Assembly: GCA_020627535.1 (NCBI GenBank)
Contig: JAHDGU010000003.1
Location: forward strand, 1-64,000
Length of the DNA: 64,000 nt
Reading direction: 5' to 3'
Source of the DNA: Saprospiraceae bacterium
GTDB lineage: Bacteria; Bacteroidota; Bacteroidia; Chitinophagales; Saprospiraceae
Position 1 is the first letter of the stretch. Every line of letters starts with the position of its first letter. Positions 1 through 64,000 of this stretch are shown one piece after another. The notes below the pieces were generated by a model. That model did no database searches. It saw only the letters and a list, made by a program, of their open reading frames with translations, and was not told where the DNA came from. A program made the position numbers and the translations under genes.

Positions 1-401
1 TTTAGGTGATTTATTACATTTTTCAATGCACCTGTTTGTGGGGTAGCTTACAGATTCTTGTTGAAGTTCTTCAGGTGATCATTGAAAAGCTGCACTAGCG
101 CATTTCATGGATGGTGGATACATGCAGAAGAATCGGATGCCCACCAGAGTGCGGCAGCTTCTCCATTGAGGCATGGTGGTCTATAGCGAGGAGACAAGGA
201 CTAGATCATGCAGCAGAAGTAGGCTATAGGCGAAGACTCGAAGGAGTCAACTCGAATGAAGTACAGCAGTAAAAGACACTGATTATCGGTTGCTGATCTC
301 GATAGTGATAGCCAATAAAATTTTCCAAAGCACGAATTGGTTTTAATGGATTAAATTGCAAAGTGCTTGTAAGGAGCGCATGAGAATTTTAACTTGTCCG
401 A
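1..401. other. Left-edge stretch without a convincing gene
   Basis: No convincing gene was found. A 53-codon plus-strand frame (111-272) is open but resembles nothing I recognise. The stretch contains a perfect 5-bp hairpin, GACTC-GAAG-GAGTC (235-248), and a GGTGG/CCACC pairing (113-117 with 141-145), so an untranslated structured RNA or 5' leader for the genes at 402-880 is possible but unproven. It has no hallmark of tmRNA, RNase P RNA or SRP RNA. Confidence 0.3.
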
Positions 402-551
402 ATGAAACATCTCAAAAAATTTAAAGACGACCTAAGTAAAAAAGACGGTAAGAGAAAAGCCAGTCACACACATGACAAGAAGAAAGCCAGACTCAAACAT
501 GAGTCCAGAACACATAAAAATACCCGTCAATATCTCAATGAAGAAGAATGA
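402..551 (+). CDS. Small, very basic protein (49 aa), translationally coupled to the next gene
   Basis: An ATG-initiated frame encodes 49 residues, mostly Lys, Arg, His, Asp and Glu, with no hydrophobic segment. It begins MKHLKKFKDDL and ends NEEE. Its TGA stop overlaps the ATG of the following gene (ATGA, 548-551), the usual arrangement for coupled translation, and this is the main reason to think it is real. The composition suggests a soluble nucleic-acid- or ribosome-associated peptide, but no family is recognised. Confidence 0.5.
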   Translation: MKHLKKFKDDLSKKDGKRKASHTHDKKKARLKHESRTHKNTRQYLNEEE

Positions 552-880
552 GTAAACCTAGAATTGTAAAAGACTATGACAAGCTTGGAGAGGAGATCCA
601 GGCTCAGATAAAACTCTTCTATCCATTTGGTTTTGAGAAGAAACTTGTCAAGTTCAAAAATGCTCAAGGCATGTTTGTGAGTGCGCTTCCTTTTGAGACA
701 GATGAATATTACTTCCTTGTGCGCATGACTGTCGCCAAAGCACAGGAAATTGTCGAAGAAGATGATGACTATGATGATGATGGCAATCTCACGGAAGCTG
801 CTAAGGACAAACTCGAAGACAAAATCGACGACGGTGAAGATCTCGATAGTTTAGTCGATGAGTCGACGGAGGTGGAGTGA
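548..880 (+). CDS. Conserved Bacteroidota hypothetical protein (110 aa, acidic tail)
   Basis: The first about 65 residues look like a compact folded domain (KLGEEIQAQIKLFYPFGFE, then a stretch ending SALPFETDEYYFLVRMT). The last about 40 are strongly acidic, with runs of Asp and Glu. I recall similar short proteins in many Bacteroidota, sometimes mislabelled as DNA primase; no primase motif is visible. The start is the ATG inside the ATGA overlap with the preceding small gene, so the two are probably co-transcribed. Function unknown. Confidence 0.75.
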   Translation: MSKPRIVKDYDKLGEEIQAQIKLFYPFGFEKKLVKFKNAQGMFVSALPFETDEYYFLVRMTVAKAQEIVEEDDDYDDDGNLTEAAKDKLEDKIDDGEDLDSLVDESTEVE

Positions 881-931
881 TAAGACTTGATCAATCTCAT
901 ACTTAACATAATATTAATTATAGGCGCCAAT

Positions 932-1918
932 ATGAGAAAACGCTACTGGCTACTATTGATACTCATTGCGCTGGTAATCGGCTACTTATCTGGACCGAGA
1001 CCAGCAGACAGTGATTTCAGAATCAGCTATGATCAGCTCGACATTCCTGTAGCACAGTTAGATGATTTTGTCAAGCAGAGCGAAGCCCAATATGATATAA
1101 AGCCTGACAATCAAGCCCGTATCATCTGGGCAGACAGCATCGGTCAGAAATCCAATATCGCATTCATTTACTTGCATGGAATGGGAGCTTCTCCTATGGA
1201 AGGAGATCCGCTTCACACTAGGCTTGCAGAGCATTACAGTGCTAATTTGTATCTCGCCCGACTGTACGGACATGGCCTTCAGGGAGATGACCTTTTGCTT
1301 GACTTCACTCCAGATAAGTATTTAGCTTCAGTCACAGAAGCTATCAGTATCGGAGAAAAACTCGGTGACACTATAGTCATTCTATCTTGTAGCACTGGTT
1401 CAACTGGTGCTTTATATACCACTGGAAATAAGGACAATATAGCAGCTCAATTGCTATACAGTCCCAATATTGATGTCAAGGATCCTTCATCAAAGCTCTT
1501 GACAAAGCCATGGGGACTACAGTTGGCGAGAAAAGTGGTTGGCGGAGAAAACCATACATGGGATAATGACGACCCGGAGGTCAACCAGTATTGGTACACG
1601 AGTTACAGACTGGAGGCCTTAGTGTCCTTGAAAGATCTCATCGAGAATACCATGAATAAGCAAACCTTTGCGAAAATTGATGAGCCAGTCTTTGTGGCGT
1701 ACTACAACAAGAACGAAGAAGAACAAGATCAGGTCGTCAGTGTGACAAGAATCGAAGAAATGTTTGAGCAACTAGGGACTCCAGCAGATGACAAACGTCT
1801 TGTAAATTTTCCCGAAGGAGGCAATCACGGACTTCTCAATCGCTTTTTTGGCGAAGACGTAGAGAATGTCATTCAGGAATCCATCAGATTTATCGATGAA
1901 GAAGTCCGATCAGACTAG
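932..1918 (+). CDS. Membrane-anchored alpha/beta hydrolase
   Basis: The 328-residue product starts with a short basic stretch and one hydrophobic helix (MRKRYWLLLILIALVIGYL), so it is probably anchored in or exported through the inner membrane. An oxyanion-type LHGMGAS motif lies near residue 82, a nucleophile elbow SCSTGS near 149 (the usual first Gly of GxSxG is Ser), and a probable catalytic His in GGNHGLL near 305. Together these fit a serine esterase or lipase-like hydrolase; the substrate is unknown. A longer frame could begin at a TTG at 887, but the ATG at 932 precedes a normal signal-like sequence and is preferred. Confidence 0.75.
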   Translation: MRKRYWLLLILIALVIGYLSGPRPADSDFRISYDQLDIPVAQLDDFVKQSEAQYDIKPDNQARIIWADSIGQKSNIAFIYLHGMGASPMEGDPLHTRLAEHYSANLYLARLYGHGLQGDDLLLDFTPDKYLASVTEAISIGEKLGDTIVILSCSTGSTGALYTTGNKDNIAAQLLYSPNIDVKDPSSKLLTKPWGLQLARKVVGGENHTWDNDDPEVNQYWYTSYRLEALVSLKDLIENTMNKQTFAKIDEPVFVAYYNKNEEEQDQVVSVTRIEEMFEQLGTPADDKRLVNFPEGGNHGLLNRFFGEDVENVIQESIRFIDEEVRSD

Positions 1919-1988
1919 CCAGCACTACCCTAGTGAGAAAGTAATTCTCCTATTGTAACATTGAAACTAGGACGTACGTATTCTGTAT

Positions 1989-3476
1989 ATGAATACCAAA
2001 AGCCTATTTATATATCTTGTTGCAAGTTGTTTTCTCTACCTTGAAATGGCAGCACAGGCTGAAGATGTCCCACCTTACGAAAAGAACATTGCAAGCGAGC
2101 TTCTCCAAAAAGACTTGGCCATTCTGCAGAAACATCTCTATGCAGTCCACACCGGACTTTTTGAATACACGACTCGAGACGATTTTGATAAGGCTTTCGG
2201 CCAAATAGCTGAGAATTGCTCAGATGGGATGTCGAGCATCGAGTTCACCAGAGAGCTAAGGACCCTTTTACCACTAATCTCCAATGGACACACCAACATC
2301 GGATTTCATCAACAATTCAGAAATGACTTTAGCGTAAAGATTCGCCTAGTTCCAGTACTTTTTTACAAAGAGGGAGAGCGTCATCTCGTTGCAAGAAATC
2401 TGTCAGAAGATGAGACTATCCTACCTGGAATGGTCCTACAATCGATAAATGGAATGGCAATCAATGATATTGAGGATATTATCCGCGAAAGGATGACCAG
2501 AGATGCTCAGATCACCAGTGGTATTGACAGAAGCATTGCAAGAAGCTTGGTTGGAATTCTACCAGACTATATTGGCTATTCTGATTCCTACACCCTGGAG
2601 CTTATCGACCTTCAAGGAAATGAGACCAGCTACGTGCTAAATGGCATTACAGTACCTGAGCTTGTAGAAATCAGAAAAGAAAGATACGGGCCTTCAGATC
2701 CTAATTTCTGGTCTTCTGAAGAAGAGGCATTACAATTGTCCATTGAAAATGATCTGGCGACAATATCCATGAAAACCTATGAAGAAAAGACGATCAAGAA
2801 ACGCAATGGCATGTCATCCAAGAAGTGGTTTGACCAGGCTTTTCAGAAGATTTCAGATGCTGATATTCAGCATCTTATCATCGATATGAGAGGTAACGGT
2901 GGAGGTGAGCCCAAAGTGTCTCTCGCCCTACTCTCACATCTCATGACCGAGCCATTTGTATTTTATCAAGATGTCTATGTCCAGACAAGGAAGATTCCGG
3001 ATCCCGAATTATACGAAGGCTCCGAAGCGCGCTGGCTCAATCGACTAGGGTGGCTGAGGACAAAAAAAGAATCTGATAACAAGTATACCGTAGGAATACT
3101 AGGAACGAAGGCTGCCAAGCCTCGAGGTCCTCATTATGCAGGTCAGATTTATGTTCTGACAGATGGTGATAGTTTTTCTCAAACTGGAGAAACTTGCGGA
3201 TTTCTGGAGGCATATACAAATGCGAAATTCATTGGAGAGGCGCCAAGTGGCTCTGGGCAAAAAGATGTCAGTGGTATTACGCTGACCTTGACGCTACCAC
3301 ACTCTCAGATACCTGTGTATTTACCTATCGTCATGTGGGAGATGAATGTTCCTCATCGGACGCCTGATATGGGAGTCCTCATGGATCATGAGCTCTCCCC
3401 CACTTTAAATGACGTTTTGGCCAAAAGAGATCCGGTAATGGACTTTGCCAAGAAGCTTGCGTCTAAGGGACATTGA
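1989..3476 (+). CDS. S41 family (C-terminal processing/TSPc) peptidase, exported
   Basis: The 495-residue protein has an N-terminal signal peptide ending near MAAQAEDV. The C-terminal half carries the tail-specific protease fold: the strand-turn DMRGNGGGEP near residue 298, the segment LTDGDSFSQTGE with the likely nucleophile Ser near 395, and IGEAPSGSGQ shortly after. The N-terminal 200 residues are probably a helical plus PDZ-like region (PGMVLQSINGM). This is the DUF-type S41 found singly in Bacteroidota rather than the CtpA housekeeping protease. It probably acts in the periplasm or at the outer membrane; the substrate is unknown. Confidence 0.8.
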   Translation: MNTKSLFIYLVASCFLYLEMAAQAEDVPPYEKNIASELLQKDLAILQKHLYAVHTGLFEYTTRDDFDKAFGQIAENCSDGMSSIEFTRELRTLLPLISNGHTNIGFHQQFRNDFSVKIRLVPVLFYKEGERHLVARNLSEDETILPGMVLQSINGMAINDIEDIIRERMTRDAQITSGIDRSIARSLVGILPDYIGYSDSYTLELIDLQGNETSYVLNGITVPELVEIRKERYGPSDPNFWSSEEEALQLSIENDLATISMKTYEEKTIKKRNGMSSKKWFDQAFQKISDADIQHLIIDMRGNGGGEPKVSLALLSHLMTEPFVFYQDVYVQTRKIPDPELYEGSEARWLNRLGWLRTKKESDNKYTVGILGTKAAKPRGPHYAGQIYVLTDGDSFSQTGETCGFLEAYTNAKFIGEAPSGSGQKDVSGITLTLTLPHSQIPVYLPIVMWEMNVPHRTPDMGVLMDHELSPTLNDVLAKRDPVMDFAKKLASKGH

Positions 3477-3520
3477 GTACATACTGATCCTAGATTTTAT
3501 GTTTCTGTCGCATCATTACT

Positions 3521-4708
3521 TTGCCCCATGGGAATCTCATATCTAGTACTTCATTCCTCTTCACGGTGAATGAGCTTGCGGACATCTTACTGATCAGTGG
3601 CTTGGTGATCACTACGACTGTACTTTGGCTGCATATCAGGAAAGGGCTGGGCTCCGCGTCTTCCAAGCTTCTAGCCGTTCTTTTTGCACTCATTATATTA
3701 TTACTGCTCAACTACTATGCCTACCAGCACGAAGTACGATGGTTGTTTTACCCGACCTTCATTGTAGAGGATAGTATTATATTCTTGAGTGGGCCGATAC
3801 TACTTGGCTTTGTCAAGTCCTTCAGAGACTCACAACGCGAATTGCCACTGCGTTACTGGATACATTTGGCACCCAGTGTCATTTACGTCTTGCTCATCTC
3901 TTGTCCTGTTCTCTATTATTTCATCACGAAGAAATTTCTCTTCGCATATGTTGAGAAATTGGATGACTGGGCATTCTTGTTGCCATTTCAGATTCTTTAT
4001 TTGATTATATATCTCCTCATGGGCTTAAGGCTGTGGTGGCAATTTGATCGACAAGACGACAGTGATTCGAGTGAGGAGAGTCGATATCACAGGTATTGGG
4101 TACGCAATCTTCTCATTGGATTGTTGTTAGTATGTCTCATTGATGGTGGTACGTCCATAATTGAAACACTTTTCGGTGATGACAAGCTGAGTCTAGAGCT
4201 TTTGACTACCACAGCGCTGGTGGTGCTAGTAGCCTATCTAGGCTATCACGGTATAGCAAGATCTGGCGTATTGCTTCCAGAAATACCTCATACAGCTCGC
4301 AGCCACACATCTATTGCAGAGAAAAGCTCAAGTCTTACGGAGCCTTCTGTCCCTGAGCCTGAGTATCATGAAATGGCAGCCAATCTTATCAAAGCTATGG
4401 ATGAGGACCAGCTCTACAAAAATGACTCTCTGAGTCTTAGGGAACTTGCAGAGGCTATGAATACCACCGATAAGAAGCTATCCCAATACCTAAATCAAGG
4501 ACTTAAAAGGTCTTTTTATGATCTGCTGAATGAGTACAGGGTGCTTGAAGTGAAGCGTATGATCAGAGAGGGAGAACATCAGCATCTTTCTGTGCACGGA
4601 ATGGCTATGGAAGCGGGCTTCAAATCCAAAACCAGTTTTCATCGGTCCTTTCGCAAGATGACAGGAATGACCCCAACACAGTATAGAGCTCAGGTCCAAA
4701 CCGCCTAG
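3521..4708 (+). CDS. AraC-family regulator with N-terminal multi-pass membrane domain
   Basis: Residues 1-245 form six or seven hydrophobic segments (for example LADILLISGLVITTTVLWL and LLTTTALVVLVAYLGY). A polar linker follows, and from about 290 to the end there is an AraC/XylS double helix-turn-helix ending with the typical SFHRSFRKMTGMTPTQYR signature. DNA binding is therefore tethered to the inner membrane, a common Bacteroidota design presumed to sense a membrane signal. No ATG start exists; TTG at 3521 or GTG at 3566 are the candidates. Genes downstream (4815-8176) are plausible targets only by proximity. Confidence 0.8.
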   Translation: MPHGNLISSTSFLFTVNELADILLISGLVITTTVLWLHIRKGLGSASSKLLAVLFALIILLLLNYYAYQHEVRWLFYPTFIVEDSIIFLSGPILLGFVKSFRDSQRELPLRYWIHLAPSVIYVLLISCPVLYYFITKKFLFAYVEKLDDWAFLLPFQILYLIIYLLMGLRLWWQFDRQDDSDSSEESRYHRYWVRNLLIGLLLVCLIDGGTSIIETLFGDDKLSLELLTTTALVVLVAYLGYHGIARSGVLLPEIPHTARSHTSIAEKSSSLTEPSVPEPEYHEMAANLIKAMDEDQLYKNDSLSLRELAEAMNTTDKKLSQYLNQGLKRSFYDLLNEYRVLEVKRMIREGEHQHLSVHGMAMEAGFKSKTSFHRSFRKMTGMTPTQYRAQVQTA

Positions 4709-4814
4709 TGTTTTTGGTTCCTCTGCATCTAGTGGCACTTCTAAAGGCCCGGTAGTCATTGACTTCTGCTGCATCAGACTGTTTCTTTGGAGTCAAACCA
4801 AATCTTGCTACCTA

Positions 4815-5417
4815 ATGCATCAAAACAATTCATGGCTGATTGGCCTGATATGCACTATTGGGCTGACATCGAGTCTAGAGATGAGATCTCAAGACGCTCA
4901 TTTCATAGGCATACGGCTGTACAGCGAGCATACTGTAAGCCAGCCTTTTTCCGGAAAGGAATTCTCGCCTATAGTCCATCCAGGCATTGCGCTTCATTAC
5001 AGCAAAGAGACGCGTACCGACGGGGCTTACAGATTTCGGCACTCAATCGAGTTGGGCTACTTTCATCATCAGGATGTGTACCAAGTTATACATCTAGGTT
5101 GGAAACCAAGTTTTCACTTGATTCTGGGAAATCTCCTTGAGCTTCATCTCACACCAGGTATATCTTACGCACATGTACTATCGACACGCCCAGAGTATGT
5201 CCTGGCCGATGGAGCCTATCAGGCCAAGTACAACTCAGGCCGTCCAGCAGTGATGCCTTCGCTCGGAATTGGCTTTGGAATTGATCTCACTCGATTCGAT
5301 ATCCCTTTGGTGATTTATCTCAGACAAGAGTATGCCATGATTGGTCCAGGAGCTCGTCGGTTACCCATAAGTCTTAATTCAATGACAGGCGTAGGCCTTC
5401 AATACCAGATTCAATGA
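4815..5417 (+). CDS. Predicted small outer-membrane beta-barrel protein
   Basis: The 200-residue product has an N-terminal signal-like segment (LIGLICTIGLTSSLEMRSQ). It then shows alternating polar/aromatic strands typical of small barrels (FRHSIELGYFHHQDVYQVIHL, LGNLLELHLTPGISYAHVL) and ends with a hydrophobic C-terminal strand (GVGLQYQIQ). No named family is recognised. Its stop overlaps the next start by 4 bases (5414-5417), so it is co-translated with the serine hydrolase that follows. Confidence 0.6.
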   Translation: MHQNNSWLIGLICTIGLTSSLEMRSQDAHFIGIRLYSEHTVSQPFSGKEFSPIVHPGIALHYSKETRTDGAYRFRHSIELGYFHHQDVYQVIHLGWKPSFHLILGNLLELHLTPGISYAHVLSTRPEYVLADGAYQAKYNSGRPAVMPSLGIGFGIDLTRFDIPLVIYLRQEYAMIGPGARRLPISLNSMTGVGLQYQIQ

Positions 5418-6634
5418 TGAATACTACACACTTTAAAGGCCTAAATAGAGCTGCTCAGGTGCTTTTTGCGCTCGTGATTATGGTAGCATGCGACACCGAC
5501 CCCAAAGTAGAGACCGATGTCTACGCTTGTAATAATCTGCTGCTGAATACACACCCTCAGACTACAGATTTTGACAACTTCCTCACCGAGCAAGTAGCTG
5601 ATGGATTGCCTGGTCTTGCGATGCTCATCCACACGCCTGAGGGATTCTACACTGGTGCTGCTGGCGTGGCTGACATACCCAATGGTGTATCTCTTGAGCC
5701 TTGCCATCTCCACCGTGTCGGAAGTATCAGTAAGCAATTCACAGCTACAGTTATTCTCTCGCTATGGCAGGATGGACTATTTGATCTTGATGACCACATT
5801 TGGTCAGAGGAAAGTGGTGATATCCTACGTAATATTGCCAATGCTCAAGAGCTCACTTGGCGTCACTTATTGAATCACTCCTCGGGTATTCCAGATGTCT
5901 ATGAAATTGATTTTTGGTGGGACTACTACGACGACCCAAAGCGGGTAAAATCAGCCACACAAGAGCTGGATATGATCAGATCGCAAGAGGCCGAGTTTCC
6001 AGCTGGTAGTGTCCAAGATTACTCCAATAGTAATTATATCCTTCTACAAGTCTTGGCTGAACGGATCACAAGCCAAAGCTTTGACGAACTGCTTCGAGAG
6101 AGAATTTTCATGCCTCTTGGACTGACCGAAACTTACTTTAGTTCCAGAGGAGATCGCCCTGCCAATGCTGTACGTGGCTACAGTGATGAATACGGCAATG
6201 GTTACTTGAGAGATGTCACCGAACACAGTTTTGGTACAGCAAATGGCACTGGTGGAGTCTACTCTACTCTATGGGATATTTTCAAATTTCAACAATCGTT
6301 TTTTGATGGAAGTGAGACATGGGAGCAGGAGCTGATTGATGCTATGATTGCTCCTAGCACCATAGACTTTCTCAATCCTGAGGATTGGGAGTACGATGGA
6401 GAGAGTCGCATCAGTCGTATTGCCAACATCGGTCTTGGGTGGTTTGAGCTAGAGACAGAAATCGGTCCCGCTTTTGGGCATAATGGTGGACTCATGGGGC
6501 GCAAGGCAAGAGCTTGGTACTTCCCTGAAAGGCGTAGTCACATCATCTATTTTATCAATGGTGATGGAGGAAAGATCGATGATCTTTCCCGTCCATTATT
6601 TCGCATCCACATGATTGACCTACTTGACGACTAG
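5414..6634 (+). CDS. Serine beta-lactamase-like hydrolase, lipoprotein
   Basis: The 406-residue product begins with a lipoprotein signal (FALVIMVAC, Cys about 25) and belongs to the class C beta-lactamase/DD-peptidase-like serine hydrolases. Visible active-site elements are S104-I-S-K107 (SxxK), Y203-S-N205 (YxN) and H356-N-G-G replacing the KTG box. Such family members are usually esterases or peptidases rather than resistance enzymes. It overlaps the upstream barrel gene by 4 bases and is followed after 3 bases by a second member of the same family, so the three genes form one operon. Confidence 0.85.
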   Translation: MMNTTHFKGLNRAAQVLFALVIMVACDTDPKVETDVYACNNLLLNTHPQTTDFDNFLTEQVADGLPGLAMLIHTPEGFYTGAAGVADIPNGVSLEPCHLHRVGSISKQFTATVILSLWQDGLFDLDDHIWSEESGDILRNIANAQELTWRHLLNHSSGIPDVYEIDFWWDYYDDPKRVKSATQELDMIRSQEAEFPAGSVQDYSNSNYILLQVLAERITSQSFDELLRERIFMPLGLTETYFSSRGDRPANAVRGYSDEYGNGYLRDVTEHSFGTANGTGGVYSTLWDIFKFQQSFFDGSETWEQELIDAMIAPSTIDFLNPEDWEYDGESRISRIANIGLGWFELETEIGPAFGHNGGLMGRKARAWYFPERRSHIIYFINGDGGKIDDLSRPLFRIHMIDLLDD

Positions 6635-6637
6635 CTT

Positions 6638-8176
6638 ATGAAACCATTATTTTTAGCCATACTTCTGACCAGTTTAATCATCTCAGCTGATGGCCAAGAA
6701 TCTTCAGTATCTATTGATCGTCTTGAGCTAAACACTCCTATAACTCGTCAGTTGGCAAAAGATATAGAGCATCAGTATGATGTCTACCTAGAAGAAGGAT
6801 CGTTTGCAGTGATCGAGATCAAACAACATGGCATAGATATCGGAATTCGCACAATCAATCCATCAGGCATTGAAATCGATTTCTTCGATTCTCCCAATGG
6901 ATCCAGAGGTTCCGAAATGGTATTATTGGATGCGACAGAAACTGGTTCTTACCGGATAGTCGTGCGTCCTCTCGATGAAGTAAAAAGACGAGCAAAAGGG
7001 GAATATGAAATCCTGATGGAAGGCATATCCTCCAATGCCTCAGAGCATCTCACGCAAGTCCTAGAAGCGCTCGCAAAAAGAGATGAGCTCCCAGGTTTCT
7101 CTGTGGGAATCGTGAATCAAAACGAGAGATTGTTTGCGTTTTCGGCAGGATACGCGGATCTCTGTTCAGGCAGAAGCTATGACATCTCAACGACTCAGTC
7201 AATCGCCTCCATAGCTAAGACTTTTATTGGTATCAGTATCATGCAATTGGTAGAGGCGGGAGTGCTTGATCTAGATCAAAATATCTCGGAGCTATTGCCC
7301 TTCCAGATCAAAAACCCACAGCACCCTGAATTGCCCATCACTTTGAGGCACCTCGCGACTCACACTTCATCTATTATCGAAGATGATTTCTATAGGGAAG
7401 CCCATGTGATCATTGAAAATCTTGATCGATTACAGGCCCAATTTCCGAAGTATATAAAGCGAGAGCTTAAGTCTGCTTTACAAAATGAGATGATAAGTGT
7501 CGACACTTACCTAAAAACACATCTCGATCTTACTAGTAAAGACTTTCGTCAAAATACCTTTAGTGATTCTCCACCAGGACAAGACTGGTACTACTGTAAT
7601 TCTGCTGCTGCTCTAGCTGCCTATATCATTGAAATCAGTAGTGGTATGCCTTATGACAAATATGTGGAGGACAATATTCTCCGTCCTCTTGGAATGAAGA
7701 GTACTTACTGGAGTCACCGTCCTCAACGCGATAGAAGTGAAGCGACCGCATATGCCTACAATCGATCGCCGCTTCCTAGGATTCAGATGATCACGTATGC
7801 TGACGGTGATCTTTATTCTAGTACCGAAGATCTGTGTTCCTACTTGATTCACTGGATCAAAGCTTCTATGGGAGAGTCTACCCTTTTGAAAGGAGAATCA
7901 TATAGAGAGATCATGTCCATCCAGCATACTCAAGCATCAGGTCGATTTCAAGACCGTAAGGATGGATTATTCTGGGAGCACATGTCAGATGGCACCATGG
8001 GGCACAATGGTGGTTCCTTTGGCATTACTGCCAAAATGTTTTTTGACCCTGAGACCAATGTGGGCTTTACCTTCCTCACGAATGTACTCCCATTGGAATC
8101 AGATCAGTCTAAAGCTCAGTATGAGAGTATCTGGAAAGTTTTGAAGCGCTATGGACCTATGCTCGACATAGACTAG
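6638..8176 (+). CDS. Serine beta-lactamase-like hydrolase with N-terminal beta-sandwich domain
   Basis: The 512-residue exported protein (signal peptide ending near SADGQ) has two parts. Residues 25-130 resemble a pre-peptidase C-terminal type beta-sandwich (VIEIKQHGIDIGIRTINP, DATETGSYRIVVRP). Residues 135-505 are a beta-lactamase/PBP-like domain with S191-I-A-K194, Y319-C-N321 and H456-N-G-G-S. About 60 residues are inserted between the SxxK and YxN motifs relative to its neighbour. It lies 3 bases after the lipoprotein paralogue and is probably secreted to the periplasm or cell surface. Confidence 0.82.
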   Translation: MKPLFLAILLTSLIISADGQESSVSIDRLELNTPITRQLAKDIEHQYDVYLEEGSFAVIEIKQHGIDIGIRTINPSGIEIDFFDSPNGSRGSEMVLLDATETGSYRIVVRPLDEVKRRAKGEYEILMEGISSNASEHLTQVLEALAKRDELPGFSVGIVNQNERLFAFSAGYADLCSGRSYDISTTQSIASIAKTFIGISIMQLVEAGVLDLDQNISELLPFQIKNPQHPELPITLRHLATHTSSIIEDDFYREAHVIIENLDRLQAQFPKYIKRELKSALQNEMISVDTYLKTHLDLTSKDFRQNTFSDSPPGQDWYYCNSAAALAAYIIEISSGMPYDKYVEDNILRPLGMKSTYWSHRPQRDRSEATAYAYNRSPLPRIQMITYADGDLYSSTEDLCSYLIHWIKASMGESTLLKGESYREIMSIQHTQASGRFQDRKDGLFWEHMSDGTMGHNGGSFGITAKMFFDPETNVGFTFLTNVLPLESDQSKAQYESIWKVLKRYGPMLDID

Positions 8177-8216
8177 CGTGACTCCCTTTTGGAGCAGTAA
8201 GCAATATGCGAAGGAG

Positions 8217-8657
8217 CTACAAGCGGTCTACCTTCACTGCCATTGGACCTTTGGGACCGGAACCAAGCTCAAAACTGACTTTGTCATTTTCTTTGATAGC
8301 AACGCCTCCGTTGATATTTTCTGAATGGACGAAGTAATCTGTGTTTGTACTGCTCTCACAGATGAAACCGTAGCCTTTCTCTTGGTTGAAAAACTTGACT
8401 CTACCTTCTTTTCGGAATTTATCATCCTCGACATCCTCCTTTTTAGGCACACCGATTTGAATATCTTCTAGCTTGACTTCTTCTTTTTTGGCAGTAGGAT
8501 CAGGAGGTGTAGTCGTTAGATTTCCATTCTCATCGAGATACATGAATTCCGGCTCTTCTGATCCTTCAAGTTTCCGCTGAGCCTTCTTCTCAGCTTTTTC
8601 TTTCTTTCGTTTAGCTCGTTTCTTTTCTCTTTCTTTCTTGTTGTAGCTATCTGCCAT
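8217..8657 (-). CDS. Cold-shock domain protein with basic N-terminal extension
   Basis: The 146-residue product has a highly charged Lys/Arg-rich N-terminus (about residues 5-35). A linker follows, then a cold-shock OB fold from about 80 to the end, with RNP1-like KGYGFI and RNP2-like DYFVH. It probably binds single-stranded RNA or DNA. The Lys-rich extension distinguishes it from the 65-70 residue CspA proteins and is common in Bacteroidota. It stands alone on the minus strand, convergent with the hydrolase gene. Confidence 0.85.
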   Translation of the reverse strand: MADSYNKKEREKKRAKRKKEKAEKKAQRKLEGSEEPEFMYLDENGNLTTTPPDPTAKKEEVKLEDIQIGVPKKEDVEDDKFRKEGRVKFFNQEKGYGFICESSTNTDYFVHSENINGGVAIKENDKVSFELGSGPKGPMAVKVDRL

Positions 8658-8872
8658 AAAAGTGTTTTGTTACAAAATTTAGTGTGCGACTGGTATCGAA
8701 ATTCTTGTAACTGCAGTTAGCTGCTACTCATAAGATCAATCTAGAAGTACGCGGAGCTCCGAAAGTACGAATCTCCCAGTCTATTCGACAAGAGATCTCT
8801 GTCTAGATCTGGAGATTTCCTTTCGCAAGCTCATTACTATCAAGATGCACTCACCTCTTTTGGTTCCCTCGA

Positions 8873-9931
8873 TCAAAACAAACTTAATTGACCATGGCTC
8901 TGTCTGGCTGCATATAGCTGACGATTGAGGATTGGCTTTTTACGCCCTTTGTAGTACATCATTCTAGCAAGCTTCACTTGCTGAGTGATCATGTCGGCAA
9001 GTACACCTGTCCCTCTATGTCTCACTCCCAAGCGGCTGTCATTGAGTTTGCCTGCATGGCACATCTCTATCTGATGAATAACTCTATCAGCTTTGATCGG
9101 AAGCTGCTTCCGTATCCAATCTTTAAATATCTCAGCAATTTGTCCATTGAGTCTCACTACATTATGGCCAATGGCAAAGGCACCAGCCCTCGCGGCTTGC
9201 TTAGAGATACTCATGATCTCATTATCATTGAGCCCTGGGATGATCGGCGCAAGCATCAGCATTGTTGGCACACTGGCTTGTGTCAGTTTTTCGATCGTCT
9301 TGATGCGCTGCTTACCGCTTGCCGTCCTAGGCTCCATAGTTCTCCTCAGTTCCTCGTCCATCGTCGTGATGGATATAGCCACGCTGACCAGATCGAGTGC
9401 CGCCAATTTTTCAAGCAGATCTATGTCTCGCAGTATGAGTGCATTCTTGGTAATGATTTGGACTGGATGCTGATACTCCAAGAATACTTTGAGCAGTTGT
9501 CTAGTGATGCGATATTCTCTTTCTGCTGGCTGGTAGGGATCAGTATTTCCAGAGAGCATGATCGGATCAGCGTCCCATTTCTTGCTCTCTAGTTTTTTGC
9601 GCAATAGCTCCGGAGCATTTTCCTTGATGATGATCTTCGTCTCAAAGTCCAGTCCAGCACTGTATCCCCAGTAGCTGTGTGAGTTGCGTGCATAGCAGTA
9701 GATGCAGCCATGCTCACATCCTTGATAGGGATTGATCGACCAGTTGAATGACAGATCTGGCGAGTCCACACGATTGACGATGGTCTTTGGATTGCTGGGC
9801 AGGTAGCTTGTTCGGATCTTTTCATCATCTATGATCCGCACCTCTGACTCCCTGATGATTTGATCATAAGGATTTGCGGGATTGATTTGTGCTCCTCTCC
9901 CTTTGATGGTGTTTTTGACTCTTCTTTGCAT
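8873..9931 (-). CDS. PA0069-family radical SAM protein
   Basis: The 352-residue protein carries C72-x3-C76-x2-C79 in the context GCEHGCIYCYARN, the radical SAM cluster motif in the arrangement of the PA0069/spore-photoproduct-lyase-like group. A TIM-barrel-like region follows, with the glycine-rich SGNTDPYQPAE segment typical of this subgroup. The reaction is unknown. It starts 30 bases after the Y-family polymerase stop, so it may be the last gene of the damage-response operon; that association is inference from position. Confidence 0.85.
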   Translation of the reverse strand: MQRRVKNTIKGRGAQINPANPYDQIIRESEVRIIDDEKIRTSYLPSNPKTIVNRVDSPDLSFNWSINPYQGCEHGCIYCYARNSHSYWGYSAGLDFETKIIIKENAPELLRKKLESKKWDADPIMLSGNTDPYQPAEREYRITRQLLKVFLEYQHPVQIITKNALILRDIDLLEKLAALDLVSVAISITTMDEELRRTMEPRTASGKQRIKTIEKLTQASVPTMLMLAPIIPGLNDNEIMSISKQAARAGAFAIGHNVVRLNGQIAEIFKDWIRKQLPIKADRVIHQIEMCHAGKLNDSRLGVRHRGTGVLADMITQQVKLARMMYYKGRKKPILNRQLYAARQSHGQLSLF

Positions 9932-9961
9932 ATCAGGTAGTGTTTGGGCAGAGAGATCTTA

Positions 9962-11179
9962 CTACTGACGGCGATTGGCCAGAAGTGGTGGCGGCTCTCC
10001 GGTAAATGGATTGTATCGACCAATAGTGCGCGCATGCATACCAGACGCTCTGACCACTGCCCGATCGCCAAATTTCTCTCGGATATGATCCATGGCTTGG
10101 TATAGCTGCAATGTTTCCTGAGCATCCTCAAAGAGGTCTATCTGATACGAACCACTGACCAGATGACTAAATCTGATACCGATCAGTCGCACACGCAGTC
10201 GACGATTATAGAGCTTGGCGAAGAGCTCATTGAGCAGAGGTATGATCTTGTGATCTGCTGCCGTATAGGGCACGCGCTTCTGCAGTGTATAGGTACTGAA
10301 GTCTGAGTAGCGAATCTTGAGGGTGATGCATGCCGTAAGTTTCTTACCGCGCCGCAGCTGAAAACAGAGATTCTCAGCCATGGCGAGCATGATACCCTTG
10401 AGTCGCTTGACATCGATCGTATCTCGATCAAATGTCCGCTCCGTAGAGATTGACTTCCGCTCATTGTACGGGATGACTTGAGAGCTATCGAGAGAGTTGG
10501 CCTTCTTCCAGATGCTGATGCCATTACGCCCAAAGACACGTTCCATCATCTCCATCGGCATTTCCTGGACGGTACGGATCACCTTGACCCCGAGATTGCG
10601 CAGTGTCTGGTAGGTCTTATTACCTACCATTGGGATCTTGCGGACAGAGAGTGGCGCCATAAACTCCTTCTCCGTACCATAATCGATTTTGAGTTGATTA
10701 TTGGGTTTGGCTTCTCCCGTAGCGATCTTAGACACTGTCTTATTGCTTGATAGCCCAAAGGAGATTGGCAGACCTGTCTCCTTGATGATGCGTGTCCGTA
10801 GCTCCGAGGCATACTGCATACATCCGAAGTACTGATCCATGCCACTGAGATCCATATAAAATTCATCAATGGATGACTTCTCAAAGACTGGTACGGCCTC
10901 TCGGATAATTTCCGTCACCATCTCTGAGTACTTGCTGTAAGTGCCGCTATTGCCTCGTACGATGATAGCCTCAGGGCAGAGCTCACGCGCCATGCGCATC
11001 GGCATCGCAGAGTGGATACCAAAAGCTCTAGCCTCATAGCTACAGGAAGCCACTACTCCCCTATCTGTGGTGCCTCCAATCAATACGGGTTTGCCCTCGA
11101 GTCGACTGTCTTGAAGCCTCTCACAGGATACAAAGAATGTATCTAGATCGATATGTGCGATAGCGCGGTCTTGATTCAT
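9962..11179 (-). CDS. dinB: Y-family translesion DNA polymerase (DNA polymerase IV type)
   Basis: The 405-residue protein shows the family motifs: IAHIDLDTFFVSCERL at the N-terminus (metal-binding Asp), CSYEARAFGIHSAMP, and KSSIDEFYMDLSG near residue 100 with the catalytic Ser-Ile-Asp-Glu. A helix-hairpin-helix region (PMVGNKTYQTLRNLGVKVI) and a little-finger domain follow. Its start overlaps the stop of the DnaE-type polymerase by 4 bases (11176-11179), tying the two enzymes together as in imuB-dnaE2 style cassettes. Unlike ImuB, the catalytic residues are intact, so it should be an active lesion-bypass polymerase. Confidence 0.87.
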   Translation of the reverse strand: MNQDRAIAHIDLDTFFVSCERLQDSRLEGKPVLIGGTTDRGVVASCSYEARAFGIHSAMPMRMARELCPEAIIVRGNSGTYSKYSEMVTEIIREAVPVFEKSSIDEFYMDLSGMDQYFGCMQYASELRTRIIKETGLPISFGLSSNKTVSKIATGEAKPNNQLKIDYGTEKEFMAPLSVRKIPMVGNKTYQTLRNLGVKVIRTVQEMPMEMMERVFGRNGISIWKKANSLDSSQVIPYNERKSISTERTFDRDTIDVKRLKGIMLAMAENLCFQLRRGKKLTACITLKIRYSDFSTYTLQKRVPYTAADHKIIPLLNELFAKLYNRRLRVRLIGIRFSHLVSGSYQIDLFEDAQETLQLYQAMDHIREKFGDRAVVRASGMHARTIGRYNPFTGEPPPLLANRRQ

Positions 11180-14142
11180 GATGCTTTCTTCTTTTCTCGA
11201 TCCTTGACGAGTATATCTCCTGTCATCTTCATCTCGGCATATCTGGGGTCTGGGCGATAGGCAAGCTTTTCCATCTCACTTGCTTCCAGACTATGAAAGC
11301 CAAACTCCTCCGTGATCTTACCTCTGATGCGATAGATTCCTTTTCCCCGAAAGGGGTATCGTGCTGCTACTGGTGGGAAGTGGACCGTATCTATAAAGTG
11401 CCCATTGAGATCTAGAAAGTTGCCAAACTTCATCCGGTCTCCGCGCTTGGTCTTGGTATCCTTGACAGATACGAGGTAGCCAACAGCGTCGACCTCACGA
11501 TCCACATGCTTGTGCCAATCAGCACGCAGCACATGTGATGGTACAGAATCTTGGAGCAGTGCAAAAGGCGACTGAGTGACGGGGAATCCGATCAGCTCTA
11601 GCTCATCGTAGACATCTTCGATAGCGTCTTGGTATAGCTGTGGGATTTGCCATTGACGGCGGCTTACGCCAAAAAGTCTGGGCATCTCAGGGTGTACGAC
11701 TTTATTGAACTTCATGTGCAGGTCCCAGAGCAGTGTCCTCCGATGCTTACCAGTAAATCTGAAGGCATCTGTACGTACCAAGATCGCCAGCTGATCTAAG
11801 CTCAAAGTCACACGATCTAGGAAATCATCCAAGCTCAGATAAGGGCCATGTAGATAGCGCTCGCGCTCAATCATCTTGGCACTTTGAGCTTCCAGATCGC
11901 GCACGAGTATAAAGCCTAGATAGATGGTCTGCTCTTCTAGAACAGTGAGATAATCGCTATGATTGATACAGGGATTCTGTATATCGGCTCCGTGCATACG
12001 TGCCTCATGCACATAGACCTCTGTACGATAAAATCCTCCGAAGTTGTTGATCGTAGCGACCATATACTCTAGCGGAAAGTGCGCCTTGAGATAGAGGCTC
12101 TGATAGCTCTCGACGGCATAGGAAGCAGAGTGCCCTTTGGCGAAAGCGTATCCCGCAAAGCTCTCTGTCTGCCGCCAGATCTCTGCTGCTAGCTCATCAC
12201 TATGGCCGATCTGCTTACAATTGTCAAAGAACTTCTGCTTGACCTTCTGGAACTCTTCTCGCGAGCGAAACTTGCCAGACATCCCACGGCGTAGCATGTC
12301 TGCTTCGCCAAGGCTCAATCCTGCGAAGTAGTGAGCCACCTTGATCACATCCTCTTGATAGACCATCACACCATAGGTGTCTGGCATGAGCTCTAGCATG
12401 GTAGGATGAGCATCTTTGCGACGCTCTGGCTCGCGGAATCTCCTGATGTATTCACGCATCATGCCCGACTGCGCTACACCAGGCCTGATGATCGAGCTAG
12501 CCGCTACTAGTCCCATGTAGTCATCTACCTGAAGCTTATTGAGTAGCATGCGCATCGCAGGCGACTCGACATAGAAGCAGCCCATTGCTTTGCCTTCGCG
12601 TAGTAGACCTTTGATCTTATCATCTCGCTTAAGAGCCTTGATATCATGGATGTCAAAGTCTGCATGCTCTGGTCGATTCTCTTTGACGATCGTGACAGCG
12701 TCCTTGATCTTTCCAAGACCTCTCTGGCTCAGGATGTCAAACTTGTACAATCCGATATCTTCCGCGACAATCATGTCAAACTGTGTCGTGGCAAATCCCT
12801 TGGGAGGCATGAAGGTGGCCGTATAGTGATGGATATCATCCTCAGGAATCAAGATACCGCCGGCATGAATGCTGAGATAGCTCGGTAGCCCTTGGATGTG
12901 GCTGCTATACTTGAGTACAAGCTGCGCGAGCGAATCCATACGTCTCATATCAAAGTGTCCTTTGCTCAGCACATCGATCTCGGTCTTAGGCAAGCCAAAG
13001 ACTTTGCCCAGCTCACGCACCACGGCACGATACTGGAATGTATTGTAAGTCGCAAGTAAAGCTGAATCCGGGAATCTGTGGAAGATATACTGTGTGATGT
13101 CTTCTCGATCTGTCCAAGAGAAGTCAATATCAAAGTCAGGAGGATTTTGTCGGTAGAGATTGATAAAGCGCTCAAAGTATAGATCCAATTCGATCGGATC
13201 CACATCCGTGATCCGTAGCACGTATGCCACGACACTATTCGCGCCGCTTCCGCGGCCGACATAGAAGTATCCTTTGCTCCGAGCGTAGCGGGTAATATCC
13301 CAATTGATCAGGAAGTAAGAGACAAATCCCTTCTCGATGATAATCTCCAGCTCCTTGGTGATGCGATACTCTACTACAGGGTTGGGCTCTGGGTATCGAT
13401 AGTGTAATCCTTCGCGACAGAGTCGACGTATCAGACGGATATCTTCTCCGATCGTACCTGTATAGCTCTTGAGATTGCGATGCGGCACATCTGGCCCTAT
13501 CGGGATGTCGATCTCACACTGTGCTAGGAGACTCTCACTGCGAATGAGAAGCTCTGGCTTTTTTTCATAGAGCTTGGTGAGTTGTAGCGGACTATAGTAG
13601 AGTTGATCTGGTTGAGCTTCTTCCGTCTTGGGTAGCTTGCTGAGCAGCACATTGTTTTCTATAGCTCGCAGTAGTCTATGCGCATTGAAGTCACGCTTGT
13701 TGCGAAAACTGACGGTCACCAGCGCGAGCCATTTGTGATCAGGGACATTGGGCTTCCGCAAAAAGTGCAGACGATTCATCTGCTCAGGATTGATCCCGAG
13801 ATACTCATTGTCTCTGAGTGGACGCTTAGGCTCTTTGCCCCAAGGATAGATAATGAAACAATCCATCAGTGCTTGTGGCTCCTCTGGAATGGCTTCCTTA
13901 CTATGGAGAAATTGGCTGAGATAACTACAGATCTCGTAGTATCCGATCGCAGTCCGTGCTATGGCGACAAATTGCTGCTGAGCACCATTGCGGAAGTCTA
14001 CACCTAGCACTGGTGTCACATCATACTTGGGTGCCAAGCGGAGGAAATCCATGCAAACAGAGGTATTGTTGATATCTGTCAGTGCCATGCGTTTGATCCC
14101 CCACTCTTGGGCCCATTGCAAGATCTCTTTGGGTTGCATCAC
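11176..14142 (-). CDS. DNA polymerase III alpha-type subunit, second/error-prone copy (DnaE2/ImuC-like)
   Basis: The 988-residue frame contains PHP-domain remnants (MALTDINNTSVCMDFL), the C-family polymerase core with VGRGSGANSVVAYVL and the catalytic PPDFDIDFSW, the finger region with YAFAKGHSASYAVESYQSLYLKAHFP, and a C-terminal OB fold. It is shorter than replicative DnaE (about 1160 or more) and sits in an operon with a Y-family polymerase, both typical of damage-induced copies. The first usable GTG (14142) or ATG (14139) cuts off the conserved N-terminus: the frame continues upstream to 14187 and encodes PYLNTHSAYSLRYGV, the expected PHP start, but without ATG, GTG or TTG (see findings). 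Confidence 0.85.
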   Translation of the reverse strand: MMQPKEILQWAQEWGIKRMALTDINNTSVCMDFLRLAPKYDVTPVLGVDFRNGAQQQFVAIARTAIGYYEICSYLSQFLHSKEAIPEEPQALMDCFIIYPWGKEPKRPLRDNEYLGINPEQMNRLHFLRKPNVPDHKWLALVTVSFRNKRDFNAHRLLRAIENNVLLSKLPKTEEAQPDQLYYSPLQLTKLYEKKPELLIRSESLLAQCEIDIPIGPDVPHRNLKSYTGTIGEDIRLIRRLCREGLHYRYPEPNPVVEYRITKELEIIIEKGFVSYFLINWDITRYARSKGYFYVGRGSGANSVVAYVLRITDVDPIELDLYFERFINLYRQNPPDFDIDFSWTDREDITQYIFHRFPDSALLATYNTFQYRAVVRELGKVFGLPKTEIDVLSKGHFDMRRMDSLAQLVLKYSSHIQGLPSYLSIHAGGILIPEDDIHHYTATFMPPKGFATTQFDMIVAEDIGLYKFDILSQRGLGKIKDAVTIVKENRPEHADFDIHDIKALKRDDKIKGLLREGKAMGCFYVESPAMRMLLNKLQVDDYMGLVAASSIIRPGVAQSGMMREYIRRFREPERRKDAHPTMLELMPDTYGVMVYQEDVIKVAHYFAGLSLGEADMLRRGMSGKFRSREEFQKVKQKFFDNCKQIGHSDELAAEIWRQTESFAGYAFAKGHSASYAVESYQSLYLKAHFPLEYMVATINNFGGFYRTEVYVHEARMHGADIQNPCINHSDYLTVLEEQTIYLGFILVRDLEAQSAKMIERERYLHGPYLSLDDFLDRVTLSLDQLAILVRTDAFRFTGKHRRTLLWDLHMKFNKVVHPEMPRLFGVSRRQWQIPQLYQDAIEDVYDELELIGFPVTQSPFALLQDSVPSHVLRADWHKHVDREVDAVGYLVSVKDTKTKRGDRMKFGNFLDLNGHFIDTVHFPPVAARYPFRGKGIYRIRGKITEEFGFHSLEASEMEKLAYRPDPRYAEMKMTGDILVKDREKKKAS

Positions 14143-14187
14143 TCCGTATCGGAGGCTGTAGGCGCTATGTGTGTTGAGGTAGGGAAT
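14143..14187 (-). other. Likely true N-terminal extension of the DnaE-type polymerase, beginning at ATT
   Basis: In the polymerase frame, a TAA at 14191-14193 is followed by ACC, ATT (14187-14185) and then codons for P-Y-L-N-T-H-S-A-Y-S-L-R-Y-G before the GTG/ATG. The peptide matches how this group of PHP domains normally begins. An ATT initiator (rare but known, for example in infC), a lost ATG, or a base error would each explain it. Confidence 0.6.
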
Positions 14188-14193
14188 GGTTTA

Positions 14194-14383
14194 TTGAATG
14201 AATGAGTAAATGAATGAGTGAATTCGGTCTACGGTCTCGGTTTACGGTCTACGGTTCACGCAACTCTTAACTGTCAACTATTGAACCCTCCCAAACCCTC
14301 CCTTAAAATGGAGGGCTTATTCTACTCTCTCGGTCTACGGTTCACGAACTAAGAACTAAGAACTATCAACTACCACCCATCAA
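14194..14383. repeat. Repeat-filled spacer between polymerase and SRAP genes
   Basis: The spacer holds a degenerate GAATGAGT/GAATGAAT array (14194-14224), several copies of GGTCTACGG or GGTTTACGG followed by GGTTCACG (14225-14260 and 14331-14348), repeated AACTGTCAACTATT / AAGAACTATCAACT words, and one CCCTCC-CTTAAAAT-GGAGGG hairpin. The same vocabulary recurs in 15206-15600 and nowhere else in the window. Confidence 0.75.
14296..14315. repeat. Hairpin repeat, conserved loop CTTRAAAT, copy 1
   Basis: Perfect 6-bp arms CCCTCC/GGAGGG enclose CTTAAAAT. Copies 2 and 3 keep the loop but change the arms. Confidence 0.7.
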
Positions 14384-15205
14384 CTAATCCTCATCAAACA
14401 ACTCTCGCTGTCGTCTCTCTTTGGCTCGGCTGTAGCCCATACCCTGCAATTGAAAATCTTCATAGAGGAAGTAGTCGTACTCTTTATATATGCGCTGTCC
14501 AATGGGCTTGAGAAGCTCGATGCCATCGGCGCGTGGATGTTTCATTGCTTTATCTACAGGATAGGCATTCATCTTGCGGGCGGGATAGGGCTTGAGCATA
14601 GAGCTCACTTCACTGAGGGGCAACTCTCCGGATAGCCATGCTTGTTCGTAAGTGCGTGGTAGGATGACTGGTGATCTGTGATGACCGATCCACTCCATCA
14701 GCTCATTGGCTTGCGTCGTGATGATGGCAAAGGAATTGATCACTTCACCGGTCGCTTCATTGACCCACTGATCCCAGATGCCAGCAAATGAAAATGGGCG
14801 TTTCCCATTCTGCAAATACACCAAGTAAGGTTTGCTAAGCTTCTCTTTCTCAGGACCTTCGTAAAATGCATCTGCGATGACAAGGCAGCGCTGTGATCTG
14901 ATCGCCTTGCGAAACATCGGCTTATGGATGATGCCCATCGCTCCGTGATACTTGGGATTATTTTCCTTGTTAAAATCTCCTTCACTACGTGCATTGATCA
15001 CATAGAATTGTTTCTTGGCCCAGGATGGTGTAAAGCCAAACTGGAAAAACTGTAGTTCGCCTGGTTTATCTCCAGTGATGACAGGTGCTAGATCTCCTGG
15101 AGAGACATTGGTACTAAGTTTATAAGCCTCATGATCTGCGCAGCTCACTTGAAAGCGCTTCTCGATGGCTTTGATCTTACTGATGGTGACGTATCTGCCG
15201 CACAT
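14384..15205 (-). CDS. SOS response-associated peptidase (SRAP/YedK/HMCES family)
   Basis: The 273-residue protein begins MCGRYV, exposing the catalytic Cys2 after Met removal. It also has the abasic-site-binding N-A-R-S-E motif near residue 71, the RCLVIADAFYE strand, and the conserved His in IGHHRSPVIL near 174. Family members cross-link covalently to abasic sites in single-stranded DNA and shield them during replication (established for YedK and HMCES). Its place between the DnaE-type polymerase and the LexA-like regulator supports a DNA-damage role. About 40 C-terminal residues extend past the core. Confidence 0.92.
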   Translation of the reverse strand: MCGRYVTISKIKAIEKRFQVSCADHEAYKLSTNVSPGDLAPVITGDKPGELQFFQFGFTPSWAKKQFYVINARSEGDFNKENNPKYHGAMGIIHKPMFRKAIRSQRCLVIADAFYEGPEKEKLSKPYLVYLQNGKRPFSFAGIWDQWVNEATGEVINSFAIITTQANELMEWIGHHRSPVILPRTYEQAWLSGELPLSEVSSMLKPYPARKMNAYPVDKAMKHPRADGIELLKPIGQRIYKEYDYFLYEDFQLQGMGYSRAKERRQRELFDED

Positions 15206-15357
15206 TGCTTAGTTGAGATTTTTGATTTACGATTTGTGATTTTAGATTTTTGACTGAATGACTGATTGATTGAGTGACTGAATGCTGTTCGCTCTACGGC
15301 CTACGGTCTAGAACCCCATCCGTCAAGATTGAACTCCTTCGTCATTCAATCTTGCCA

Positions 15358-15379
15358 CCTTCCCCTTGAAATGGGAAGG
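15358..15379. repeat. Hairpin repeat, conserved loop CTTRAAAT, copy 2
   Basis: Perfect 7-bp arms CCTTCCC/GGGAAGG enclose CTTGAAAT. Relative to copy 1, both arms changed while pairing was kept. Confidence 0.7.
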
Positions 15380-15485
15380 AGAAAGCTGGTTTTTGCTTTA
15401 AATGATTCATGGTCTACGGTGGTGTGCGCAAAATTTGCACATACCATACTATCGAACTCTCCAAACCCCAACCGCCGGTCGGCAG

Positions 15486-15505
15486 CCCCCCCTTGAAATG
15501 GAGGG
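15486..15505. repeat. Hairpin repeat, conserved loop CTTRAAAT, copy 3
   Basis: CCCCCC and GGAGGG (one C-A mismatch) enclose CTTGAAAT. It is followed by GCTTA, as copy 1 is. Confidence 0.6.
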
Positions 15506-15581
15506 CTTACCCTTACTTTCACTCTCTCTACCCACGGTTTACGGTCTACGGTTCACGATCCCAACTGTCAACTTCCAACCC

Positions 15582-16373
15582 TCACCCATCAACTATCAAC
15601 TGCGTCTTTATCTGCTTCATATCTTGCTGTAGTATATTGATCATCTGACTGATTTGCTGGAGATCTTTTTGCTGCGGGTCGTACTCTTCTGGTAGCTGAA
15701 AGTTGATCACGGCTCTTGCTTGCCATAGTTCTACAAGTGAATCTAGCTTGAGCTCATAAGGCGCATAGTCTTGATTATCAGACTTCAACAAGAGTGTATT
15801 GCTATCACTTTGCTTCCAGACACGCTTATAGACGACACCTTCTTCTCGGGTGATGACGATATAGCACTTGCCGTCTTGGATGTCTGTCCAGTCCTGGATG
15901 TACCTGGAGATGATATAACTGCCTGGCTGTACAGGTAGCATACTATCCCCTTGGATCTGAAAGAGTCTATAGCTGCCATCTGGCGGTAGCTCTTTTAGCG
16001 GAAGCGAAAAACTGGGAAGCTCCTCGATATACTCTGGATCACCGTAGCCTGAGAGATATCCTGCCTGTGCATGGACTGGCACGACACTGATCTGCTCACG
16101 ATCATCTGGTGTCACTGGAATCGGCAAGATCCTCAGGCCACGACCTTGATAATCACTACCACCTGACAACTTGAGATCCAGATGGATCAAGTCGTCAATG
16201 CTGCGCTGAAAAAGTGCTGAGATCTTCTGCAAGGTAGAGATCTTCGGCTCTGCTCTCCCCTCTTCATAAGAGCCAATCTGAGATCGCTTCAGCCCTAGTC
16301 GCTCTGCCAACAATCCCTGCGTCCAAGACTGCTCCTTGCGTAGATGCTTGATATTTTCACTGAGGTATGTCAT
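15582..16373 (-). CDS. LexA/CI-like repressor: XRE helix-turn-helix plus S24 self-cleavage domain
   Basis: The 263-residue protein has an XRE HTH at 5-60 (WTQGLLAERLGLKRSQIGSYE) and an S24 peptidase domain with catalytic S144 in QGDSMLPVQPGS and K183 in VVYKRVW. An Ala104-Gly105 pair (VHAQAGYL) sits where LexA-type proteins self-cleave. It is expected to repress until RecA-stimulated autoproteolysis, the likely switch for the downstream SRAP and polymerase genes. The ATG at 16373 is chosen because the HTH starts there; longer frames run through the operator. A 16-bp palindrome upstream suggests autoregulation. Confidence 0.85.
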   Translation of the reverse strand: MTYLSENIKHLRKEQSWTQGLLAERLGLKRSQIGSYEEGRAEPKISTLQKISALFQRSIDDLIHLDLKLSGGSDYQGRGLRILPIPVTPDDREQISVVPVHAQAGYLSGYGDPEYIEELPSFSLPLKELPPDGSYRLFQIQGDSMLPVQPGSYIISRYIQDWTDIQDGKCYIVITREEGVVYKRVWKQSDSNTLLLKSDNQDYAPYELKLDSLVELWQARAVINFQLPEEYDPQQKDLQQISQMINILQQDMKQIKTQLIVDG

Positions 16374-16379
16374 ACAAGA

Positions 16380-16387
16380 CAAATGTA
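16380..16387 (-). promoter_or_regulatory. Bacteroidota-type -7 promoter element (TACATTTG) for the S24 regulator
   Basis: The minus strand reads TACATTTG, matching TAnnTTTG. Its G lies only 6 bases before the regulator ATG, implying an essentially leaderless transcript. Confidence 0.5.
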
Positions 16388-16397
16388 TAGCCAATAT

Positions 16398-16413
16398 TAT
16401 TAGCATGCTAATA
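16398..16413. promoter_or_regulatory. 16-bp perfect palindrome, probable S24-regulator operator
   Basis: TATTAGCATGCTAATA is a perfect palindrome in the 106-bp divergent spacer between the regulator and purE. A further half-site, TTAGCATG, follows at 16417-16424. It covers the expected -33 region of the regulator promoter, so binding would block transcription. Confidence 0.6.
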
Positions 16414-16448
16414 TATTTAGCATGAATTATGTTAAAACTCTCGAGTCG

Positions 16449-16456
16449 TACATTTG
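16449..16456 (+). promoter_or_regulatory. Bacteroidota-type -7 promoter element (TACATTTG) for purE
   Basis: The same octamer as in the divergent promoter lies 23 bases before the purE ATG. No clear -33 TTTG is seen. Confidence 0.4.
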
Positions 16457-16479
16457 TGCAAGCCAAAAACACAGTCATC

Positions 16480-16974
16480 ATGTCCACTCCACGTGTAGGA
16501 ATCATCATGGGATCAGACTCAGATCTACCCGTCATGCAAGCTGCTGCCGACTTCCTTGACACACAAGACATAGCCTACGAGCTCACTATTGTATCCGCCC
16601 ATCGCACTCCTGAGCGCATGATCGACTACGCCAACTCTGCACATGAGCGAGGGCTTCAAGTCATCATTGCAGGAGCTGGAGGAGCAGCGCATCTACCCGG
16701 CATGGTCGCGAGCCTTACACCACTTCCCGTGATCGGAGTCCCCGTCTTGAGTCGCAACTCTATCGACGGCTGGGACTCAATCCTCAGTATACTTCAGATG
16801 CCAAGCGGCATACCTGTAGCCACCGTCGCGCTAGATGGTGCCAAAAATGCTGGCATACTCGCAGCACGCATCCTTGGCTCATCAGACAAAGCAATCCAAG
16901 ACAAAATGATTGCCTATAAGACAGAGCTCCGAGAAAAGGTAGAAGAGAAGATCCGAAAGATCGAATCACAATAG
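16480..16974 (+). CDS. purE: N5-carboxyaminoimidazole ribonucleotide mutase
   Basis: The 164-residue protein matches class I PurE in length and motifs: GIIMGSDSDLPVM (phosphate-binding loop), SAHRTPERM, IAGAGGAAHLPGMVAS and PVIGVPV. It catalyses the carboxylate shift from N5-CAIR to CAIR in purine synthesis, in the cytoplasm. The ATG at 16480 gives the normal N-terminus; a longer frame from 16429 would add 17 unrelated residues. No purK neighbour is present. It is convergent with murB, with one base between the stops. Confidence 0.95.
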   Translation: MSTPRVGIIMGSDSDLPVMQAAADFLDTQDIAYELTIVSAHRTPERMIDYANSAHERGLQVIIAGAGGAAHLPGMVASLTPLPVIGVPVLSRNSIDGWDSILSILQMPSGIPVATVALDGAKNAGILAARILGSSDKAIQDKMIAYKTELREKVEEKIRKIESQ

Positions 16975-16975
16975 A

Positions 16976-17983
16976 TCAAGTCAATACATTCACCTCGGGC
17001 TCCAGTCGTATCCCAAAGCGATCCTCCACAGAGTCCTGAATCTCCCGACTCAAAGCAAGGATCTCCTGCCCAGTCGCATCTCCGTGATTGACAAGTACTA
17101 GAGCTTGATGTGTATGAACACCAGCATCGCCCTTGCGATAACCCTTCCAGCCACACTGGTCGATCATCCATCCTGCAGGAATCTTATAAGAGCCATCTTC
17201 TAGTAGATAGTAGCGCAGATCTGAGATAGAGTCTCTCAGAGCTTCACCGGCTTTCGCCGAAATGACGGGATTCTTGAAAAAAGATCCAGAGTTTCCAATC
17301 TCAGCAGGATCTGGCAACTTGGACCTGCGGATATTAATGATCACGTCACTGACATCTTTGATCGTTGGAGCGGAGATCTTCGCCTCTTCCAGCATTTGGG
17401 CGACAGCCCCATAAGTCAAGACTAGCTCGTGCTCACGATGTAAGCAAAAGCGCACATGGGAGATCAAATACTGTCCCTTGAGCGCTTGCTTGAAGATGCT
17501 CTGACGATAGCCAAAGGCACATTCATCCTTTGTAAAACTTCTGAGCTTACACGAGCTCAGATCATAGGCATCAAGTCCCACAAATACAGACTCAAGCTCC
17601 ACACCATATGCACCGATATTCTGGATCGGAGCGGCACCAACTGTACCAGGAATGAGGCTGAGATTTTCAATGCCACCAAGATCATGCGCTATGGCCCAAA
17701 CGACAAGATCATGCCATACAACTCCTGCCCCAACCTCGATGATGACTTTAGACCCAGAGTCCTCAATGACCTTAATTCCATTGATCTCAAGCTTCAATAC
17801 ATGATGGTCAAGATCACCTGTCAGCAGCATGTTGCTCCCGCCACCCAGCAAAAAAACATCTGGATCCAAGTCCATGGCTTGCTCTAGCTGGTCGACATGC
17901 TCAACATGGCTCAGTCTCCGACATTTGGCATCAATGCCGAAGGTATTATAAGCTTTCAGTGAAGAGTCGAGAGTACTGATCAT
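16976..17983 (-). CDS. murB: UDP-N-acetylenolpyruvoylglucosamine reductase
   Basis: The 335-residue flavoenzyme contains the FAD-binding segment FLLGGGSNMLL near 44-54, LSLIPGTVGAAPIQNIGAYG near 109-126, the catalytic region GYRQSIF with R160, GSFFKNP with S234, and a C-terminal Glu in LEPEV. It reduces enolpyruvyl-UDP-GlcNAc to UDP-MurNAc using NADPH (peptidoglycan precursor step). Its start overlaps the stop of the upstream exporter by 4 bases, so the two are co-transcribed. Confidence 0.95.
   Translation of the reverse strand: MISTLDSSLKAYNTFGIDAKCRRLSHVEHVDQLEQAMDLDPDVFLLGGGSNMLLTGDLDHHVLKLEINGIKVIEDSGSKVIIEVGAGVVWHDLVVWAIAHDLGGIENLSLIPGTVGAAPIQNIGAYGVELESVFVGLDAYDLSSCKLRSFTKDECAFGYRQSIFKQALKGQYLISHVRFCLHREHELVLTYGAVAQMLEEAKISAPTIKDVSDVIINIRRSKLPDPAEIGNSGSFFKNPVISAKAGEALRDSISDLRYYLLEDGSYKIPAGWMIDQCGWKGYRKGDAGVHTHQALVLVNHGDATGQEILALSREIQDSVEDRFGIRLEPEVNVLT
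17248..17262 (-). repeat. T-run/GNRA mini-hairpin (stem CGGC/GCCG, loop GAAA)
   Basis: Minus strand: TTT, 4-bp stem, GAAA loop. Inside murB. Confidence 0.7.
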
Positions 17984-19770
17984 GCAGTGGCGGATTCAAA
18001 CTGCAATTTAACCAAGTTGTGGTAGATCCCTGTTTCCTTGCTGATCAACTCTTGATGAGAGCCACTCTCGGCGACTCTGCCATTATCGAGGACATAGATG
18101 GTATCGGCATCTATGATCGTGGAGAGACGATGAGCGATGATGATCGACGTGCGACCTTGCATGAGTTGCTCGAGGGCTTGCTGTACGAGATGCTCGCTCT
18201 CCGCATCAAGCGCACTTGTTGCCTCATCCAGAATGAGAATCGCAGGATCCTTGAGGATAGCGCGTGCTATGGCGATGCGCTGCCTTTGCCCACCGCTCAG
18301 CTGCACACCTCTCTCACCCACCAGCGTATCAAGCTGCTCAGGAAACTGGGAGATATATTCCCAGCTATTCGATTTTTTCGCGGCAGCGATGATCTCTGCA
18401 TCTGTAGCGTCGGGCTTCCCATAGGATATATTCTCCCTGATGCTTCCGCCAAATAGTATGACGTCTTGTGGCACAATGGCTACATTTTCTCGATAGGCAG
18501 TGATATCGTAGTCGGCTATATCTCGGCCATCTACCTTGATGACTCCAGCATCGAGTGGATAGTAACTCATAAGCAGTCGAGCAATGGTAGACTTTCCAGA
18601 GCCTGATTGGCCAACAAGAGCGACCTTTTTGCCGTAAGGCACCTCGAGGCTGATACCCTTAAGTACCTCTATATCTGTGCGTGTGGGATAGGAAAAGCTC
18701 ACCCCATGGAAACTGATATCACCATTGAGCTGGAGGGTAGTTTGTGCGTGATCGTCGATCTGGACCTCCGTATCAGTATTGAGGATCTCACGGATCCGCT
18801 CTGTCCCGCCGATCGCCTTGACAATTTCAGTGTAGAAATTGGATAGCCCGCCGATCGCACCACCCAGGATACCCGTGTAGGTGATAAACTGCACAAGTTC
18901 ACCGATGCTCATCTGATCGTTCATCACCATGCGCATGCCTACCACGATGATAAAGAATATCGAGCCAAAAAGCAGTGCAATAATAAATGCGCTAAAACGT
19001 GCTCTGTACTTTGCCAGCTTGAGTGCAATACTCACGACGCCATCAATCGCAGTACCGTATCTCTTGCTCTCCAGGTCTTCATTAGTAAATGCCTTGACAT
19101 CAGTGATATTGCTGAGAGTCTCGACAACGGTAGTATTGGTTTCAGCAAGTTCTTTTTGTCTTTGCTTGCTGAGCTTACGCACAAATCTGCCAAAGAAGAT
19201 CGCACCGATCATGATCACAGGAAATGTGGCAAACATCACCAAGGACAATCGTGGTGTAAATACGAACAAGATCACCACCCCAAGCAACAAGATGATGACT
19301 TGTCTAATAAATTCCGCCAAGGTGATCGAGAATACGGACTGAAGCTGTGTCACATCATTCGTAATACGACTAGTGAGGTCACCTACTCGATTCTTTTCGT
19401 AGAAAGAAATCGGAAGAGTGATGAACTGGTCATATAGCTGCTTTCTCACTCCTGCCATGCCTTTTTCGCTAGTGATGGCAAAGCACATGACTCTGAGATA
19501 TGAGAAGATGGTCTGCACCACGAGCAATATGACTAGGCCCCAAGTCAACTGCTCCAAAGTGAAGCGAGCGGCTTCGCCATTGGCGATGTCGACCATCTGA
19601 CCTACAATCAGCGGAAACAGCATGAAAAGTCCTGAGCCAAGTACCAATAGCAGCATCCCAGCAGCGAAGTACCAACGATACGGCCTGATAAATTTGAAGA
19701 CGTACAAGGAGCCTTTGAATTCCTCCCAAGAGACGCGTTTCTTTTGTTCTTCTTCCTCTTCTTTACTCAT
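17980..19770 (-). CDS. ABC transporter, fused permease and ATPase (MsbA-like exporter)
   Basis: The 596-residue half-transporter has a six-helix transmembrane domain (about 25-330) and a nucleotide-binding domain with Walker A GQSGSGKST near 386, signature LSGGQRQRIAIARA near 490 and Walker B ILILDEATSALD. This is the lipid/multidrug exporter class (MsbA/BmrA). Overlap with murB suggests an envelope role, possibly lipid A or phospholipid flipping, but specificity cannot be read from sequence. Confidence 0.9.
   Translation of the reverse strand: MSKEEEEEQKKRVSWEEFKGSLYVFKFIRPYRWYFAAGMLLLVLGSGLFMLFPLIVGQMVDIANGEAARFTLEQLTWGLVILLVVQTIFSYLRVMCFAITSEKGMAGVRKQLYDQFITLPISFYEKNRVGDLTSRITNDVTQLQSVFSITLAEFIRQVIILLLGVVILFVFTPRLSLVMFATFPVIMIGAIFFGRFVRKLSKQRQKELAETNTTVVETLSNITDVKAFTNEDLESKRYGTAIDGVVSIALKLAKYRARFSAFIIALLFGSIFFIIVVGMRMVMNDQMSIGELVQFITYTGILGGAIGGLSNFYTEIVKAIGGTERIREILNTDTEVQIDDHAQTTLQLNGDISFHGVSFSYPTRTDIEVLKGISLEVPYGKKVALVGQSGSGKSTIARLLMSYYPLDAGVIKVDGRDIADYDITAYRENVAIVPQDVILFGGSIRENISYGKPDATDAEIIAAAKKSNSWEYISQFPEQLDTLVGERGVQLSGGQRQRIAIARAILKDPAILILDEATSALDAESEHLVQQALEQLMQGRTSIIIAHRLSTIIDADTIYVLDNGRVAESGSHQELISKETGIYHNLVKLQFESATA
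18373..18388 (+). repeat. T-run mini-hairpin, variant loop (stem CGC/GCG, loop GGCA)
   Basis: Six T, 3-bp stem, GNNA rather than GNRA loop. Inside the ABC exporter gene. Confidence 0.4.
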
Positions 19771-19815
19771 CGTGGATTGATAACAGCAAAGGAATCATTT
19801 TGATCCCTTGTCTTG

Positions 19816-19830
19816 GAGCTTTCGCTCAAA
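19816..19830 (-). repeat. T-run/GNRA mini-hairpin (stem GAGC/GCTC, loop GAAA)
   Basis: Intergenic copy upstream of ilvA. The 16-mer GAGCTTTCGCTCAAAT on the plus strand recurs exactly at 33129 and 39356. Confidence 0.75.
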
Positions 19831-19931
19831 TGATTTACAAAGCTCGTTGTCCAAAACGTGACTGAGCCTTTGTCATATGAAGATTTTCAGGCACTACCTT
19901 TAGTTCTTTTTCTTCGCTTAGCTCTCACATC

Positions 19932-21170
19932 ATGACGGTAAAGGATATTGAAAGTGCCTACCAAAACATTTTATCTATTGCAGAAAGGACACCATTGCAG
20001 TACAGCCCATTTCTATCTGACCGGTTTGATGCTCAGATATATTTGAAGCGAGAGGACTTGCAAATCACGAGATCGTACAAGCTCCGAGGTGCATACAATA
20101 AGATTAGCAAACTCGCCCCAGACCAAATTGCTCAGGGAATCGTCTGTGCTAGTGCAGGCAATCATGCGCAAGGTGTGGCTTATGTCTGTCATAAACTCAG
20201 AATCAAAGGGACGATCTTCATGCCCAATCCTACTCCTCGGCAAAAAATCAATAAGGTCAAGAGATTTGGGAAATCAGAGATAGATATCGTACTGACGGGC
20301 GATACCTATGATGACGCATATGCTGCAGCACTGAACTATCAATCTGAGCATGGAGCTGTCCTCATCCCACCATTTGACGATCCGGATATCATTTCTGGCC
20401 AAGGCACAGTCGGACTGGAAATACTCCTTGACGCTGCTCATACCATAGACTATGTGGTGGCGCCAATTGGTGGTGGCGGGCTCTGTGCCGGTGTAGGAAC
20501 ATATATCAGTGCTCAAAGCCCAAAGACAAAGCTTATCGGTGTCGAGCCCCAAGGGGCCGCTGCCATGAAAACTAGTATCACTCAAGGCAAACTAAAAGCT
20601 CTCAAGGAGATCGATGTCTTTGTAGATGGTGCAGCAGTGAAGACTGTTGGCCAACTGAGTTTTGCCATTTGTCAAGAAGTCTTGTCAGATATCATATTGG
20701 TTGATGAAGGACATGTTTGCTCTACCATACTAGAGCTGTATAATGAAGAAGCTATCGTAGCAGAACCCGCTGGTGTAATGAGCATCTCTGCTCTAGATCA
20801 CTTGACAGAGCAAATCCGGGGGAAGACGGTGGTCTGTATACTGAGTGGCGGTAACAATGATATCACTCGAATGGAAGAAATCAAAGAGCGCTCCTTGCTG
20901 TACAAAGGACTCAAGCACTATTTTATCATCAGATTTCCTCAGAGGTCAGGTGCTTTGAGAGATTTTCTCAACAATGTACTGTCTGCCGACGAAGACATCT
21001 CCCACTTCGAATACACCAAGAAACACAATCGAGATAGAGGTCCAGCTCTCGTAGGACTTGAGCTCAAGAGACGGGAAGACTATGAGTCTTTGATTCGTCG
21101 CATGGATGAGCACGATATAGACTACGAGACACTCAATGACAATCAGCGGCTTTTTGAGCTACTGGTCTAG
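19932..21170 (+). CDS. ilvA: Threonine ammonia-lyase (threonine dehydratase)
   Basis: The 412-residue PLP enzyme shows the Schiff-base lysine K50 in TRSYKLRGAY, the phosphate-binding loop in APIGGGGLCAG, and SGGNND near the end of the catalytic domain. The last about 85 residues (HYFIIRFPQRSGALRDFLNNVL onward) form an ACT-like regulatory domain, as in single-ACT biosynthetic enzymes. It converts threonine to 2-oxobutanoate, the first committed step to isoleucine. It stands alone between the divergent ABC exporter and a tRNA. Confidence 0.93.
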   Translation: MTVKDIESAYQNILSIAERTPLQYSPFLSDRFDAQIYLKREDLQITRSYKLRGAYNKISKLAPDQIAQGIVCASAGNHAQGVAYVCHKLRIKGTIFMPNPTPRQKINKVKRFGKSEIDIVLTGDTYDDAYAAALNYQSEHGAVLIPPFDDPDIISGQGTVGLEILLDAAHTIDYVVAPIGGGGLCAGVGTYISAQSPKTKLIGVEPQGAAAMKTSITQGKLKALKEIDVFVDGAAVKTVGQLSFAICQEVLSDIILVDEGHVCSTILELYNEEAIVAEPAGVMSISALDHLTEQIRGKTVVCILSGGNNDITRMEEIKERSLLYKGLKHYFIIRFPQRSGALRDFLNNVLSADEDISHFEYTKKHNRDRGPALVGLELKRREDYESLIRRMDEHDIDYETLNDNQRLFELLV

Positions 21171-21195
21171 GCAAATTGGCGACTAGGCCAAAAAC

Positions 21196-21224
21196 AAAAA
21201 AGGTCTCCCAGTTGGAAGACCTTT
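21196..21224 (-). terminator. Rho-independent terminator of the tRNA-Arg(UCG) gene
   Basis: An 8-bp stem AAAGGTCT/AGACCTTT with a 10-base loop is followed on the minus strand by six U, immediately downstream of the tRNA. Confidence 0.75.
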
Positions 21225-21229
21225 CATCC

Positions 21230-21306
21230 TGGTGACCGCGGGAGGATTCGAACCCCCAACCCTCAGAGCCGAAATCTGATATTCTATCCAGTTGAACTAC
21301 GCGGCC
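21230..21306 (-). tRNA. tRNA-Arg (anticodon UCG), CCA encoded
   Basis: The minus strand folds as a cloverleaf. The acceptor GGCCGCG pairs with CGCGGTC (one G-U). The anticodon stem TCAGA/TCTGA holds the loop TTTCGGC, so the anticodon is UCG (reads CGA/CGG). The T arm contains GGTTCGAATCC. Discriminator A is followed by genome-encoded CCA. A terminator hairpin follows at once, so it is a single-gene unit. Confidence 0.95.
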
Positions 21307-21378
21307 AGGAATACAAAGGTACATCTGTGCATTGATAGACATGGCCTTGACTTGGAGAATCTGACTAGCTTAGCACGT

Positions 21379-22179
21379 ATGAAGATCTTGGCCAAAGCGC
21401 TCATCCGAAAATTAGATCTTGCAGAAAGACTTGACAATCTGAGGTACAAGCTACAAAGTTTCCAAACTCGTGAGAAGAACGCCAAATTTCGTGAACTCAA
21501 CCCGACAATTGCATTCCCGCCTGACTACTTGATGTACGAGGCATTTATGCTTGACTACAAAGCATACATAGAAGGCGGTCTCATCAGCGCAAAGTGGCTT
21601 GTCGATACCTGCAGAGAGTATAGAAATGAGCCGATCAAATCAGTTTTGGACTGGGGATGTGGCCCAGGAAGAATTGTCCGTCACATGCCGGAGTTACTTC
21701 ACAATACCGCCTATGTACATGCTTGTGCCCCCAATGCCAAGAGTATCGCCTGGTGCTCTGAGCATCTCACTGATATATCTTTCCATCACAGCAGTCAGAA
21801 AGCTACTCTTCCATATGACAATGGTCAATTTGATCTTATCTATGGCATATCGATACTGACCCATCTGTCTGAAGAGAACCACAGAGCTTGGATCGAGGAA
21901 CTCACAAGAGTGATGTCTTCAGGAGGTATCCTGATCTTGACGACTCAAGGCAACAACTATCGCAACCAGCTAAGCCCTCGTGAGCAGAAATTGTTTGACC
22001 AAGGGAATCTCGTAGTCCAATCTACCAGCACTGAAGGGCATCGAAGCTATGCGGCATACCAACCGCCAGAGTATATGCGCCAGTTGCTAATGCCATATGG
22101 AGAGGTTGATCATCTCACCGAGTCTGCTCAAGGCAAAAACTACAAGCCACAGGATCGCTGGGTGCTACGTAAGACCTAG
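21379..22179 (+). CDS. Class I SAM-dependent methyltransferase
   Basis: The 266-residue protein has motif I VLDWGCGPGRIVRHM, then FDLIYGISILTHLSEE (motif II/III region) and SSGGILILTTQG (post-III), typical of small-molecule or lipid methyltransferases of the Methyltransf_11/25 type. The N-terminal 70 residues are a charged helical extension. The ATG at 21379 is preferred because the longer frame would begin inside the tRNA gene. The substrate is unknown. It is convergent with namZ (10-base gap). Confidence 0.8.
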   Translation: MKILAKALIRKLDLAERLDNLRYKLQSFQTREKNAKFRELNPTIAFPPDYLMYEAFMLDYKAYIEGGLISAKWLVDTCREYRNEPIKSVLDWGCGPGRIVRHMPELLHNTAYVHACAPNAKSIAWCSEHLTDISFHHSSQKATLPYDNGQFDLIYGISILTHLSEENHRAWIEELTRVMSSGGILILTTQGNNYRNQLSPREQKLFDQGNLVVQSTSTEGHRSYAAYQPPEYMRQLLMPYGEVDHLTESAQGKNYKPQDRWVLRKT

Positions 22180-22189
22180 CACGATCATA

Positions 22190-23416
22190 CTACTCATACA
22201 ACAGGTACTTACGTCTGATCTTATCGAAGCCTTGTAGACCGTCTTGCCAGCTCGCTCTTATGACATCTTCTGATATACCTTCTTCGATCTGAGCTCGTAG
22301 CGTCCTTGTCCCAGCTAACTTCTCAAAGAAACCTGACTTGAGGAAAAATCCAGCCCGATCAGGGTAATTCTGATATGCCGCTAACAGATATTGGAGATCC
22401 AAAACCTTTTTCTCAAGGAGCGCATCAATCGGCGTATCTCTTAGATTTTCTCCATGACTCAATTGATCTTGATGCTTTGGGTATTTTGCTCCAGAGGTAG
22501 ACACAGGCGTGAAGGAGTAGTCACCACCGAGCAAAGGATGACCGTAGCACTCAAAGGGTCGATCCGTCCCCCGCCCTGCACTGATGACAGTACCCTCAAA
22601 GAAACACAATGATGGATATAAGAGAATACTTCGCTCTGTTGGCAAATTGGGACTTGGCTTGATAGGTAGTTGGTATCTCAGATGTCGTTGATATCCGGGA
22701 CAACTGATCACTTGAAGGTCACATTTACGACCATCTGATAGCCATCCTTCACCATTGATCATGAGCGCATACTCACCGATGGTCATACCATAGACGACAG
22801 GCACAGGATGCATACCCACAAAGGACTTGTGCTCTTCTTCTAGTATCGGCCCATCGATGTAGTTGACATGAGGATTGGGTCTATCAAGGACGATGAGATG
22901 GATATCATTCTCCGCGCAGGCCTCCATGATGTAGTGCAGTGTGCTGATGTAAGTATAAAATCTCACGCCCACGTCCTGAATATCAAATAGCAAGACATCG
23001 AGGCCTTTCAGATCTTCTGCAGAAGGTTTCTTCTTCTTACCATAGAGTGAAATAATCTGGGCGCCAGTCTTGACGTCTTTACCATCAGCAACATGCTCTC
23101 CTGCGTCTGCATCGCCTCTGTAGCCATGTTCTGGAGCAAAGATCTTCTTGATGGTGACATCTTTACGATGCAGGACATCTACCATGTGCTCTTCAGCCAC
23201 GACACTTGTATGATTGATCACGAGGCCGACATCTTTGCCTTGTAAATAAGGCAAATACAGCTCTGGAAATTCCGCAGCGGGTACAGCTAGGTGCTGCAAA
23301 TTAGGATATTCAGGCTCAGCTGTTGAGGAAGTTTGTTCTTGCTGGGCTTGACAGCCAAATGTGACAAGCAAGAGCAACAAACTGCCCCAGTGTGCTCTCG
23401 TACAAGTGTGATACAT
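22190..23416 (-). CDS. DUF1343 exo-beta-N-acetylmuramidase (NamZ-like), lipoprotein
   Basis: The product (408 residues from the chosen start) has a lipoprotein signal ending LVTFGC. DUF1343 hallmarks follow: VGLVINHTS, FAPEHGYRGDADAG, VLLFDIQDVGVRFYTYISTL, VLDRPNPH, and a C-terminal domain with PSPNLPTERSILLYPSLCFFEGT. Family members studied as NamZ remove N-acetylmuramic acid from peptidoglycan ends. Residues match that family closely. Starts at 23443 or 23425 are also possible; 23416 gives a standard signal peptide. Confidence 0.85.
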   Translation of the reverse strand: MYHTCTRAHWGSLLLLLVTFGCQAQQEQTSSTAEPEYPNLQHLAVPAAEFPELYLPYLQGKDVGLVINHTSVVAEEHMVDVLHRKDVTIKKIFAPEHGYRGDADAGEHVADGKDVKTGAQIISLYGKKKKPSAEDLKGLDVLLFDIQDVGVRFYTYISTLHYIMEACAENDIHLIVLDRPNPHVNYIDGPILEEEHKSFVGMHPVPVVYGMTIGEYALMINGEGWLSDGRKCDLQVISCPGYQRHLRYQLPIKPSPNLPTERSILLYPSLCFFEGTVISAGRGTDRPFECYGHPLLGGDYSFTPVSTSGAKYPKHQDQLSHGENLRDTPIDALLEKKVLDLQYLLAAYQNYPDRAGFFLKSGFFEKLAGTRTLRAQIEEGISEDVIRASWQDGLQGFDKIRRKYLLYE

Positions 23417-23472
23417 ACAGATCATATAAGCAAAGCTCGACATTCGTAGTTCCCACAGAGTCAATAGTATAG

Positions 23473-23480
23473 TAATTTTG
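23473..23480 (+). promoter_or_regulatory. Probable -7 promoter element (TAATTTTG)
   Basis: Matches TAnnTTTG and lies 9 bases before the ATG of the exonuclease/GIY-YIG gene, implying a very short leader. No clear -33 element. Confidence 0.4.
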
Positions 23481-23489
23481 TCGCTCAAT

Positions 23490-24869
23490 ATGAGATTTGC
23501 GGTACTTGACCTCGAGACCACAGGTGGCTCTCCCAAGATGGAGAAGATCACCGAAGTAGCTGTCATCATCTATGAAGATGGTATCGTCAAAGAAGAATGG
23601 CAAACATTGGTCAACCCAGAGCGCTCCGTCCCGCCCTTTGTTTCACGCATGACTGGCATCACCGATGCGATGTTAGCCGACGCGCCCAAGTTTTATGAGG
23701 TCGCGAAGCAGATTGTCGAGATCACCGAGAAGTGCATCTTGGTCGCACACAATGCGAGATTTGACTACGGCTTTCTACAAGAAGAGTTTAAGAGACTGGG
23801 ATACTCTTATCATCGGAAGCGCTTGTGCACAGTACAATTGAGTAAACGACTCGTGCCAGAGCTTACTCGCCATGGCTTGGATTCGATGATCAATCACTTT
23901 GATATCCAATGCGGAAAGCGTCATCGCGCCATGGATGATACGCGTGCAACGCTTGAGTTGCTCAAGGAACTGCTCAATCTCGACAAGGACTTTAGTACGC
24001 AGAAGCAGTTGGTCAACTTCGGTGTCGCGTCGAGTAAGATTCCCGAAGCGATCAATATGGAGGATCTCCATGCTCTTCCTGAGAGTTGCGGCGTATATTT
24101 CTTTGAAGATGCAGACGGTCGATATCTGTATATCGGCAAGAGTCTCAATATCAAGAAACGCGTCTTCCAGCATTTCCGTGAGATCAATACCAAGACCCAA
24201 GAGCTCCAGCGCCATGCTTGCCGAGTCACTTTTGAGACCACTGGCAGTGAGCTCATATCCCTTTTGCACGAAAGTGCACTCATCAAGAGATACAGACCTC
24301 CGCTCAACAAAGCTCAAAGGAAAAATCGCTATCCTTTTGCGATAGTGGTACGAGATACACAGCCATATATTCAGCTCGAAGTCCTTCATGTCAATAAAGC
24401 ACAGAAGCAAAATCTTAGGATGCTGGACACTTATGGCAATCGCAAGCAGGCGATCAATGCCATGAAGAAACTGCAGCGATCTCATGAGCTATGCCCTGTG
24501 CTCTGTGGTCTCGAAGAGGATAAGAAGCGTGCTTGTAGCAGTCACGGCATGGGGTACTGTCATGGGGCTTGCGCCCAAATAGAAGGTCCAGATGACTACA
24601 ATGAGCGCGCTGAGCTAGCCATCTCCAGTGTCGACAATATCTTCAAAGAGGACTTTGTCATCATCGAAGACGGCAGGTATCCGGAGGAGAGAAGTCTTAT
24701 AGTGGTCAGAGGTGGCTACTATGTTGGCTTTGGCTATGTACCGACAGATATCAACATCGAGAAAGAGGAACTTGATGATCATATCTCGCTGGTCCAGGGC
24801 AATGCAGAGACCAATCGGATTTTGCTCAACTATCTACGTGGCTCACTCGTAAAAAAAGTAAGGATTTAG
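23490..24869 (+). CDS. DEDDh 3'-5' exonuclease fused to GIY-YIG (UvrC/Cho-like) nuclease domain
   Basis: The 459-residue protein combines two nuclease modules. Residues 1-165 are a DnaQ-like DEDDh exonuclease (D7-L-E9 in VLDLETTGG, AHNARFDYGF, and the HRAMDD box). Residues about 197-290 are a GIY-YIG domain (GVYFFEDADGRYLYIGKS). From about 339 on there is the Cys-rich UvrC/Cho-type segment (CPVLCGLEE then GYCHGACA). The fusion is known from other bacteria and is thought to serve DNA repair. Start at ATG 23490; a TTG 12 bases upstream is less likely. Confidence 0.88.
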   Translation: MRFAVLDLETTGGSPKMEKITEVAVIIYEDGIVKEEWQTLVNPERSVPPFVSRMTGITDAMLADAPKFYEVAKQIVEITEKCILVAHNARFDYGFLQEEFKRLGYSYHRKRLCTVQLSKRLVPELTRHGLDSMINHFDIQCGKRHRAMDDTRATLELLKELLNLDKDFSTQKQLVNFGVASSKIPEAINMEDLHALPESCGVYFFEDADGRYLYIGKSLNIKKRVFQHFREINTKTQELQRHACRVTFETTGSELISLLHESALIKRYRPPLNKAQRKNRYPFAIVVRDTQPYIQLEVLHVNKAQKQNLRMLDTYGNRKQAINAMKKLQRSHELCPVLCGLEEDKKRACSSHGMGYCHGACAQIEGPDDYNERAELAISSVDNIFKEDFVIIEDGRYPEERSLIVVRGGYYVGFGYVPTDINIEKEELDDHISLVQGNAETNRILLNYLRGSLVKKVRI

Positions 24870-24871
24870 AC

Positions 24872-24905
24872 AAAAAAAAGCGTCAAGTTTGGGCACTCGA
24901 CGCTT
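24872..24905 (-). terminator. Rho-independent terminator of nrdBA
   Basis: The stem AAGCGTC/GACGCTT, read on the minus strand, ends in eight U about 30 bases after the nrdA stop. Confidence 0.75.
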
Positions 24906-24931
24906 CGAAATTCAGAGAAAATCGGTTTTAT

Positions 24932-27292
24932 CTAACCGCTGCACATAATGCAGCCTTCATCCATAGTACAGACCTGTCCCTCTTCCATTTGGGCGACAGC
25001 CTCCTCATCTTGCTTGACGTATTTTTTCTGATGCTTCTCGCTCAAGGTAAACTTGATCGGATCCACTGCAGCCTTACTACGTAGGTAGTACATGCCTGTC
25101 TTCAGACCTCGTTGCCAAGAGTAAAAATGCATGGAGCTAAGCTTGTTGTAGTTTGGCTCCTGAACAAATAGATTGAGAGACTGTGACTGACAGATGTAGG
25201 CTCCTCGATCAGCTGCCTGATCTATGATAACCTTCTGACTGATCTCCCAGACTGTTTTGTATTTGTCTTTGATCTCTTGTGGTACATCTAGCTCTTGCAC
25301 ACTACCATTGCTGGCCATCAATTGCTCTCGCAATTCGTCTGTCCACAGGTTGAGCCTCGTTAGATCATTGAGCAGGTGCTTATTGACCACGACAAACTCA
25401 CCTGAGAGGGTCCGTCTTGTATAGATATTGGACGTATAAGGCTCAAAGCACTCATTATTCCCCATGATCTGAGAGGTCGATGCAGTCGGCATTGGCGCTA
25501 ATAGCAAGCTATTGCGGAGGCCATGCTCTTTGATGTCCTTCTTAAGTCCATCCCAGTCCCAGCGATCAGTCGGAGTGGCGCCCCACATATCATACTGTAG
25601 CTCACCTTTACTTGCCGGTGATCCTTCGAATGTGGAGTATGCTCCTTCTTCGCTAGCAATCTGACAAGATTCTGTCAAGGATGCGAAGTATATCGTCTCA
25701 AAGATTTCGCGGTTGAGCTGAGCAGCTTCTGGACTGTCAAATGCATAACCCATCAGCAGATAGGCATCAGCCAAGCCCTGCACACCAAGTCCGATCGGAC
25801 GGTGGCGCATATTGCTGTTTTCTGCCTCAGGTATCGGATAGTAGTTGACGTCAATGATCTTATTGAGATTCCGAGTGACGACTCTCGTTACCTCGTATAG
25901 CTTCTGGAAGTCGTACTTGCCGTCGTTGACATATCGAGGAAGGCTCAGTGATGCGAGGTTGCACACTGCGACCTCATCAGGAGCTGTGTACTCTACGATC
26001 TCTGTACAGAGATTACTCGACTTGATGGTTCCAAGATTCTTTTGATTGGACTTCTTGTTACAAGCGTCCTTATACAGCATGTAAGGCGTGCCTGTCTCAA
26101 TTTGAGAGTCTAGGATGGCAAACCACAGCTCTTGCGCCTTGATAGTTTTTCGTGCTTTTCCTTCTTGTTCGTACTTGTGGAACAGTGCTTCAAATTCACC
26201 TCCGTAGCTATCGCTCAATCCAGGACACTCATTAGGACAGAATAGAGACCAGTCTCCATTTTCTTTGACACGCTGCATAAATAGATCTGGTATCCATAGG
26301 GCGTAGAACAAGTCTCTCGCTCGCAGCTCTTCTTTTCCATGATTCTTCTTAAGATCGAGGAAGTCGAAGATGTCTGCATGCCATGGCTCCACGTATACAG
26401 CAAAAGCTCCTTTGCGCTTCCCGCCACCTTGATCGACATATCTCGCTGTGTCGTTGTACACTTTGAGCATCGGCACAATACCATTGGAGGTACCTCCTGT
26501 GCCTTTGATGTAGCTTCCTTTGGCGCGTATGTCATGTATGCTTAGACCGATACCACCTGCCGATTGTGAAATCTTGGCACATCTGCTCAGCGTCTCAAAG
26601 ATGCCTGGTATACTATCTTCTGTCACGGTCAGCAAGAAGCAACTGCTCAACTGAGGCCGTGGTGTACCTGCATTGAATAAAGTAGGTGTCGCGTGGATAA
26701 ACCACTTGTCTGACATGAGGTCATAGGTCTGGAAAGCAGATTCTAGATCGCTTCCATGGATCCCAAGTGCTGCTCTCATGAGCATATGCTGTGGCCGCTC
26801 TACGACTTTACCATTGGCCCTCATGAGATATGAGCGCTCGAGAGTTTTAAAACCAAAGTAATCGAAGTTGAAGTCACGATCATAAATGATCTTACTATCG
26901 ATTGCTTCGCTGTGATCTTTGATGACACTCATGAGCTCATCACTGATAAGCCCTGCTTTATCTCCTGTCTTGGGATCGATGTAATCGTAGAGGATCTGCA
27001 TCGTCTCGGAGAAAGACTTCAGTGTATTCTTGTGCAGATTGGATACTGCAATTCTCGCTGCCAACTGAGCATTGTCAGGATGCGTGACAGCTGATGATGC
27101 AGCTGTTTCTGCTGCAAGGTTGTCTAGTTCTGATGTTGTCACACCATTATAAAGGCCTTGGATAACCTTTTTGGCGATTTCTATGGGCTGTACGTAGTCA
27201 GTATTGAGACCGTAACAGAGTTTGCTGACTCGTGCTGTGATTTTGTCAAAACTGACATCTTCTGCACGTCCACTTCTTTTGATGACTTGCAT
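24932..27292 (-). CDS. nrdA: Ribonucleoside-diphosphate reductase, alpha (large) subunit
   Basis: The 786-residue class I enzyme starts with an ATP-cone ([16 protein letters not shown], about 1-90), indicating allosteric activity control. It contains LSSCFLLTV (redox-active Cys), [10 protein letters not shown] (Asn-Cys-Glu active site), [20 protein letters not shown], and a C-terminal C-I-M-C pair for thioredoxin re-reduction. With NrdB it makes deoxyribonucleotides in the cytoplasm. It lies 66 bases downstream of nrdB and is followed by a terminator. Confidence 0.95.
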
Positions 27293-27358
27293 GGCTTAGC
27301 GTGTTTTTTTGTGAGTACGAAGAAATGTTGTAGGCTTCCTTATCAGAGTCGTAATCAC

Positions 27359-28336
27359 TTAGAAATCCGCATCAAGGCTGAATGTCTGCTCCTCTTTGGT
27401 CGCACCGACACCGGCCTTGCGGTAGTCTCCTACCCGTTTTTCGAAGAAGTTGGTCTTTCCTTGTAGAGAGATCATATCCATCCATGGGAATGGATTCTCT
27501 ACATTGTATACTTTATTTTGTCCTAGTGACACCAGTAGTCTGTCAGCCACAAACTCGATGTACTGGCACATCATCTCGGCATTCATACCGATGAGTCTCA
27601 CGGGTATGGCGTCTGTGACAAATTCTTTCTCCATAGCTACGGCATCACAGATGATCTCTTTGACCGTATCACTGGAAAGCTTATTATTCAAGTGTTGATT
27701 GTATAGAAGGCAGGCGAAGTCACAGTGCATTCCCTCATCTCTTGAGATCAGCTCATTACTGAAGGAAAGACCTGGCATGAGCCCTCTCTTCTTGAGCCAA
27801 AAGATACTGCAGAATGATCCACTGAAGAAGATGCCTTCCACTGCAGCAAAGGCAATCAGCCTTTCGGCAAATGAACCGTTCTCGATCCATCTTAAGGCCC
27901 AATCAGCCTTTTTCTTGACACAGTCCAAATGCTCAATAGCATTGAAGAGCATGTCTTTTTCTTTGGGGTCTTTGATGTAGGTGTCTATCAGTAGAGAATA
28001 TGTCTCAGAGTGGATGTTCTCCATCATGATCTGAAAGCCGTAGAAAAACTTAGCCTCTGTATACTGAACCTCATTGACAAAATTTTCTGCCAAGTTCTCA
28101 TTGACGATACCGTCACTGGCTGCGAAGAAGGCTAGCACATGCTTGATGAAATGTCTTTCATCATCTGTGAGCTTTTCTTCCCAATCTGTGAGGTCACTCT
28201 GGAGATCTATCTCTTCTGCTGTCCAAAAACTTGCTTCAGACTTCTTGTAGAATTTCCAGATATCATCATGCTTTATAGGAAAGAGCACAAATCGTTGCGG
28301 ATTATCCTCGAGAATTGGTTCAGTCATTTGCTTCAT
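27359..28336 (-). CDS. nrdB: Ribonucleoside-diphosphate reductase, beta (small) subunit
   Basis: The 325-residue protein has the di-metal ligand set of class I R2 proteins (D44, E106, H109, E167, E201, H204) and the radical tyrosine Y113 in [11 protein letters not shown]. It therefore generates a tyrosyl radical rather than belonging to the Tyr-less class Ic. It is eukaryote/Bacteroidota-like in sequence ([22 protein letters not shown]). It precedes nrdA; the upstream spacer carries a DnaA-box palindrome. Starts at 28336 or 28327 are both possible. Confidence 0.95.
27859..27871 (-). repeat. T-run/GNRA mini-hairpin (stem GCC/GGC, loop GAAA)
   Basis: Inside nrdB, where it encodes part of SFAERL. 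Confidence 0.6.
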
Positions 28337-28717
28337 TTACGTTCCTTTATGTTGGTTCAATACTTGTTTCTACCAGAGGCTACAATGCCCTTTCATCGAG
28401 TAGTCAACTCATGATGATCGAGCGAAAAATATTCATCTCGTGACACACATCACAAAATGAATAATATGTAAGTTCTTTGTTTTAGGTACTCTATGAGAAC
28501 GTTTGTCAATTCTCTTCGAGTAAGGATTGATTCTCCCTTTCGTTCAAATCTGTGACCAAGTTAAATGAAAAAAAAGTCTAATATGTTAGAAAGTTATCCA
28601 CACCCTGTGGATAACTATCACAACTCATTGATAATCACAATTAAAAAAATTTACACTCTCTTAACACAGCCGAAACGCACTCAAGGTGAAGAGAATTCTT
28701 GTGAAACTTCGGTGTGG
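28337..28717. promoter_or_regulatory. AT-rich spacer upstream of nrdB
   Basis: This 381-base gap separates the pyrB stop from the nrdB start (both genes minus). It contains no open frame of note. It is AT-rich around 28561-28665 and holds the DnaA-box palindrome. It must contain the nrdBA promoter; no clear TAnnTTTG was identified on the minus strand. Confidence 0.6.
28593..28615. promoter_or_regulatory. Inverted pair of perfect DnaA boxes
   Basis: TTATCCACA (28594-28602) and TGTGGATAA (28606-28614) match the DnaA-box consensus exactly and form a palindrome with 10-bp arms around CCC. They lie about 260 bases upstream of the nrdB start. DnaA control of ribonucleotide reductase is established in Escherichia coli; here it is inference. 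Confidence 0.65.
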
Positions 28718-29650
28718 CTAAGTCGCCTTTTCTGAGGCCAGAAGATATAGGATTGCCATTCTCACTGCTACCCCATTCTCGACCTGATCGAGTATGATAC
28801 TATGATGTGAGTCAGCAGCATCACTACTCAGCTCTACCCCTCTATTGATTGGTCCAGGATGCATCAATACGATTTCCTTGTCCAGGGCATCAAGCATTGC
28901 CTTATCTATGCCATAGTACATGGCGTATTCTCTGAGGCTTGGGATGTATTTGATATTTTGCCTTTCAAACTGGATTCGGAGAACATTGGCAACATCACAC
29001 CAGCTCAATGCTTCCTTGACCTTGTAAAATACTTTGACTCCAAGATCAGCTAGATGTCTTGGAATCAATGTTGGTGGTCCACAAACAGCCACTTTTGCTC
29101 CCATTTTTTGTAGACAGAAGATATTGCTCAGAGCTACTCGACTATGTAGGATGTCTCCAACGATGACAACTTTTTTGCCCGAAAGGGCTCCTAGTCTCTC
29201 TCTGATACTGTAGGCATCAAGTAGAGCCTGTGTGGGGTGCTCATGGGTGCCGTCACCAGCATTGATCACATTGGCAGGGATGTGTTTCTTCAAGAAGTGC
29301 GGCGCTCCCGGCATAGGATGTCTGATGACAACCATGTCTACCTTCATGGAGAGGATATTATTGACCGTGTCGAGCAAAGTCTCTCCTTTTTTGACCGAAC
29401 TCGAGCTCGCACTGAAGTTGACAACATCCGCACTAAGTCTCTTCTCTGCTAGCTCAAATGAGATTCTGGTCCGCGTACTGTTTTCAAAAAACAGATTGGC
29501 GACAGTAACATCTCTGAGTGATGGTACTTTCTTAATAGGTCGATTGATGACCTCCTTGAACTCGGTCGCTGTATCGAGTATGAGTTTGATATCAGATGAA
29601 GTGACATCCTTGATACCGATAAGATGCCGTGTACTCAATGTACCGCTCAT
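28718..29650 (-). CDS. pyrB: Aspartate carbamoyltransferase, catalytic subunit
   Basis: The 310-residue enzyme shows the carbamoyl-phosphate loop FFENSTRTRISFE, the aspartate-site segments HPTQALLDAYSIRE and VLRIQFER, and HPGPINRGVEL near the C-terminus. It makes carbamoyl-aspartate in pyrimidine synthesis. No pyrI regulatory subunit follows, as expected for the Bacillus-type enzyme. It overlaps pyrR by 4 bases and is the last gene of the argS-glnS-pyrR-pyrB run. Confidence 0.95.
   Translation of the reverse strand: MSGTLSTRHLIGIKDVTSSDIKLILDTATEFKEVINRPIKKVPSLRDVTVANLFFENSTRTRISFELAEKRLSADVVNFSASSSSVKKGETLLDTVNNILSMKVDMVVIRHPMPGAPHFLKKHIPANVINAGDGTHEHPTQALLDAYSIRERLGALSGKKVVIVGDILHSRVALSNIFCLQKMGAKVAVCGPPTLIPRHLADLGVKVFYKVKEALSWCDVANVLRIQFERQNIKYIPSLREYAMYYGIDKAMLDALDKEIVLMHPGPINRGVELSSDAADSHHSIILDQVENGVAVRMAILYLLASEKAT
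29171..29188 (+). repeat. T-run/GNRA mini-hairpin (stem GCCC/GGGC, loop GAAA)
   Basis: Six T precede the stem. Inside pyrB; an identical core recurs at 62380. Confidence 0.75.
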
Positions 29651-30207
29651 GAGCTCTGAGTCTTTTGTCTAGGATACATGATGATCTCATCTTGCTTGTC
29701 GATTCCAGACCAGCAGACCTTGACATATGCCTCATCCATAGAGTCGATCATGAGTCCTTTGTAATCTGCTTGTATCGGTAGATGTCGATTAAACCTCCGA
29801 TCCACCAAGGCCATGAGCTGCACATTTTGGGCTCGACCATAATCCTGCAAAGCACTGAGAGCCGCCTGTACTGTCCTTCCTGTGTATAGGACATCATCCA
29901 CCAAGATTACATTGAGGTCCTCGACAAGAAAATCCATCTTCGTCTCACTGGCAGCGATAGGCTTGTCTCTCCTGCGGAAATCATCGCGGTAAAAAGTAAT
30001 ATCAAGCTGACCATAGCGGATATTTTTGAGTCGATGCTCTTGTGTAAGGATCTCTACGATTCTGTCACTAAATAGTATACCACGCGGCTGAAGGCCAATG
30101 ATGCATGCTTGACTGAGATCGCCATGATCTTCCACGAGCTGCTGGGCTAGGCGCCTCATCGTGAGACCAAAGCGATCATTCTTCAGTATACAGCGCCCTT
30201 TGCTCAT
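29647..30207 (-). CDS. pyrR: PyrR: pyrimidine operon regulator / uracil phosphoribosyltransferase
   Basis: The 186-residue protein carries the PRPP-binding motif VILVDDVLYTGRTVQAAL and the N-terminal region of PyrR/UPRTase proteins (CIIGLQPRGILFSDRI). In Firmicutes PyrR binds mRNA anti-terminators; whether it does so here is unknown, and I saw no attenuator in the short spacers. The 4-base overlap with pyrB links it to pyrimidine synthesis. Confidence 0.9.
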   Translation of the reverse strand: MSKGRCILKNDRFGLTMRRLAQQLVEDHGDLSQACIIGLQPRGILFSDRIVEILTQEHRLKNIRYGQLDITFYRDDFRRRDKPIAASETKMDFLVEDLNVILVDDVLYTGRTVQAALSALQDYGRAQNVQLMALVDRRFNRHLPIQADYKGLMIDSMDEAYVKVCWSGIDKQDEIIMYPRQKTQSS

Positions 30208-30224
30208 GTCCCAAAGTTAGAGCC

Positions 30225-31904
30225 TCAATTTTTCTTTTGCATCTTGGCCCAGCTATCTCTCATCGTCACAGTACGATTGAAGATCAGTCGGTCGCTCGTG
30301 CTATCTTGATCTTTGGTGAAGTAACCTTTGCGGAAAAACTGGAATGACTTGCCGATCTCGGCTTTCGCCAAAAAGGGTTCTGCCATAGCACCTTCTGCGA
30401 TCGTGAAGGAATCTGGATTGATATGGTCTACGAAGTCGCGATCTCCGTCAGAGAGTGGTTCCTCGACCGAGAAGAGACGATCGTAGAGATTCATCTGGAC
30501 AGGGATACTTGAATCCTGGTGCACCCAGTGGAGTGTACCCTTTACTTTGATGCCACTTTCGTCCTGACCACTCTTGCTATTGGGATAATAGCTGCATCGT
30601 AGCTCTATCACCTCACCACTTTCATCTTTGATGACCTCATCGCAGTGGATGATGTAGGCATACTTGAGCCTGACATCTTTTCCAGGAGCTAGTCTGAAGT
30701 ACTTGCGCGGAGGATCCTCCATGAAGTCATCTCTCTCGATATAGATCTCTCGACCAAAAGGAAGATCGTGACTTCCTGCACTTGGATCCTCAGGATTATT
30801 GACAGCCGGCAGTTGCTCGACTTGTCCTTCGGGATAGTTGGTAATTGTCAGCTTCAAGGGCTTGGTGACAACCATCACTCTGGTAGCGATCTTATTGAGA
30901 TGTTCCCTTACAGAAAACTCAAGAAGTGAGATGTCATTGACCTTATTGCGCTTGGTCAGACCTGATCGCCTTACGAAGTTGATGATAGATTCTGGGGTGT
31001 AGCCTCTTCTTCGCATACCACTGATTGTAGGCATACGTGGATCATCCCATCCTCCTACATACCCCTCTTGCACAAGACGCAGTAGACGGCGCTTGCTCAT
31101 CACGGTATAGTTGAGATTGAGCCTTGCAAACTCAATCTGTCTACTCGGAAAGATCTCAAGCTGCTCTATAAACCAATTGTAAAGTGGGCGGTGTACTTCA
31201 AACTCCAGACTACAGAGTGAGTGCGTGATCTGCTCGATGCTATCACATTGACCGTGTGCAAAGTCATACATCGGATAGATGCACCAGTCATCTCCGGTCC
31301 TATGATGTTTCTCATGTTTGATACGATAGATCAGAGGATCCCTCATGAGCATATTGGGCGAAGCCATATCTATCTTGGCACGAAGTACTCTAGAGCCATC
31401 AGGATACTTACCGGCTCGCATCTCTTCAAAGAGTTGCAGATTTTCTGCGACGCTACGATCTCTATACGGACTTGGCTTACCGGCTTGTGTCGGCGTGCCT
31501 TTGAGCTCGGCGATCTCCTCTGCCGTGCTATCATCTACATATGCTTTACCATCTTTGATAAGCTTCACAGCGAACTCATAGAGCTGCTCAAAATTGTCAG
31601 AACTAAAAAAGAGTCGATCCTCCCAATCAAACCCAAGCCACTTGATATCTCGCTGTATCGCCTCCACATACTCAGTATCCTCTGTCGTAGGGTTGGTATC
31701 ATCAAATCGCAGATTGGTCTTGCCTCCGTACTTCTCGGCAATCAGAAAATTGAGTGATATCGCTAAAGCATGACCTACATGTAGGTAGCCATTAGGCTCA
31801 GGAGGGAATCGTGTGAGAACTCGTCCGTCATGCTTCCCGCTGGATACATCTTCAGAGATGATTTGCTCTATGAAATTGAGAGACTCTGTTTCCTTTTCTG
31901 ACAT
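30225..31904 (-). CDS. glnS: Glutaminyl-tRNA synthetase
   Basis: The 559-residue class I synthetase has the signature PPEPNGYLHVGHA (HIGH variant HVGH), TNLRFDDTNP, and the KMSKS variant VMSKRRL. The C-terminal two-barrel anticodon-binding domain has the GlnRS, not GluRS, architecture. No YqeY-like C-terminal fusion is present, unlike some Bacteroidota GlnRS. It lies 3 bases after argS and 17 before pyrR, a compact operon. Confidence 0.92.
   Translation of the reverse strand: MSEKETESLNFIEQIISEDVSSGKHDGRVLTRFPPEPNGYLHVGHALAISLNFLIAEKYGGKTNLRFDDTNPTTEDTEYVEAIQRDIKWLGFDWEDRLFFSSDNFEQLYEFAVKLIKDGKAYVDDSTAEEIAELKGTPTQAGKPSPYRDRSVAENLQLFEEMRAGKYPDGSRVLRAKIDMASPNMLMRDPLIYRIKHEKHHRTGDDWCIYPMYDFAHGQCDSIEQITHSLCSLEFEVHRPLYNWFIEQLEIFPSRQIEFARLNLNYTVMSKRRLLRLVQEGYVGGWDDPRMPTISGMRRRGYTPESIINFVRRSGLTKRNKVNDISLLEFSVREHLNKIATRVMVVTKPLKLTITNYPEGQVEQLPAVNNPEDPSAGSHDLPFGREIYIERDDFMEDPPRKYFRLAPGKDVRLKYAYIIHCDEVIKDESGEVIELRCSYYPNSKSGQDESGIKVKGTLHWVHQDSSIPVQMNLYDRLFSVEEPLSDGDRDFVDHINPDSFTIAEGAMAEPFLAKAEIGKSFQFFRKGYFTKDQDSTSDRLIFNRTVTMRDSWAKMQKKN
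30360..30374 (-). repeat. T-run/GNRA mini-hairpin (stem GGC/GCC, loop GAAA)
   Basis: Inside glnS, coding for LAKA. Confidence 0.65.
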
Positions 31905-31907
31905 ATC

Positions 31908-33749
31908 TTACATTCTTTCTGGGATGGAAATCCCTAGTAGATCAAATGAATATTTGAGGTATTTCTGCACTTGCGTGATGAGTTCAAGCCTGAAGGCCTG
32001 CACCTCCGGCTCTGCACGCAATATGGGTGCATCATGGTAGTACTTATGAAAACTCTTTGCGAGCTGATAGCTGAAGTTGGCGACTTGGGATGGATCATAG
32101 CTTTTGCATGCGGCGTGGAGCACATCTTGCCAGGATAGCATCAGCTTGATCAGTTCTTTACCAGCATCAATAGGCACATGACGACTCCAATCAGCTCGTG
32201 CCTTATCTCCATATTTACGCAGGATGGATGAGATTCTGACACTTGCATTCTGCACATACGGACCGGTATGACCTTGAAGATCCACTGACTCAGCTGGATC
32301 GAAGACCATATTTTTCTTGGCGGCAACCTTTAGCATAAAAAACTTCAGTGCACCTAGCGTGATTTGATCATAGACTTGATCCATCGACTCTTGGTCAAGA
32401 TCTTCTAGTCCACCTTTTTCGACAGCATTTGAGACCACTTGCTCTCTCATTTCTAGCAGGAGATCATCTGCGTCGACAACTGTACCTTCTCTCGTTTTCA
32501 TCCTTCCTGACGGCAGCTCCACCATGCCATAGCTCAAGTGATATAGGCCATCAGCGTATGGAGCACCAAGCTTCTTCATGATCTCAAAGAGGACTTTGAA
32601 GTGATAGTCTTGCTCATTAGCCACCACGTAGATCATTCGTTTGGCTTGATAGTCCTGGTAGCGCAGTTCTGCTGTGCCCAGATCTTGTGTAATATAGACG
32701 CTTGTGCCATCGGATCGCAGGACGATCTTTTGGTCCAGACCGGCGTCTTCAAGATCCACCCAGACTGACTGATCTTCCTTCTGATAAAATATGCCATTGT
32801 CGAGACCAGTCTTGACAAACTCCTTGCCACGGAGATATGTATTTGACTCGTAGTAGATCTTGTCAAAATCTACTCCTAGCGAATCATATGTCTCATCAAA
32901 ACCAGAGTATACCCAAGAATTGAGCTGTTTCCATAGTGCGACTACTTCTTCGTCACCAGCTTCCCAGCGCTGCAGATAGGACTTGGCCTTTGCTCCTAGC
33001 TCTGAGTATTCATTGAAGTACTTATTCTTGTAGGACTTGAAAAATGACTCTGGATCAGAGGAATCGGTACTTTGCTCAAGCAGTGACTGAGCAGCGTCTG
33101 TAGATTGCCACGTCGTGTATTCTTCACGGAGCTTTCGCTCAAATAACACGTAGTACTCACCGACAAAGTGATCGCCCTTGGTACCTGTAGATGCAGGTGT
33201 AGCTCCATCCGCAAATAGCTTCCAAGCGAGCATACTCTTACAGATAGCTATCCCGCGGTCATTAGCGATCTGTGTCTTAACAACATTGTAGCCACAAGCT
33301 TCGAAGATCTTGGTAGTCGACCAACCAAGGAGGATATTGCGCACATGGCCAAGATGGAGAGGCTTGTTGGTATTGGGCGAAGAAAACTCTACCATCACGG
33401 TCTCGTCAGCATCGGCAAGATTGATCTCAAGACCAGCCGTACGCAGATGAGCAAGGATCTGAGACCAACTGGCGTCTGAAAGACTCAGATTGAGAAATCC
33501 TTTCACGACATTGTACGCAGAAAAGATCTCAGATCTCTCCACGATGTATGCACCTAGATCCTCCGCCGTCTGCTGCGGAGAGCTCTTGCTGTACTTCGTG
33601 AGCGGGAAGACCACCAAGGTGTAATCGCCATCGAAGTCCTTGCGAGTCTCATTGACGACTAGCTTCAGCTCCGTATCCTCCACCTTGTAGAGCTCCTTCA
33701 GAGCCTGATGAGCCCATTTAATAATATTGTCAGATATCTCCATGATCAC
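31908..33749 (-). CDS. argS: Arginyl-tRNA synthetase
   Basis: The 613-residue enzyme has an N-terminal Add-1 domain, FSSPNTNKPLHLGHVRN (HIGH variant HLGH), SGRMKTREGTVV in place of KMSKS (usual for ArgRS), and a DALR-type C-terminal helical domain ending YLKYSFDLLGISIPERM. The first ATG is at 33749, with an alternative at 33743. A TAATTTTG element lies 14 bases upstream, so argS probably heads the argS-glnS-pyrR-pyrB operon. Confidence 0.95.
   Translation of the reverse strand: MIMEISDNIIKWAHQALKELYKVEDTELKLVVNETRKDFDGDYTLVVFPLTKYSKSSPQQTAEDLGAYIVERSEIFSAYNVVKGFLNLSLSDASWSQILAHLRTAGLEINLADADETVMVEFSSPNTNKPLHLGHVRNILLGWSTTKIFEACGYNVVKTQIANDRGIAICKSMLAWKLFADGATPASTGTKGDHFVGEYYVLFERKLREEYTTWQSTDAAQSLLEQSTDSSDPESFFKSYKNKYFNEYSELGAKAKSYLQRWEAGDEEVVALWKQLNSWVYSGFDETYDSLGVDFDKIYYESNTYLRGKEFVKTGLDNGIFYQKEDQSVWVDLEDAGLDQKIVLRSDGTSVYITQDLGTAELRYQDYQAKRMIYVVANEQDYHFKVLFEIMKKLGAPYADGLYHLSYGMVELPSGRMKTREGTVVDADDLLLEMREQVVSNAVEKGGLEDLDQESMDQVYDQITLGALKFFMLKVAAKKNMVFDPAESVDLQGHTGPYVQNASVRISSILRKYGDKARADWSRHVPIDAGKELIKLMLSWQDVLHAACKSYDPSQVANFSYQLAKSFHKYYHDAPILRAEPEVQAFRLELITQVQKYLKYSFDLLGISIPERM
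33129..33143 (-). repeat. T-run/GNRA mini-hairpin (stem GAGC/GCTC, loop GAAA)
   Basis: Inside argS; part of the exact 16-mer also found at 19816 and 39356. Confidence 0.75.
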
Positions 33750-33762
33750 AAAAAATCGTGGG

Positions 33763-33770
33763 CAAAATTA
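33763..33770 (-). promoter_or_regulatory. Probable -7 promoter element (TAATTTTG) of argS operon
   Basis: The minus strand matches TAnnTTTG 14-20 bases before the two candidate argS starts. A mini-hairpin (33782-33796) overlaps the region where the -33 element would lie. Confidence 0.5.
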
Positions 33771-33781
33771 GAGCTTAGACA

Positions 33782-33796
33782 TTTGGGCGAAAGCCC
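33782..33796 (+). repeat. T-run/GNRA mini-hairpin (stem GGGC/GCCC, loop GAAA)
   Basis: Intergenic copy between rsmD and argS, next to the presumed argS promoter. Confidence 0.75.
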
Positions 33797-33817
33797 CCGT
33801 GCTCTCAGACGAGTAGA

Positions 33818-34357
33818 TCAATGCTGAAAAAAGCTAAAGTAGGTGCCACCATACTTTCTCAATTGCCAGAATCTCTCATCAGATCCGAAGTCGTGATCTT
33901 GATTGTGCTCAAGGATAAAGAGCCCATCAGTTGCTAGTAGCTGATGTTTAAAAATGAGCTCAGGAATCTCTGGAATACGCTTGAGAGGATACGGCGGTCC
34001 AGCAAAGATGTAGTCATATCGCCGCGTACAAGTCTTGATGTACTTGAATACATCCATACTGTGTATTGTGATCCTGTCGTCAAAGCCCCACTCCTCGGAG
34101 ATACTCTTGACATAGTTCACTGCAGGCCTATGGCGATCCACGTAGTCCACGGATACGCATCCACGACTGATCATCTCATAGCAGTGGCTTCCAGTACCAC
34201 CAAAGAGATCAAGAAAATCTACTTGGTCAAAAGAGATGAGATTCTGTAAGATATTAAAAAGTCCTTCCTTGGAGATGTCTGTAGTCGGTCTGGTCGGCCA
34301 CTTGTCTGCAGGTGGTCTGAACACTCGGCCACCATACTCTCCGCTGATTACACGCAT
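33818..34357 (-). CDS. rsmD: 16S rRNA (guanine-966-N2)-methyltransferase
   Basis: The 179-residue protein starts MRVISGEYGGRVF, the characteristic RsmD N-terminus. It has SAM motif I FLDLFGGTGSHCYEMISRG and the catalytic FAGPPYPL, where the usual D/N-PPY reads G-P-P-Y. It methylates G966 of 16S rRNA. The substitution before PPY is unusual but the rest fits. It overlaps the DUF3822 gene by 10 bases. Confidence 0.9.
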   Translation of the reverse strand: MRVISGEYGGRVFRPPADKWPTRPTTDISKEGLFNILQNLISFDQVDFLDLFGGTGSHCYEMISRGCVSVDYVDRHRPAVNYVKSISEEWGFDDRITIHSMDVFKYIKTCTRRYDYIFAGPPYPLKRIPEIPELIFKHQLLATDGLFILEHNQDHDFGSDERFWQLRKYGGTYFSFFQH

Positions 34358-35100
34358 TGGAGGATAGCTTCTGTCAGTATCTCCTCTGGACTAAGACCTG
34401 CGATATCTAACAGATGAGGATTGCGACCGGTGAGTGCGGACTTTAGCTTCGTCATCTCGTCTGGATTCCATGATCCTGTCATCACGACTCCGGTGTCTAC
34501 AGATGTGTAGAGTAGTTTCTTGAAGGCTAGAAGCGTAAAGTACTCCAGCTCCTCGGTACTCACCACATGATACTGCTGATGGTACATCTTATCTCTATAC
34601 ACAAAGACGTAGTGAACCTGTGAGTCCTGTTTGTGGCAAATCACGTAGTCGGATCTATCCATCTGTACATCTACGAATCTGAGAAGTACCGCTATCACAT
34701 GATGATATTCGAGATCAGCATCGTCGTAGTGAAACCAATCAGGGACTGGATAGCAGATATATTTTTTGAGTCTGGAAAGACGATCGATGCGGATCGATTG
34801 TGCTGAGCCATGGGGAGCAAGTAACTTGAGTGCTGAGATCTGCTGCGGTCTGATAGTTACCCCACTATCGGCATGATAGAAATAGGGAGTGTCAAGAATG
34901 AGATTCAGTCTTTCATACTCCTTGAAGATACTGTGATCCTTGAGCTCATCCCAGCGATGCTGCGCGGTATGACCTGCTTCTAGAGCAATCTTTCCCTGCT
35001 TGATCATCAGAGCTTCTGATCCGAGATGAAATCTCAAGTCGTGGCGAGAGAGCACCACAGATAGACGTCTCACATCAGATGATGGCGGAGCAGTATGCAT
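34348..35100 (-). CDS. DUF3822 family protein
   Basis: The 250-residue protein matches, in length and position next to rsmD, the DUF3822 family, an actin/HSP70-like-fold group found in Bacteroidota (recognised from gene pairing and general sequence features). Function is unknown. It has no signal peptide or membrane helix. The 10-base overlap with rsmD implies co-translation. Confidence 0.75.
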   Translation of the reverse strand: MHTAPPSSDVRRLSVVLSRHDLRFHLGSEALMIKQGKIALEAGHTAQHRWDELKDHSIFKEYERLNLILDTPYFYHADSGVTIRPQQISALKLLAPHGSAQSIRIDRLSRLKKYICYPVPDWFHYDDADLEYHHVIAVLLRFVDVQMDRSDYVICHKQDSQVHYVFVYRDKMYHQQYHVVSTEELEYFTLLAFKKLLYTSVDTGVVMTGSWNPDEMTKLKSALTGRNPHLLDIAGLSPEEILTEAILQCV

Positions 35101-35131
35101 ATGATCGCTAGATGTGCTGGTCGGGAGAGCT

Positions 35132-35713
35132 TTACTCCCAGTTGCCCGACAGACTAGGAGCCGTCATATCACCAAACTTGATGACCTTATTGGCATCATA
35201 AGTGTCATCGTACTTGGAAAACTTGGGGTCACCCCATTCTCCCATGTATAGCTTACGACTCGCACCGCATTCCATGACGTGTACTAGCGTCTGCTGATAG
35301 GTGACGGTATCGGCCTGCATGGTGAAGCTCTCTCCCTCACTAAATGGGATATCACTCAAGTCATTCAAATTGATCCCCATACTATTGATGGAGTCCATCG
35401 TATTGTAGAAGAGTGTATCAATGATAAACTTATCTGGGTCGTCAGGAAACTCAGGGTCTTTATTGAGCTTCACCTCAAAGAGTCTCTCGCTGGTCAAGAC
35501 CTGCTTCAAGGTATCGAAATCGTGAGCAAACTCGCCGGTGATGCTTCTATAAAGCTCTTGACAAGTTCGAATATCTTTGAGCTTGTCGACGACTGCAGTT
35601 TCTCTTACCTTCCTCTGCTGATTGAACTCAATGGGCTCTTTAATCGAGTCTACGAGGAGATAAATCAGAAATGCCGCGATAGCTACAAGAACTAGGTTTA
35701 AGACGATTTTCAT
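35132..35713 (-). CDS. Single-pass membrane protein, pseudopilin-like start (unknown function)
   Basis: The 193-residue product begins with a hydrophobic helix (MKIVLNLVLVAIAAFLIYLLV), followed by a charged helical segment (KVRETAVVDKLKDIRTCQELYRS) reminiscent of pseudopilin stalks, and a soluble domain. I recall a conserved Bacteroidota family with this layout. ATG 35713 is preferred to the GTG at 35746, which would add 11 basic residues. Gene order suggests expression with DUF3822 and rsmD. Confidence 0.65.
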   Translation of the reverse strand: MKIVLNLVLVAIAAFLIYLLVDSIKEPIEFNQQRKVRETAVVDKLKDIRTCQELYRSITGEFAHDFDTLKQVLTSERLFEVKLNKDPEFPDDPDKFIIDTLFYNTMDSINSMGINLNDLSDIPFSEGESFTMQADTVTYQQTLVHVMECGASRKLYMGEWGDPKFSKYDDTYDANKVIKFGDMTAPSLSGNWE

Positions 35714-35820
35714 TCTGCTGGTTTTCCTTGTCTTATGATGAACCACAATGATAACAATTTTCTCAAAGAAGTATAAAACTCATGTAGAGGAGATGCAGTT
35801 TTTATCACTTTTGGTGTCAG

Positions 35821-36828
35821 ATGCATGATTCCACGATCATATTAGCCATTGAGAGCAGCTGCGACGATACCGCCGCCTCTGTGATCCGTGATGGCAAGAT
35901 CATTTCTCAGAGCCTCTCATCTCAGCTAGACCATGCCAAATACGGAGGTGTAATTCCAGAGTTGGCTTCACGCAAGCACGAGGAGCTTATACTACCGGTG
36001 GTCATGGAATCTTTGAGAAATGCGGACACGACTCAGGAGGAGCTCAGTGCCGTAGCATTTACCCAAGGCCCAGGACTCCTCGGTGCTCTCATCGTAGGTA
36101 CAGTGTTTGCCAAAGGATTGGCTCATGCACTGGACCTGCCGCTCATCGCCGTCCACCATATGCAAGCGCATGTCTTGAGTAATTTCATCGAAGAACCTCA
36201 TCCAGAGTTCCCATTTCTATGTCTCACCATCAGCGGTGGACACACGCAGATCGTAAAGGTGAAGGATCATTTAGCCATGAAGGTCATAGGTCAGACCAGG
36301 GATGATGCGGCTGGTGAGGCATTTGACAAGATCGGCAAGATGCTTGGTATGGACTATCCTGCCGGACCAGAGCTTGATCGCCTAGCTGCGCTGGGCCATC
36401 CGATCTATGAGTTTCCCGAACCTGAAATAGATGGACTGGACTTTAGTTTCTCCGGTCTCAAGACAGCTGTAAAATACTTCTTGAGAGATCAGATCAAACG
36501 TGATCCATCCTTTATCGAAAACCATCTCCATGATATTTGTGCCTCGGTGCAAGATCGCATCTGTTCTATCCTCATGCACAAAGTGATCCTTGCTAGCGAG
36601 CAGACAAGCATCAAGACTATTGCTTTGGCAGGAGGTGTGTCAGCGAATAGTGGTATGCGTGAGATGCTAGAGCAAGAGGCGTCCTCCCGATCGTGGAAGG
36701 TACACTACCCTGGTAAAAAATACTGTACAGACAATGCCAGCATGATTGCTATCACAGCTCACTACAAGTATCTACAGAGGGAGTTTGTCACACAAGAAGT
36801 TCAGGCACATCCACGCATGGACTGGTAG
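35821..36828 (+). CDS. tsaD: tRNA N6-adenosine threonylcarbamoyltransferase
   Basis: The 335-residue protein has ILAIESSCDDTAASV at the start, the metal-binding H113-M-Q-A-H117, FLCLTISGGHTQIV, and ALAGGVSANSGMRE near the end. It transfers threonylcarbamoyl to A37 of ANN-decoding tRNAs, with TsaB/TsaE partners encoded elsewhere. It is transcribed alone, divergent from the membrane protein gene and convergent with the DUF697-like gene (2-base gap). Confidence 0.96.
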   Translation: MHDSTIILAIESSCDDTAASVIRDGKIISQSLSSQLDHAKYGGVIPELASRKHEELILPVVMESLRNADTTQEELSAVAFTQGPGLLGALIVGTVFAKGLAHALDLPLIAVHHMQAHVLSNFIEEPHPEFPFLCLTISGGHTQIVKVKDHLAMKVIGQTRDDAAGEAFDKIGKMLGMDYPAGPELDRLAALGHPIYEFPEPEIDGLDFSFSGLKTAVKYFLRDQIKRDPSFIENHLHDICASVQDRICSILMHKVILASEQTSIKTIALAGGVSANSGMREMLEQEASSRSWKVHYPGKKYCTDNASMIAITAHYKYLQREFVTQEVQAHPRMDW

Positions 36829-36830
36829 GA

Positions 36831-37517
36831 CTAGTCATCCAGCTCAGAGAGAAGTCCTTTCTTGATCTTGTCGTACTCATCATCATCTATGGCGCCATTG
36901 TCTTTAAGCTCTGTCAACTGCTTCAGCTCATCAAGTATCGCTTTTGCCTTGCTTTGGCTAGACGAAGATTTCTTTGATTCACTTTTTGTACTCTGAGCAT
37001 CATTGTTATTGGCTGCCTCATCAGGCCTATCAGTTGCTTTCTGCTGAGCGGATTCTTCTTTGAGGTCTCTTGCGACTTTCTTGCCCTTTTCAAACTGTTC
37101 GTCGTACATCTTCTTGAGGCGAGATGTATCAAAGTCTAGGATCGTCCCTCCAGTCTCAAAATGCTTACGAAATACCTGGCCCACGGCGTAGGTAGAGGCA
37201 CCGCTGAGCACTGACATAGACACACTTCCAAGTACGGTCCCTACTCCAGGAATAAATTTGATCGCCTGTGCACCCAGTCTTGCTACACCAGAACCGGTAA
37301 GTGCGGATACGATTGCCTTCCCATCATTTTCGCGAAAGCTGACTTCGTACAACTTGCAAAGCTGTCTGACCAGATCAAGCTGTATGGCACCCACCGCAAA
37401 GAAATCCACTATGGGCACAGGTATAAGGCCTGCTCCCATGGACCACAGGACATGGTTTTTGATCAGTTTGTCCCCATTGATTTCTCTCTCACGTATGTCA
37501 TTTTCGTTCATGGTCAT
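36831..37517 (-). CDS. DUF697-like membrane protein with C-terminal SHOCT-type motif
   Basis: The 228-residue protein has two amphipathic/hydrophobic helices in the pattern of DUF697/YcjF-type proteins (SMGAGLIPVPIVDFFAVGAI, then FIPGVGTVLGSVSMSVLSGA). A charged Lys/Glu/Ser-rich linker follows, then a short C-terminal SHOCT motif (LTELKDNGAIDDDEYDKIKK), thought to aid oligomerisation or membrane association. Function unknown. ATG at 37517 or 37511. Confidence 0.75.
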   Translation of the reverse strand: MTMNENDIREREINGDKLIKNHVLWSMGAGLIPVPIVDFFAVGAIQLDLVRQLCKLYEVSFRENDGKAIVSALTGSGVARLGAQAIKFIPGVGTVLGSVSMSVLSGASTYAVGQVFRKHFETGGTILDFDTSRLKKMYDEQFEKGKKVARDLKEESAQQKATDRPDEAANNNDAQSTKSESKKSSSSQSKAKAILDELKQLTELKDNGAIDDDEYDKIKKGLLSELDD

Positions 37518-37554
37518 CGCCTTTTATTACAAATATGGACAAGCCACACTGAAG

Positions 37555-37568
37555 GGCTTTCGCCAAAA
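37555..37568 (-). repeat. T-run/GNRA mini-hairpin (stem GGC/GCC, loop GAAA)
   Basis: Intergenic copy between the macroglobulin and DUF697-like genes. Confidence 0.65.
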
Positions 37569-37603
37569 TCGTCGATCTCCGCGATTTTCTCGATCAATGC
37601 GAC

Positions 37604-40600
37604 TCAACGCTCGTCAATACTCAGTCTTCTGCCATCACTGTGTGCACGATATTCAGGGGCATACATACTCTCTATGAGGCAATGTCCATTGCTGAAGTCA
37701 CCTGGATGTTGTACTCGGAGTGAGTACTCAAATACGTACTGCCCTGGATAGATTTTCTCAATGAAAAAGTGCGTAGCCATATCTCGCGTGCTCTGATAAT
37801 AACTCAGGCCTTCCTGCCATCTGTGTCGACTCAGTGTCTCGGTCGGCTCCAATCCAGCAGCTCTGTAGTCTTTCATGTGGATATATTCCATTTCCCTGTC
37901 TGCTTCTAGTGTGATCCTCACTATGATCTCGTCTCCTGGTGCAAAGCGATCATTTTCATCCAAGAGCTCTAGCGCTCTACCTTGTGTATTCAGATCACGC
38001 ACATAAAGCTCCTTCTTCAATTGAAGAGGCCCCTCTGCATCCTTGGATTCAATCTTATCTCGATTAGCAAAGTACTGCCAGTGTACGGCACCCCAAGCAA
38101 TATGCTCATTGGGATTGGAGACCGTGATTTTCGCAGATTTTGCCGAAAGGCCCGAGACTGCAAGATCACGCTTATAATATAGACTACCCGCTTGTGCGTC
38201 AGTGCCCTCAGATAGATCTTGGCCATCGATGACGACAGATGCAAGAGCTGATTTCACGAGCCAGTCATCACCGCTCAGAAGCAATGAATAAATAGCCCAA
38301 GCTGTGGCCTTCGTCGTCTTCCAGCTATTGGCCTGCTTGTTTTTCAATAGCCAGATCCTAAGCTCGTCTACGACATCAGATTGATTCATGGTCTCAAATA
38401 GTTCTATCATGAGTGCGTGAGTCTCGATCGGGCGCTCATACCAGCCATGGCCTCGAGTTGATTTCCAGTACATCCCTAGCTCATCATGGCTGATACTTCT
38501 CTCCACGATGGACTGCAATAGTGTAGACAAGGCTTGTGTCTCGCCCATATCCCAGAGGACGAATGCCATGTAGCCTTGCATATGAAGTGATCGTTCATTG
38601 CGATACCTCAAGACTTGTGATCTATAGTAGTCCACGATATTCTGGTCTAGTCCAGTTTGATTCCATTCCTTGGATCTGGACATGGTATAGAGGTAGTGTA
38701 GCGCATATCCGCTCAGATGATCATCATCCCACTTGAATCTTGATGGATTGCGTCGTTTGGCTTCTTCGAGGCGCCGATACTCCTCCGCCAGTTCTCGGTT
38801 AAGATATTGTTGAGCCTTAGATATCGCTGCTGCAAACTGCTTCTTTTGTTCTATCGTGAGGACTCCTAGTGCCTCGAGATGTGTCCACCACTCCACTAAA
38901 TGGAGAGTGATTCTTCGATTGGGTCTTCCACCGGCAAACCAAGGCCAGGCACCATTTCCGAGCTGCATATTCGTCACTCGATCAAGTATAGATTTAGCCT
39001 CTTGAGACATTTTATTGAAATCAAATAGTAGGGCTATCTGCTGCATGCGCTGCGTCTCGGACTTGGCTTCCATGAGCCAAGGGGTCTCTTCAATCAACGC
39101 CGCCTTGAGTTCTTCATTCTGCAAGAGTTTGGACTTGAGCTCGTCTTCGCCTTCCCATTGCTCAAAGATTTTCTTGATAGATGGCTTGCTCGTAGCAACA
39201 TGAGCGGCAAGGGCATTTGCATAGAACTTCGAGAACAGCTGCTCTGCGCATTCATGTGGAAAGTCTTGTAGATATGGCAAAGCTTGTACGGCATACCAGA
39301 CAGGATTAGAACTAAACTCTACTGAGAGTCGATGGGTCTTGATATGATCTTGATCGAGCTTTCGCTCAAATGAAGTGAAGAAAAACTCTCTCTCCTCACC
39401 AGCTCTAATCGGCAGAGGTAGCGATTCTGTAACAAGAACTCGATTGGTCAAGATGGGGATGGTGCGTTCCTCACCGTCACTATGTCTATCACCTTGGACT
39501 AGCGCTCTCACTGTAGCAGCTCCAGTATAGTCATCTGACACATTGATCGGCCAGTAGACATTGACAGATTGATTCGCCGGAATAGAGACACTCCTCCGCA
39601 GTGCTTCAGAGCAAGATATCTTCTCGTGCACTTGACCATATTCATCCAAGAGTGAAAGCTCTACACTGACAGACTGATCCTGATCCGTGAGATTCACAAG
39701 CTTGGTGGGGATCTTGATATCGTCTCCTTCTCTGAGAAATCTCGGCATCAAAATATTGACACTCAGATCTTTCTTTGTCACCAGTGAAAGCTTCTGAGTT
39801 CCCATGCGAAACTCCTTGTCATGAGACCAAAGCAGAAGATTCCATCTCGTCAGTGACTCAGGCATCTTGAATTCAAAACTGACATTCCCATCTTGGTCTG
39901 ATTCTAGTTGGGGATAGAAAAAGACGCTCTCCGCAAAGTCAGAACGTATGGCTGGCTCCTCCTTTGGCATATTCGAGTCATTGGCAAGTTGGTCTGCCAT
40001 GACTCCGCCACTTTCTTCCATCACCTCCCGATCTACAGGAGCACTTGTTGGCTGAGCTCGTCGAGACTTCGATCTCATCACCTTGACTTCATCAAGCACC
40101 ATGTCAGTACCGTGATATCCACCACCATAGCCACCGTACCATCCATGCCAATTGAGTTGAGGATAGGACGGATATCTGATCTCGTGATTTTCTCCTGGAC
40201 GCGGATACCATTCCATATTGAGATAAAAATTGGGGTACCACTGCCTGATTGCCTGGCCTCGATATGTCCTCGATGGGAACAATGATGGTACTGCCCAGCG
40301 GTGATCTACAAATGCGTCTAGACTCGCATCGTACATGGCTGCCAATATCTCTGCTCTGACTCCTTCAGCTTGATGATTGCTGATTTTGACGGTGTAAGAC
40401 TCTTCTTCTCCTGGCTCGAGCTCTTCCCGGAAGGTTTCCAATTTGATTTCTAAGTTCTTGTGATGGTATGGCACATTGACAGTCCGTGATGCCTGATAGT
40501 GTCTGTTGTCAAAGTAGGTCGAGGCAAAGAGAGAGAAAGCACCATGTTGATTCACCTTACTTCTTTGATCGTGAGCTTTGGCTCCTATCACAATGGCCGT

Positions 40601-43600
40601 CTGATCTAAGGAGGACATTTCGCCACGGTACAGATATACATCCGAACTTGTAGAAAACATCCACTTGCTCAACGCAATCTGACCTGGTCCGTGGTCTTCT
40701 TGTCCCGTATGGTCAGTGATTGCTTCATCAAGGACTCCAGTCGCGCCTAAGATGTGCAAGAAGCGTTCCTCCACGTATGGTTCTCCTTTGGCGCCGATGA
40801 GCTTCAGAGTGAGCTTATAACTTCCAGCCGCTAAGCTTGACAGGTCAAAGCTTGCCTCAGTGGTAGCTCGCTCACTCTGTGCATAGGATTGGTCAAGCGT
40901 TTTCCAATTACCCACTTTGTCCTCCTCCTTGTATGGGAGATGTGGAAACCAGGATTGCCATTCTTCTTCACTATGGATATAGGCAGAGGGCTCCGGCCAC
41001 AGTCGTGAGTGAATAAACTGAACTGGCCTTTGCAGTTTCTCCACCCTCATTTCAACATTTGACTGGATTGAGTTACCGTCAAGATTGGTGACAGAAACAG
41101 AAATAGGCTTCAGCCGATCTTTGGTCGTATACGTCTCAGGATTCCACGTCGCTCTCAGACTCATATATCCGATATTAAAAGAGCGTGTTGCGGACTGCGT
41201 TTCGCCAGTCTGATCTATCACATCAATTTCTACCCTGTACACAAATACTGGCTTCAACTCGCGCTGGACACTGAGGTCTGGAATCGCTGAAAAGGAAATA
41301 TTGAAACCACCCTTCTCATCTGTGGTAGTCTCCCCACCACCAAGTAGGATATCATCTCTAGACATCATGTTCAAGTAGCGACCATATCTCCAAGGCAAAC
41401 AAGGATAGCTCACCTGGCGATAGACCCTATACTTCACTTGAGCATTGTCCAATCCATATGAGGCCAGTGCCATGGCAGTTCCTTTGATATTGACATCGTC
41501 ATCTAGCACATACTCTTGCTCAAGGTCCTTGAGTTTCACTTCGAAATTTGGTCTCTTATAGTCCTCGACTCTTATCGCATGGTTGCCATAGTGCTTTTGG
41601 GTACTTATTCTATATTGTCCATTGAGACGACCTCTCGGGATACTAAAGCTGCCAGAGGCTGAGCCAAACTCATTGGATACTAGTTCTAGAGATTTGATGA
41701 GTTCTCCGTTGGCATCATTGAGAGTGACAGTGACGGACTGATTGCTCGCTAGTCTCGGCTCTTGATCCTGAACGTTGGTGTACAGTATGGTCTTGAAGTG
41801 CAGCTGCTGCCCTTGACGATAGATCGCTCGATCTGTAAATATGAGTGCCTGATCGCGCTGTCTCTGTGGTTTGTATCCCTGTCTATATTGAATCCGCTCT
41901 TCAGGGAAGTAGATGTCATTGCCTTTCTTTAGCTTGACCATATGACCTCGCTTATTGGCTATTGGGACACGTCCATCTCTGTCGGTGCTCGCATCTGATC
42001 TGAATACAAGTTGAGATCTCCTCCGATTATAGTCTGTTTCATAAAACTCGACTTCGACACCTGCCTTTGCTGCCCCATCAGCTCTGTCCACGATCTGCAA
42101 GTAGCCATCCTCTTCGTAGGCTGATACTTGCCAAAAGGCAATATTGGTCACTTGTACCATCTTGGCTCCTAGAAATCCGTGACTGCGGTCAAATGATGGA
42201 TCAGCACTCATGATGATGCCATAGAGTCCTACTGGGAGAGCATCGATCTTGGATTCCACGATACGCTGCTTGTAATCGGACTGACTGGGAAGGTCCAGCT
42301 CCCAAGATGTCACGTTTTCTCTCTTGGTAAAGTAGTTCAAGTAATCCTCTATACCACCTTCGTACAGGGCGGTAACATCGGATTCCTTGAGACGCACTAC
42401 ACGCAGGTATACCTTGTCAAGATTGCGATATCTCAAACTGAATGGAAATGGCTTGTCTGGCAGCACTGCTGATTCCAACTGCGCACTCATTTCTTTGTTG
42501 GAAATGGAAGCGACCAAATTTCTTGCTTTGTTCGCTCCATTGGTTTGCGGATATGACGCGATGATGTCTTGGGCTAGAGACATGGCCACTACCAAAGTGT
42601 AGTCACTGCTGGCCTTCATCCACGGCTGATTTTCCTGATTGCGGGCAAGATTGCTGATGTGCTCTGCCTTGCGATATAGCACTTCAGCTTTTGCCTCTGG
42701 ATCGCTGGTGACTCGAACAAGTCCATCCCAGGCAAGAATGAGCAATTCATTTTTGTCTGATAATGCCGATTTCTGATATGCCCAGTCGAGTCGAGCGAGA
42801 TCGGCATTTACCATGGATCGCGAGCGAGAGGTGCTCTGATGAAATGCTATCAAATCTTGATATGTCATCAAGATCTCCTGTACCCTAGTATTGCCGAAGG
42901 ACAGATTGGATGAAATAAACTCTTTAGCTGGTGCGAATAGGCTTTTGTCAAGAAGATATTTTCCCGCAGGATCGACTTGATAGTCGCGAGAGCCATTTTG
43001 TAAGTGCATCAACTTGCGATGAGCAAGTAGATCATACAGAGTTGAGCTATTTGGGTCAAGGGTCTTATCCTGATTGGTGACGATGAGACTGTACTCATCT
43101 AGCGGCGTTTCTTTGAGGATATCTTGAGCCTCCGTCGATGCTATGTACCATAGATCAGATTCCTCATAGATACGTCGAGCCGACCATTCGCCAAGATCTT
43201 GACCTTCATCACTGCTGGCAATGGCTGTTCTTTGATTGATCCGCCAAAGATTGCTATTGACATACCGCGCGTATAGCTCCCCTAGCATTGATTTGGCCAC
43301 TGAGGCCGATGGCTCCTCCAGGTCTGTCACCTGGGACTTGAAGTAATCTATTGCCTTGATGGAACCGCTTTCTTCATACTGCTCGATGAGCTGTCCTCTA
43401 TACATGAGTGCTTTGAGCAGTTGAGGATGATTATCGTCCATTTTGGCGAAAGCCATAAGCTCATCTAATGGCTCCACCATCGACTCCACCAAGCCTTGAT
43501 CACGAAGACTATCGATCTTCTTCCAGTATTTGTCATAGCTAAGGTCTTTCACAGGTAGGCTATCTGTAGCAGATTTTTGAGTCTTGCATGAGTGAGATAA

Positions 43601-43642
43601 CATCGCGAAGGAGAGTGCGAACAGGAGTAATATCCTATACAT
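37604..43642 (-). CDS. Bacterial alpha-2-macroglobulin with thioester motif
   Basis: This is the largest gene in the window (2012 residues). A signal sequence ends near LSHSCK (possibly a lipoprotein, although the lipobox is weak). About 550 residues of helical/repeat-like sequence lead into macroglobulin MG domains, including an MG2-type strand with ALIFTDRAIYRQGQQLHFK. An A2M domain (FFYPQLESDQDGNVSFEF) starts near 1240, and the thioester motif C1465-A-E-Q1468 begins the terpenoid-cyclase-like barrel. Family members trap proteases in the periplasm. Unlike the proteobacterial gene, no pbpC is adjacent. Near residue 1180 there is a TonB-plug-like segment (DMVLDEVKVM). Confidence 0.9.
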   Translation of the reverse strand: MYRILLLFALSFAMLSHSCKTQKSATDSLPVKDLSYDKYWKKIDSLRDQGLVESMVEPLDELMAFAKMDDNHPQLLKALMYRGQLIEQYEESGSIKAIDYFKSQVTDLEEPSASVAKSMLGELYARYVNSNLWRINQRTAIASSDEGQDLGEWSARRIYEESDLWYIASTEAQDILKETPLDEYSLIVTNQDKTLDPNSSTLYDLLAHRKLMHLQNGSRDYQVDPAGKYLLDKSLFAPAKEFISSNLSFGNTRVQEILMTYQDLIAFHQSTSRSRSMVNADLARLDWAYQKSALSDKNELLILAWDGLVRVTSDPEAKAEVLYRKAEHISNLARNQENQPWMKASSDYTLVVAMSLAQDIIASYPQTNGANKARNLVASISNKEMSAQLESAVLPDKPFPFSLRYRNLDKVYLRVVRLKESDVTALYEGGIEDYLNYFTKRENVTSWELDLPSQSDYKQRIVESKIDALPVGLYGIIMSADPSFDRSHGFLGAKMVQVTNIAFWQVSAYEEDGYLQIVDRADGAAKAGVEVEFYETDYNRRRSQLVFRSDASTDRDGRVPIANKRGHMVKLKKGNDIYFPEERIQYRQGYKPQRQRDQALIFTDRAIYRQGQQLHFKTILYTNVQDQEPRLASNQSVTVTLNDANGELIKSLELVSNEFGSASGSFSIPRGRLNGQYRISTQKHYGNHAIRVEDYKRPNFEVKLKDLEQEYVLDDDVNIKGTAMALASYGLDNAQVKYRVYRQVSYPCLPWRYGRYLNMMSRDDILLGGGETTTDEKGGFNISFSAIPDLSVQRELKPVFVYRVEIDVIDQTGETQSATRSFNIGYMSLRATWNPETYTTKDRLKPISVSVTNLDGNSIQSNVEMRVEKLQRPVQFIHSRLWPEPSAYIHSEEEWQSWFPHLPYKEEDKVGNWKTLDQSYAQSERATTEASFDLSSLAAGSYKLTLKLIGAKGEPYVEERFLHILGATGVLDEAITDHTGQEDHGPGQIALSKWMFSTSSDVYLYRGEMSSLDQTAIVIGAKAHDQRSKVNQHGAFSLFASTYFDNRHYQASRTVNVPYHHKNLEIKLETFREELEPGEEESYTVKISNHQAEGVRAEILAAMYDASLDAFVDHRWAVPSLFPSRTYRGQAIRQWYPNFYLNMEWYPRPGENHEIRYPSYPQLNWHGWYGGYGGGYHGTDMVLDEVKVMRSKSRRAQPTSAPVDREVMEESGGVMADQLANDSNMPKEEPAIRSDFAESVFFYPQLESDQDGNVSFEFKMPESLTRWNLLLWSHDKEFRMGTQKLSLVTKKDLSVNILMPRFLREGDDIKIPTKLVNLTDQDQSVSVELSLLDEYGQVHEKISCSEALRRSVSIPANQSVNVYWPINVSDDYTGAATVRALVQGDRHSDGEERTIPILTNRVLVTESLPLPIRAGEEREFFFTSFERKLDQDHIKTHRLSVEFSSNPVWYAVQALPYLQDFPHECAEQLFSKFYANALAAHVATSKPSIKKIFEQWEGEDELKSKLLQNEELKAALIEETPWLMEAKSETQRMQQIALLFDFNKMSQEAKSILDRVTNMQLGNGAWPWFAGGRPNRRITLHLVEWWTHLEALGVLTIEQKKQFAAAISKAQQYLNRELAEEYRRLEEAKRRNPSRFKWDDDHLSGYALHYLYTMSRSKEWNQTGLDQNIVDYYRSQVLRYRNERSLHMQGYMAFVLWDMGETQALSTLLQSIVERSISHDELGMYWKSTRGHGWYERPIETHALMIELFETMNQSDVVDELRIWLLKNKQANSWKTTKATAWAIYSLLLSGDDWLVKSALASVVIDGQDLSEGTDAQAGSLYYKRDLAVSGLSAKSAKITVSNPNEHIAWGAVHWQYFANRDKIESKDAEGPLQLKKELYVRDLNTQGRALELLDENDRFAPGDEIIVRITLEADREMEYIHMKDYRAAGLEPTETLSRHRWQEGLSYYQSTRDMATHFFIEKIYPGQYVFEYSLRVQHPGDFSNGHCLIESMYAPEYRAHSDGRRLSIDER
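38138..38151 (+). repeat. T-run/GNRA mini-hairpin (stem GCC/GGC, loop GAAA)
   Basis: Inside the macroglobulin gene, near the 3' end. Confidence 0.65.
39356..39370 (-). repeat. T-run/GNRA mini-hairpin (stem GAGC/GCTC, loop GAAA)
   Basis: Inside the macroglobulin gene, just downstream of the thioester-domain start region; third copy of the exact 16-mer. Confidence 0.75.
43441..43454 (+). repeat. T-run/GNRA mini-hairpin (stem GGC/GCC, loop GAAA)
   Basis: Near the 5' end of the macroglobulin gene, coding for AFAK, a different frame from the glnS copy. Confidence 0.65.
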
Positions 43643-43756
43643 AAAGAGTATTGCTTGGTTGTATGATATGATGTGGTCACTACGGTTAAAGTAGCGAATC
43701 TGGCGTCAATTAACGAATGTTTAAGAGTAGCTTTCTGCTCGAGAAACACATCTGAG

Positions 43757-44263
43757 ATGAATAGACAGATTGTCCTAGAAGATGAGATCCTTATGCTCAG
43801 ACCACTCCAAGCCTCTGATAGAGATGCGCTCTTTGCCATTGCTTCTGACCCTAAAATATGGGACCAGCACCACGCACGAAGATTTGAGCCTGAAGTCTTT
43901 GATCTGTTTTTCAAAGAATCTCTGGACTCAGGCGGCGCTTATTTGATCATTGACAAGAACTCGAATCGAGCAATTGGGAGCTCAAGATATCAAATCATCC
44001 CAGTGGTTGATGCTGTCGAGATTGGTTGGACCTTTTTTGATCGGTCTCATTGGGGTAAAGGAACAAATCGACGAGTCAAAAAGCTAATGGTCAACCATGC
44101 ACTGACAGGAAAGAGCGAAGTGATCTTCTATGTCTGGATACACAATTACAGATCTCAAAAGGCCATGACTAAGCTCGGGGCTCACTTGTCGTCCGATCCA
44201 GCCAAAGCACATGATAGCAAACCAGAAATCACATTGACCTATCTCATAGATCAGCCACTCTAG
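43757..44263 (+). CDS. GNAT family N-acetyltransferase (RimJ/RimL-like)
   Basis: The 168-residue product has the N-terminal LRPLQASDRDALFAIASDP helix-strand pattern of the Acetyltransf_3 group, a central EIGWTFFDRSHWGKGTNRRV segment standing in for the acetyl-CoA pyrophosphate loop, and the C-terminal NYRSQKAMTKLGAH element typical of RimJ/RimL-like enzymes. The target is unknown. ATG 43757 is used, because the frame from 43673 adds 28 unrelated residues. Confidence 0.85.
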   Translation: MNRQIVLEDEILMLRPLQASDRDALFAIASDPKIWDQHHARRFEPEVFDLFFKESLDSGGAYLIIDKNSNRAIGSSRYQIIPVVDAVEIGWTFFDRSHWGKGTNRRVKKLMVNHALTGKSEVIFYVWIHNYRSQKAMTKLGAHLSSDPAKAHDSKPEITLTYLIDQPL

Positions 44264-44268
44264 AGCCA

Positions 44269-45294
44269 TCAGAGGAAGCGATGAAGGGATATATCATGAG
44301 GTAAGTCCTTAGCTTCGAAAACATGTTCAAGGAGCGTTTTTGTGGTCCAAGGACCAAGTGAAGCGCCTTTTGTGCCAAGTCCATTGCATAATACAAGCTG
44401 GGATGTCTCGGGATGACAGCCCACGATCGGCTTGCGATCGACTGTGGTGGGCCGATAAGCTGATATGTGATCGACGATCTCAAAGTCACATCGCATCCGA
44501 GTATTCAGATGCTCTCGAAGAATCTCACCCAGCCTCTGACTAGGCTCATCAGACAGTGCCTCATGTTCGTAGTTGGAGCCAACCCAGAAGTGCTCTCTCC
44601 TACTCGTAGGGACAATAAAAAAGCGCTCCTTGACCATGAGGTCTTCAGGAATGTGTGGAGCTCGTATGATCAAGACATCACCTTTGGTGCGATGTACATG
44701 TTCTAGTGGAAATAGATCAGCATGTATGTGTGTAGCACCTTCAGCAAGAAAGGTCAAGGACGAGCTGTATGATTTACTCCATGGAATCGGTGCTTCATTC
44801 TTGGAGCACTCATAGTGAGCGGACATATAATCCCAGCTCGCCTGAACAAAAGCTGCTATGTGCAGCTGATGCGCCTGTAGTACTTCTCCAAAGATCTCAG
44901 CGCTGTAGTGATAGCAAGAAGGCAAACTTTGACTGGATACCATCTTACCAATGTAAGGCCGAGAGGCTTCTTGGTCTGATCTCATATCCCACTCTTGCTC
45001 GTCTCGATGATCTTTGAGCGCACGATATAGTCTTCTCTTCTGGAAGTATGATGTGCCTAGTTCTTTCTCTGCTCTGGTGTAAAACACCTTGGCCTCCTCC
45101 AGTAAAACTGGAAAATTCCAACTTAGCGCGAATTTGCGACCGGTGATCGGGTTGACTATGCCTGCACCTACATTGGAAGCACGTCGAAGATGATCACGAT
45201 CTCTCCAAGTGAAGCTGACACCTTCCCAATGCAACCTCCATGCGAGACAAGCGCCAGCAAGGCCTCCCCCGATTATATGTGCTTCGCTTGCCAT
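44269..45294 (-). CDS. FAD-dependent oxidoreductase (DAO/D-amino-acid-oxidase-like family)
   Basis: The 341-residue protein begins with a Rossmann dinucleotide motif (AHIIGGGLAGACLAWRL). It ends with the DAO-family closing segment (RPTTVDRKPIVGCHP, then VLCNGLGTKGASLGPW), where the second glycine-rich element contacts FAD. Similar to glycine oxidase- or MnmC2-like proteins; the substrate is unknown. The ATG 45294 fits the start of the fold; an upstream TTG/ATG extension adds 8 residues. It is convergent with the GNAT gene (5-base gap). Confidence 0.8.
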   Translation of the reverse strand: MASEAHIIGGGLAGACLAWRLHWEGVSFTWRDRDHLRRASNVGAGIVNPITGRKFALSWNFPVLLEEAKVFYTRAEKELGTSYFQKRRLYRALKDHRDEQEWDMRSDQEASRPYIGKMVSSQSLPSCYHYSAEIFGEVLQAHQLHIAAFVQASWDYMSAHYECSKNEAPIPWSKSYSSSLTFLAEGATHIHADLFPLEHVHRTKGDVLIIRAPHIPEDLMVKERFFIVPTSRREHFWVGSNYEHEALSDEPSQRLGEILREHLNTRMRCDFEIVDHISAYRPTTVDRKPIVGCHPETSQLVLCNGLGTKGASLGPWTTKTLLEHVFEAKDLPHDISLHRFL

Positions 45295-45331
45295 ATCTCG
45301 GACAAAACTACAGCACACAGATGAAGTCTCT

Positions 45332-46909
45332 CTATAGCTTCACAAGCTTAGCCGTCTGTCGTATTCTCTCTTGGCGCAGGAGTACAAAGTAGTTGCCTGA
45401 TGGCAGCATAGTCAGGTCAATCATAGTCGTATGCTTACCCTTAGGGAAGACGGATTTGACGATAGGCCTGATGGACCTGCCACTGAGATCCAGAATACTC
45501 AATTCAAGAATTCCCCCTTGGGACTCAAAATCTATTTTGGTCAAGCCCGGCGTTGGATTGGGTGAAGCAGATACGAGCAATTTCTTTTTGGCGGAAGCCT
45601 CACTCGTGCTACTTGTGAGACAATTGATGCCTGTAGAGACTGACAGCTGCTCAAAATCACCCATCATAAGACTACCTACAGTGGACTCATCAAGGCAAAG
45701 CCACTGATGCATAATGCTGGCGTAGACTGATCGGAAATCATACTGCATCTCGAGATTGTCGGCGTATGTCGCATTGCGCGGGATTTCTGGGTTGTCACCC
45801 AAAACACCTCCTGCCACCTGATTTCCAAAAAGGAAAAGCGGCGCAGCGCTACCATGATCTGTACCATAACTCGCATTGCTGATAATGCGTCGACCAAACT
45901 CTGAGAAGGTCATACCCATCACCCGATCTCCTATATTGAGATGATCAAGATCATCCATGAATGCCTTGATCGCCTGACTGACCTGCATGAGTTGATAAGC
46001 ATGAGAGCCTTCAGTGGTATTGCCAATCTCAACTTGCATATCATGCGTATCAAATTGGCCGTAGCTCACTACGTAAACTCTCGTCTTAAGTCCTCCGGCA
46101 ATAAGTCTTGATACGATCTTGAGCTGCTCTGCGAGTCGGTTGTTTTCTGGATAGTCAAGCTGTGCTGGAGCTGCATCTGCAGCATCTCTCACTACTGTAC
46201 CATATTGCTGACTTTGTCGAGCTACAAGTCGCACAAAACGAAGGCGATCACCTGCAGGCGTGTCAGGCGCCGGATCCTCGACATTATTGACCAAATTGTA
46301 GAACCAGCTCGGGTCTTGAATCACCATACCCATATTACTACTCGGCCCTTGCAACATGAGACTGCTGCCATAACCGATCTCAATGGCGAGAGGATCTGTC
46401 ATGCTCTCATTGGGATAATCAAAGGGATATCCTGGGAACTCTTCATCGAGATATCTTCCGGCCCATCCTGAGGTCACAAGCTCATCTGATGAGGATCCGC
46501 TCATCCATATATCGGTCGATCTGAAATGCGAGAAATTTTGATCTGGATAGCCGACATTTTGTATGATCTGGAGGCGATTTTCATCAAAAAGCTCTTTGAA
46601 CTCTACCAGGCTTGGGTGTAAACCCACGTTGGTTCCCTCTAGTCGCAAGAGACTCGCGTCCGGAAGAGCGACAAGGGGTCTGGAGCTATTGAGATTGCTC
46701 AATTGGTCCAAGGGTACAACGGTATTGAGCCCATCATTACCACCATTGAGATATACCAGTACCAGTACTTGGTCCCCATCGCCAGCCGCTGACATGGCTG
46801 AGGCCCAAGGAGATAAACCTGGTACTAGAGCATTCATTCCCATTTTTCCCATGAGGGAAGGGATCACTACGCCTTTGGCGGCATTGGATAAAAATGATCT
46901 TCTTTTCAT
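45332..46909 (-). CDS. DUF1501 protein with twin-arginine start and T9SS sorting domain
   Basis: The 525-residue protein starts MKRRSFLSNAAKG, a twin-arginine-like export signal usual for DUF1501. The DUF1501 core includes VLVYLNGGNDGLNTVVPL, SHFRSTDIWMSG, YVVSYGQFDTHDMQ, MTFSEFGRRI and TDHGSAAPLFLFG, an arylsulfatase-like fold. The last about 75 residues (SASPNPTPGLTKIDF to KLVKL) are a type A T9SS C-terminal sorting domain, so it should reach the cell surface. It follows the DUF1800 gene by 19 bases, the usual pair in Bacteroidota and Planctomycetes. Confidence 0.88.
   Translation of the reverse strand: MKRRSFLSNAAKGVVIPSLMGKMGMNALVPGLSPWASAMSAAGDGDQVLVLVYLNGGNDGLNTVVPLDQLSNLNSSRPLVALPDASLLRLEGTNVGLHPSLVEFKELFDENRLQIIQNVGYPDQNFSHFRSTDIWMSGSSSDELVTSGWAGRYLDEEFPGYPFDYPNESMTDPLAIEIGYGSSLMLQGPSSNMGMVIQDPSWFYNLVNNVEDPAPDTPAGDRLRFVRLVARQSQQYGTVVRDAADAAPAQLDYPENNRLAEQLKIVSRLIAGGLKTRVYVVSYGQFDTHDMQVEIGNTTEGSHAYQLMQVSQAIKAFMDDLDHLNIGDRVMGMTFSEFGRRIISNASYGTDHGSAAPLFLFGNQVAGGVLGDNPEIPRNATYADNLEMQYDFRSVYASIMHQWLCLDESTVGSLMMGDFEQLSVSTGINCLTSSTSEASAKKKLLVSASPNPTPGLTKIDFESQGGILELSILDLSGRSIRPIVKSVFPKGKHTTMIDLTMLPSGNYFVLLRQERIRQTAKLVKL
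45585..45599 (+). repeat. T-run/GNRA mini-hairpin (stem GGC/GCC, loop GGAA)
   Basis: Five T precede the stem. Lies in the linker between the DUF1501 core and the T9SS domain. Confidence 0.65.
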
Positions 46910-46928
46910 GATGCTTAAAATTTGGGAA

Positions 46929-48629
46929 TTAGCCTAGATAGTATTCTGCGCTTTGCAGCATGACTTGGAGTAAACTCTTGAGTCTGTTTTCGACGAGGGA
47001 ACGATTCATTTCATTGTCAGGATCTCCTTCCCACTCGTACCAAGCATTGGTCCAGTAATCGTCCGTCGCTTGTCCACTAAGAAGGATTTCTTTGAGGCTA
47101 TCTTTTGACTCTTGGGTGATCGGTAGCCCAAAACATAGGGTCACGATCTGATCTATGAGTCGATTGGGATCTTGTGGATCTTCAAGCCTCTGAGCAAAGG
47201 CGAGAACATCAGCATTGATCAATTCGCCTGGTGTCCAAAAACCCCAATACAGTAATGAGTCCGTGTGTATTGCCTTGCGCGTGATGGTGGTTGTCGTGAT
47301 CCAACTGCGATCATACTGAGGCATCTGATAGTGCGCAGGCCATCCAGCAACTGAGGGTGGATCGCCGATCATCAGTCCGAGATCTCCCATCTGCCAAAGC
47401 AGACCAAGGCTTTGTAGGTATCTATCATCGAGCTCTTGATCATTAGAAATACCAGCTCCTAGCATTCGCATAGCACCGATCATATCATCAATCGGATTCT
47501 TGATGATAGCCCCTATAGCGTGCTCATGCATGAAATGTTGGCTAGAGAGTAATGTCCTCAATGCCTCACTGAGGTTATAACCATTTGAACGGATCTGGTC
47601 AGCGAGAGGTGCGATGACTTCTGACTCGGTGGCTGCATCGATCTCTGGATACACAAAGAAGGTATAGAGTCTCCGTGCAAGATACTTAGCAGTTTCATTG
47701 ACATCAAAAATCATGTCTAGCAGGTCATCAGTTTCTTCTTGACCTGCCTGGCCACTACGTCCTGAAATCACACGATTGCCGTAGAACGCTGAAAACTGTT
47801 TGTCAGAAGTATCATGATCCCATGCAGCAAATGATACTTGAGCGTCAGGCCAGCTGACCTTCCAACCGGTAAGCACTTTGGCTGCCATCTGTACATCTCC
47901 CTCGGTATATCCACTATCTGGTCCTTTACCGATACAAAAGAGCTCTTGTAGTTCTCGCGCATAGTTTTCATCTGGAGCCTCTTTGCTATTGGCCGCTCCA
48001 TTGAGATACCAAAGCATCCCGGCATCTATGGTGATGTCCTTCATCAATGTCCGAAAACTACCAAAGCAAGACTGATAGAGTGTATTCCAGTAGTTGTAGG
48101 ACACTTTTCCATAAAATATATCCCAGGTCTGTATGACCAGCAAAGAATGAAGAAATAGGTGCATCCGCATATGGATGCTTGCTTCTTGATTCAAGAAAAG
48201 TCTAAGCCACCAGGTTTTTAGTGATGTGGTCCTACCACTCTCCCAATTGGTATCCCAGTTGTGATTGATCCAAGTCTCTCCGTATGGCACTTGCGGATCG
48301 ACCTCACCTTCTTCGCGGTCAACATAGTCATTGACAGGAGGTGCCGGATCTGATTGTGGTGTAAAGAGGGCATCTAGCACTTCATCCAAACTTGCACCTT
48401 CAAAACGTCTCATGTCCTCTGGTCTCACACCAGTAAGGCATCTGCGAAGCAAATGAGCGAGCTGTTGCTCACTTAATTCTCCTTCGTACTTATCGAGTGA
48501 TCCCGGAGGAGGCGGTGGTCTATCAAAGGCTTGAGACTGAGCTTGATCTCCGAGGAGTGCATCAATTGATCTCTGCATTCTCTCCATGACCCATTCAGGT
48601 CGATGGTGCTTGCGGTCTTGAATCTTCAT
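46929..48629 (-). CDS. DUF1800 family protein
   Basis: The 566-residue protein shows the DUF1800 pattern: an N-terminal LLRRCLTGVRPEDMRRF region, NWDTNWESGRTTSLKTWWL, the conserved DENYARELQELFCIG, and NPIDDMIGAMRMLG toward the C-terminus. It has no obvious signal peptide and is thought to work with the DUF1501 partner encoded directly downstream. The biochemical role of the pair is not known. It is the first gene of the two-gene operon. Confidence 0.85.
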   Translation of the reverse strand: MKIQDRKHHRPEWVMERMQRSIDALLGDQAQSQAFDRPPPPPGSLDKYEGELSEQQLAHLLRRCLTGVRPEDMRRFEGASLDEVLDALFTPQSDPAPPVNDYVDREEGEVDPQVPYGETWINHNWDTNWESGRTTSLKTWWLRLFLNQEASIHMRMHLFLHSLLVIQTWDIFYGKVSYNYWNTLYQSCFGSFRTLMKDITIDAGMLWYLNGAANSKEAPDENYARELQELFCIGKGPDSGYTEGDVQMAAKVLTGWKVSWPDAQVSFAAWDHDTSDKQFSAFYGNRVISGRSGQAGQEETDDLLDMIFDVNETAKYLARRLYTFFVYPEIDAATESEVIAPLADQIRSNGYNLSEALRTLLSSQHFMHEHAIGAIIKNPIDDMIGAMRMLGAGISNDQELDDRYLQSLGLLWQMGDLGLMIGDPPSVAGWPAHYQMPQYDRSWITTTTITRKAIHTDSLLYWGFWTPGELINADVLAFAQRLEDPQDPNRLIDQIVTLCFGLPITQESKDSLKEILLSGQATDDYWTNAWYEWEGDPDNEMNRSLVENRLKSLLQVMLQSAEYYLG

Positions 48630-48778
48630 AATACCCTGGTAATAGTCTCCCTAAGATATGAAGCTTCAATAAAAAGGTAAATCGATATCACCAACTATGA
48701 CAGTACCAGACACCAAACTGTAGTATGTCCAGAAATGGGTAGGGTGAGCGCCTCTTCAATCGTTATCACATGTCAGTG

Positions 48779-48850
48779 TAGCCCCTGCAGGAATCGAACC
48801 TGCATCTACGGTTTAGGAAACCGCTATTCTATCCATTGAACTAAGGGGCC
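48779..48850 (-). tRNA. tRNA-Arg (anticodon CCU)
   Basis: The minus-strand cloverleaf has acceptor GGCCCCT/AGGGGCT (G-U at the end), anticodon stem GCGGT/ACCGT around TTCCTAA (anticodon CCU, codon AGG), and T arm GCAGGTTCGATTCCTGC. CCA is not encoded, in contrast to the other tRNA-Arg here. Confidence 0.95.
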
Positions 48851-48894
48851 TTGAACATAGCAGCGATTGCTAAATTCACAAAAAAATTGGCGAC

Positions 48895-50382
48895 ATGCAA
48901 TACATTCTCTCTCTCGATCAAGGCACTACGAGTAGCAGGACACTGGTCATCGACAAAGATGCTCGGGTGAGGGCTGTCGCCCAAAAGGAGTTTCGCCAAA
49001 TCACGCCACAAAATGGATGGGTAGAGCATGACCCTGAGGATATCTGGAACAGCCAGATTGATACAGTCAGAGATGTCATGCGCAAAATGAATATCACTGC
49101 TGATGATATCGCAGCGCTAGGCATCACCAATCAACGAGAAACTACTCTGGTCTGGCAACGCTCTACCGGAAAGGCGCTGCACAATGCAATTGTATGGCAA
49201 GACCGAAGAACTGCTAAGTTTTGTCAGCAACTAAAGGATGAAGGACACGAGGATACATTTCGCAGAAAGGCGGGTCTCCCTCTTGACCCGTACTTCTCAG
49301 GCACCAAGCTCAGATACATCTTGGACGAGCATGCAGAGGCACGCCGACTGGCAGCTGCGGACGATCTCTGCTTTGGCACAGTGGATACATGGCTCATCTA
49401 CAACTTGACCGGCGGCAAGGAGCACGTCACAGATCACTCCAACGCTTCTCGAACATTGATGTACAATTTGGAAACAAATGACTGGGATGATGAACTTCTC
49501 GATCTGCTTGGCGTACCGAGATCGGTACTACCAGAAATCAGGAATAATGATGCCTTGTTTGGCACAGTTGACGCCTCCGTAGGTATCGGAGCTGGGATGA
49601 AGATCCACGGTGTGGCAGGTGACCAACAAGCCGCACTCTTTGGTCAGCAATGTTGGTCTGCTGGTGACGTGAAAAACACCTACGGCACAGGCTGCTTTGC
49701 GCTAATGAATGTAGGAAACTCTCCGATCAGATCAGAGCGTGGATTGCTCTCTACCATGGGCTGGATTACGAAGTCTCAAAAAGCTTATGCCCTTGAAGGA
49801 AGTGTCTTCGTTGCGGGCGCGGCTGTGCAGTGGTTGAGAGATGGTCTCAACATCATATCGGATAGCAATGAAATCGAGGCTCTTGCTAAATCTGTAGACG
49901 GCAGTGATGGCGTGGCTTTTGTCCCTGCACTTACTGGACTAGGTAGTCCGCACTGGGATCCGATGGCCCGTGGCACGATCATAGGGCTTCATAGAGGCAC
50001 GACGAAGGCACATATCGCTCGTGCGACCCTGGAAGCAATTGCTCTTCAAAGCCATGACCTCATCTCAGCGATGGAAGCCGACTCTGGTAAAAAAATGACT
50101 GAGCTGCGTGTCGATGGTGGTGCAACCAGAAATGACCTACTCATGCAGATTCAGGCGGACATGATTGATACGGACGTCCGTCGCCCTTCCAATCAAGAGA
50201 TGACAGCTATGGGCGCGGCATATCTCGCAGGTCTTGGATGTGGCTACTGGAAAGCAAATGATCTCAGATCGGACGACACATCAAGTGACGTCTTCCATTC
50301 GCAAGCTGATGAGGAGAGTGCGAGACTCAAAGATCAGTGGCAGCGGGCAGTCGAGAGATCCAAAGCTTGGATGCAGGGCTAG
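48895..50382 (+). CDS. glpK: Glycerol kinase
   Basis: The 495-residue FGGY kinase starts YILSLDQGTTSSRTLVID (phosphate-1 loop). It contains GWVEHDPEDIW, GITNQRETTLVW, NAIVWQDRRT, and the FGGY signature region DGGATRNDLLMQIQADM. It phosphorylates glycerol to glycerol-3-phosphate. No glpF or glpD is adjacent. Its stop codon shares the palindromic CTAG with the stop of the convergent trehalase gene. Confidence 0.96.
   Translation: MQYILSLDQGTTSSRTLVIDKDARVRAVAQKEFRQITPQNGWVEHDPEDIWNSQIDTVRDVMRKMNITADDIAALGITNQRETTLVWQRSTGKALHNAIVWQDRRTAKFCQQLKDEGHEDTFRRKAGLPLDPYFSGTKLRYILDEHAEARRLAAADDLCFGTVDTWLIYNLTGGKEHVTDHSNASRTLMYNLETNDWDDELLDLLGVPRSVLPEIRNNDALFGTVDASVGIGAGMKIHGVAGDQQAALFGQQCWSAGDVKNTYGTGCFALMNVGNSPIRSERGLLSTMGWITKSQKAYALEGSVFVAGAAVQWLRDGLNIISDSNEIEALAKSVDGSDGVAFVPALTGLGSPHWDPMARGTIIGLHRGTTKAHIARATLEAIALQSHDLISAMEADSGKKMTELRVDGGATRNDLLMQIQADMIDTDVRRPSNQEMTAMGAAYLAGLGCGYWKANDLRSDDTSSDVFHSQADEESARLKDQWQRAVERSKAWMQG
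48971..48986 (-). repeat. T-run mini-hairpin, variant loop (stem GGGC/GCCC, loop GACA)
   Basis: GNNA loop; same GACA variant as at 63365. Inside glpK. Confidence 0.5.
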
Positions 50383-51845
50383 TCTTCATCGAGTGACTTC
50401 ATCGCAAGGTATACGCCGTTGGTCCAGCCAAATCCATCCTGATTGGGGTATTCTCCACCTGTGGCGGTGTCATTGGTCAGGACATTGTACTTCTCGACGA
50501 GTTTCCCATGTTTCTCATAGTAGCTCTCTATGGTGGTGATCCAGCGTGATCGGATGATCTCAGCATATTCGTCAAATCCATAATTCTTCATTGCTTTGTA
50601 AGCGACCCAATTGAGCGGTGCCCATCCATTGGGCGCATCCCACTGCTGGCCAGATTGGATCTGGCTTGTCAGCACGCCGCCGTCTACCACGAGCTCATGC
50701 ATAAACTTCTCAGCTACGCGATTGGCAATATCTTGCTCGACCATGTTGACAAAAAGTGGAAAGATTGCCGAGGCATAGTATCTCTTCACAAGTTGATTTG
50801 ACTGGAAGTCATAGTCAAAGAAAAATCCATCATCTGGGTCATAGCATTGCTCTATCAAGTCTTCTGCCCTGCTCTCAGAAAGGCCGAGGAAATCTCCATT
50901 GGCTGTTTGATCTCCAAGTCGTGAAAAGCACTCTGCGATCAGCAATTCCATACCATATAGCAGGCTATTGAGATCCACCGGTAGGATCGCAATGGTCCTG
51001 ATCGTCTGGAGGTCAAAAGGATTTTTGCACCAACGACTTGAGAAATCCCAACCTGACTCACAGGCTGATCTCAGATTGCGATATAGACTAGGATCCTTGG
51101 TCTCTTCATACATCAAGACATCTTCCTGATAAGATTCTGGCCTGGGCTCTGGTAAGCGATCCCAATACCTTGCGAGCTGGGTATGATGTATCGTCTCCAC
51201 AAAGTGGCCGGTAAATGGTTTTTCCTTCAATTGATCTTCCACTACCCAGAAATTGTACTCTTGTAGAAGCGACTCAAGGTAATCTTGGGCGATTTCTAGC
51301 CCAGTGCAGTCTTCATATAATCTGATCATCAGATAGAAAAACGGCGGCTGCGAGCGAGAAAGAAAGTATTCTCTATTGCCATTGGGGATGAAGCCAAATT
51401 GCTTGATGCTATGGGCAAAATTGTCTATCATGCTCTTGATCAACTCATACTTGCCATCTACAGCAAGACCAAGCATCGTGAAGTAGCTGTCCCAATAGTA
51501 GATTTCATTGAATCTACCACCAGGTACCACATAGTCATGAGGTATCGGAAATCTCGTGCCAACTTTTTCTGTCTCGCCTGGACGCGTAAGATATGGCCAA
51601 AGCTTTTGGACATGCTCGGTTGCAGACTGACTTTCGAGAATCACTCCATCTTTTTCTTGTGGCATGCTGAATGCCTCACTCACAAGAGTCCTCAGCTCAA
51701 TGTCCGTCATATTTGGCCGAAAGGCCGCGTATGCTTCACGCAATGGCCAAAGAGGTACGGCGTCAGCGAAGCTCTTGGAATCCTCAAAGAGTCTCCTCAT
51801 CTGCACCTCACGAAACAAAGCTGATTGTAAAAAGTCCATAGTCAA
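50379..51845 (-). CDS. Trehalase (GH37)
   Basis: The 488-residue enzyme carries both GH37 signatures: PGGRFNEIYYWDSYF near 107-121 and QWDAPNGWAPLNW near 397-409. It hydrolyses trehalose to two glucose. No signal peptide is visible, so it may be cytoplasmic (TreF-like), which fits the divergently transcribed sugar permease only 24 bases away. Confidence 0.93.
   Translation of the reverse strand: MTMDFLQSALFREVQMRRLFEDSKSFADAVPLWPLREAYAAFRPNMTDIELRTLVSEAFSMPQEKDGVILESQSATEHVQKLWPYLTRPGETEKVGTRFPIPHDYVVPGGRFNEIYYWDSYFTMLGLAVDGKYELIKSMIDNFAHSIKQFGFIPNGNREYFLSRSQPPFFYLMIRLYEDCTGLEIAQDYLESLLQEYNFWVVEDQLKEKPFTGHFVETIHHTQLARYWDRLPEPRPESYQEDVLMYEETKDPSLYRNLRSACESGWDFSSRWCKNPFDLQTIRTIAILPVDLNSLLYGMELLIAECFSRLGDQTANGDFLGLSESRAEDLIEQCYDPDDGFFFDYDFQSNQLVKRYYASAIFPLFVNMVEQDIANRVAEKFMHELVVDGGVLTSQIQSGQQWDAPNGWAPLNWVAYKAMKNYGFDEYAEIIRSRWITTIESYYEKHGKLVEKYNVLTNDTATGGEYPNQDGFGWTNGVYLAMKSLDED
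51712..51726 (+). repeat. T-run/GNRA mini-hairpin (stem GGCC/GGCC, loop GAAA)
   Basis: Inside the trehalase gene, coding for AAFRPN in the opposite sense. Confidence 0.7.
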
Positions 51846-51869
51846 ATCAATGGGCTAATTTAGCTCAAT

Positions 51870-53132
51870 ATGAAGACTCCTGGCTCCAGTAATTTGCCCA
51901 TCAAGCTATCCATCTTTCTCAACTACATGGTATTTGCGGTGCTCCTCAATAGCGTCGGCATCGTCATCCTTCAGGTACAAAATCAATATGGTGTCAGCCC
52001 ATCAGAGGCAAAGTTTCTCGAGGGATTTAAAGATTTGACGATAGCTGTCGTTTCTTTTTTCGTTGGGCTATTGGTGCTTCGAGTGGGCTACAAGCGTAGC
52101 ATGCAGTGGGCGATCCTCTTGGTCACCATGATTTGCTTTGCGATGCCACTGGTTCCAAGCTTCTGGATGAGCAAGTTGCTCTTTGCCGTGGTAGGTTTCT
52201 CTTTTGCGATCGTCAAGGTTACCGCTCTGAGTACCATCGGCCTCATCACAACTGGTAAGGAAGAACACTTGTCTTACATGAGCTACCTTGAGGCACTCTT
52301 TATGGTAGGCTTATTTGGTGGTTACTTGCTCTTCGGTGAGTTTGTGAAAGATGTAGATCCAGATCACACATGGTTGAAAGCATACTATATCGTAGGGGCC
52401 ATATCTCTAGGCGCACTGATCTTATTGACCCTGAGTCCACTGGATGAATCGCAGGTAGACCGTAGTGAAAAGAGCTCCATCTTGCATGATCTCATGAATA
52501 TGCTTCTGCTGGGAATCAAGCCGTTGGCACTCATCTTCATCGTATCCATCTTCATGTACGTTCTCATAGAACAAGGAATACAAAGCTGGCTGCCCACTTT
52601 CAACAATAAGATTTTGGATTTGCCAAGCGACACGAGTATCAGGCTGGCTGCAATCATGCCGCTTGCCATTGCCCTCGGGAGATTCATGGGAGGATATCTG
52701 CTCAAGCGGATCGAGTGGATCTATGTCCTCGTGATTTGTGTCATCCTATCCGCTGTGCTCTTGTTGATTTCCCTACCGATGGCAGGCACCGACTACAGCA
52801 TGCGGCTCGGCACATGGCTGGATGTGCCTATGGCTGGTTTGATTTTCCCTTTGATCGGCTTATGGCTGGCTCCGATATATCCAGCACTCAATTCACTCAT
52901 TCTGTCATCGCTTCCGCTCAAAGATCATGCGCCTATGACTGCCTTGATCGTTGTCTTCAGTGCCCTAGGAGGCACTACGGGTTCTGCCTTGATGGGTTGG
53001 TTATTTGAAGAGATGGAGGGAGCCAATGTATTTTACATCATCTTGATTCCGATGGTCTTACTCCTCATCGCGATGATCCTTTTCCGAAGATCAAGTCCTA
53101 CGAGTACTATAAAGTCAGCTGCACAGAACTGA
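51870..53132 (+). CDS. Major facilitator superfamily sugar permease
   Basis: The 420-residue integral membrane protein has about 12 hydrophobic helices in two six-helix halves, with an MFS-like loop after helix 2 (LRVGYKRSMQW). It lacks a signal peptide and ends in a short polar tail. Divergent with trehalase (24-base spacer), it may import trehalose or its product glucose. The 3' end overlaps the convergent haloperoxidase-like gene by 26 bases. Confidence 0.82.
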   Translation: MKTPGSSNLPIKLSIFLNYMVFAVLLNSVGIVILQVQNQYGVSPSEAKFLEGFKDLTIAVVSFFVGLLVLRVGYKRSMQWAILLVTMICFAMPLVPSFWMSKLLFAVVGFSFAIVKVTALSTIGLITTGKEEHLSYMSYLEALFMVGLFGGYLLFGEFVKDVDPDHTWLKAYYIVGAISLGALILLTLSPLDESQVDRSEKSSILHDLMNMLLLGIKPLALIFIVSIFMYVLIEQGIQSWLPTFNNKILDLPSDTSIRLAAIMPLAIALGRFMGGYLLKRIEWIYVLVICVILSAVLLLISLPMAGTDYSMRLGTWLDVPMAGLIFPLIGLWLAPIYPALNSLILSSLPLKDHAPMTALIVVFSALGGTTGSALMGWLFEEMEGANVFYIILIPMVLLLIAMILFRRSSPTSTIKSAAQN

Positions 53133-54453
53133 CCAAGAGCTCACCGACTTGCTTGCCCTGATTGACACCTTCTTCAATGGCAGGTCTGTAGTGTATTCCA
53201 CCGTATAGACGAGACACAGCTGCTTCAGCGCTTGCCGCATAGAACGAGGAAAAACTCCGCACAGGCAATCCATACTTGAGCTCTGTCGTGTCTTCAAAAG
53301 CAAAGTCGTCACCGAAAATGGATGTGAGAGCCACAGCCGCTGCCGTGGATATCACACTATGTCCACTCGTATACTCAGGAAATGGAGGTGTCTGCAGGAG
53401 TGGTTTCCAAGAGGGATCGATGTGCTCGTTGATGTATGTCTCCGGCCTGATGAGATTGCTTCTATACTTCTCATCCCAACAACTGATAAATGCATCAAAC
53501 AAGGCTATCGAGCACATCGCATAAGCACGTGCTGTGGTGGCCCAATCAGCTTTTGACTGCTGACAGGCGATCTTGACAATTCCCATCCAGTGGCCACCAG
53601 GGGTGATCTTCTTTGTGGCAAACATCATGTGACCGGTCTGATTCATCACGTAGGGATTGCAATCCCAAAAACTGGCTATTTCGCGCTCTTCCTGCTGTGC
53701 CTTGAGACCAGTATCATAGACTTCCATGACTTCCGTAAAAAACTGGCTGGACTTGAGCTTGCTCACTGGTGTAGGTGGCTTGGGCTGAAACTGGTCAGCA
53801 GAAGCCAAGATCATCGGTCGGATCTTCTTCCAGTGTGGTTCTATGCCTTCCATGTAGGCCGGAGGCGTCGGCTTCCAAGTATCAGGTTCGTCGTCAATCG
53901 CATGTTTGGGGAAAGACCTCGTCTGTGCGTAGTTATCTGAGCTAGACCAGTTGACGATCACTTGTGAGACTTGCTTAGCATATGATTGAGATGCCTTCAT
54001 CACTTTGCTCGGAATATCTAGCTCGGCCAGCTGTTGATCCATCTCAGATATGTAGGCATCCATCTTGTCCTGAGAGAAGATGAATTCACGAGCGGTGTAA
54101 ACAAAGGCATACAAAGCGCTCAGTCGATATGATACTGCAGCTTCTGGTGCTGGCGTGGCAGGTGCATGAGAAATCTGTCCATGGAGTGACTGGAGTGTGC
54201 TATCACCGAGTGCCATCACTTCATAAAAAGCAAGACATGGATAGACGTAGTTTCTACTCGCTTGAGGTGGACTGAATATGTCATGCACGATGACATCTGT
54301 AAATCGATCCATAGACTGATGCATGAGGTCAACAGGGATAAGATCCTCATTGACAGGTACGTCTGACTTACAAGAAACAGCAAATAGTGCCAGAAATCCG
54401 ATGGTGACACATCCTAATATTTCTCTCAAACCGCTATGATGACTCCTTCCCAT
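53107..54453 (-). CDS. Vanadium-dependent haloperoxidase / PAP2-type lipoprotein
   Basis: The 448-residue protein has a lipoprotein signal (LALFAVSC). The vanadate/phosphate-binding motif set of the PAP2 superfamily is present: K329-x6-R336-P, S-G-H365 (EYTSGHS) and S-R415-x5-H421 (SRLYGGIH). Helical N-terminal layout and length fit bacterial vanadium haloperoxidase-like proteins, but halide activity versus phosphatase activity cannot be decided from motifs. It overlaps the upstream glucosidase gene by 28 bases and ends the operon. Confidence 0.83.
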   Translation of the reverse strand: MGRSHHSGLREILGCVTIGFLALFAVSCKSDVPVNEDLIPVDLMHQSMDRFTDVIVHDIFSPPQASRNYVYPCLAFYEVMALGDSTLQSLHGQISHAPATPAPEAAVSYRLSALYAFVYTAREFIFSQDKMDAYISEMDQQLAELDIPSKVMKASQSYAKQVSQVIVNWSSSDNYAQTRSFPKHAIDDEPDTWKPTPPAYMEGIEPHWKKIRPMILASADQFQPKPPTPVSKLKSSQFFTEVMEVYDTGLKAQQEEREIASFWDCNPYVMNQTGHMMFATKKITPGGHWMGIVKIACQQSKADWATTARAYAMCSIALFDAFISCWDEKYRSNLIRPETYINEHIDPSWKPLLQTPPFPEYTSGHSVISTAAAVALTSIFGDDFAFEDTTELKYGLPVRSFSSFYAASAEAAVSRLYGGIHYRPAIEEGVNQGKQVGELLVSSVQLTL

Positions 54454-56081
54454 GCTTGTAATTTACCTGTAAAAGTATCACCAGGGGATAGATAGTTTGC
54501 CATGACTACAGTGCATCCGCTTCCATGTGAGATACTTGTCTGCTCAGCGGAAAAATTGAGGAAGACCTGCCATTGCTGATCATCAAAACGCATCTCATAG
54601 GCGAAAGTCTCTACTCTAGAGGTTTCTATTCTCTTCCATGTGCCGTACACGAAGTTCCGATGCTGTTTTCTGAAGCGCAGTAGCTCCCTATAAAAATGTA
54701 GGATTGACGCTGGATCACTTTCACAGTCCTTGACATTTATTTTTGTGAAATTGGGATTGACATCAAGCCACGGCTTGGCGGTACTGAAGCCAGCATGACT
54801 AGAGCTGTCCCACTGGATCGGGACTCTCACATTGTCCCTGCCTACATCAGATACCATTTTCATAAATGTCGCTGGATCTCCTCCTTTCTCGACATATATA
54901 TTGTAAAAGTTAATGGTCTCTACATCTCGGCATTGATCAATACTGTCGAATGTACGATTGGTCATTCCAATCTCTGAGCCCATGTAGATACTTGGTGTAC
55001 CTCTGAGCGTCAGGAGAAGAATAGCAAACATTTTGGCGCAAGCCTCTCTATGCTCCCCATCATCACCAAAACGCGAGATCATCCGCTGAAAATCATGATT
55101 ATCAAAAAATGGACTGATCCAGCCACCTTCCTCGATGATATCATTCCAATCTGCAATCACATCCAGGAATCGCTTGAGATCGAAAGCCACAGGATCAAAC
55201 TTGCCATCTGCACCATGATCCATGAACATATGGTCAAAGTGGAATATCATACTCAGTTCTCCGCGCTCAGCTCCTATGTAATCAATGGCATTGGTGCGTG
55301 TGATACCCGGTCCCTCTCCTACAGTGAAAACATCATATTGACTCAAGACATCGGTGTGCAAATCATGGAGATACTCATGGATGCGAGGCCCATTGGCGTA
55401 GCGCTCGATCACTACTTCACCGAAGGCCTTCTTGGTCGTATCAGTCAGTGGATAGTCCTTGGATATCAGTGATATAACATCCATGCGAAATCCATCTATC
55501 CCCTTATCCAGCCAATATCTGACGAGGTCATGAATCTCCTGGCGCACACGTGCATTTTCCCAATTGAGGTCTGGCTGCTTCTTGGTAAAGAGATGCAGAT
55601 AGTACTGCTGTGTCTCCTCATGAAACTCCCAGCTAGATCCACCGAAAAAACTTGGCCAGTTAGTAGGTTCCTTCCCATCGACGGCATCCCTCCAGATGTA
55701 GTAGTCTCTGTAAGGAGAGTCCTTGGAGCTCTTGGACTTTTCAAACCACTCATGCTCATCACTCGTGTGGTTGACAACCAAATCCATCACCAGCTTCATG
55801 CCCCGCTCGTGTATACCCTTTAGCAAAGCATCAAAGTCTGCCATCGTCCCAAAATCTGGGTGAATGGCGCGGTAATCACTGATATCATAGCCATTGTCAT
55901 CATTGGGAGAGGCATAGATGGGGCTCAGCCATATGATATCTATACCTAGTGATTGAATATAGTCTAGACGTGAAATGATTCCCGGAATGTCACCGATACC
56001 ATCGCCATTGGAATCCTGGTATGATCGCGGATAGATCTGATAAATTACTTGCTCTTTCCACCATGTCTTGGTTTGACTCAT
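54426..56081 (-). CDS. GH13 alpha-glucosidase (oligo-1,6-glucosidase-like)
   Basis: The 551-residue GH13 enzyme starts with VIYQIYPRSYQDSNGDGIGD. It has conserved regions I-IV: DLVVNHTS, DGFRMDVISL (nucleophile Asp near 203), VGEGPG (acid/base Glu near 254) and FFDNHD (Asp near 323). It lacks a signal peptide, indicating intracellular hydrolysis of small alpha-glucosides such as isomaltose or sucrose-like sugars. Gene overlaps on both sides (4 and 28 bases) show tight coupling with Gfo/Idh and haloperoxidase. Confidence 0.9.
   Translation of the reverse strand: MSQTKTWWKEQVIYQIYPRSYQDSNGDGIGDIPGIISRLDYIQSLGIDIIWLSPIYASPNDDNGYDISDYRAIHPDFGTMADFDALLKGIHERGMKLVMDLVVNHTSDEHEWFEKSKSSKDSPYRDYYIWRDAVDGKEPTNWPSFFGGSSWEFHEETQQYYLHLFTKKQPDLNWENARVRQEIHDLVRYWLDKGIDGFRMDVISLISKDYPLTDTTKKAFGEVVIERYANGPRIHEYLHDLHTDVLSQYDVFTVGEGPGITRTNAIDYIGAERGELSMIFHFDHMFMDHGADGKFDPVAFDLKRFLDVIADWNDIIEEGGWISPFFDNHDFQRMISRFGDDGEHREACAKMFAILLLTLRGTPSIYMGSEIGMTNRTFDSIDQCRDVETINFYNIYVEKGGDPATFMKMVSDVGRDNVRVPIQWDSSSHAGFSTAKPWLDVNPNFTKINVKDCESDPASILHFYRELLRFRKQHRNFVYGTWKRIETSRVETFAYEMRFDDQQWQVFLNFSAEQTSISHGSGCTVVMANYLSPGDTFTGKLQAWEGVIIAV
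55031..55044 (+). repeat. T-run/GNRA mini-hairpin (stem GGC/GCC, loop GCAA)
   Basis: The only GCAA-loop copy; inside the GH13 gene. Confidence 0.6.
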
Positions 56082-57034
56082 GATTCTGTCATTTTAGCGG
56101 AAGCGAAGGCCCAGTCCATCAACTCTGCAAGCTCTAGACTCCTCGTCCATGGTATGATATCTGATTGCCTGTGTCCGGCTGCAATCCTCTGCGAGACATG
56201 GTGCAACTCATGTAGGTAACCTGTACTCTCAAAGGGAATCGAAACACGCTTTTCTACCTGAGTGGTCCTCTGGCTGTAGGACTGCATCCGCCAAAAATAA
56301 GCGCTGTGCATAGAGCCCTGAGTGCCATATATAAATGCATCATGATCCGTCTCAAGACCTATCGACGATGCAAAGTGAGCCATCTGTCCATCACCATAGT
56401 CTGCGATGATCTGGCAGTGCTCATCTACTCCCGTCTCTGTGAGATGCATCAGGGATTTGAGATGCTGGGGCTTTCGCCCAAAAATGTCCTGACTCAGTGC
56501 CAGACAATATATGCCAACGTCCCACAAGCTCCCCCCAGCTAGAGATGGATTCCATAGTCGACTCTGTGGATCACGGTGGCTGGAAAAGCTAAAATCTGCC
56601 TTCAGCCACTTGACCTCTCCAATCTGCTTGGTGTGCAATTGATCAAGCATCGACCGATAAGCTGGTAGAAAACACATCCAGATGGCTTCCATGAAGAAGA
56701 CTCCATGTGTCCGAGCACAATCTATCATCTGCCGGACTTTTCGGGCAGACGTGCTCAGTGGTTTTTCGCAGAGCACATGTTTTCCTGCAGCCATGGCAAG
56801 CATGGCATGATCTAGGTGAAAATTGTGGGTGGTGCTGATGTAAACAATATCCACTTGGTCGTCTCGACAGAGCTCCTCATAGTCGTCGTAGACGACAATA
56901 TCAGTCATCTCTTGTGCCAGAGTAGAGGCATTGGATCTGGAGGCAAGTGCATGTAGGCGATGTCCAGGAAGCTGCTTAAGGCTCTCATGAACCTTAGGTG
57001 CTATAGCGCCGTAGCCTAAAAATCCCCAATTCAC
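56078..57034 (-). CDS. Gfo/Idh/MocA family oxidoreductase
   Basis: The 318-residue protein has an N-terminal NAD(P)-binding motif (MNWGFLGYGAIAPKV), the family signature HVLCEKPLSTS near 90-100, and a C-terminal alpha/beta domain. It probably oxidises or reduces a sugar or inositol-like substrate. The overlap with GH13 (4 bases) and 3-base gap to the upstream propeller gene place it in the sugar operon. Confidence 0.9.
   Translation of the reverse strand: MNWGFLGYGAIAPKVHESLKQLPGHRLHALASRSNASTLAQEMTDIVVYDDYEELCRDDQVDIVYISTTHNFHLDHAMLAMAAGKHVLCEKPLSTSARKVRQMIDCARTHGVFFMEAIWMCFLPAYRSMLDQLHTKQIGEVKWLKADFSFSSHRDPQSRLWNPSLAGGSLWDVGIYCLALSQDIFGRKPQHLKSLMHLTETGVDEHCQIIADYGDGQMAHFASSIGLETDHDAFIYGTQGSMHSAYFWRMQSYSQRTTQVEKRVSIPFESTGYLHELHHVSQRIAAGHRQSDIIPWTRSLELAELMDWAFASAKMTES
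56468..56484 (-). repeat. T-run/GNRA mini-hairpin (stem GGGC/GCCC, loop GAAA)
   Basis: Five T on the minus strand. Inside the Gfo/Idh gene; same core as the intergenic 33782 copy. Confidence 0.75.
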
Positions 57035-57037
57035 TTG

Positions 57038-60000
57038 TTAAATATTGGATGAATTGATACGCATCAACTTGAGTGGCTCATCATTACGAGCTATGAGCAA
57101 GTATTGATTTCCACCCGACTTGAGCGCTTGGATGTGTTTGACTTGGCCTTTGATTCCAAGATTTTGATACTTACCTGCCTCAAGTGTACCATCGTCATTG
57201 AGCAAAATAGAGCCATAGTCAGCATCGTACCTACCAAGCTGGATGTTGCAATCGTAATAGTTGCCACCAGTGATGAGATCAGGATCATCATCACCATCGA
57301 TATCTAGGTCGAGGACTGCATAGATAGGAGATTTCTGCGCCAATCTGGGCAACGCCTGTAGCTCAAATTTCCCGCTCCCATCATTGATTAAGATGGCATT
57401 GGAGAAGTAGTCTGATTCAAGTACTACTGCATCACGCATCACATCCACTCCGAATAGATCCTTGGCATTGGCCTGAGCAAAATCCTTGGCATATAGATAC
57501 TTCTTCTTGAGCACGGGCATTTGAGATTCTAGCTCCATCTTATTGGAGAAGGGAAGCTCTCGTCCCTCCAGGAAGTAGCTCACGATGTGTTCCTTGCTAC
57601 CATTTCCATCAAAGTCATGGTAGTACATGCGCAGTGGCTCTGACTCAGAGGCTGTGAGACGACTATTGAGTCCAAGGTTACCCGCCACGAGATCAATATC
57701 TCCATCACTGTCAATATCTACTGGATGAATCACATTCCACCAGCCACTTCTATCTGTGAGATCAATAAGATGCCAAGTATCTGCAGTGCGATCGAATGCC
57801 TTGATCTTGTCCCACTCCATCGCCAAGACGATCTCATTTTCTGCATCAGTATCGATATTACAGACTATGGCATCTTTGATCATCCCTAAGCTGGACAAGT
57901 CCTCATGAAAGTCCTCACTGACATTTTCATATTTCCCCTTTCCCATATTGCGATAGACATACGAGCTAGGACGCTTACCATAAGTTCTAGGATGAGAGCG
58001 TGCTGTAAAAAGCAAGTCTTGTAGTCCATCACCATCCATATCGAATGGCACAATAGAAGAGCATGTCAATGCAAGACCGCCAAATTGTGAAGCATCTTCT
58101 TGAAAATTGCCTTGACCATCATTGATCAGTAGTCTTACGCGACTATTGACACTCTTTAGATCCCACTCACTTCCACCGGCACCGATGATCAGATCCTGAT
58201 CGCCGTCTTCATCTAGGTCTATGGCGAGAGATGCCGTCTCTTCAATGACACTGTCTTGCATCCATGACTGATCCTGTCCGATCCAGTTCTCTCCTCTTGA
58301 TAGGTACAGACCAGACCGCTGACGTTTAGCTCCACCGACAAAAAAGTCATCATTGCCGTCACCATTGAAGTCTGCAACTGCTATCGTAGGACCTTCTGAA
58401 GAAGTCATGTGCGGGATGAGCGGCTCCGACAGAAATTCGATGAAGTCATTTTCCTTATGCACAAAGAATGGCTCGATCAGCTGTGATGCATCTTGGATGC
58501 CTAGTTCTTGACGGGGATTGGCGAGATCAACAACTCCAGCACTTTTGGACGAAAGTCCCTCTGAGCTAGGTGAATAGGTGATGGTCATCATCGTAGAACT
58601 ATCGGCGAGCTCTATCTGAGTAGATCCATCTGGCCAGAGTATAGTGATTTCTTTACCAGGTAAACCAGGAATGATGACATTGCCGTGGCTAGCAGATTGA
58701 AAACCTCGCACAGGATAGTTGTCAATCGATACCAACTCATCATCACTTTTTCTCATCAGGATGCGCGCGCCGATGGCATTGCGATTGCCCTCCGGCCCAG
58801 TAAGTGAAATGGTCTTGCCTGCGGTAGCCTGACGTGTAGAATTGATATAGACAAGCGCCTCGTCATTGATATTGTTGCTGACAATATCAAGGTCGCCGTC
58901 ATTGTCCAGGTCAACGCTGACGGCACCATTGCTGTAGCTCCTAGGATTCCCACTGACGTCTTGATCTTGGAAAGAGAGCTTCCCTGAATTGTGGTAAAAC
59001 TTATTGGGCAATTTGATTTCTGGAAGCTTATTGATAATCTCCAAATCCTTCTGCTCCATATTGTCAGACTTGATCTTCCACTGTACATCTTCTCCCTTCA
59101 TGAAATTGATGTAGTCAATGTCATTCATGCGCTTGGGAATACCATTGCTGATGAATAAGTCTTTCCTACCATCCATATCAAAGTCTGCAAACAGCGGTGC
59201 CCATGACCAGTCCGTCGCATGCACTCCGGCCATCATCGCCACATCCGAGAAGCTTCCATCGCCATTGTTGAGTTGAAGATTGTTTTTGGCATACTGGTGA
59301 TTATAGCCATATCCAAGCTTGAAGCGAAATACATTGAGTGCATCTTCGCCCTCTGACATCTTGAGGATCGTCGGATCCTCAGGAAGCATATCAAGACTGA
59401 CGATGTCATTCCAGCCATCTCCATTGATATCTGCCATGTCAACACCCATAGAGAATCTGCTAGTATGCATGATCATGTCAGTAAGACTCTCCGAGAATGT
59501 TCCATCTTGATTGTTGATATAGAGGTAGTCATTCTCATGGAAGTCATTGCCGATATAGAGATCTACCCATCCATCATTGTTGACATCACCAGCAACGACA
59601 CCCAGGCCATAGCCTATGACACTAGAGTGGATGCCGGCCTGCTCCGTGACGTCAATGAAGCGGCCGTCACGATTCTCAAATAGCTTGTCTCCCGCCAGTG
59701 GATGAGGCGAATTGTCAAAAGTCTTTCTCTGCCCAAATGTCCCATTGTCATGCACACTATGCTTGAGCTGAAACATGTCGAGATCATTATCACGATCATA
59801 GTCAAAAAAGACGGCTTGCGTGCAAAAGCCTTTGAGGTCAAGACCAAACTCAGCGGCTGCTTCTCGATACTTAGGGACGCCACTCTCTATCCCTGTACAA
59901 AGCCAAAGTTGATTCGCCTGGTCCAAGTACTGGAAGTCGGAGACATTTGACACATAGATATCCAGCAATCCATCTTGATTGATATCGACAATACTCACAC

Positions 60001-60376
60001 CATTGTTCCAGCTGGAGGCGCTGTGCAGTATTCCCGCTTGCTCTGTAACATCCGCGAATCTCAAGTCACCCTCATTGATATATAGTCGATCTTCTGCTTG
60101 ATTACTGGTAAAGTATAGATCCACCAATCCGTCTCCATTGAAATCTCCAGCACCGACGCCTCCTCCATTGTAGAAATACATGTAGCGGAAGATATTCATA
60201 TCAAGATCCAAGGTAAGGTCATTGGAAAAGTCTAATCCCGTCCTCTCACTTGACAGCACCTCAAAAGACAAGCTATGGTCAGCCTCCTTCGATTGTGAGA
60301 CCTCACTATGACAGGATGCAAGGCTTAATAGGCCAAGAAGGGCAAGAAAAAATGTACTATTGATCAATCTCTTCAT
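57038..60376 (-). CDS. FG-GAP/VCBS beta-propeller lipoprotein with ASPIC/UnbV domain (CRTAC1-like), copy 1
   Basis: The 1112-residue lipoprotein (signal ending LLSLASC) is built from many FG-GAP/VCBS repeats with Ca-binding D-x-N/D-x-D-G-x-x-D loops (DFNGDGLVDLYF, DINQDGLLDIYV), arranged as two propellers. An ASPIC/UnbV domain lies between them at about 530-600 (NAIGARILMRKS to ITILWPDGSTQ). Such proteins are usually surface lipoproteins in SusCD loci, with unknown ligand. ATG 60376 is chosen for its signal peptide; it overlaps the upstream paralogue by 20 bases. Confidence 0.87.
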   Translation of the reverse strand: MKRLINSTFFLALLGLLSLASCHSEVSQSKEADHSLSFEVLSSERTGLDFSNDLTLDLDMNIFRYMYFYNGGGVGAGDFNGDGLVDLYFTSNQAEDRLYINEGDLRFADVTEQAGILHSASSWNNGVSIVDINQDGLLDIYVSNVSDFQYLDQANQLWLCTGIESGVPKYREAAAEFGLDLKGFCTQAVFFDYDRDNDLDMFQLKHSVHDNGTFGQRKTFDNSPHPLAGDKLFENRDGRFIDVTEQAGIHSSVIGYGLGVVAGDVNNDGWVDLYIGNDFHENDYLYINNQDGTFSESLTDMIMHTSRFSMGVDMADINGDGWNDIVSLDMLPEDPTILKMSEGEDALNVFRFKLGYGYNHQYAKNNLQLNNGDGSFSDVAMMAGVHATDWSWAPLFADFDMDGRKDLFISNGIPKRMNDIDYINFMKGEDVQWKIKSDNMEQKDLEIINKLPEIKLPNKFYHNSGKLSFQDQDVSGNPRSYSNGAVSVDLDNDGDLDIVSNNINDEALVYINSTRQATAGKTISLTGPEGNRNAIGARILMRKSDDELVSIDNYPVRGFQSASHGNVIIPGLPGKEITILWPDGSTQIELADSSTMMTITYSPSSEGLSSKSAGVVDLANPRQELGIQDASQLIEPFFVHKENDFIEFLSEPLIPHMTSSEGPTIAVADFNGDGNDDFFVGGAKRQRSGLYLSRGENWIGQDQSWMQDSVIEETASLAIDLDEDGDQDLIIGAGGSEWDLKSVNSRVRLLINDGQGNFQEDASQFGGLALTCSSIVPFDMDGDGLQDLLFTARSHPRTYGKRPSSYVYRNMGKGKYENVSEDFHEDLSSLGMIKDAIVCNIDTDAENEIVLAMEWDKIKAFDRTADTWHLIDLTDRSGWWNVIHPVDIDSDGDIDLVAGNLGLNSRLTASESEPLRMYYHDFDGNGSKEHIVSYFLEGRELPFSNKMELESQMPVLKKKYLYAKDFAQANAKDLFGVDVMRDAVVLESDYFSNAILINDGSGKFELQALPRLAQKSPIYAVLDLDIDGDDDPDLITGGNYYDCNIQLGRYDADYGSILLNDDGTLEAGKYQNLGIKGQVKHIQALKSGGNQYLLIARNDEPLKLMRINSSNI
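58543..58558 (+). repeat. T-run/GNRA mini-hairpin (stem GGAC/GTCC, loop GAAA)
   Basis: Inside propeller copy 1, just after the ASPIC/UnbV domain; the only stem with an internal A-T pair at the third position. Confidence 0.7.
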
Positions 60377-63300
60377 TGCGGACATATACTTTAGGGCTGT
60401 CATCATTGAGTAAAAAGAGATAAGCATCTTGATTGTTGTAGTCGATCTTGAGGATCTGTCGGCACATACCACGCACATCCAGACCGGATTCATTGGCAGC
60501 CAAAGGGACAAATTTTCCCTCCGATGTCTGGAGCAGTACAAGGCCATGACTCGCATCTAGTCTGCCAAACTGTGGCAAGAAGCCGTATTCGTTTCCAGCC
60601 AGTAAGAGATCGAGAAGTCCATCGCCATCGAGATCATCCGTCAAGATGGCATGCACACTACTCAGCTGGGCTGCGACAGGCAGTTCCATGATGCGAAATT
60701 CACCTCCGCCATCATTCCACGCTATGATTGACTTGGTGAAGTTGACTGACTTCTGCAAGGATTGATCTAGTTGCTCCGCTGAGAAAAGATCCTGGATGGA
60801 CTTGCCCGCAAACTCTTCATGAAGGAGATTATTTTTCTTCAGGGATACTACCTGATCGAAGACATCTTTTTTCATGAAGACAGGACTATCCTCTCCGTCT
60901 ACGGAACGTGTCATGATTTTCTCAACTGTCCCATTGGCATCATAGTCATTGACCCAAATCTTGATAGGTAGATTGGGCTCTCGGAGATAAAAGTTATCAC
61001 CAAAATTGCCAAGCACTAGATCCTGATCACCGTCGCCATCGAGATCAGCAGCATGGACACTTCTCCACCAGCCATGGAGGCTATCCATAGTGGTAGCTCG
61101 ACGCTCGTACTTCACGCCATTGTAGACGAAGATCTTGGGAGCACCCCAATCTGAGACCGTCACGATCTCTCGGTGAGCGCCTCCCACTAGATCGACAAGC
61201 GCAGCGTCAGTGACCATCCCAGCTCTATAGAGATCTTGGTGCTCAGTGCCTCCTATTTCTCTGAATCTACCTGCTCCGGCATTCTCGTACACATAATTTG
61301 GTGGATCGACACCATAATTGAGCGGAGCAGATCTCGAAAAACTAAAGATATCTTCATCACCATCCTCATCAAAGTCATATACCAACACCTTGGAGGTATT
61401 CATACCGTTTCGTGGGATAGCATATGGGTCATTTTGCAAGGATCCATCATTGGTCACCATGCGATCAATCATGGGTCTGGACATTGGTGGATGGTGATTT
61501 CCTCCTGCACCTAGATAGAGATCCAGATCACCGTCATTATCCTTATCGATCGCTGCTATGGCTGTCTCTTCATAGGGTGTAAAGAGATCTTCTAGGTCGC
61601 CTGCTGACACTTTTGTATAATTGCCACGGCTTGTCGCATGATATATCTGACTTGGCTGACCGGCAGCACCGGTGATGACGAGATCCTTCCGTCCATCGCC
61701 ATTGAGATCCGCATAGAGAGCCTGTGGACCTTCATTGCTCAGTTGCTGGAGTATATTGCGCTCATAGTAGAAGTCTATATAGTCATCTTCCGTATGTGGT
61801 TCCATGAAGCTGAGAGCGCTTTCGCGCAAAAGAGCCGTTCCAGACTGTCGAGTAATTGCTGTCTTGATGTTTTGTCCTTGAGATATGACTATAGTAGTAT
61901 CAATCGGGATTTCCTTGATACTTTGCATTTGGCCTTGAGGCCATATGATCATCACGGAGTCAAGCTTAGCGGCGTCTCCCAATCCAAAGTGCAAGAGATC
62001 ATAGCTTGATGACTGAAAACCTCTTGAAGGGACATTGTATCTTGAGAGCACTTCACCTTGGAGATAGACTTTGACTTCTGCACCAATGGCATCTACATTA
62101 GGTGACTGGCCTTGGAGTCGCAGATTCAGGTAGTGGTGATCCGTCAGCTTGTCACTCCGGTTCTGGTAGATCATGGCAGGCATGTTGACATTGTTGATCA
62201 CGAAGTCAAGATCACCATCAAGATCTAGGTCGGCATACGCGGCGCCGTTAGAAAAAGTCTTTTGGCGGAAGCCCCACTCACTGCTCACATCTTCAAAACT
62301 CAGATCGCCGCGATTGGTGAAGACTTTGTTCTGCACTGGTACAGATGGCATGCGGGCTATGATGGAATCAAGTGCTTGCTTTTTGCCCGAAAGGGCCATC
62401 TTCTGCATGAGCTCATTGGCGAAGAAATCGATGAAGTCTTGATTGATCACGTCGTGATAGATACCATTGCAGACAAATATGTCGCTGTATCGATCATTAT
62501 TGGCATCAAGCATCAATACACCCCAACTCCAGTCTGAGGCACTCACACCACTGAGATTAGCAACTTCTTGGAACCGTTGATTCTTGTTGTTGAGCTGCAG
62601 GGTATTTTGCATGTACTGGTGATAAAATCCCTTGTCTTGCTTGAGCTCGTAGATATTGATATTTTCAAATGCCGTCGTCGTCTTGAGTCGATGCTCATCA
62701 TCGGGTAACATGTCTGTAACGAAGATATCAGGGAAGTCATCATTGTTGATATCCGCGAGATCGGCTCCCATGGATGAAAGACTGATATGCTCTGTCCAGT
62801 CCTCTAGCTCCTCCGAGAAGGTACCATCCTGCTGATTGATGTAGAGGTAGTCGCGTTCAAAAAAGTCATTGGAGACATACATGTCTGGCCATCCATCCTG
62901 ATTGATATCACCTACCGTCACACCGAGACCAAAACCAATGAGACTTCCATAAATGCCGGCCTCATCGCTGACATCGATGAACTTGCCACCATCATTGCGC
63001 AAGAGTTTGTCTCCACCACCCTTGAGAAATTCCTTCACATCCCAATTATCTGCGCGCTGATCACGACGATTGCTATAGTTGAGCGTGTTGACAGGAATGA
63101 AACTATTGTTGAGGATGTATACGTCGAGATCTCCGTCATGATCGTAATCAAAAAATGCAGCGTGAGTGGTGTATCCCCCGTCGTCGAGGCCATATTCTGA
63201 CGCCTTTTCCGTAAAGGTGAGGTCTCCATTGTTGATGTAAAGGGCATTGTGCTGAGCAGCCTCCTTGCGATATCCCGCATTACAGACGTAGATATCTTGC

Positions 63301-63704
63301 AGACCATCTTGGTTGATGTCAATCATGACGACACCGGTACTCCAGTTCTGTGATTCTTCGATGCCGGCTGTCGCCGAAATGTCCTGAAATTGAAGATTGC
63401 CCTTGTTGAGATATAACTTATTGGCGCCGAGATTGGAGGTGAAGAAAATATCAGGGAGCTCATCATTATTGATATCTCCTATCCCTACGCCACCACCATT
63501 GTAGAAATTCCGGTAATTGAAGATGTTGTAATCTTCTGTATTGTATACATGATTGATGAAGTCTACACCTGTAGCTGCAGAGTCGAGCAAGACGAACAAA
63601 TCATCCGCCTGTGAGATCTCCTTTGGGTGCTCTGATGGCCCACAGCTACTGATCACAAGTGCGAGCATGATGGCAAATGAAAGAGGTCTGAGCTGTCTTA
63701 TCAT
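60357..63704 (-). CDS. FG-GAP/VCBS beta-propeller lipoprotein with ASPIC/UnbV domain (CRTAC1-like), copy 2
   Basis: The 1115-residue protein (lipoprotein signal ending LVISSC) is a paralogue of the downstream gene along its whole length: both open with a GGGVG-x-GD propeller start, both carry an ASPIC/UnbV domain at about 535-600 (AIGAEVKVYL to VMIIWPQGQMQ), and both end with a second propeller. They are clearly diverged, so this is an old duplication. It follows the susD terminator and is the first of five tightly packed genes. Confidence 0.87.
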   Translation of the reverse strand: MIRQLRPLSFAIMLALVISSCGPSEHPKEISQADDLFVLLDSAATGVDFINHVYNTEDYNIFNYRNFYNGGGVGIGDINNDELPDIFFTSNLGANKLYLNKGNLQFQDISATAGIEESQNWSTGVVMIDINQDGLQDIYVCNAGYRKEAAQHNALYINNGDLTFTEKASEYGLDDGGYTTHAAFFDYDHDGDLDVYILNNSFIPVNTLNYSNRRDQRADNWDVKEFLKGGGDKLLRNDGGKFIDVSDEAGIYGSLIGFGLGVTVGDINQDGWPDMYVSNDFFERDYLYINQQDGTFSEELEDWTEHISLSSMGADLADINNDDFPDIFVTDMLPDDEHRLKTTTAFENINIYELKQDKGFYHQYMQNTLQLNNKNQRFQEVANLSGVSASDWSWGVLMLDANNDRYSDIFVCNGIYHDVINQDFIDFFANELMQKMALSGKKQALDSIIARMPSVPVQNKVFTNRGDLSFEDVSSEWGFRQKTFSNGAAYADLDLDGDLDFVINNVNMPAMIYQNRSDKLTDHHYLNLRLQGQSPNVDAIGAEVKVYLQGEVLSRYNVPSRGFQSSSYDLLHFGLGDAAKLDSVMIIWPQGQMQSIKEIPIDTTIVISQGQNIKTAITRQSGTALLRESALSFMEPHTEDDYIDFYYERNILQQLSNEGPQALYADLNGDGRKDLVITGAAGQPSQIYHATSRGNYTKVSAGDLEDLFTPYEETAIAAIDKDNDGDLDLYLGAGGNHHPPMSRPMIDRMVTNDGSLQNDPYAIPRNGMNTSKVLVYDFDEDGDEDIFSFSRSAPLNYGVDPPNYVYENAGAGRFREIGGTEHQDLYRAGMVTDAALVDLVGGAHREIVTVSDWGAPKIFVYNGVKYERRATTMDSLHGWWRSVHAADLDGDGDQDLVLGNFGDNFYLREPNLPIKIWVNDYDANGTVEKIMTRSVDGEDSPVFMKKDVFDQVVSLKKNNLLHEEFAGKSIQDLFSAEQLDQSLQKSVNFTKSIIAWNDGGGEFRIMELPVAAQLSSVHAILTDDLDGDGLLDLLLAGNEYGFLPQFGRLDASHGLVLLQTSEGKFVPLAANESGLDVRGMCRQILKIDYNNQDAYLFLLNDDSPKVYVRNEEIDQ
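61816..61831 (-). repeat. T-run/GNRA mini-hairpin (stem GCGC/GCGC, loop GAAA)
   Basis: Inside propeller copy 2; four T on the minus strand. Confidence 0.7.
62260..62273 (+). repeat. T-run/GNRA mini-hairpin (stem GGC/GCC, loop GGAA)
   Basis: Inside propeller copy 2; same core as at 45585. Confidence 0.65.
62380..62396 (+). repeat. T-run/GNRA mini-hairpin (stem GCCC/GGGC, loop GAAA)
   Basis: Five T precede the stem; inside propeller copy 2, only 106 bases from the previous element. Confidence 0.75.
63365..63379 (-). repeat. T-run mini-hairpin, variant loop (stem CGGC/GCCG, loop GACA)
   Basis: Same stem as the murB copy (17248), but with a GACA loop. Inside propeller copy 2. Confidence 0.5.
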
Positions 63705-63709
63705 AAATC

Positions 63710-63742
63710 AAAAAAAGGCTGCCTTCTTGAGAAGGCAGCCTT
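63710..63742 (-). terminator. Strong rho-independent terminator after susD
   Basis: A perfect 12-bp stem (AAGGCTGCCTTC/GAAGGCAGCCTT) with a 4-base loop is followed by a U run on the minus strand. It separates susD from the propeller operon and may set their relative expression through read-through. Confidence 0.85.
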
Positions 63743-63765
63743 GTAAATATTGAAAATCTTATGGA

Positions 63766-64000
63766 TTAGTATCCAGGATTTTGTACAAGATTTGGGTTTA
63801 CTGCCAATACCCTCGCAGGAATCGGGAATAGGAGTCTTTCCTCGCCCGATGCAGGCTTTTCTTCCCATGCATCTAGGTACTTACCAAACCTAAGCAGATC
63901 TGTTCTTCTGTGACCTTCCCAGTACAGCTCGCGCCCTCTCTCGGCAAGAAGCTCATCCAAGGTTATACTTGAAATTTCGCTCGCTCCACGTGCCGTTCTG
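63766..64000 (-). CDS. SusD/RagB-family starch-binding-like lipoprotein, C-terminal part (cut by window edge)
   Basis: Only the last 77-78 residues are visible. They carry the SusD C-terminal pattern: LDELLAERGRELYWEGHRR, then TDLLRFGKYL, and the closing LLFPIPARVLAVNPNLVQNPGY-type end. SusD proteins bind glycans at the outer surface and cap the SusC TonB-dependent channel, which should lie further right. The frame is open to the edge, so the gene is complete but truncated by the window. Confidence 0.9.
   Translation of the reverse strand, partial: RTARGASEISSITLDELLAERGRELYWEGHRRTDLLRFGKYLDAWEEKPASGEERLLFPIPARVLAVNPNLVQNPGY

Follow-up and report, generated by a model that had tools for sequence, protein, structure and literature searches.

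Why should two giant propeller lipoproteins and a haloperoxidase-like enzyme stand behind susD, in a row of genes that also holds sugar enzymes? The question is raised by a locus of a Saprospiraceae bacterium (GenBank GCA_020627535.1, contig JAHDGU010000003.1), of which we analysed the first 64,000 nucleotides (the window). The original prediction described five minus-strand genes linked by overlaps or gaps of 20, 3, 4 and 28 bases, and this was confirmed by the open reading frame coordinates. These genes encode two FG-GAP / UnbV_ASPIC propeller lipoproteins identified by Pfam, ASPIC1 (60357..63704, 1,115 amino acids) and ASPIC2 (57038..60376, 1,112 amino acids), a Gfo/Idh/MocA oxidoreductase with a GTG start (56078..57034; PF01408, PF22725), a GH13 alpha-glucosidase of oligo-1,6-glucosidase-like type (54426..56081; PF00128, E 2e-159) and a ZgVIPO1-type vanadium haloperoxidase (vHPO; 53107..54453), a predicted lipoprotein of PAP2 fold that was recognised with phmmer and AlphaFold2. 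ASPIC1 and ASPIC2 overlap by 20 bp, a 3-bp gap separates ASPIC2 from the Gfo/Idh gene, and the following junctions are overlaps of 4 bp (Gfo/Idh-GH13) and 28 bp (GH13-vHPO). The start of ASPIC2 was re-assigned, its length being counted from the lipoprotein start; the longer open reading frame start at 60556 overruns ASPIC1. The Pfam domains of the row are FG-GAP_3 and UnbV_ASPIC in both propellers, GFO_IDH_MocA, Alpha-amylase and PAP2.

The vHPO is about 50% identical to the crystal structures 4CIT and 4USZ over nearly its full length (phmmer, E 2e-150 over residues 4-444 of 448). A vanadate pocket of the form K-x6-RP / SGH / SR-x5-H had been claimed for it, and K329-x6-R336-P, S363-G364-H365 and S414-R415-x5-H421 are indeed present. 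These contain the residues K, R, S, G, H, R and H that we take to be the vanadate-binding positions of the family, and K329, R336, S363, G364, H365, R415 and H421 are all identical in the alignment with 4CIT. The pocket residues are invariant in alignments A1 and A3; among 205 aligned vHPO sequences, K329, R336 and H365 are kept in every one, R415 and H421 in 204 (with one gap), S363 in 191 (14 have C) and G364 in 193 (12 have A). Structure prediction, a check suggested with the original prediction, gave a fold that matches 4usz/4cit with TM 0.83-0.90 (0.84 by query and 0.90 by target for 4usz), and a lipobox cysteine was read by eye at residue 28. By sequence, the vHPO is better described as related to ZgVIPO1, a characterised iodoperoxidase, than as an unspecified PAP2 protein. 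Enzymes of this type were found in 104 of 198 genomes of the same order (E 1e-40) and in 47 of 295 genomes of the class (E 1e-60).

The propellers had been called paralogues on a scale of about 1.1 thousand residues, which agrees with their lengths and with an identity of 37.5% over 1,114 columns. The combination of UnbV_ASPIC and FG-GAP domains is clear in ASPIC1 and near the cut-off in ASPIC2, where hmmscan scored the UnbV_ASPIC match at 21.2 bits (cut-off 23.4) and a second search at 26.8 bits, above the cut-off. Loops of the form D-x-[DN]-x-[DN]-G number nine in ASPIC1 and 11 in ASPIC2. The AlphaFold2 model of ASPIC1 (pLDDT 89, pTM 0.90) found its best fold match in mouse CRTAC1 (9etn, TM 0.72 by target length).

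A survey for a conserved neighbourhood, likewise suggested earlier, was performed on two samples with gene labels taken from profiles built on the loci themselves rather than from Pfam on every gene. Set A holds the best-first 119 regions, each of at most 20 kb, among the matches listed in the same order (some contigs are short, and L182 contributes just the sequence upstream of an enzyme that is itself in L180), and set B holds 80 named loci, the best 80 of at least 585. The two sets were not summed because they share genomes (L048/L090, L058/L119 and L067/L160). A small control was formed by 19 random windows, which are the 20 fetched of 40 drawn, minus L257, excluded for its overlap with a listed vHPO match. 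ASPIC genes were present in 87 of the 119 vHPO windows of set A, in 48 of the 80 loci of set B and in none of the 19 random windows. The linkage between ASPIC and vHPO genes recurs, and in some loci SusC and SusD also keep constant places upstream. Sets A and B, with their shared genomes, contain 65 directly adjacent same-strand ASPIC-vHPO pairs spaced by -65 to 280 bp. In 12 genomes of other orders (the best-scoring of 41 such genomes with a match in the class survey), 16 of 20 vHPO genes had a same-strand upstream ASPIC gene within 15 kb, versus about 0.6 expected; the ASPIC partners in this sample were always on the same strand and upstream, and in six of the 12 genomes all ASPIC matches (16/16) had a vHPO gene no more than 15 kb away. 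A Zobellia uliginosa gene that is 98.4% identical to ZgVIPO1 stands directly behind three ASPIC genes.

The relatives of the two propellers also show slot orthology relative to the vHPO gene. Among the 74 ASPIC proteins of set B, the five best relatives of ASPIC2 are each the last ASPIC before the vHPO (L150, L114, L118, L119 and L106), and for ASPIC1, 27 of its 29 best relatives occupy the second-last ASPIC slot, the exceptions being L108 (third-last slot, next to a broken open reading frame) and L101 (opposite side). The partnership is not universal: vHPO genes stood in same-strand runs, some of which end at contig ends, without any ASPIC, Sus or alpha-glucosidase gene in 61 of 133 cases in set A and 32 of 80 in set B, suggesting that the enzyme also works without such partners. 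The two nearest tree neighbours of the window vHPO (L046 and L042) have no ASPIC gene within four genes; L042 has a more distant SusC-SusD-ASPIC run, with an ASPIC that shares 61% identity with ASPIC1. Along the vHPO tree the ASPIC label changes 24 times versus a mean of 61.5 when shuffled, so the label follows the tree and the locus counts are not independent.

Upstream of the row, both the susD 3' end (63766..64000, minus strand; open reading frames, Pfam SusD_RagB) and the terminator claimed behind it were found, the latter as a minus-strand hairpin between susD and ASPIC1 (63742-63715) with a 12-pair stem followed by a T-rich tail. Beyond the window end, in locus L041 (contig 63001-83000), SusD (contig 63766-65286) and SusC (65305-68253) are adjacent on the same strand (L041 766-2286 and 2305-5253; Pfam SusD_RagB, Plug, TonB_dep_Rec). 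The hairpin has the most pairs among 11 terminator-like sites in our scan, a total that is not above chance (shuffle mean 8.6). Where susD and ASPIC genes stand 25-400 bp apart, a similar hairpin occurred in 28 of 32 gaps, the window's own included (32 of 37 such junctions were counted, shorter and longer gaps being excluded, and some genomes are in both sets), versus 82 of 856 other same-strand gaps. Because it also follows susD before unlabelled genes (five of eight gaps, two of three in control windows), an ASPIC-specific switch was dropped, and the hairpin is probably a general feature downstream of susD; it may separate susCD from the rest of the row. A Bacteroidota-type promoter match was found about 80 nt ahead of susC and none between the genes of the row, which is consistent with the single operon proposed earlier, as a weak pattern given that about 0.5 chance matches are expected in each search. 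The incidence of SusC in windows (44/119 in set A and 21/80 in set B versus 6/19 controls) was unconvincing as linkage evidence and was dropped. For the SusCD link only gene position carries weight: on the same strand in set A, SusD stood at position -2 in 18 of 125 cases and SusC at -3 in 19 of 116.

Glycoside hydrolases at the locus comprise the GH13 inside the row, whose best solved relatives are oligo-1,6-glucosidases and in which no signal peptide was evident by eye, and a GH37 trehalase next door (50379..51845, minus strand; PF01204, E 4.5e-128), the only strong trehalase match in the genome (the second is a partial 52-bit match). Between the trehalase and vHPO genes lies an MFS transporter gene (51870..53132, plus strand; Pfam MFS_1), convergent with the vHPO gene and overlapping it by 26 bp; both trehalase and MFS genes are outside the row's transcription unit. 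A glycerol kinase gene, glpK, follows (48895..50382, plus strand; NCBIfam TIGR01311, 694 bits, cut-off 590). Relatives of all four recur in surveyed vHPO loci: GH13 genes about 55% identical (L083, L110, L094, L092), GH37 downstream of the vHPO, MFS genes about 50% identical (L096, L172, L169; L096 has the same order of vHPO, convergent MFS and GH37) and GlpK relatives 48-53% identical (L097, L109, L138, L123, L140, L108). GlpF/GlpK/GlpD-type genes are present in L108, L123 and L138 and GlpK/GlpD-type genes in L109 and L140, labels checked with NCBIfam in L138 and L109. At least one of GH65, GH37, GH13 and GH97 occurred in 26 of 119 windows of set A and 25 of 80 of set B versus 0 of 19 controls. 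Sugar hydrolysis, predicted as part of the system, holds for the window and a minority of loci. No alpha-glucosidase-family gene was seen in 68 of the 87 windows of set A that carry ASPIC genes, nor in 31 of the 48 of set B. The GH65 representative in L194 matches FjGH65A (7fe3) at 924 bits; the two GH65 matches of the window genome sit on other contigs. By their sequence families, these neighbours point to alpha-glucosides as the substrate class.

Sugar oxidation by the Gfo/Idh enzyme as a regular part of the system was not borne out and was rejected, since such genes occurred in only 3 of 119 and 6 of 80 vHPO windows versus 1 of 19 controls and close relatives are rare: only two relatives of the window protein (P0003) pass E 1e-25 in vHPO loci, both about 34% identical. 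A Gfo/Idh gene immediately precedes the vHPO gene in L096 and L102, and that of L096 differs in its C-terminal domain. Among the genes of the row we recognised no enzyme that produces H2O2. Glycerol-3-phosphate oxidase was rejected as H2O2 source on the score of the L138 DAO gene (oxidase model, 498 bits, cut-off 840; a dehydrogenase model, 360.7 bits, cut-off 360). The genome's single GMC oxidoreductase match, which is on another contig, was also dropped.

The explanation that we tentatively prefer, and consider quite possible, is an alpha-glucoside SusCD uptake locus carrying a recurrent accessory module, in which one to several propeller lipoproteins of the ASPIC/FG-GAP kind precede a lipoprotein that is a vanadium iodoperoxidase of ZgVIPO1 type. 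The substrates would be small alpha-glucosides, with trehalose, kojibiose-like disaccharides and glucosyl-glycerol as candidates. SusCD would import the sugar, MFS and sodium-solute carriers would move it inward, and GH37 and GH13 would cleave it. The propellers, through their Ca2+-type loops, may hold or help the iodoperoxidase close to the importer, where it would oxidise iodide with H2O2 derived from oxidation of the released glucose or from algal neighbours, with peroxide removal and reactive iodine for capture or defence as the presumed effect.

Alternatively, the enzyme might only clear H2O2 during algal feeding, its bond to sugar being limited to expression at feeding sites. The Zobellia vanadium iodoperoxidase vIPO3 was upregulated on Ascophyllum nodosum versus alginate (PMC9296495), as this would predict, but peroxide protection alone leaves the recurrent ASPIC partners and their slot orthology unexplained, and we consider it somewhat unlikely.

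An improbable alternative is that the PAP2-fold lipoprotein is a phosphatase that removes phosphate from sugar or glycerol phosphates ahead of uptake. Class A acid phosphatases of the PAP2 group carry the signature K-x6-RP ... PSGH ... SR-x5-H-x3-D. The vHPO breaks it at two places, with T362 for P (TSGH) and A425 for D; P is found at the former position in 14, and D at the latter in 12, of the 205 vHPO sequences. The PAP2 fold itself, the phosphate intermediate that the title of 3bb0 allows on apo-chloroperoxidase, and the glycerol genes of several loci, which would suit phosphorylated glycerol glycans, speak for dephosphorylation. However, in a fold search with the vHPO model the nearest solved entries were iodoperoxidases (E 7e-33 and 9e-33), and acid phosphatases appeared only at E 2e-3 and worse. 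Sequence and predicted fold together favour a haloperoxidase rather than a phosphatase role.

Quite improbably, the substrate may be teichoic acid, glycolipid or other complex alpha-glucosyl-glycerol polymers rather than small solutes. Kojibiose occurs in teichoic acids, larger molecules suit a SusCD importer, and a GH65 gene of kojibiose-hydrolase-like type occurs with glycerol genes in L108 and a GH65 with a GlpD-type gene in L114; however, the scanned cluster representatives (a subset of the locus genes) included neither a lipase nor a phosphodiesterase, and trehalase recurs in vHPO loci. That ASPIC, vHPO and sugar genes are neighbours merely through the clustering of surface lipoprotein genes, with no shared task, as the tree-following ASPIC label might suggest, is highly improbable given the same-strand upstream partners in other orders and the 65 adjacent pairs.

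Returning to the uptake locus with its propeller-iodoperoxidase module, the recurrent pairing hints at a link between feeding on sugars and the chemistry of iodine. What the crystallised bacterial vanadium iodoperoxidase does for the cell is unsettled in the literature examined; for this widespread group of enzymes the ASPIC neighbours supply named partners and the alpha-glucoside genes candidate substrates, and ASPIC/UnbV propellers in turn gain a concrete partner. We found no earlier report of the pairing in the open-access literature searched, where papers that name two or more of FG-GAP, ASPIC, UnbV and VCBS yielded no co-mention of haloperoxidase, and Fournier 2014 and Amachi 2007 may describe the neighbourhood. 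A bolder idea, which we regard as unlikely, is that Bacteroidota use ASPIC propellers together with ZgVIPO-type enzymes as a dedicated halogenation machine of the envelope, Ca2+-dependent and driven by sugar, in which glucose freed by the locus would be oxidised nearby, yielding H2O2 for iodide oxidation. Such a machine would underlie, genetically, the iodine accumulation that depends on glucose, oxygen and calcium, a possible gene-level explanation that bears on the iodine cycle.

Compared with known systems, the window resembles SusCD polysaccharide utilisation loci in that susC and susD precede lipoproteins and a glycoside hydrolase, but differs in the ASPIC propellers and haloperoxidase behind susD. 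Its propellers share FG-GAP repeats and the ASPIC domain with CRTAC1 (9etn), but are about twice as long, are lipoproteins and have extra FG-GAP repeats beyond the ASPIC domain. FjGH65A of Flavobacterium johnsoniae has kojibiose hydrolase activity (PMC8626586; enzyme also in PMC10316084), and its GH65 relatives recur in vHPO loci, but the window locus has no GH65; in the main text of PMC8626586 the terms 'haloperoxidase', 'PAP2' and 'gene cluster' are absent. ZgVIPO1 of Zobellia galactanivorans (4CIT, 4USZ) shares about half of its residues, the pocket and the fold with the window enzyme, and is a characterised iodoperoxidase (listed with an iodoperoxidase assay in PMC8407142), whereas the window enzyme is known from sequence and predicted fold; the Z. 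uliginosa locus (L143) differs in having no gene of the GH65/GH37/GH13/GH97 set within 10 kb on either side. In Arenibacter C-21, iodine uptake requires glucose, O2 and Ca2+, glucose can be replaced by an H2O2-generating or iodide-oxidising system, and at least five homologues of ZgVIPO are encoded in the genome (PMC5064120). That paper names the PAP2 homologues and assigns the process no other genes; what its system has in common with the window locus is the proposed coupling of sugar oxidation to a haloperoxidase and the requirement for Ca2+.

Five closely packed genes on the minus strand of the window form a row downstream of susC and susD: two genes for FG-GAP/UnbV_ASPIC propeller lipoproteins (ASPIC1, 60357–63704, and ASPIC2, 57038–60376), a Gfo/Idh gene (56078–57034), a GH13 gene (54426–56081) and, last, the gene for a PAP2-fold lipoprotein, P0005 (vHPO, 53107–54453). 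Reading from ASPIC1 to vHPO, the first two genes overlap by 20 bp, ASPIC2 and Gfo/Idh are 3 bp apart, and the last two junctions are overlaps of 4 and 28 bp. SusD, and then SusC, are encoded on the same strand of the same contig beyond the window end. Elsewhere in the window, a 2,012-residue open frame occupies 37604–43642 of the minus strand.

We compared P0005 with all solved structures, and its best match was the Zobellia galactanivorans vanadium iodoperoxidase ZgVIPO1 (4CIT/4USZ; E 2e-150, residues 4–444 of 448), with the next haloperoxidase at E 7e-4. An AlphaFold2 model of P0005 (pLDDT 83) matched 4CIT/4USZ with a TM score of 0.83–0.90, and acid phosphatases reached no better than E 2e-3 in this fold comparison. 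P0005 has the pocket residues of 4CIT: K329, R336, S363, G364, H365, R415 and H421. Across 205 aligned sequences, among them the window enzyme and 4CIT, K329, R336 and H365 were invariant and R415 and H421 differed by one gap only, while S363 was replaced by C (C-G-H for S-G-H) in 14 enzymes and G364 by A (S-A-H) in 12. A table in a review enters Zg-VIPO1 with an iodoperoxidase assay (PMC8407142). Sequence and model together suggest that P0005 is likely a haloperoxidase, probably an iodide-oxidising one. The C-G-H enzymes occurred in loci of the kind L163, L166, L169, L171, L177, L194, L202 and L206, where paired vHPO genes lie behind GH65 with the small proteins f8 and f16 and the outer-membrane-like f10; the S-A-H group adjoined ASPIC genes (L180, L200, L208, L209, L212, L216, L227, L229, L230, L231, L236, L240).

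At E 1e-40, 104 of 198 genomes from the order contained a relative of P0005. For set A we took 119 regions around such relatives, best-first, each no longer than 20 kb; set B comprised named loci, the best 80 of at least 585, with no more than 10 kb of flank on either side. The controls were 19 random 20-kb windows from such genomes. ASPIC genes were present in 87/119 windows of set A and 48/80 of set B, versus 0/19 controls (Fisher p 5e-10 and 6e-7, values that ignore relatedness). In set A, an ASPIC gene lay directly upstream of vHPO on the same strand in 35/132 cases and on the other strand in 6/132, and directly downstream in 28/131, half of these on the opposite strand; in set B, 30/75 cases had an adjacent same-strand ASPIC gene upstream. 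A separate draw of 295 genomes from the class served as an independent sample; 47 of them had a vHPO-type enzyme at E 1e-60. Among the 12 best-scoring of 41 vHPO-bearing genomes outside the order, ASPIC genes lay within 15 kb of 16 of 20 enzymes, versus about 0.6 expected, and in those 16 cases always upstream of vHPO on the same strand. These loci held 32 of the 59 ASPIC matches of the 12 genomes, and all 16 of those in six genomes (G211, G407, G351, G358, G368 and G338).

An ASPIC gene lay within four genes of 129 of the 205 enzymes, and this label changed 24 times on a tree of these enzymes, whereas shuffles gave 61.5 changes on average. Common descent therefore accounts for part of the linkage, and the locus counts are not independent events. 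Against the linkage, the same-strand runs that hold 61/133 enzymes of set A and 32/80 of set B lacked ASPIC, Sus and alpha-glucosidase genes alike, and the window enzyme's two closest neighbours on the tree had no ASPIC gene within four genes.

ASPIC1 and ASPIC2 are each about 1,110 residues long, are predicted to be lipoproteins and combine FG-GAP repeats with a UnbV_ASPIC domain; the window's genome has 14 ASPIC domain matches in 4.09 Mb. The two propellers contain nine (ASPIC1) and 11 (ASPIC2) D-x-[DN]-x-[DN]-G loops, a loop type known for Ca2+ binding in integrin propellers, and the top structural match of the ASPIC1 model (pLDDT 89, pTM 0.90) was mouse CRTAC1. We compared the propellers with 74 ASPIC proteins of set B, each 1,060–1,160 residues long. 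Of the 29 best ASPIC1 relatives, 27 were the second-last ASPIC before the enzyme; the other two were from L108, which has a broken ORF, and from L101, in which the gene is on the other side. For ASPIC2, the top five relatives (L150, L114, L118, L119, L106) were all the last ASPIC before the enzyme, and slots were mixed among lower-ranked ones. By sequence, then, the slots before vHPO look orthologous between loci. The Zobellia uliginosa locus L143 has the order ASPIC-ASPIC-ASPIC-vHPO, and its vHPO shares 98.4% identity with the ZgVIPO1 of the crystal structures. A protein of about 200 residues (f9), with no Pfam match in the two examples scanned, is encoded between the first and second ASPIC genes of L047, L083, L095, L109, L111, L123, L138 and L140.

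Alpha-glucoside genes accompanied vHPO in a minority of loci. Judged from cluster representatives, this set comprised GH65 (924 bits against the kojibiose hydrolase FjGH65A), GH37 trehalase, GH13, GH97, sodium-solute and MFS carriers, a LacI regulator and a ROK kinase. Any of the four hydrolase families was found in 26/119 (A) and 25/80 (B) windows, versus 0/19 controls (p 0.02 and 0.003), and 19 of these 26 and 17 of these 25 windows also held ASPIC genes. Counted per vHPO gene, GH65 lay upstream and, in most same-strand cases, at -1 or -2 (17/27 in A, 8/10 in B), and GH37 was downstream on the same strand in 15/15 and 14/15. GlpF, GlpK and GlpD types were present in L108, L123 and L138, and GlpK and GlpD types in L140 and L109; NCBIfam confirmed GlpK in L109 and the MIP channel in L138, and placed the DAO gene of L138 between oxidase and dehydrogenase. 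The window itself has GH13 within the row and MFS, GH37 and GlpK genes beside it; this GH37 is the sole strong trehalase match of its genome, and this GlpK exceeds the NCBIfam cut-off. A Lewinellaceae MAG (L096) shares the window's order of vHPO, convergent MFS and GH37, and the sodium-solute carrier beyond susC is 73% identical to that of the Fulvivirga locus L114. Comparison of coordinates in 18 other-order genomes placed four of 12 trehalase matches (E below 1e-100) within 6 kb of vHPO, on the same strand in G358 and G338 and on the other strand in G469 and G395. From glucose and glycerol as the products, we infer trehalose-like and glucosyl-glycerol-like substrates. A DUF1800 protein (46929–48629) adjoins the glycerol kinase gene, and a DUF3179-type gene (f42; 17367–18551 of L138, the copy on which Pfam was run) lies near GlpK/GlpD-type genes or vHPO there and in L123 and L096.

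The presence of Gfo/Idh is ordinary: such genes were found in 3/119 (A) and 6/80 (B) windows versus 1/19 controls, and close relatives of P0003, the window's own Gfo/Idh protein, were rare in vHPO loci. A Gfo/Idh-like gene immediately precedes vHPO in L102 and in L096 (8630–12543), the latter with a C-terminal domain other than the window's. SusC is likewise frequent in any window (6/19 controls).

We searched for the Bacteroidota-type promoter pattern. The sole match in the 20-kb stretch L041 (contig bases 63001–83000) preceded the susC start by about 80 nt, and the single match within the window was near base 4400, far from the row. These positions point weakly to one transcription unit, because about 0.5 matches per search are expected by chance. 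A 12-pair hairpin (63715–63742) lies between susD and ASPIC1, its stem ending ten bases from the ASPIC1 start codon with a T-rich tail between; part of the transcripts may therefore terminate at susD. Strong hairpins lie 3' of susD at most junctions surveyed, and such a hairpin seems to be an ordinary feature of susD ends in general; an attenuator between the importer genes and the downstream lipoproteins is possible.

In the mechanism that we propose, SusCD would take up the glucosides, and the carriers with GH37 and GH13, neither of which has an evident signal peptide when read by eye, would complete processing inside the cell. Both propellers and P0005 are predicted lipoproteins and would remain in the envelope, where the iodoperoxidase would require H2O2; within the row, no gene was found that would supply it. 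The marine Bacteroidota strain Arenibacter C-21 has at least five ZgVIPO homologues, and its iodine uptake is reportedly dependent on glucose, oxygen and calcium; an H2O2-generating or iodide-oxidising system could substitute for glucose, and a membrane-bound glucose oxidase acting with a haloperoxidase was proposed (PMC5064120). In the boldest reading, a locus that puts an iodoperoxidase and Ca2+-type propellers beside the putative release of glucose would fit the physiology of Arenibacter C-21.
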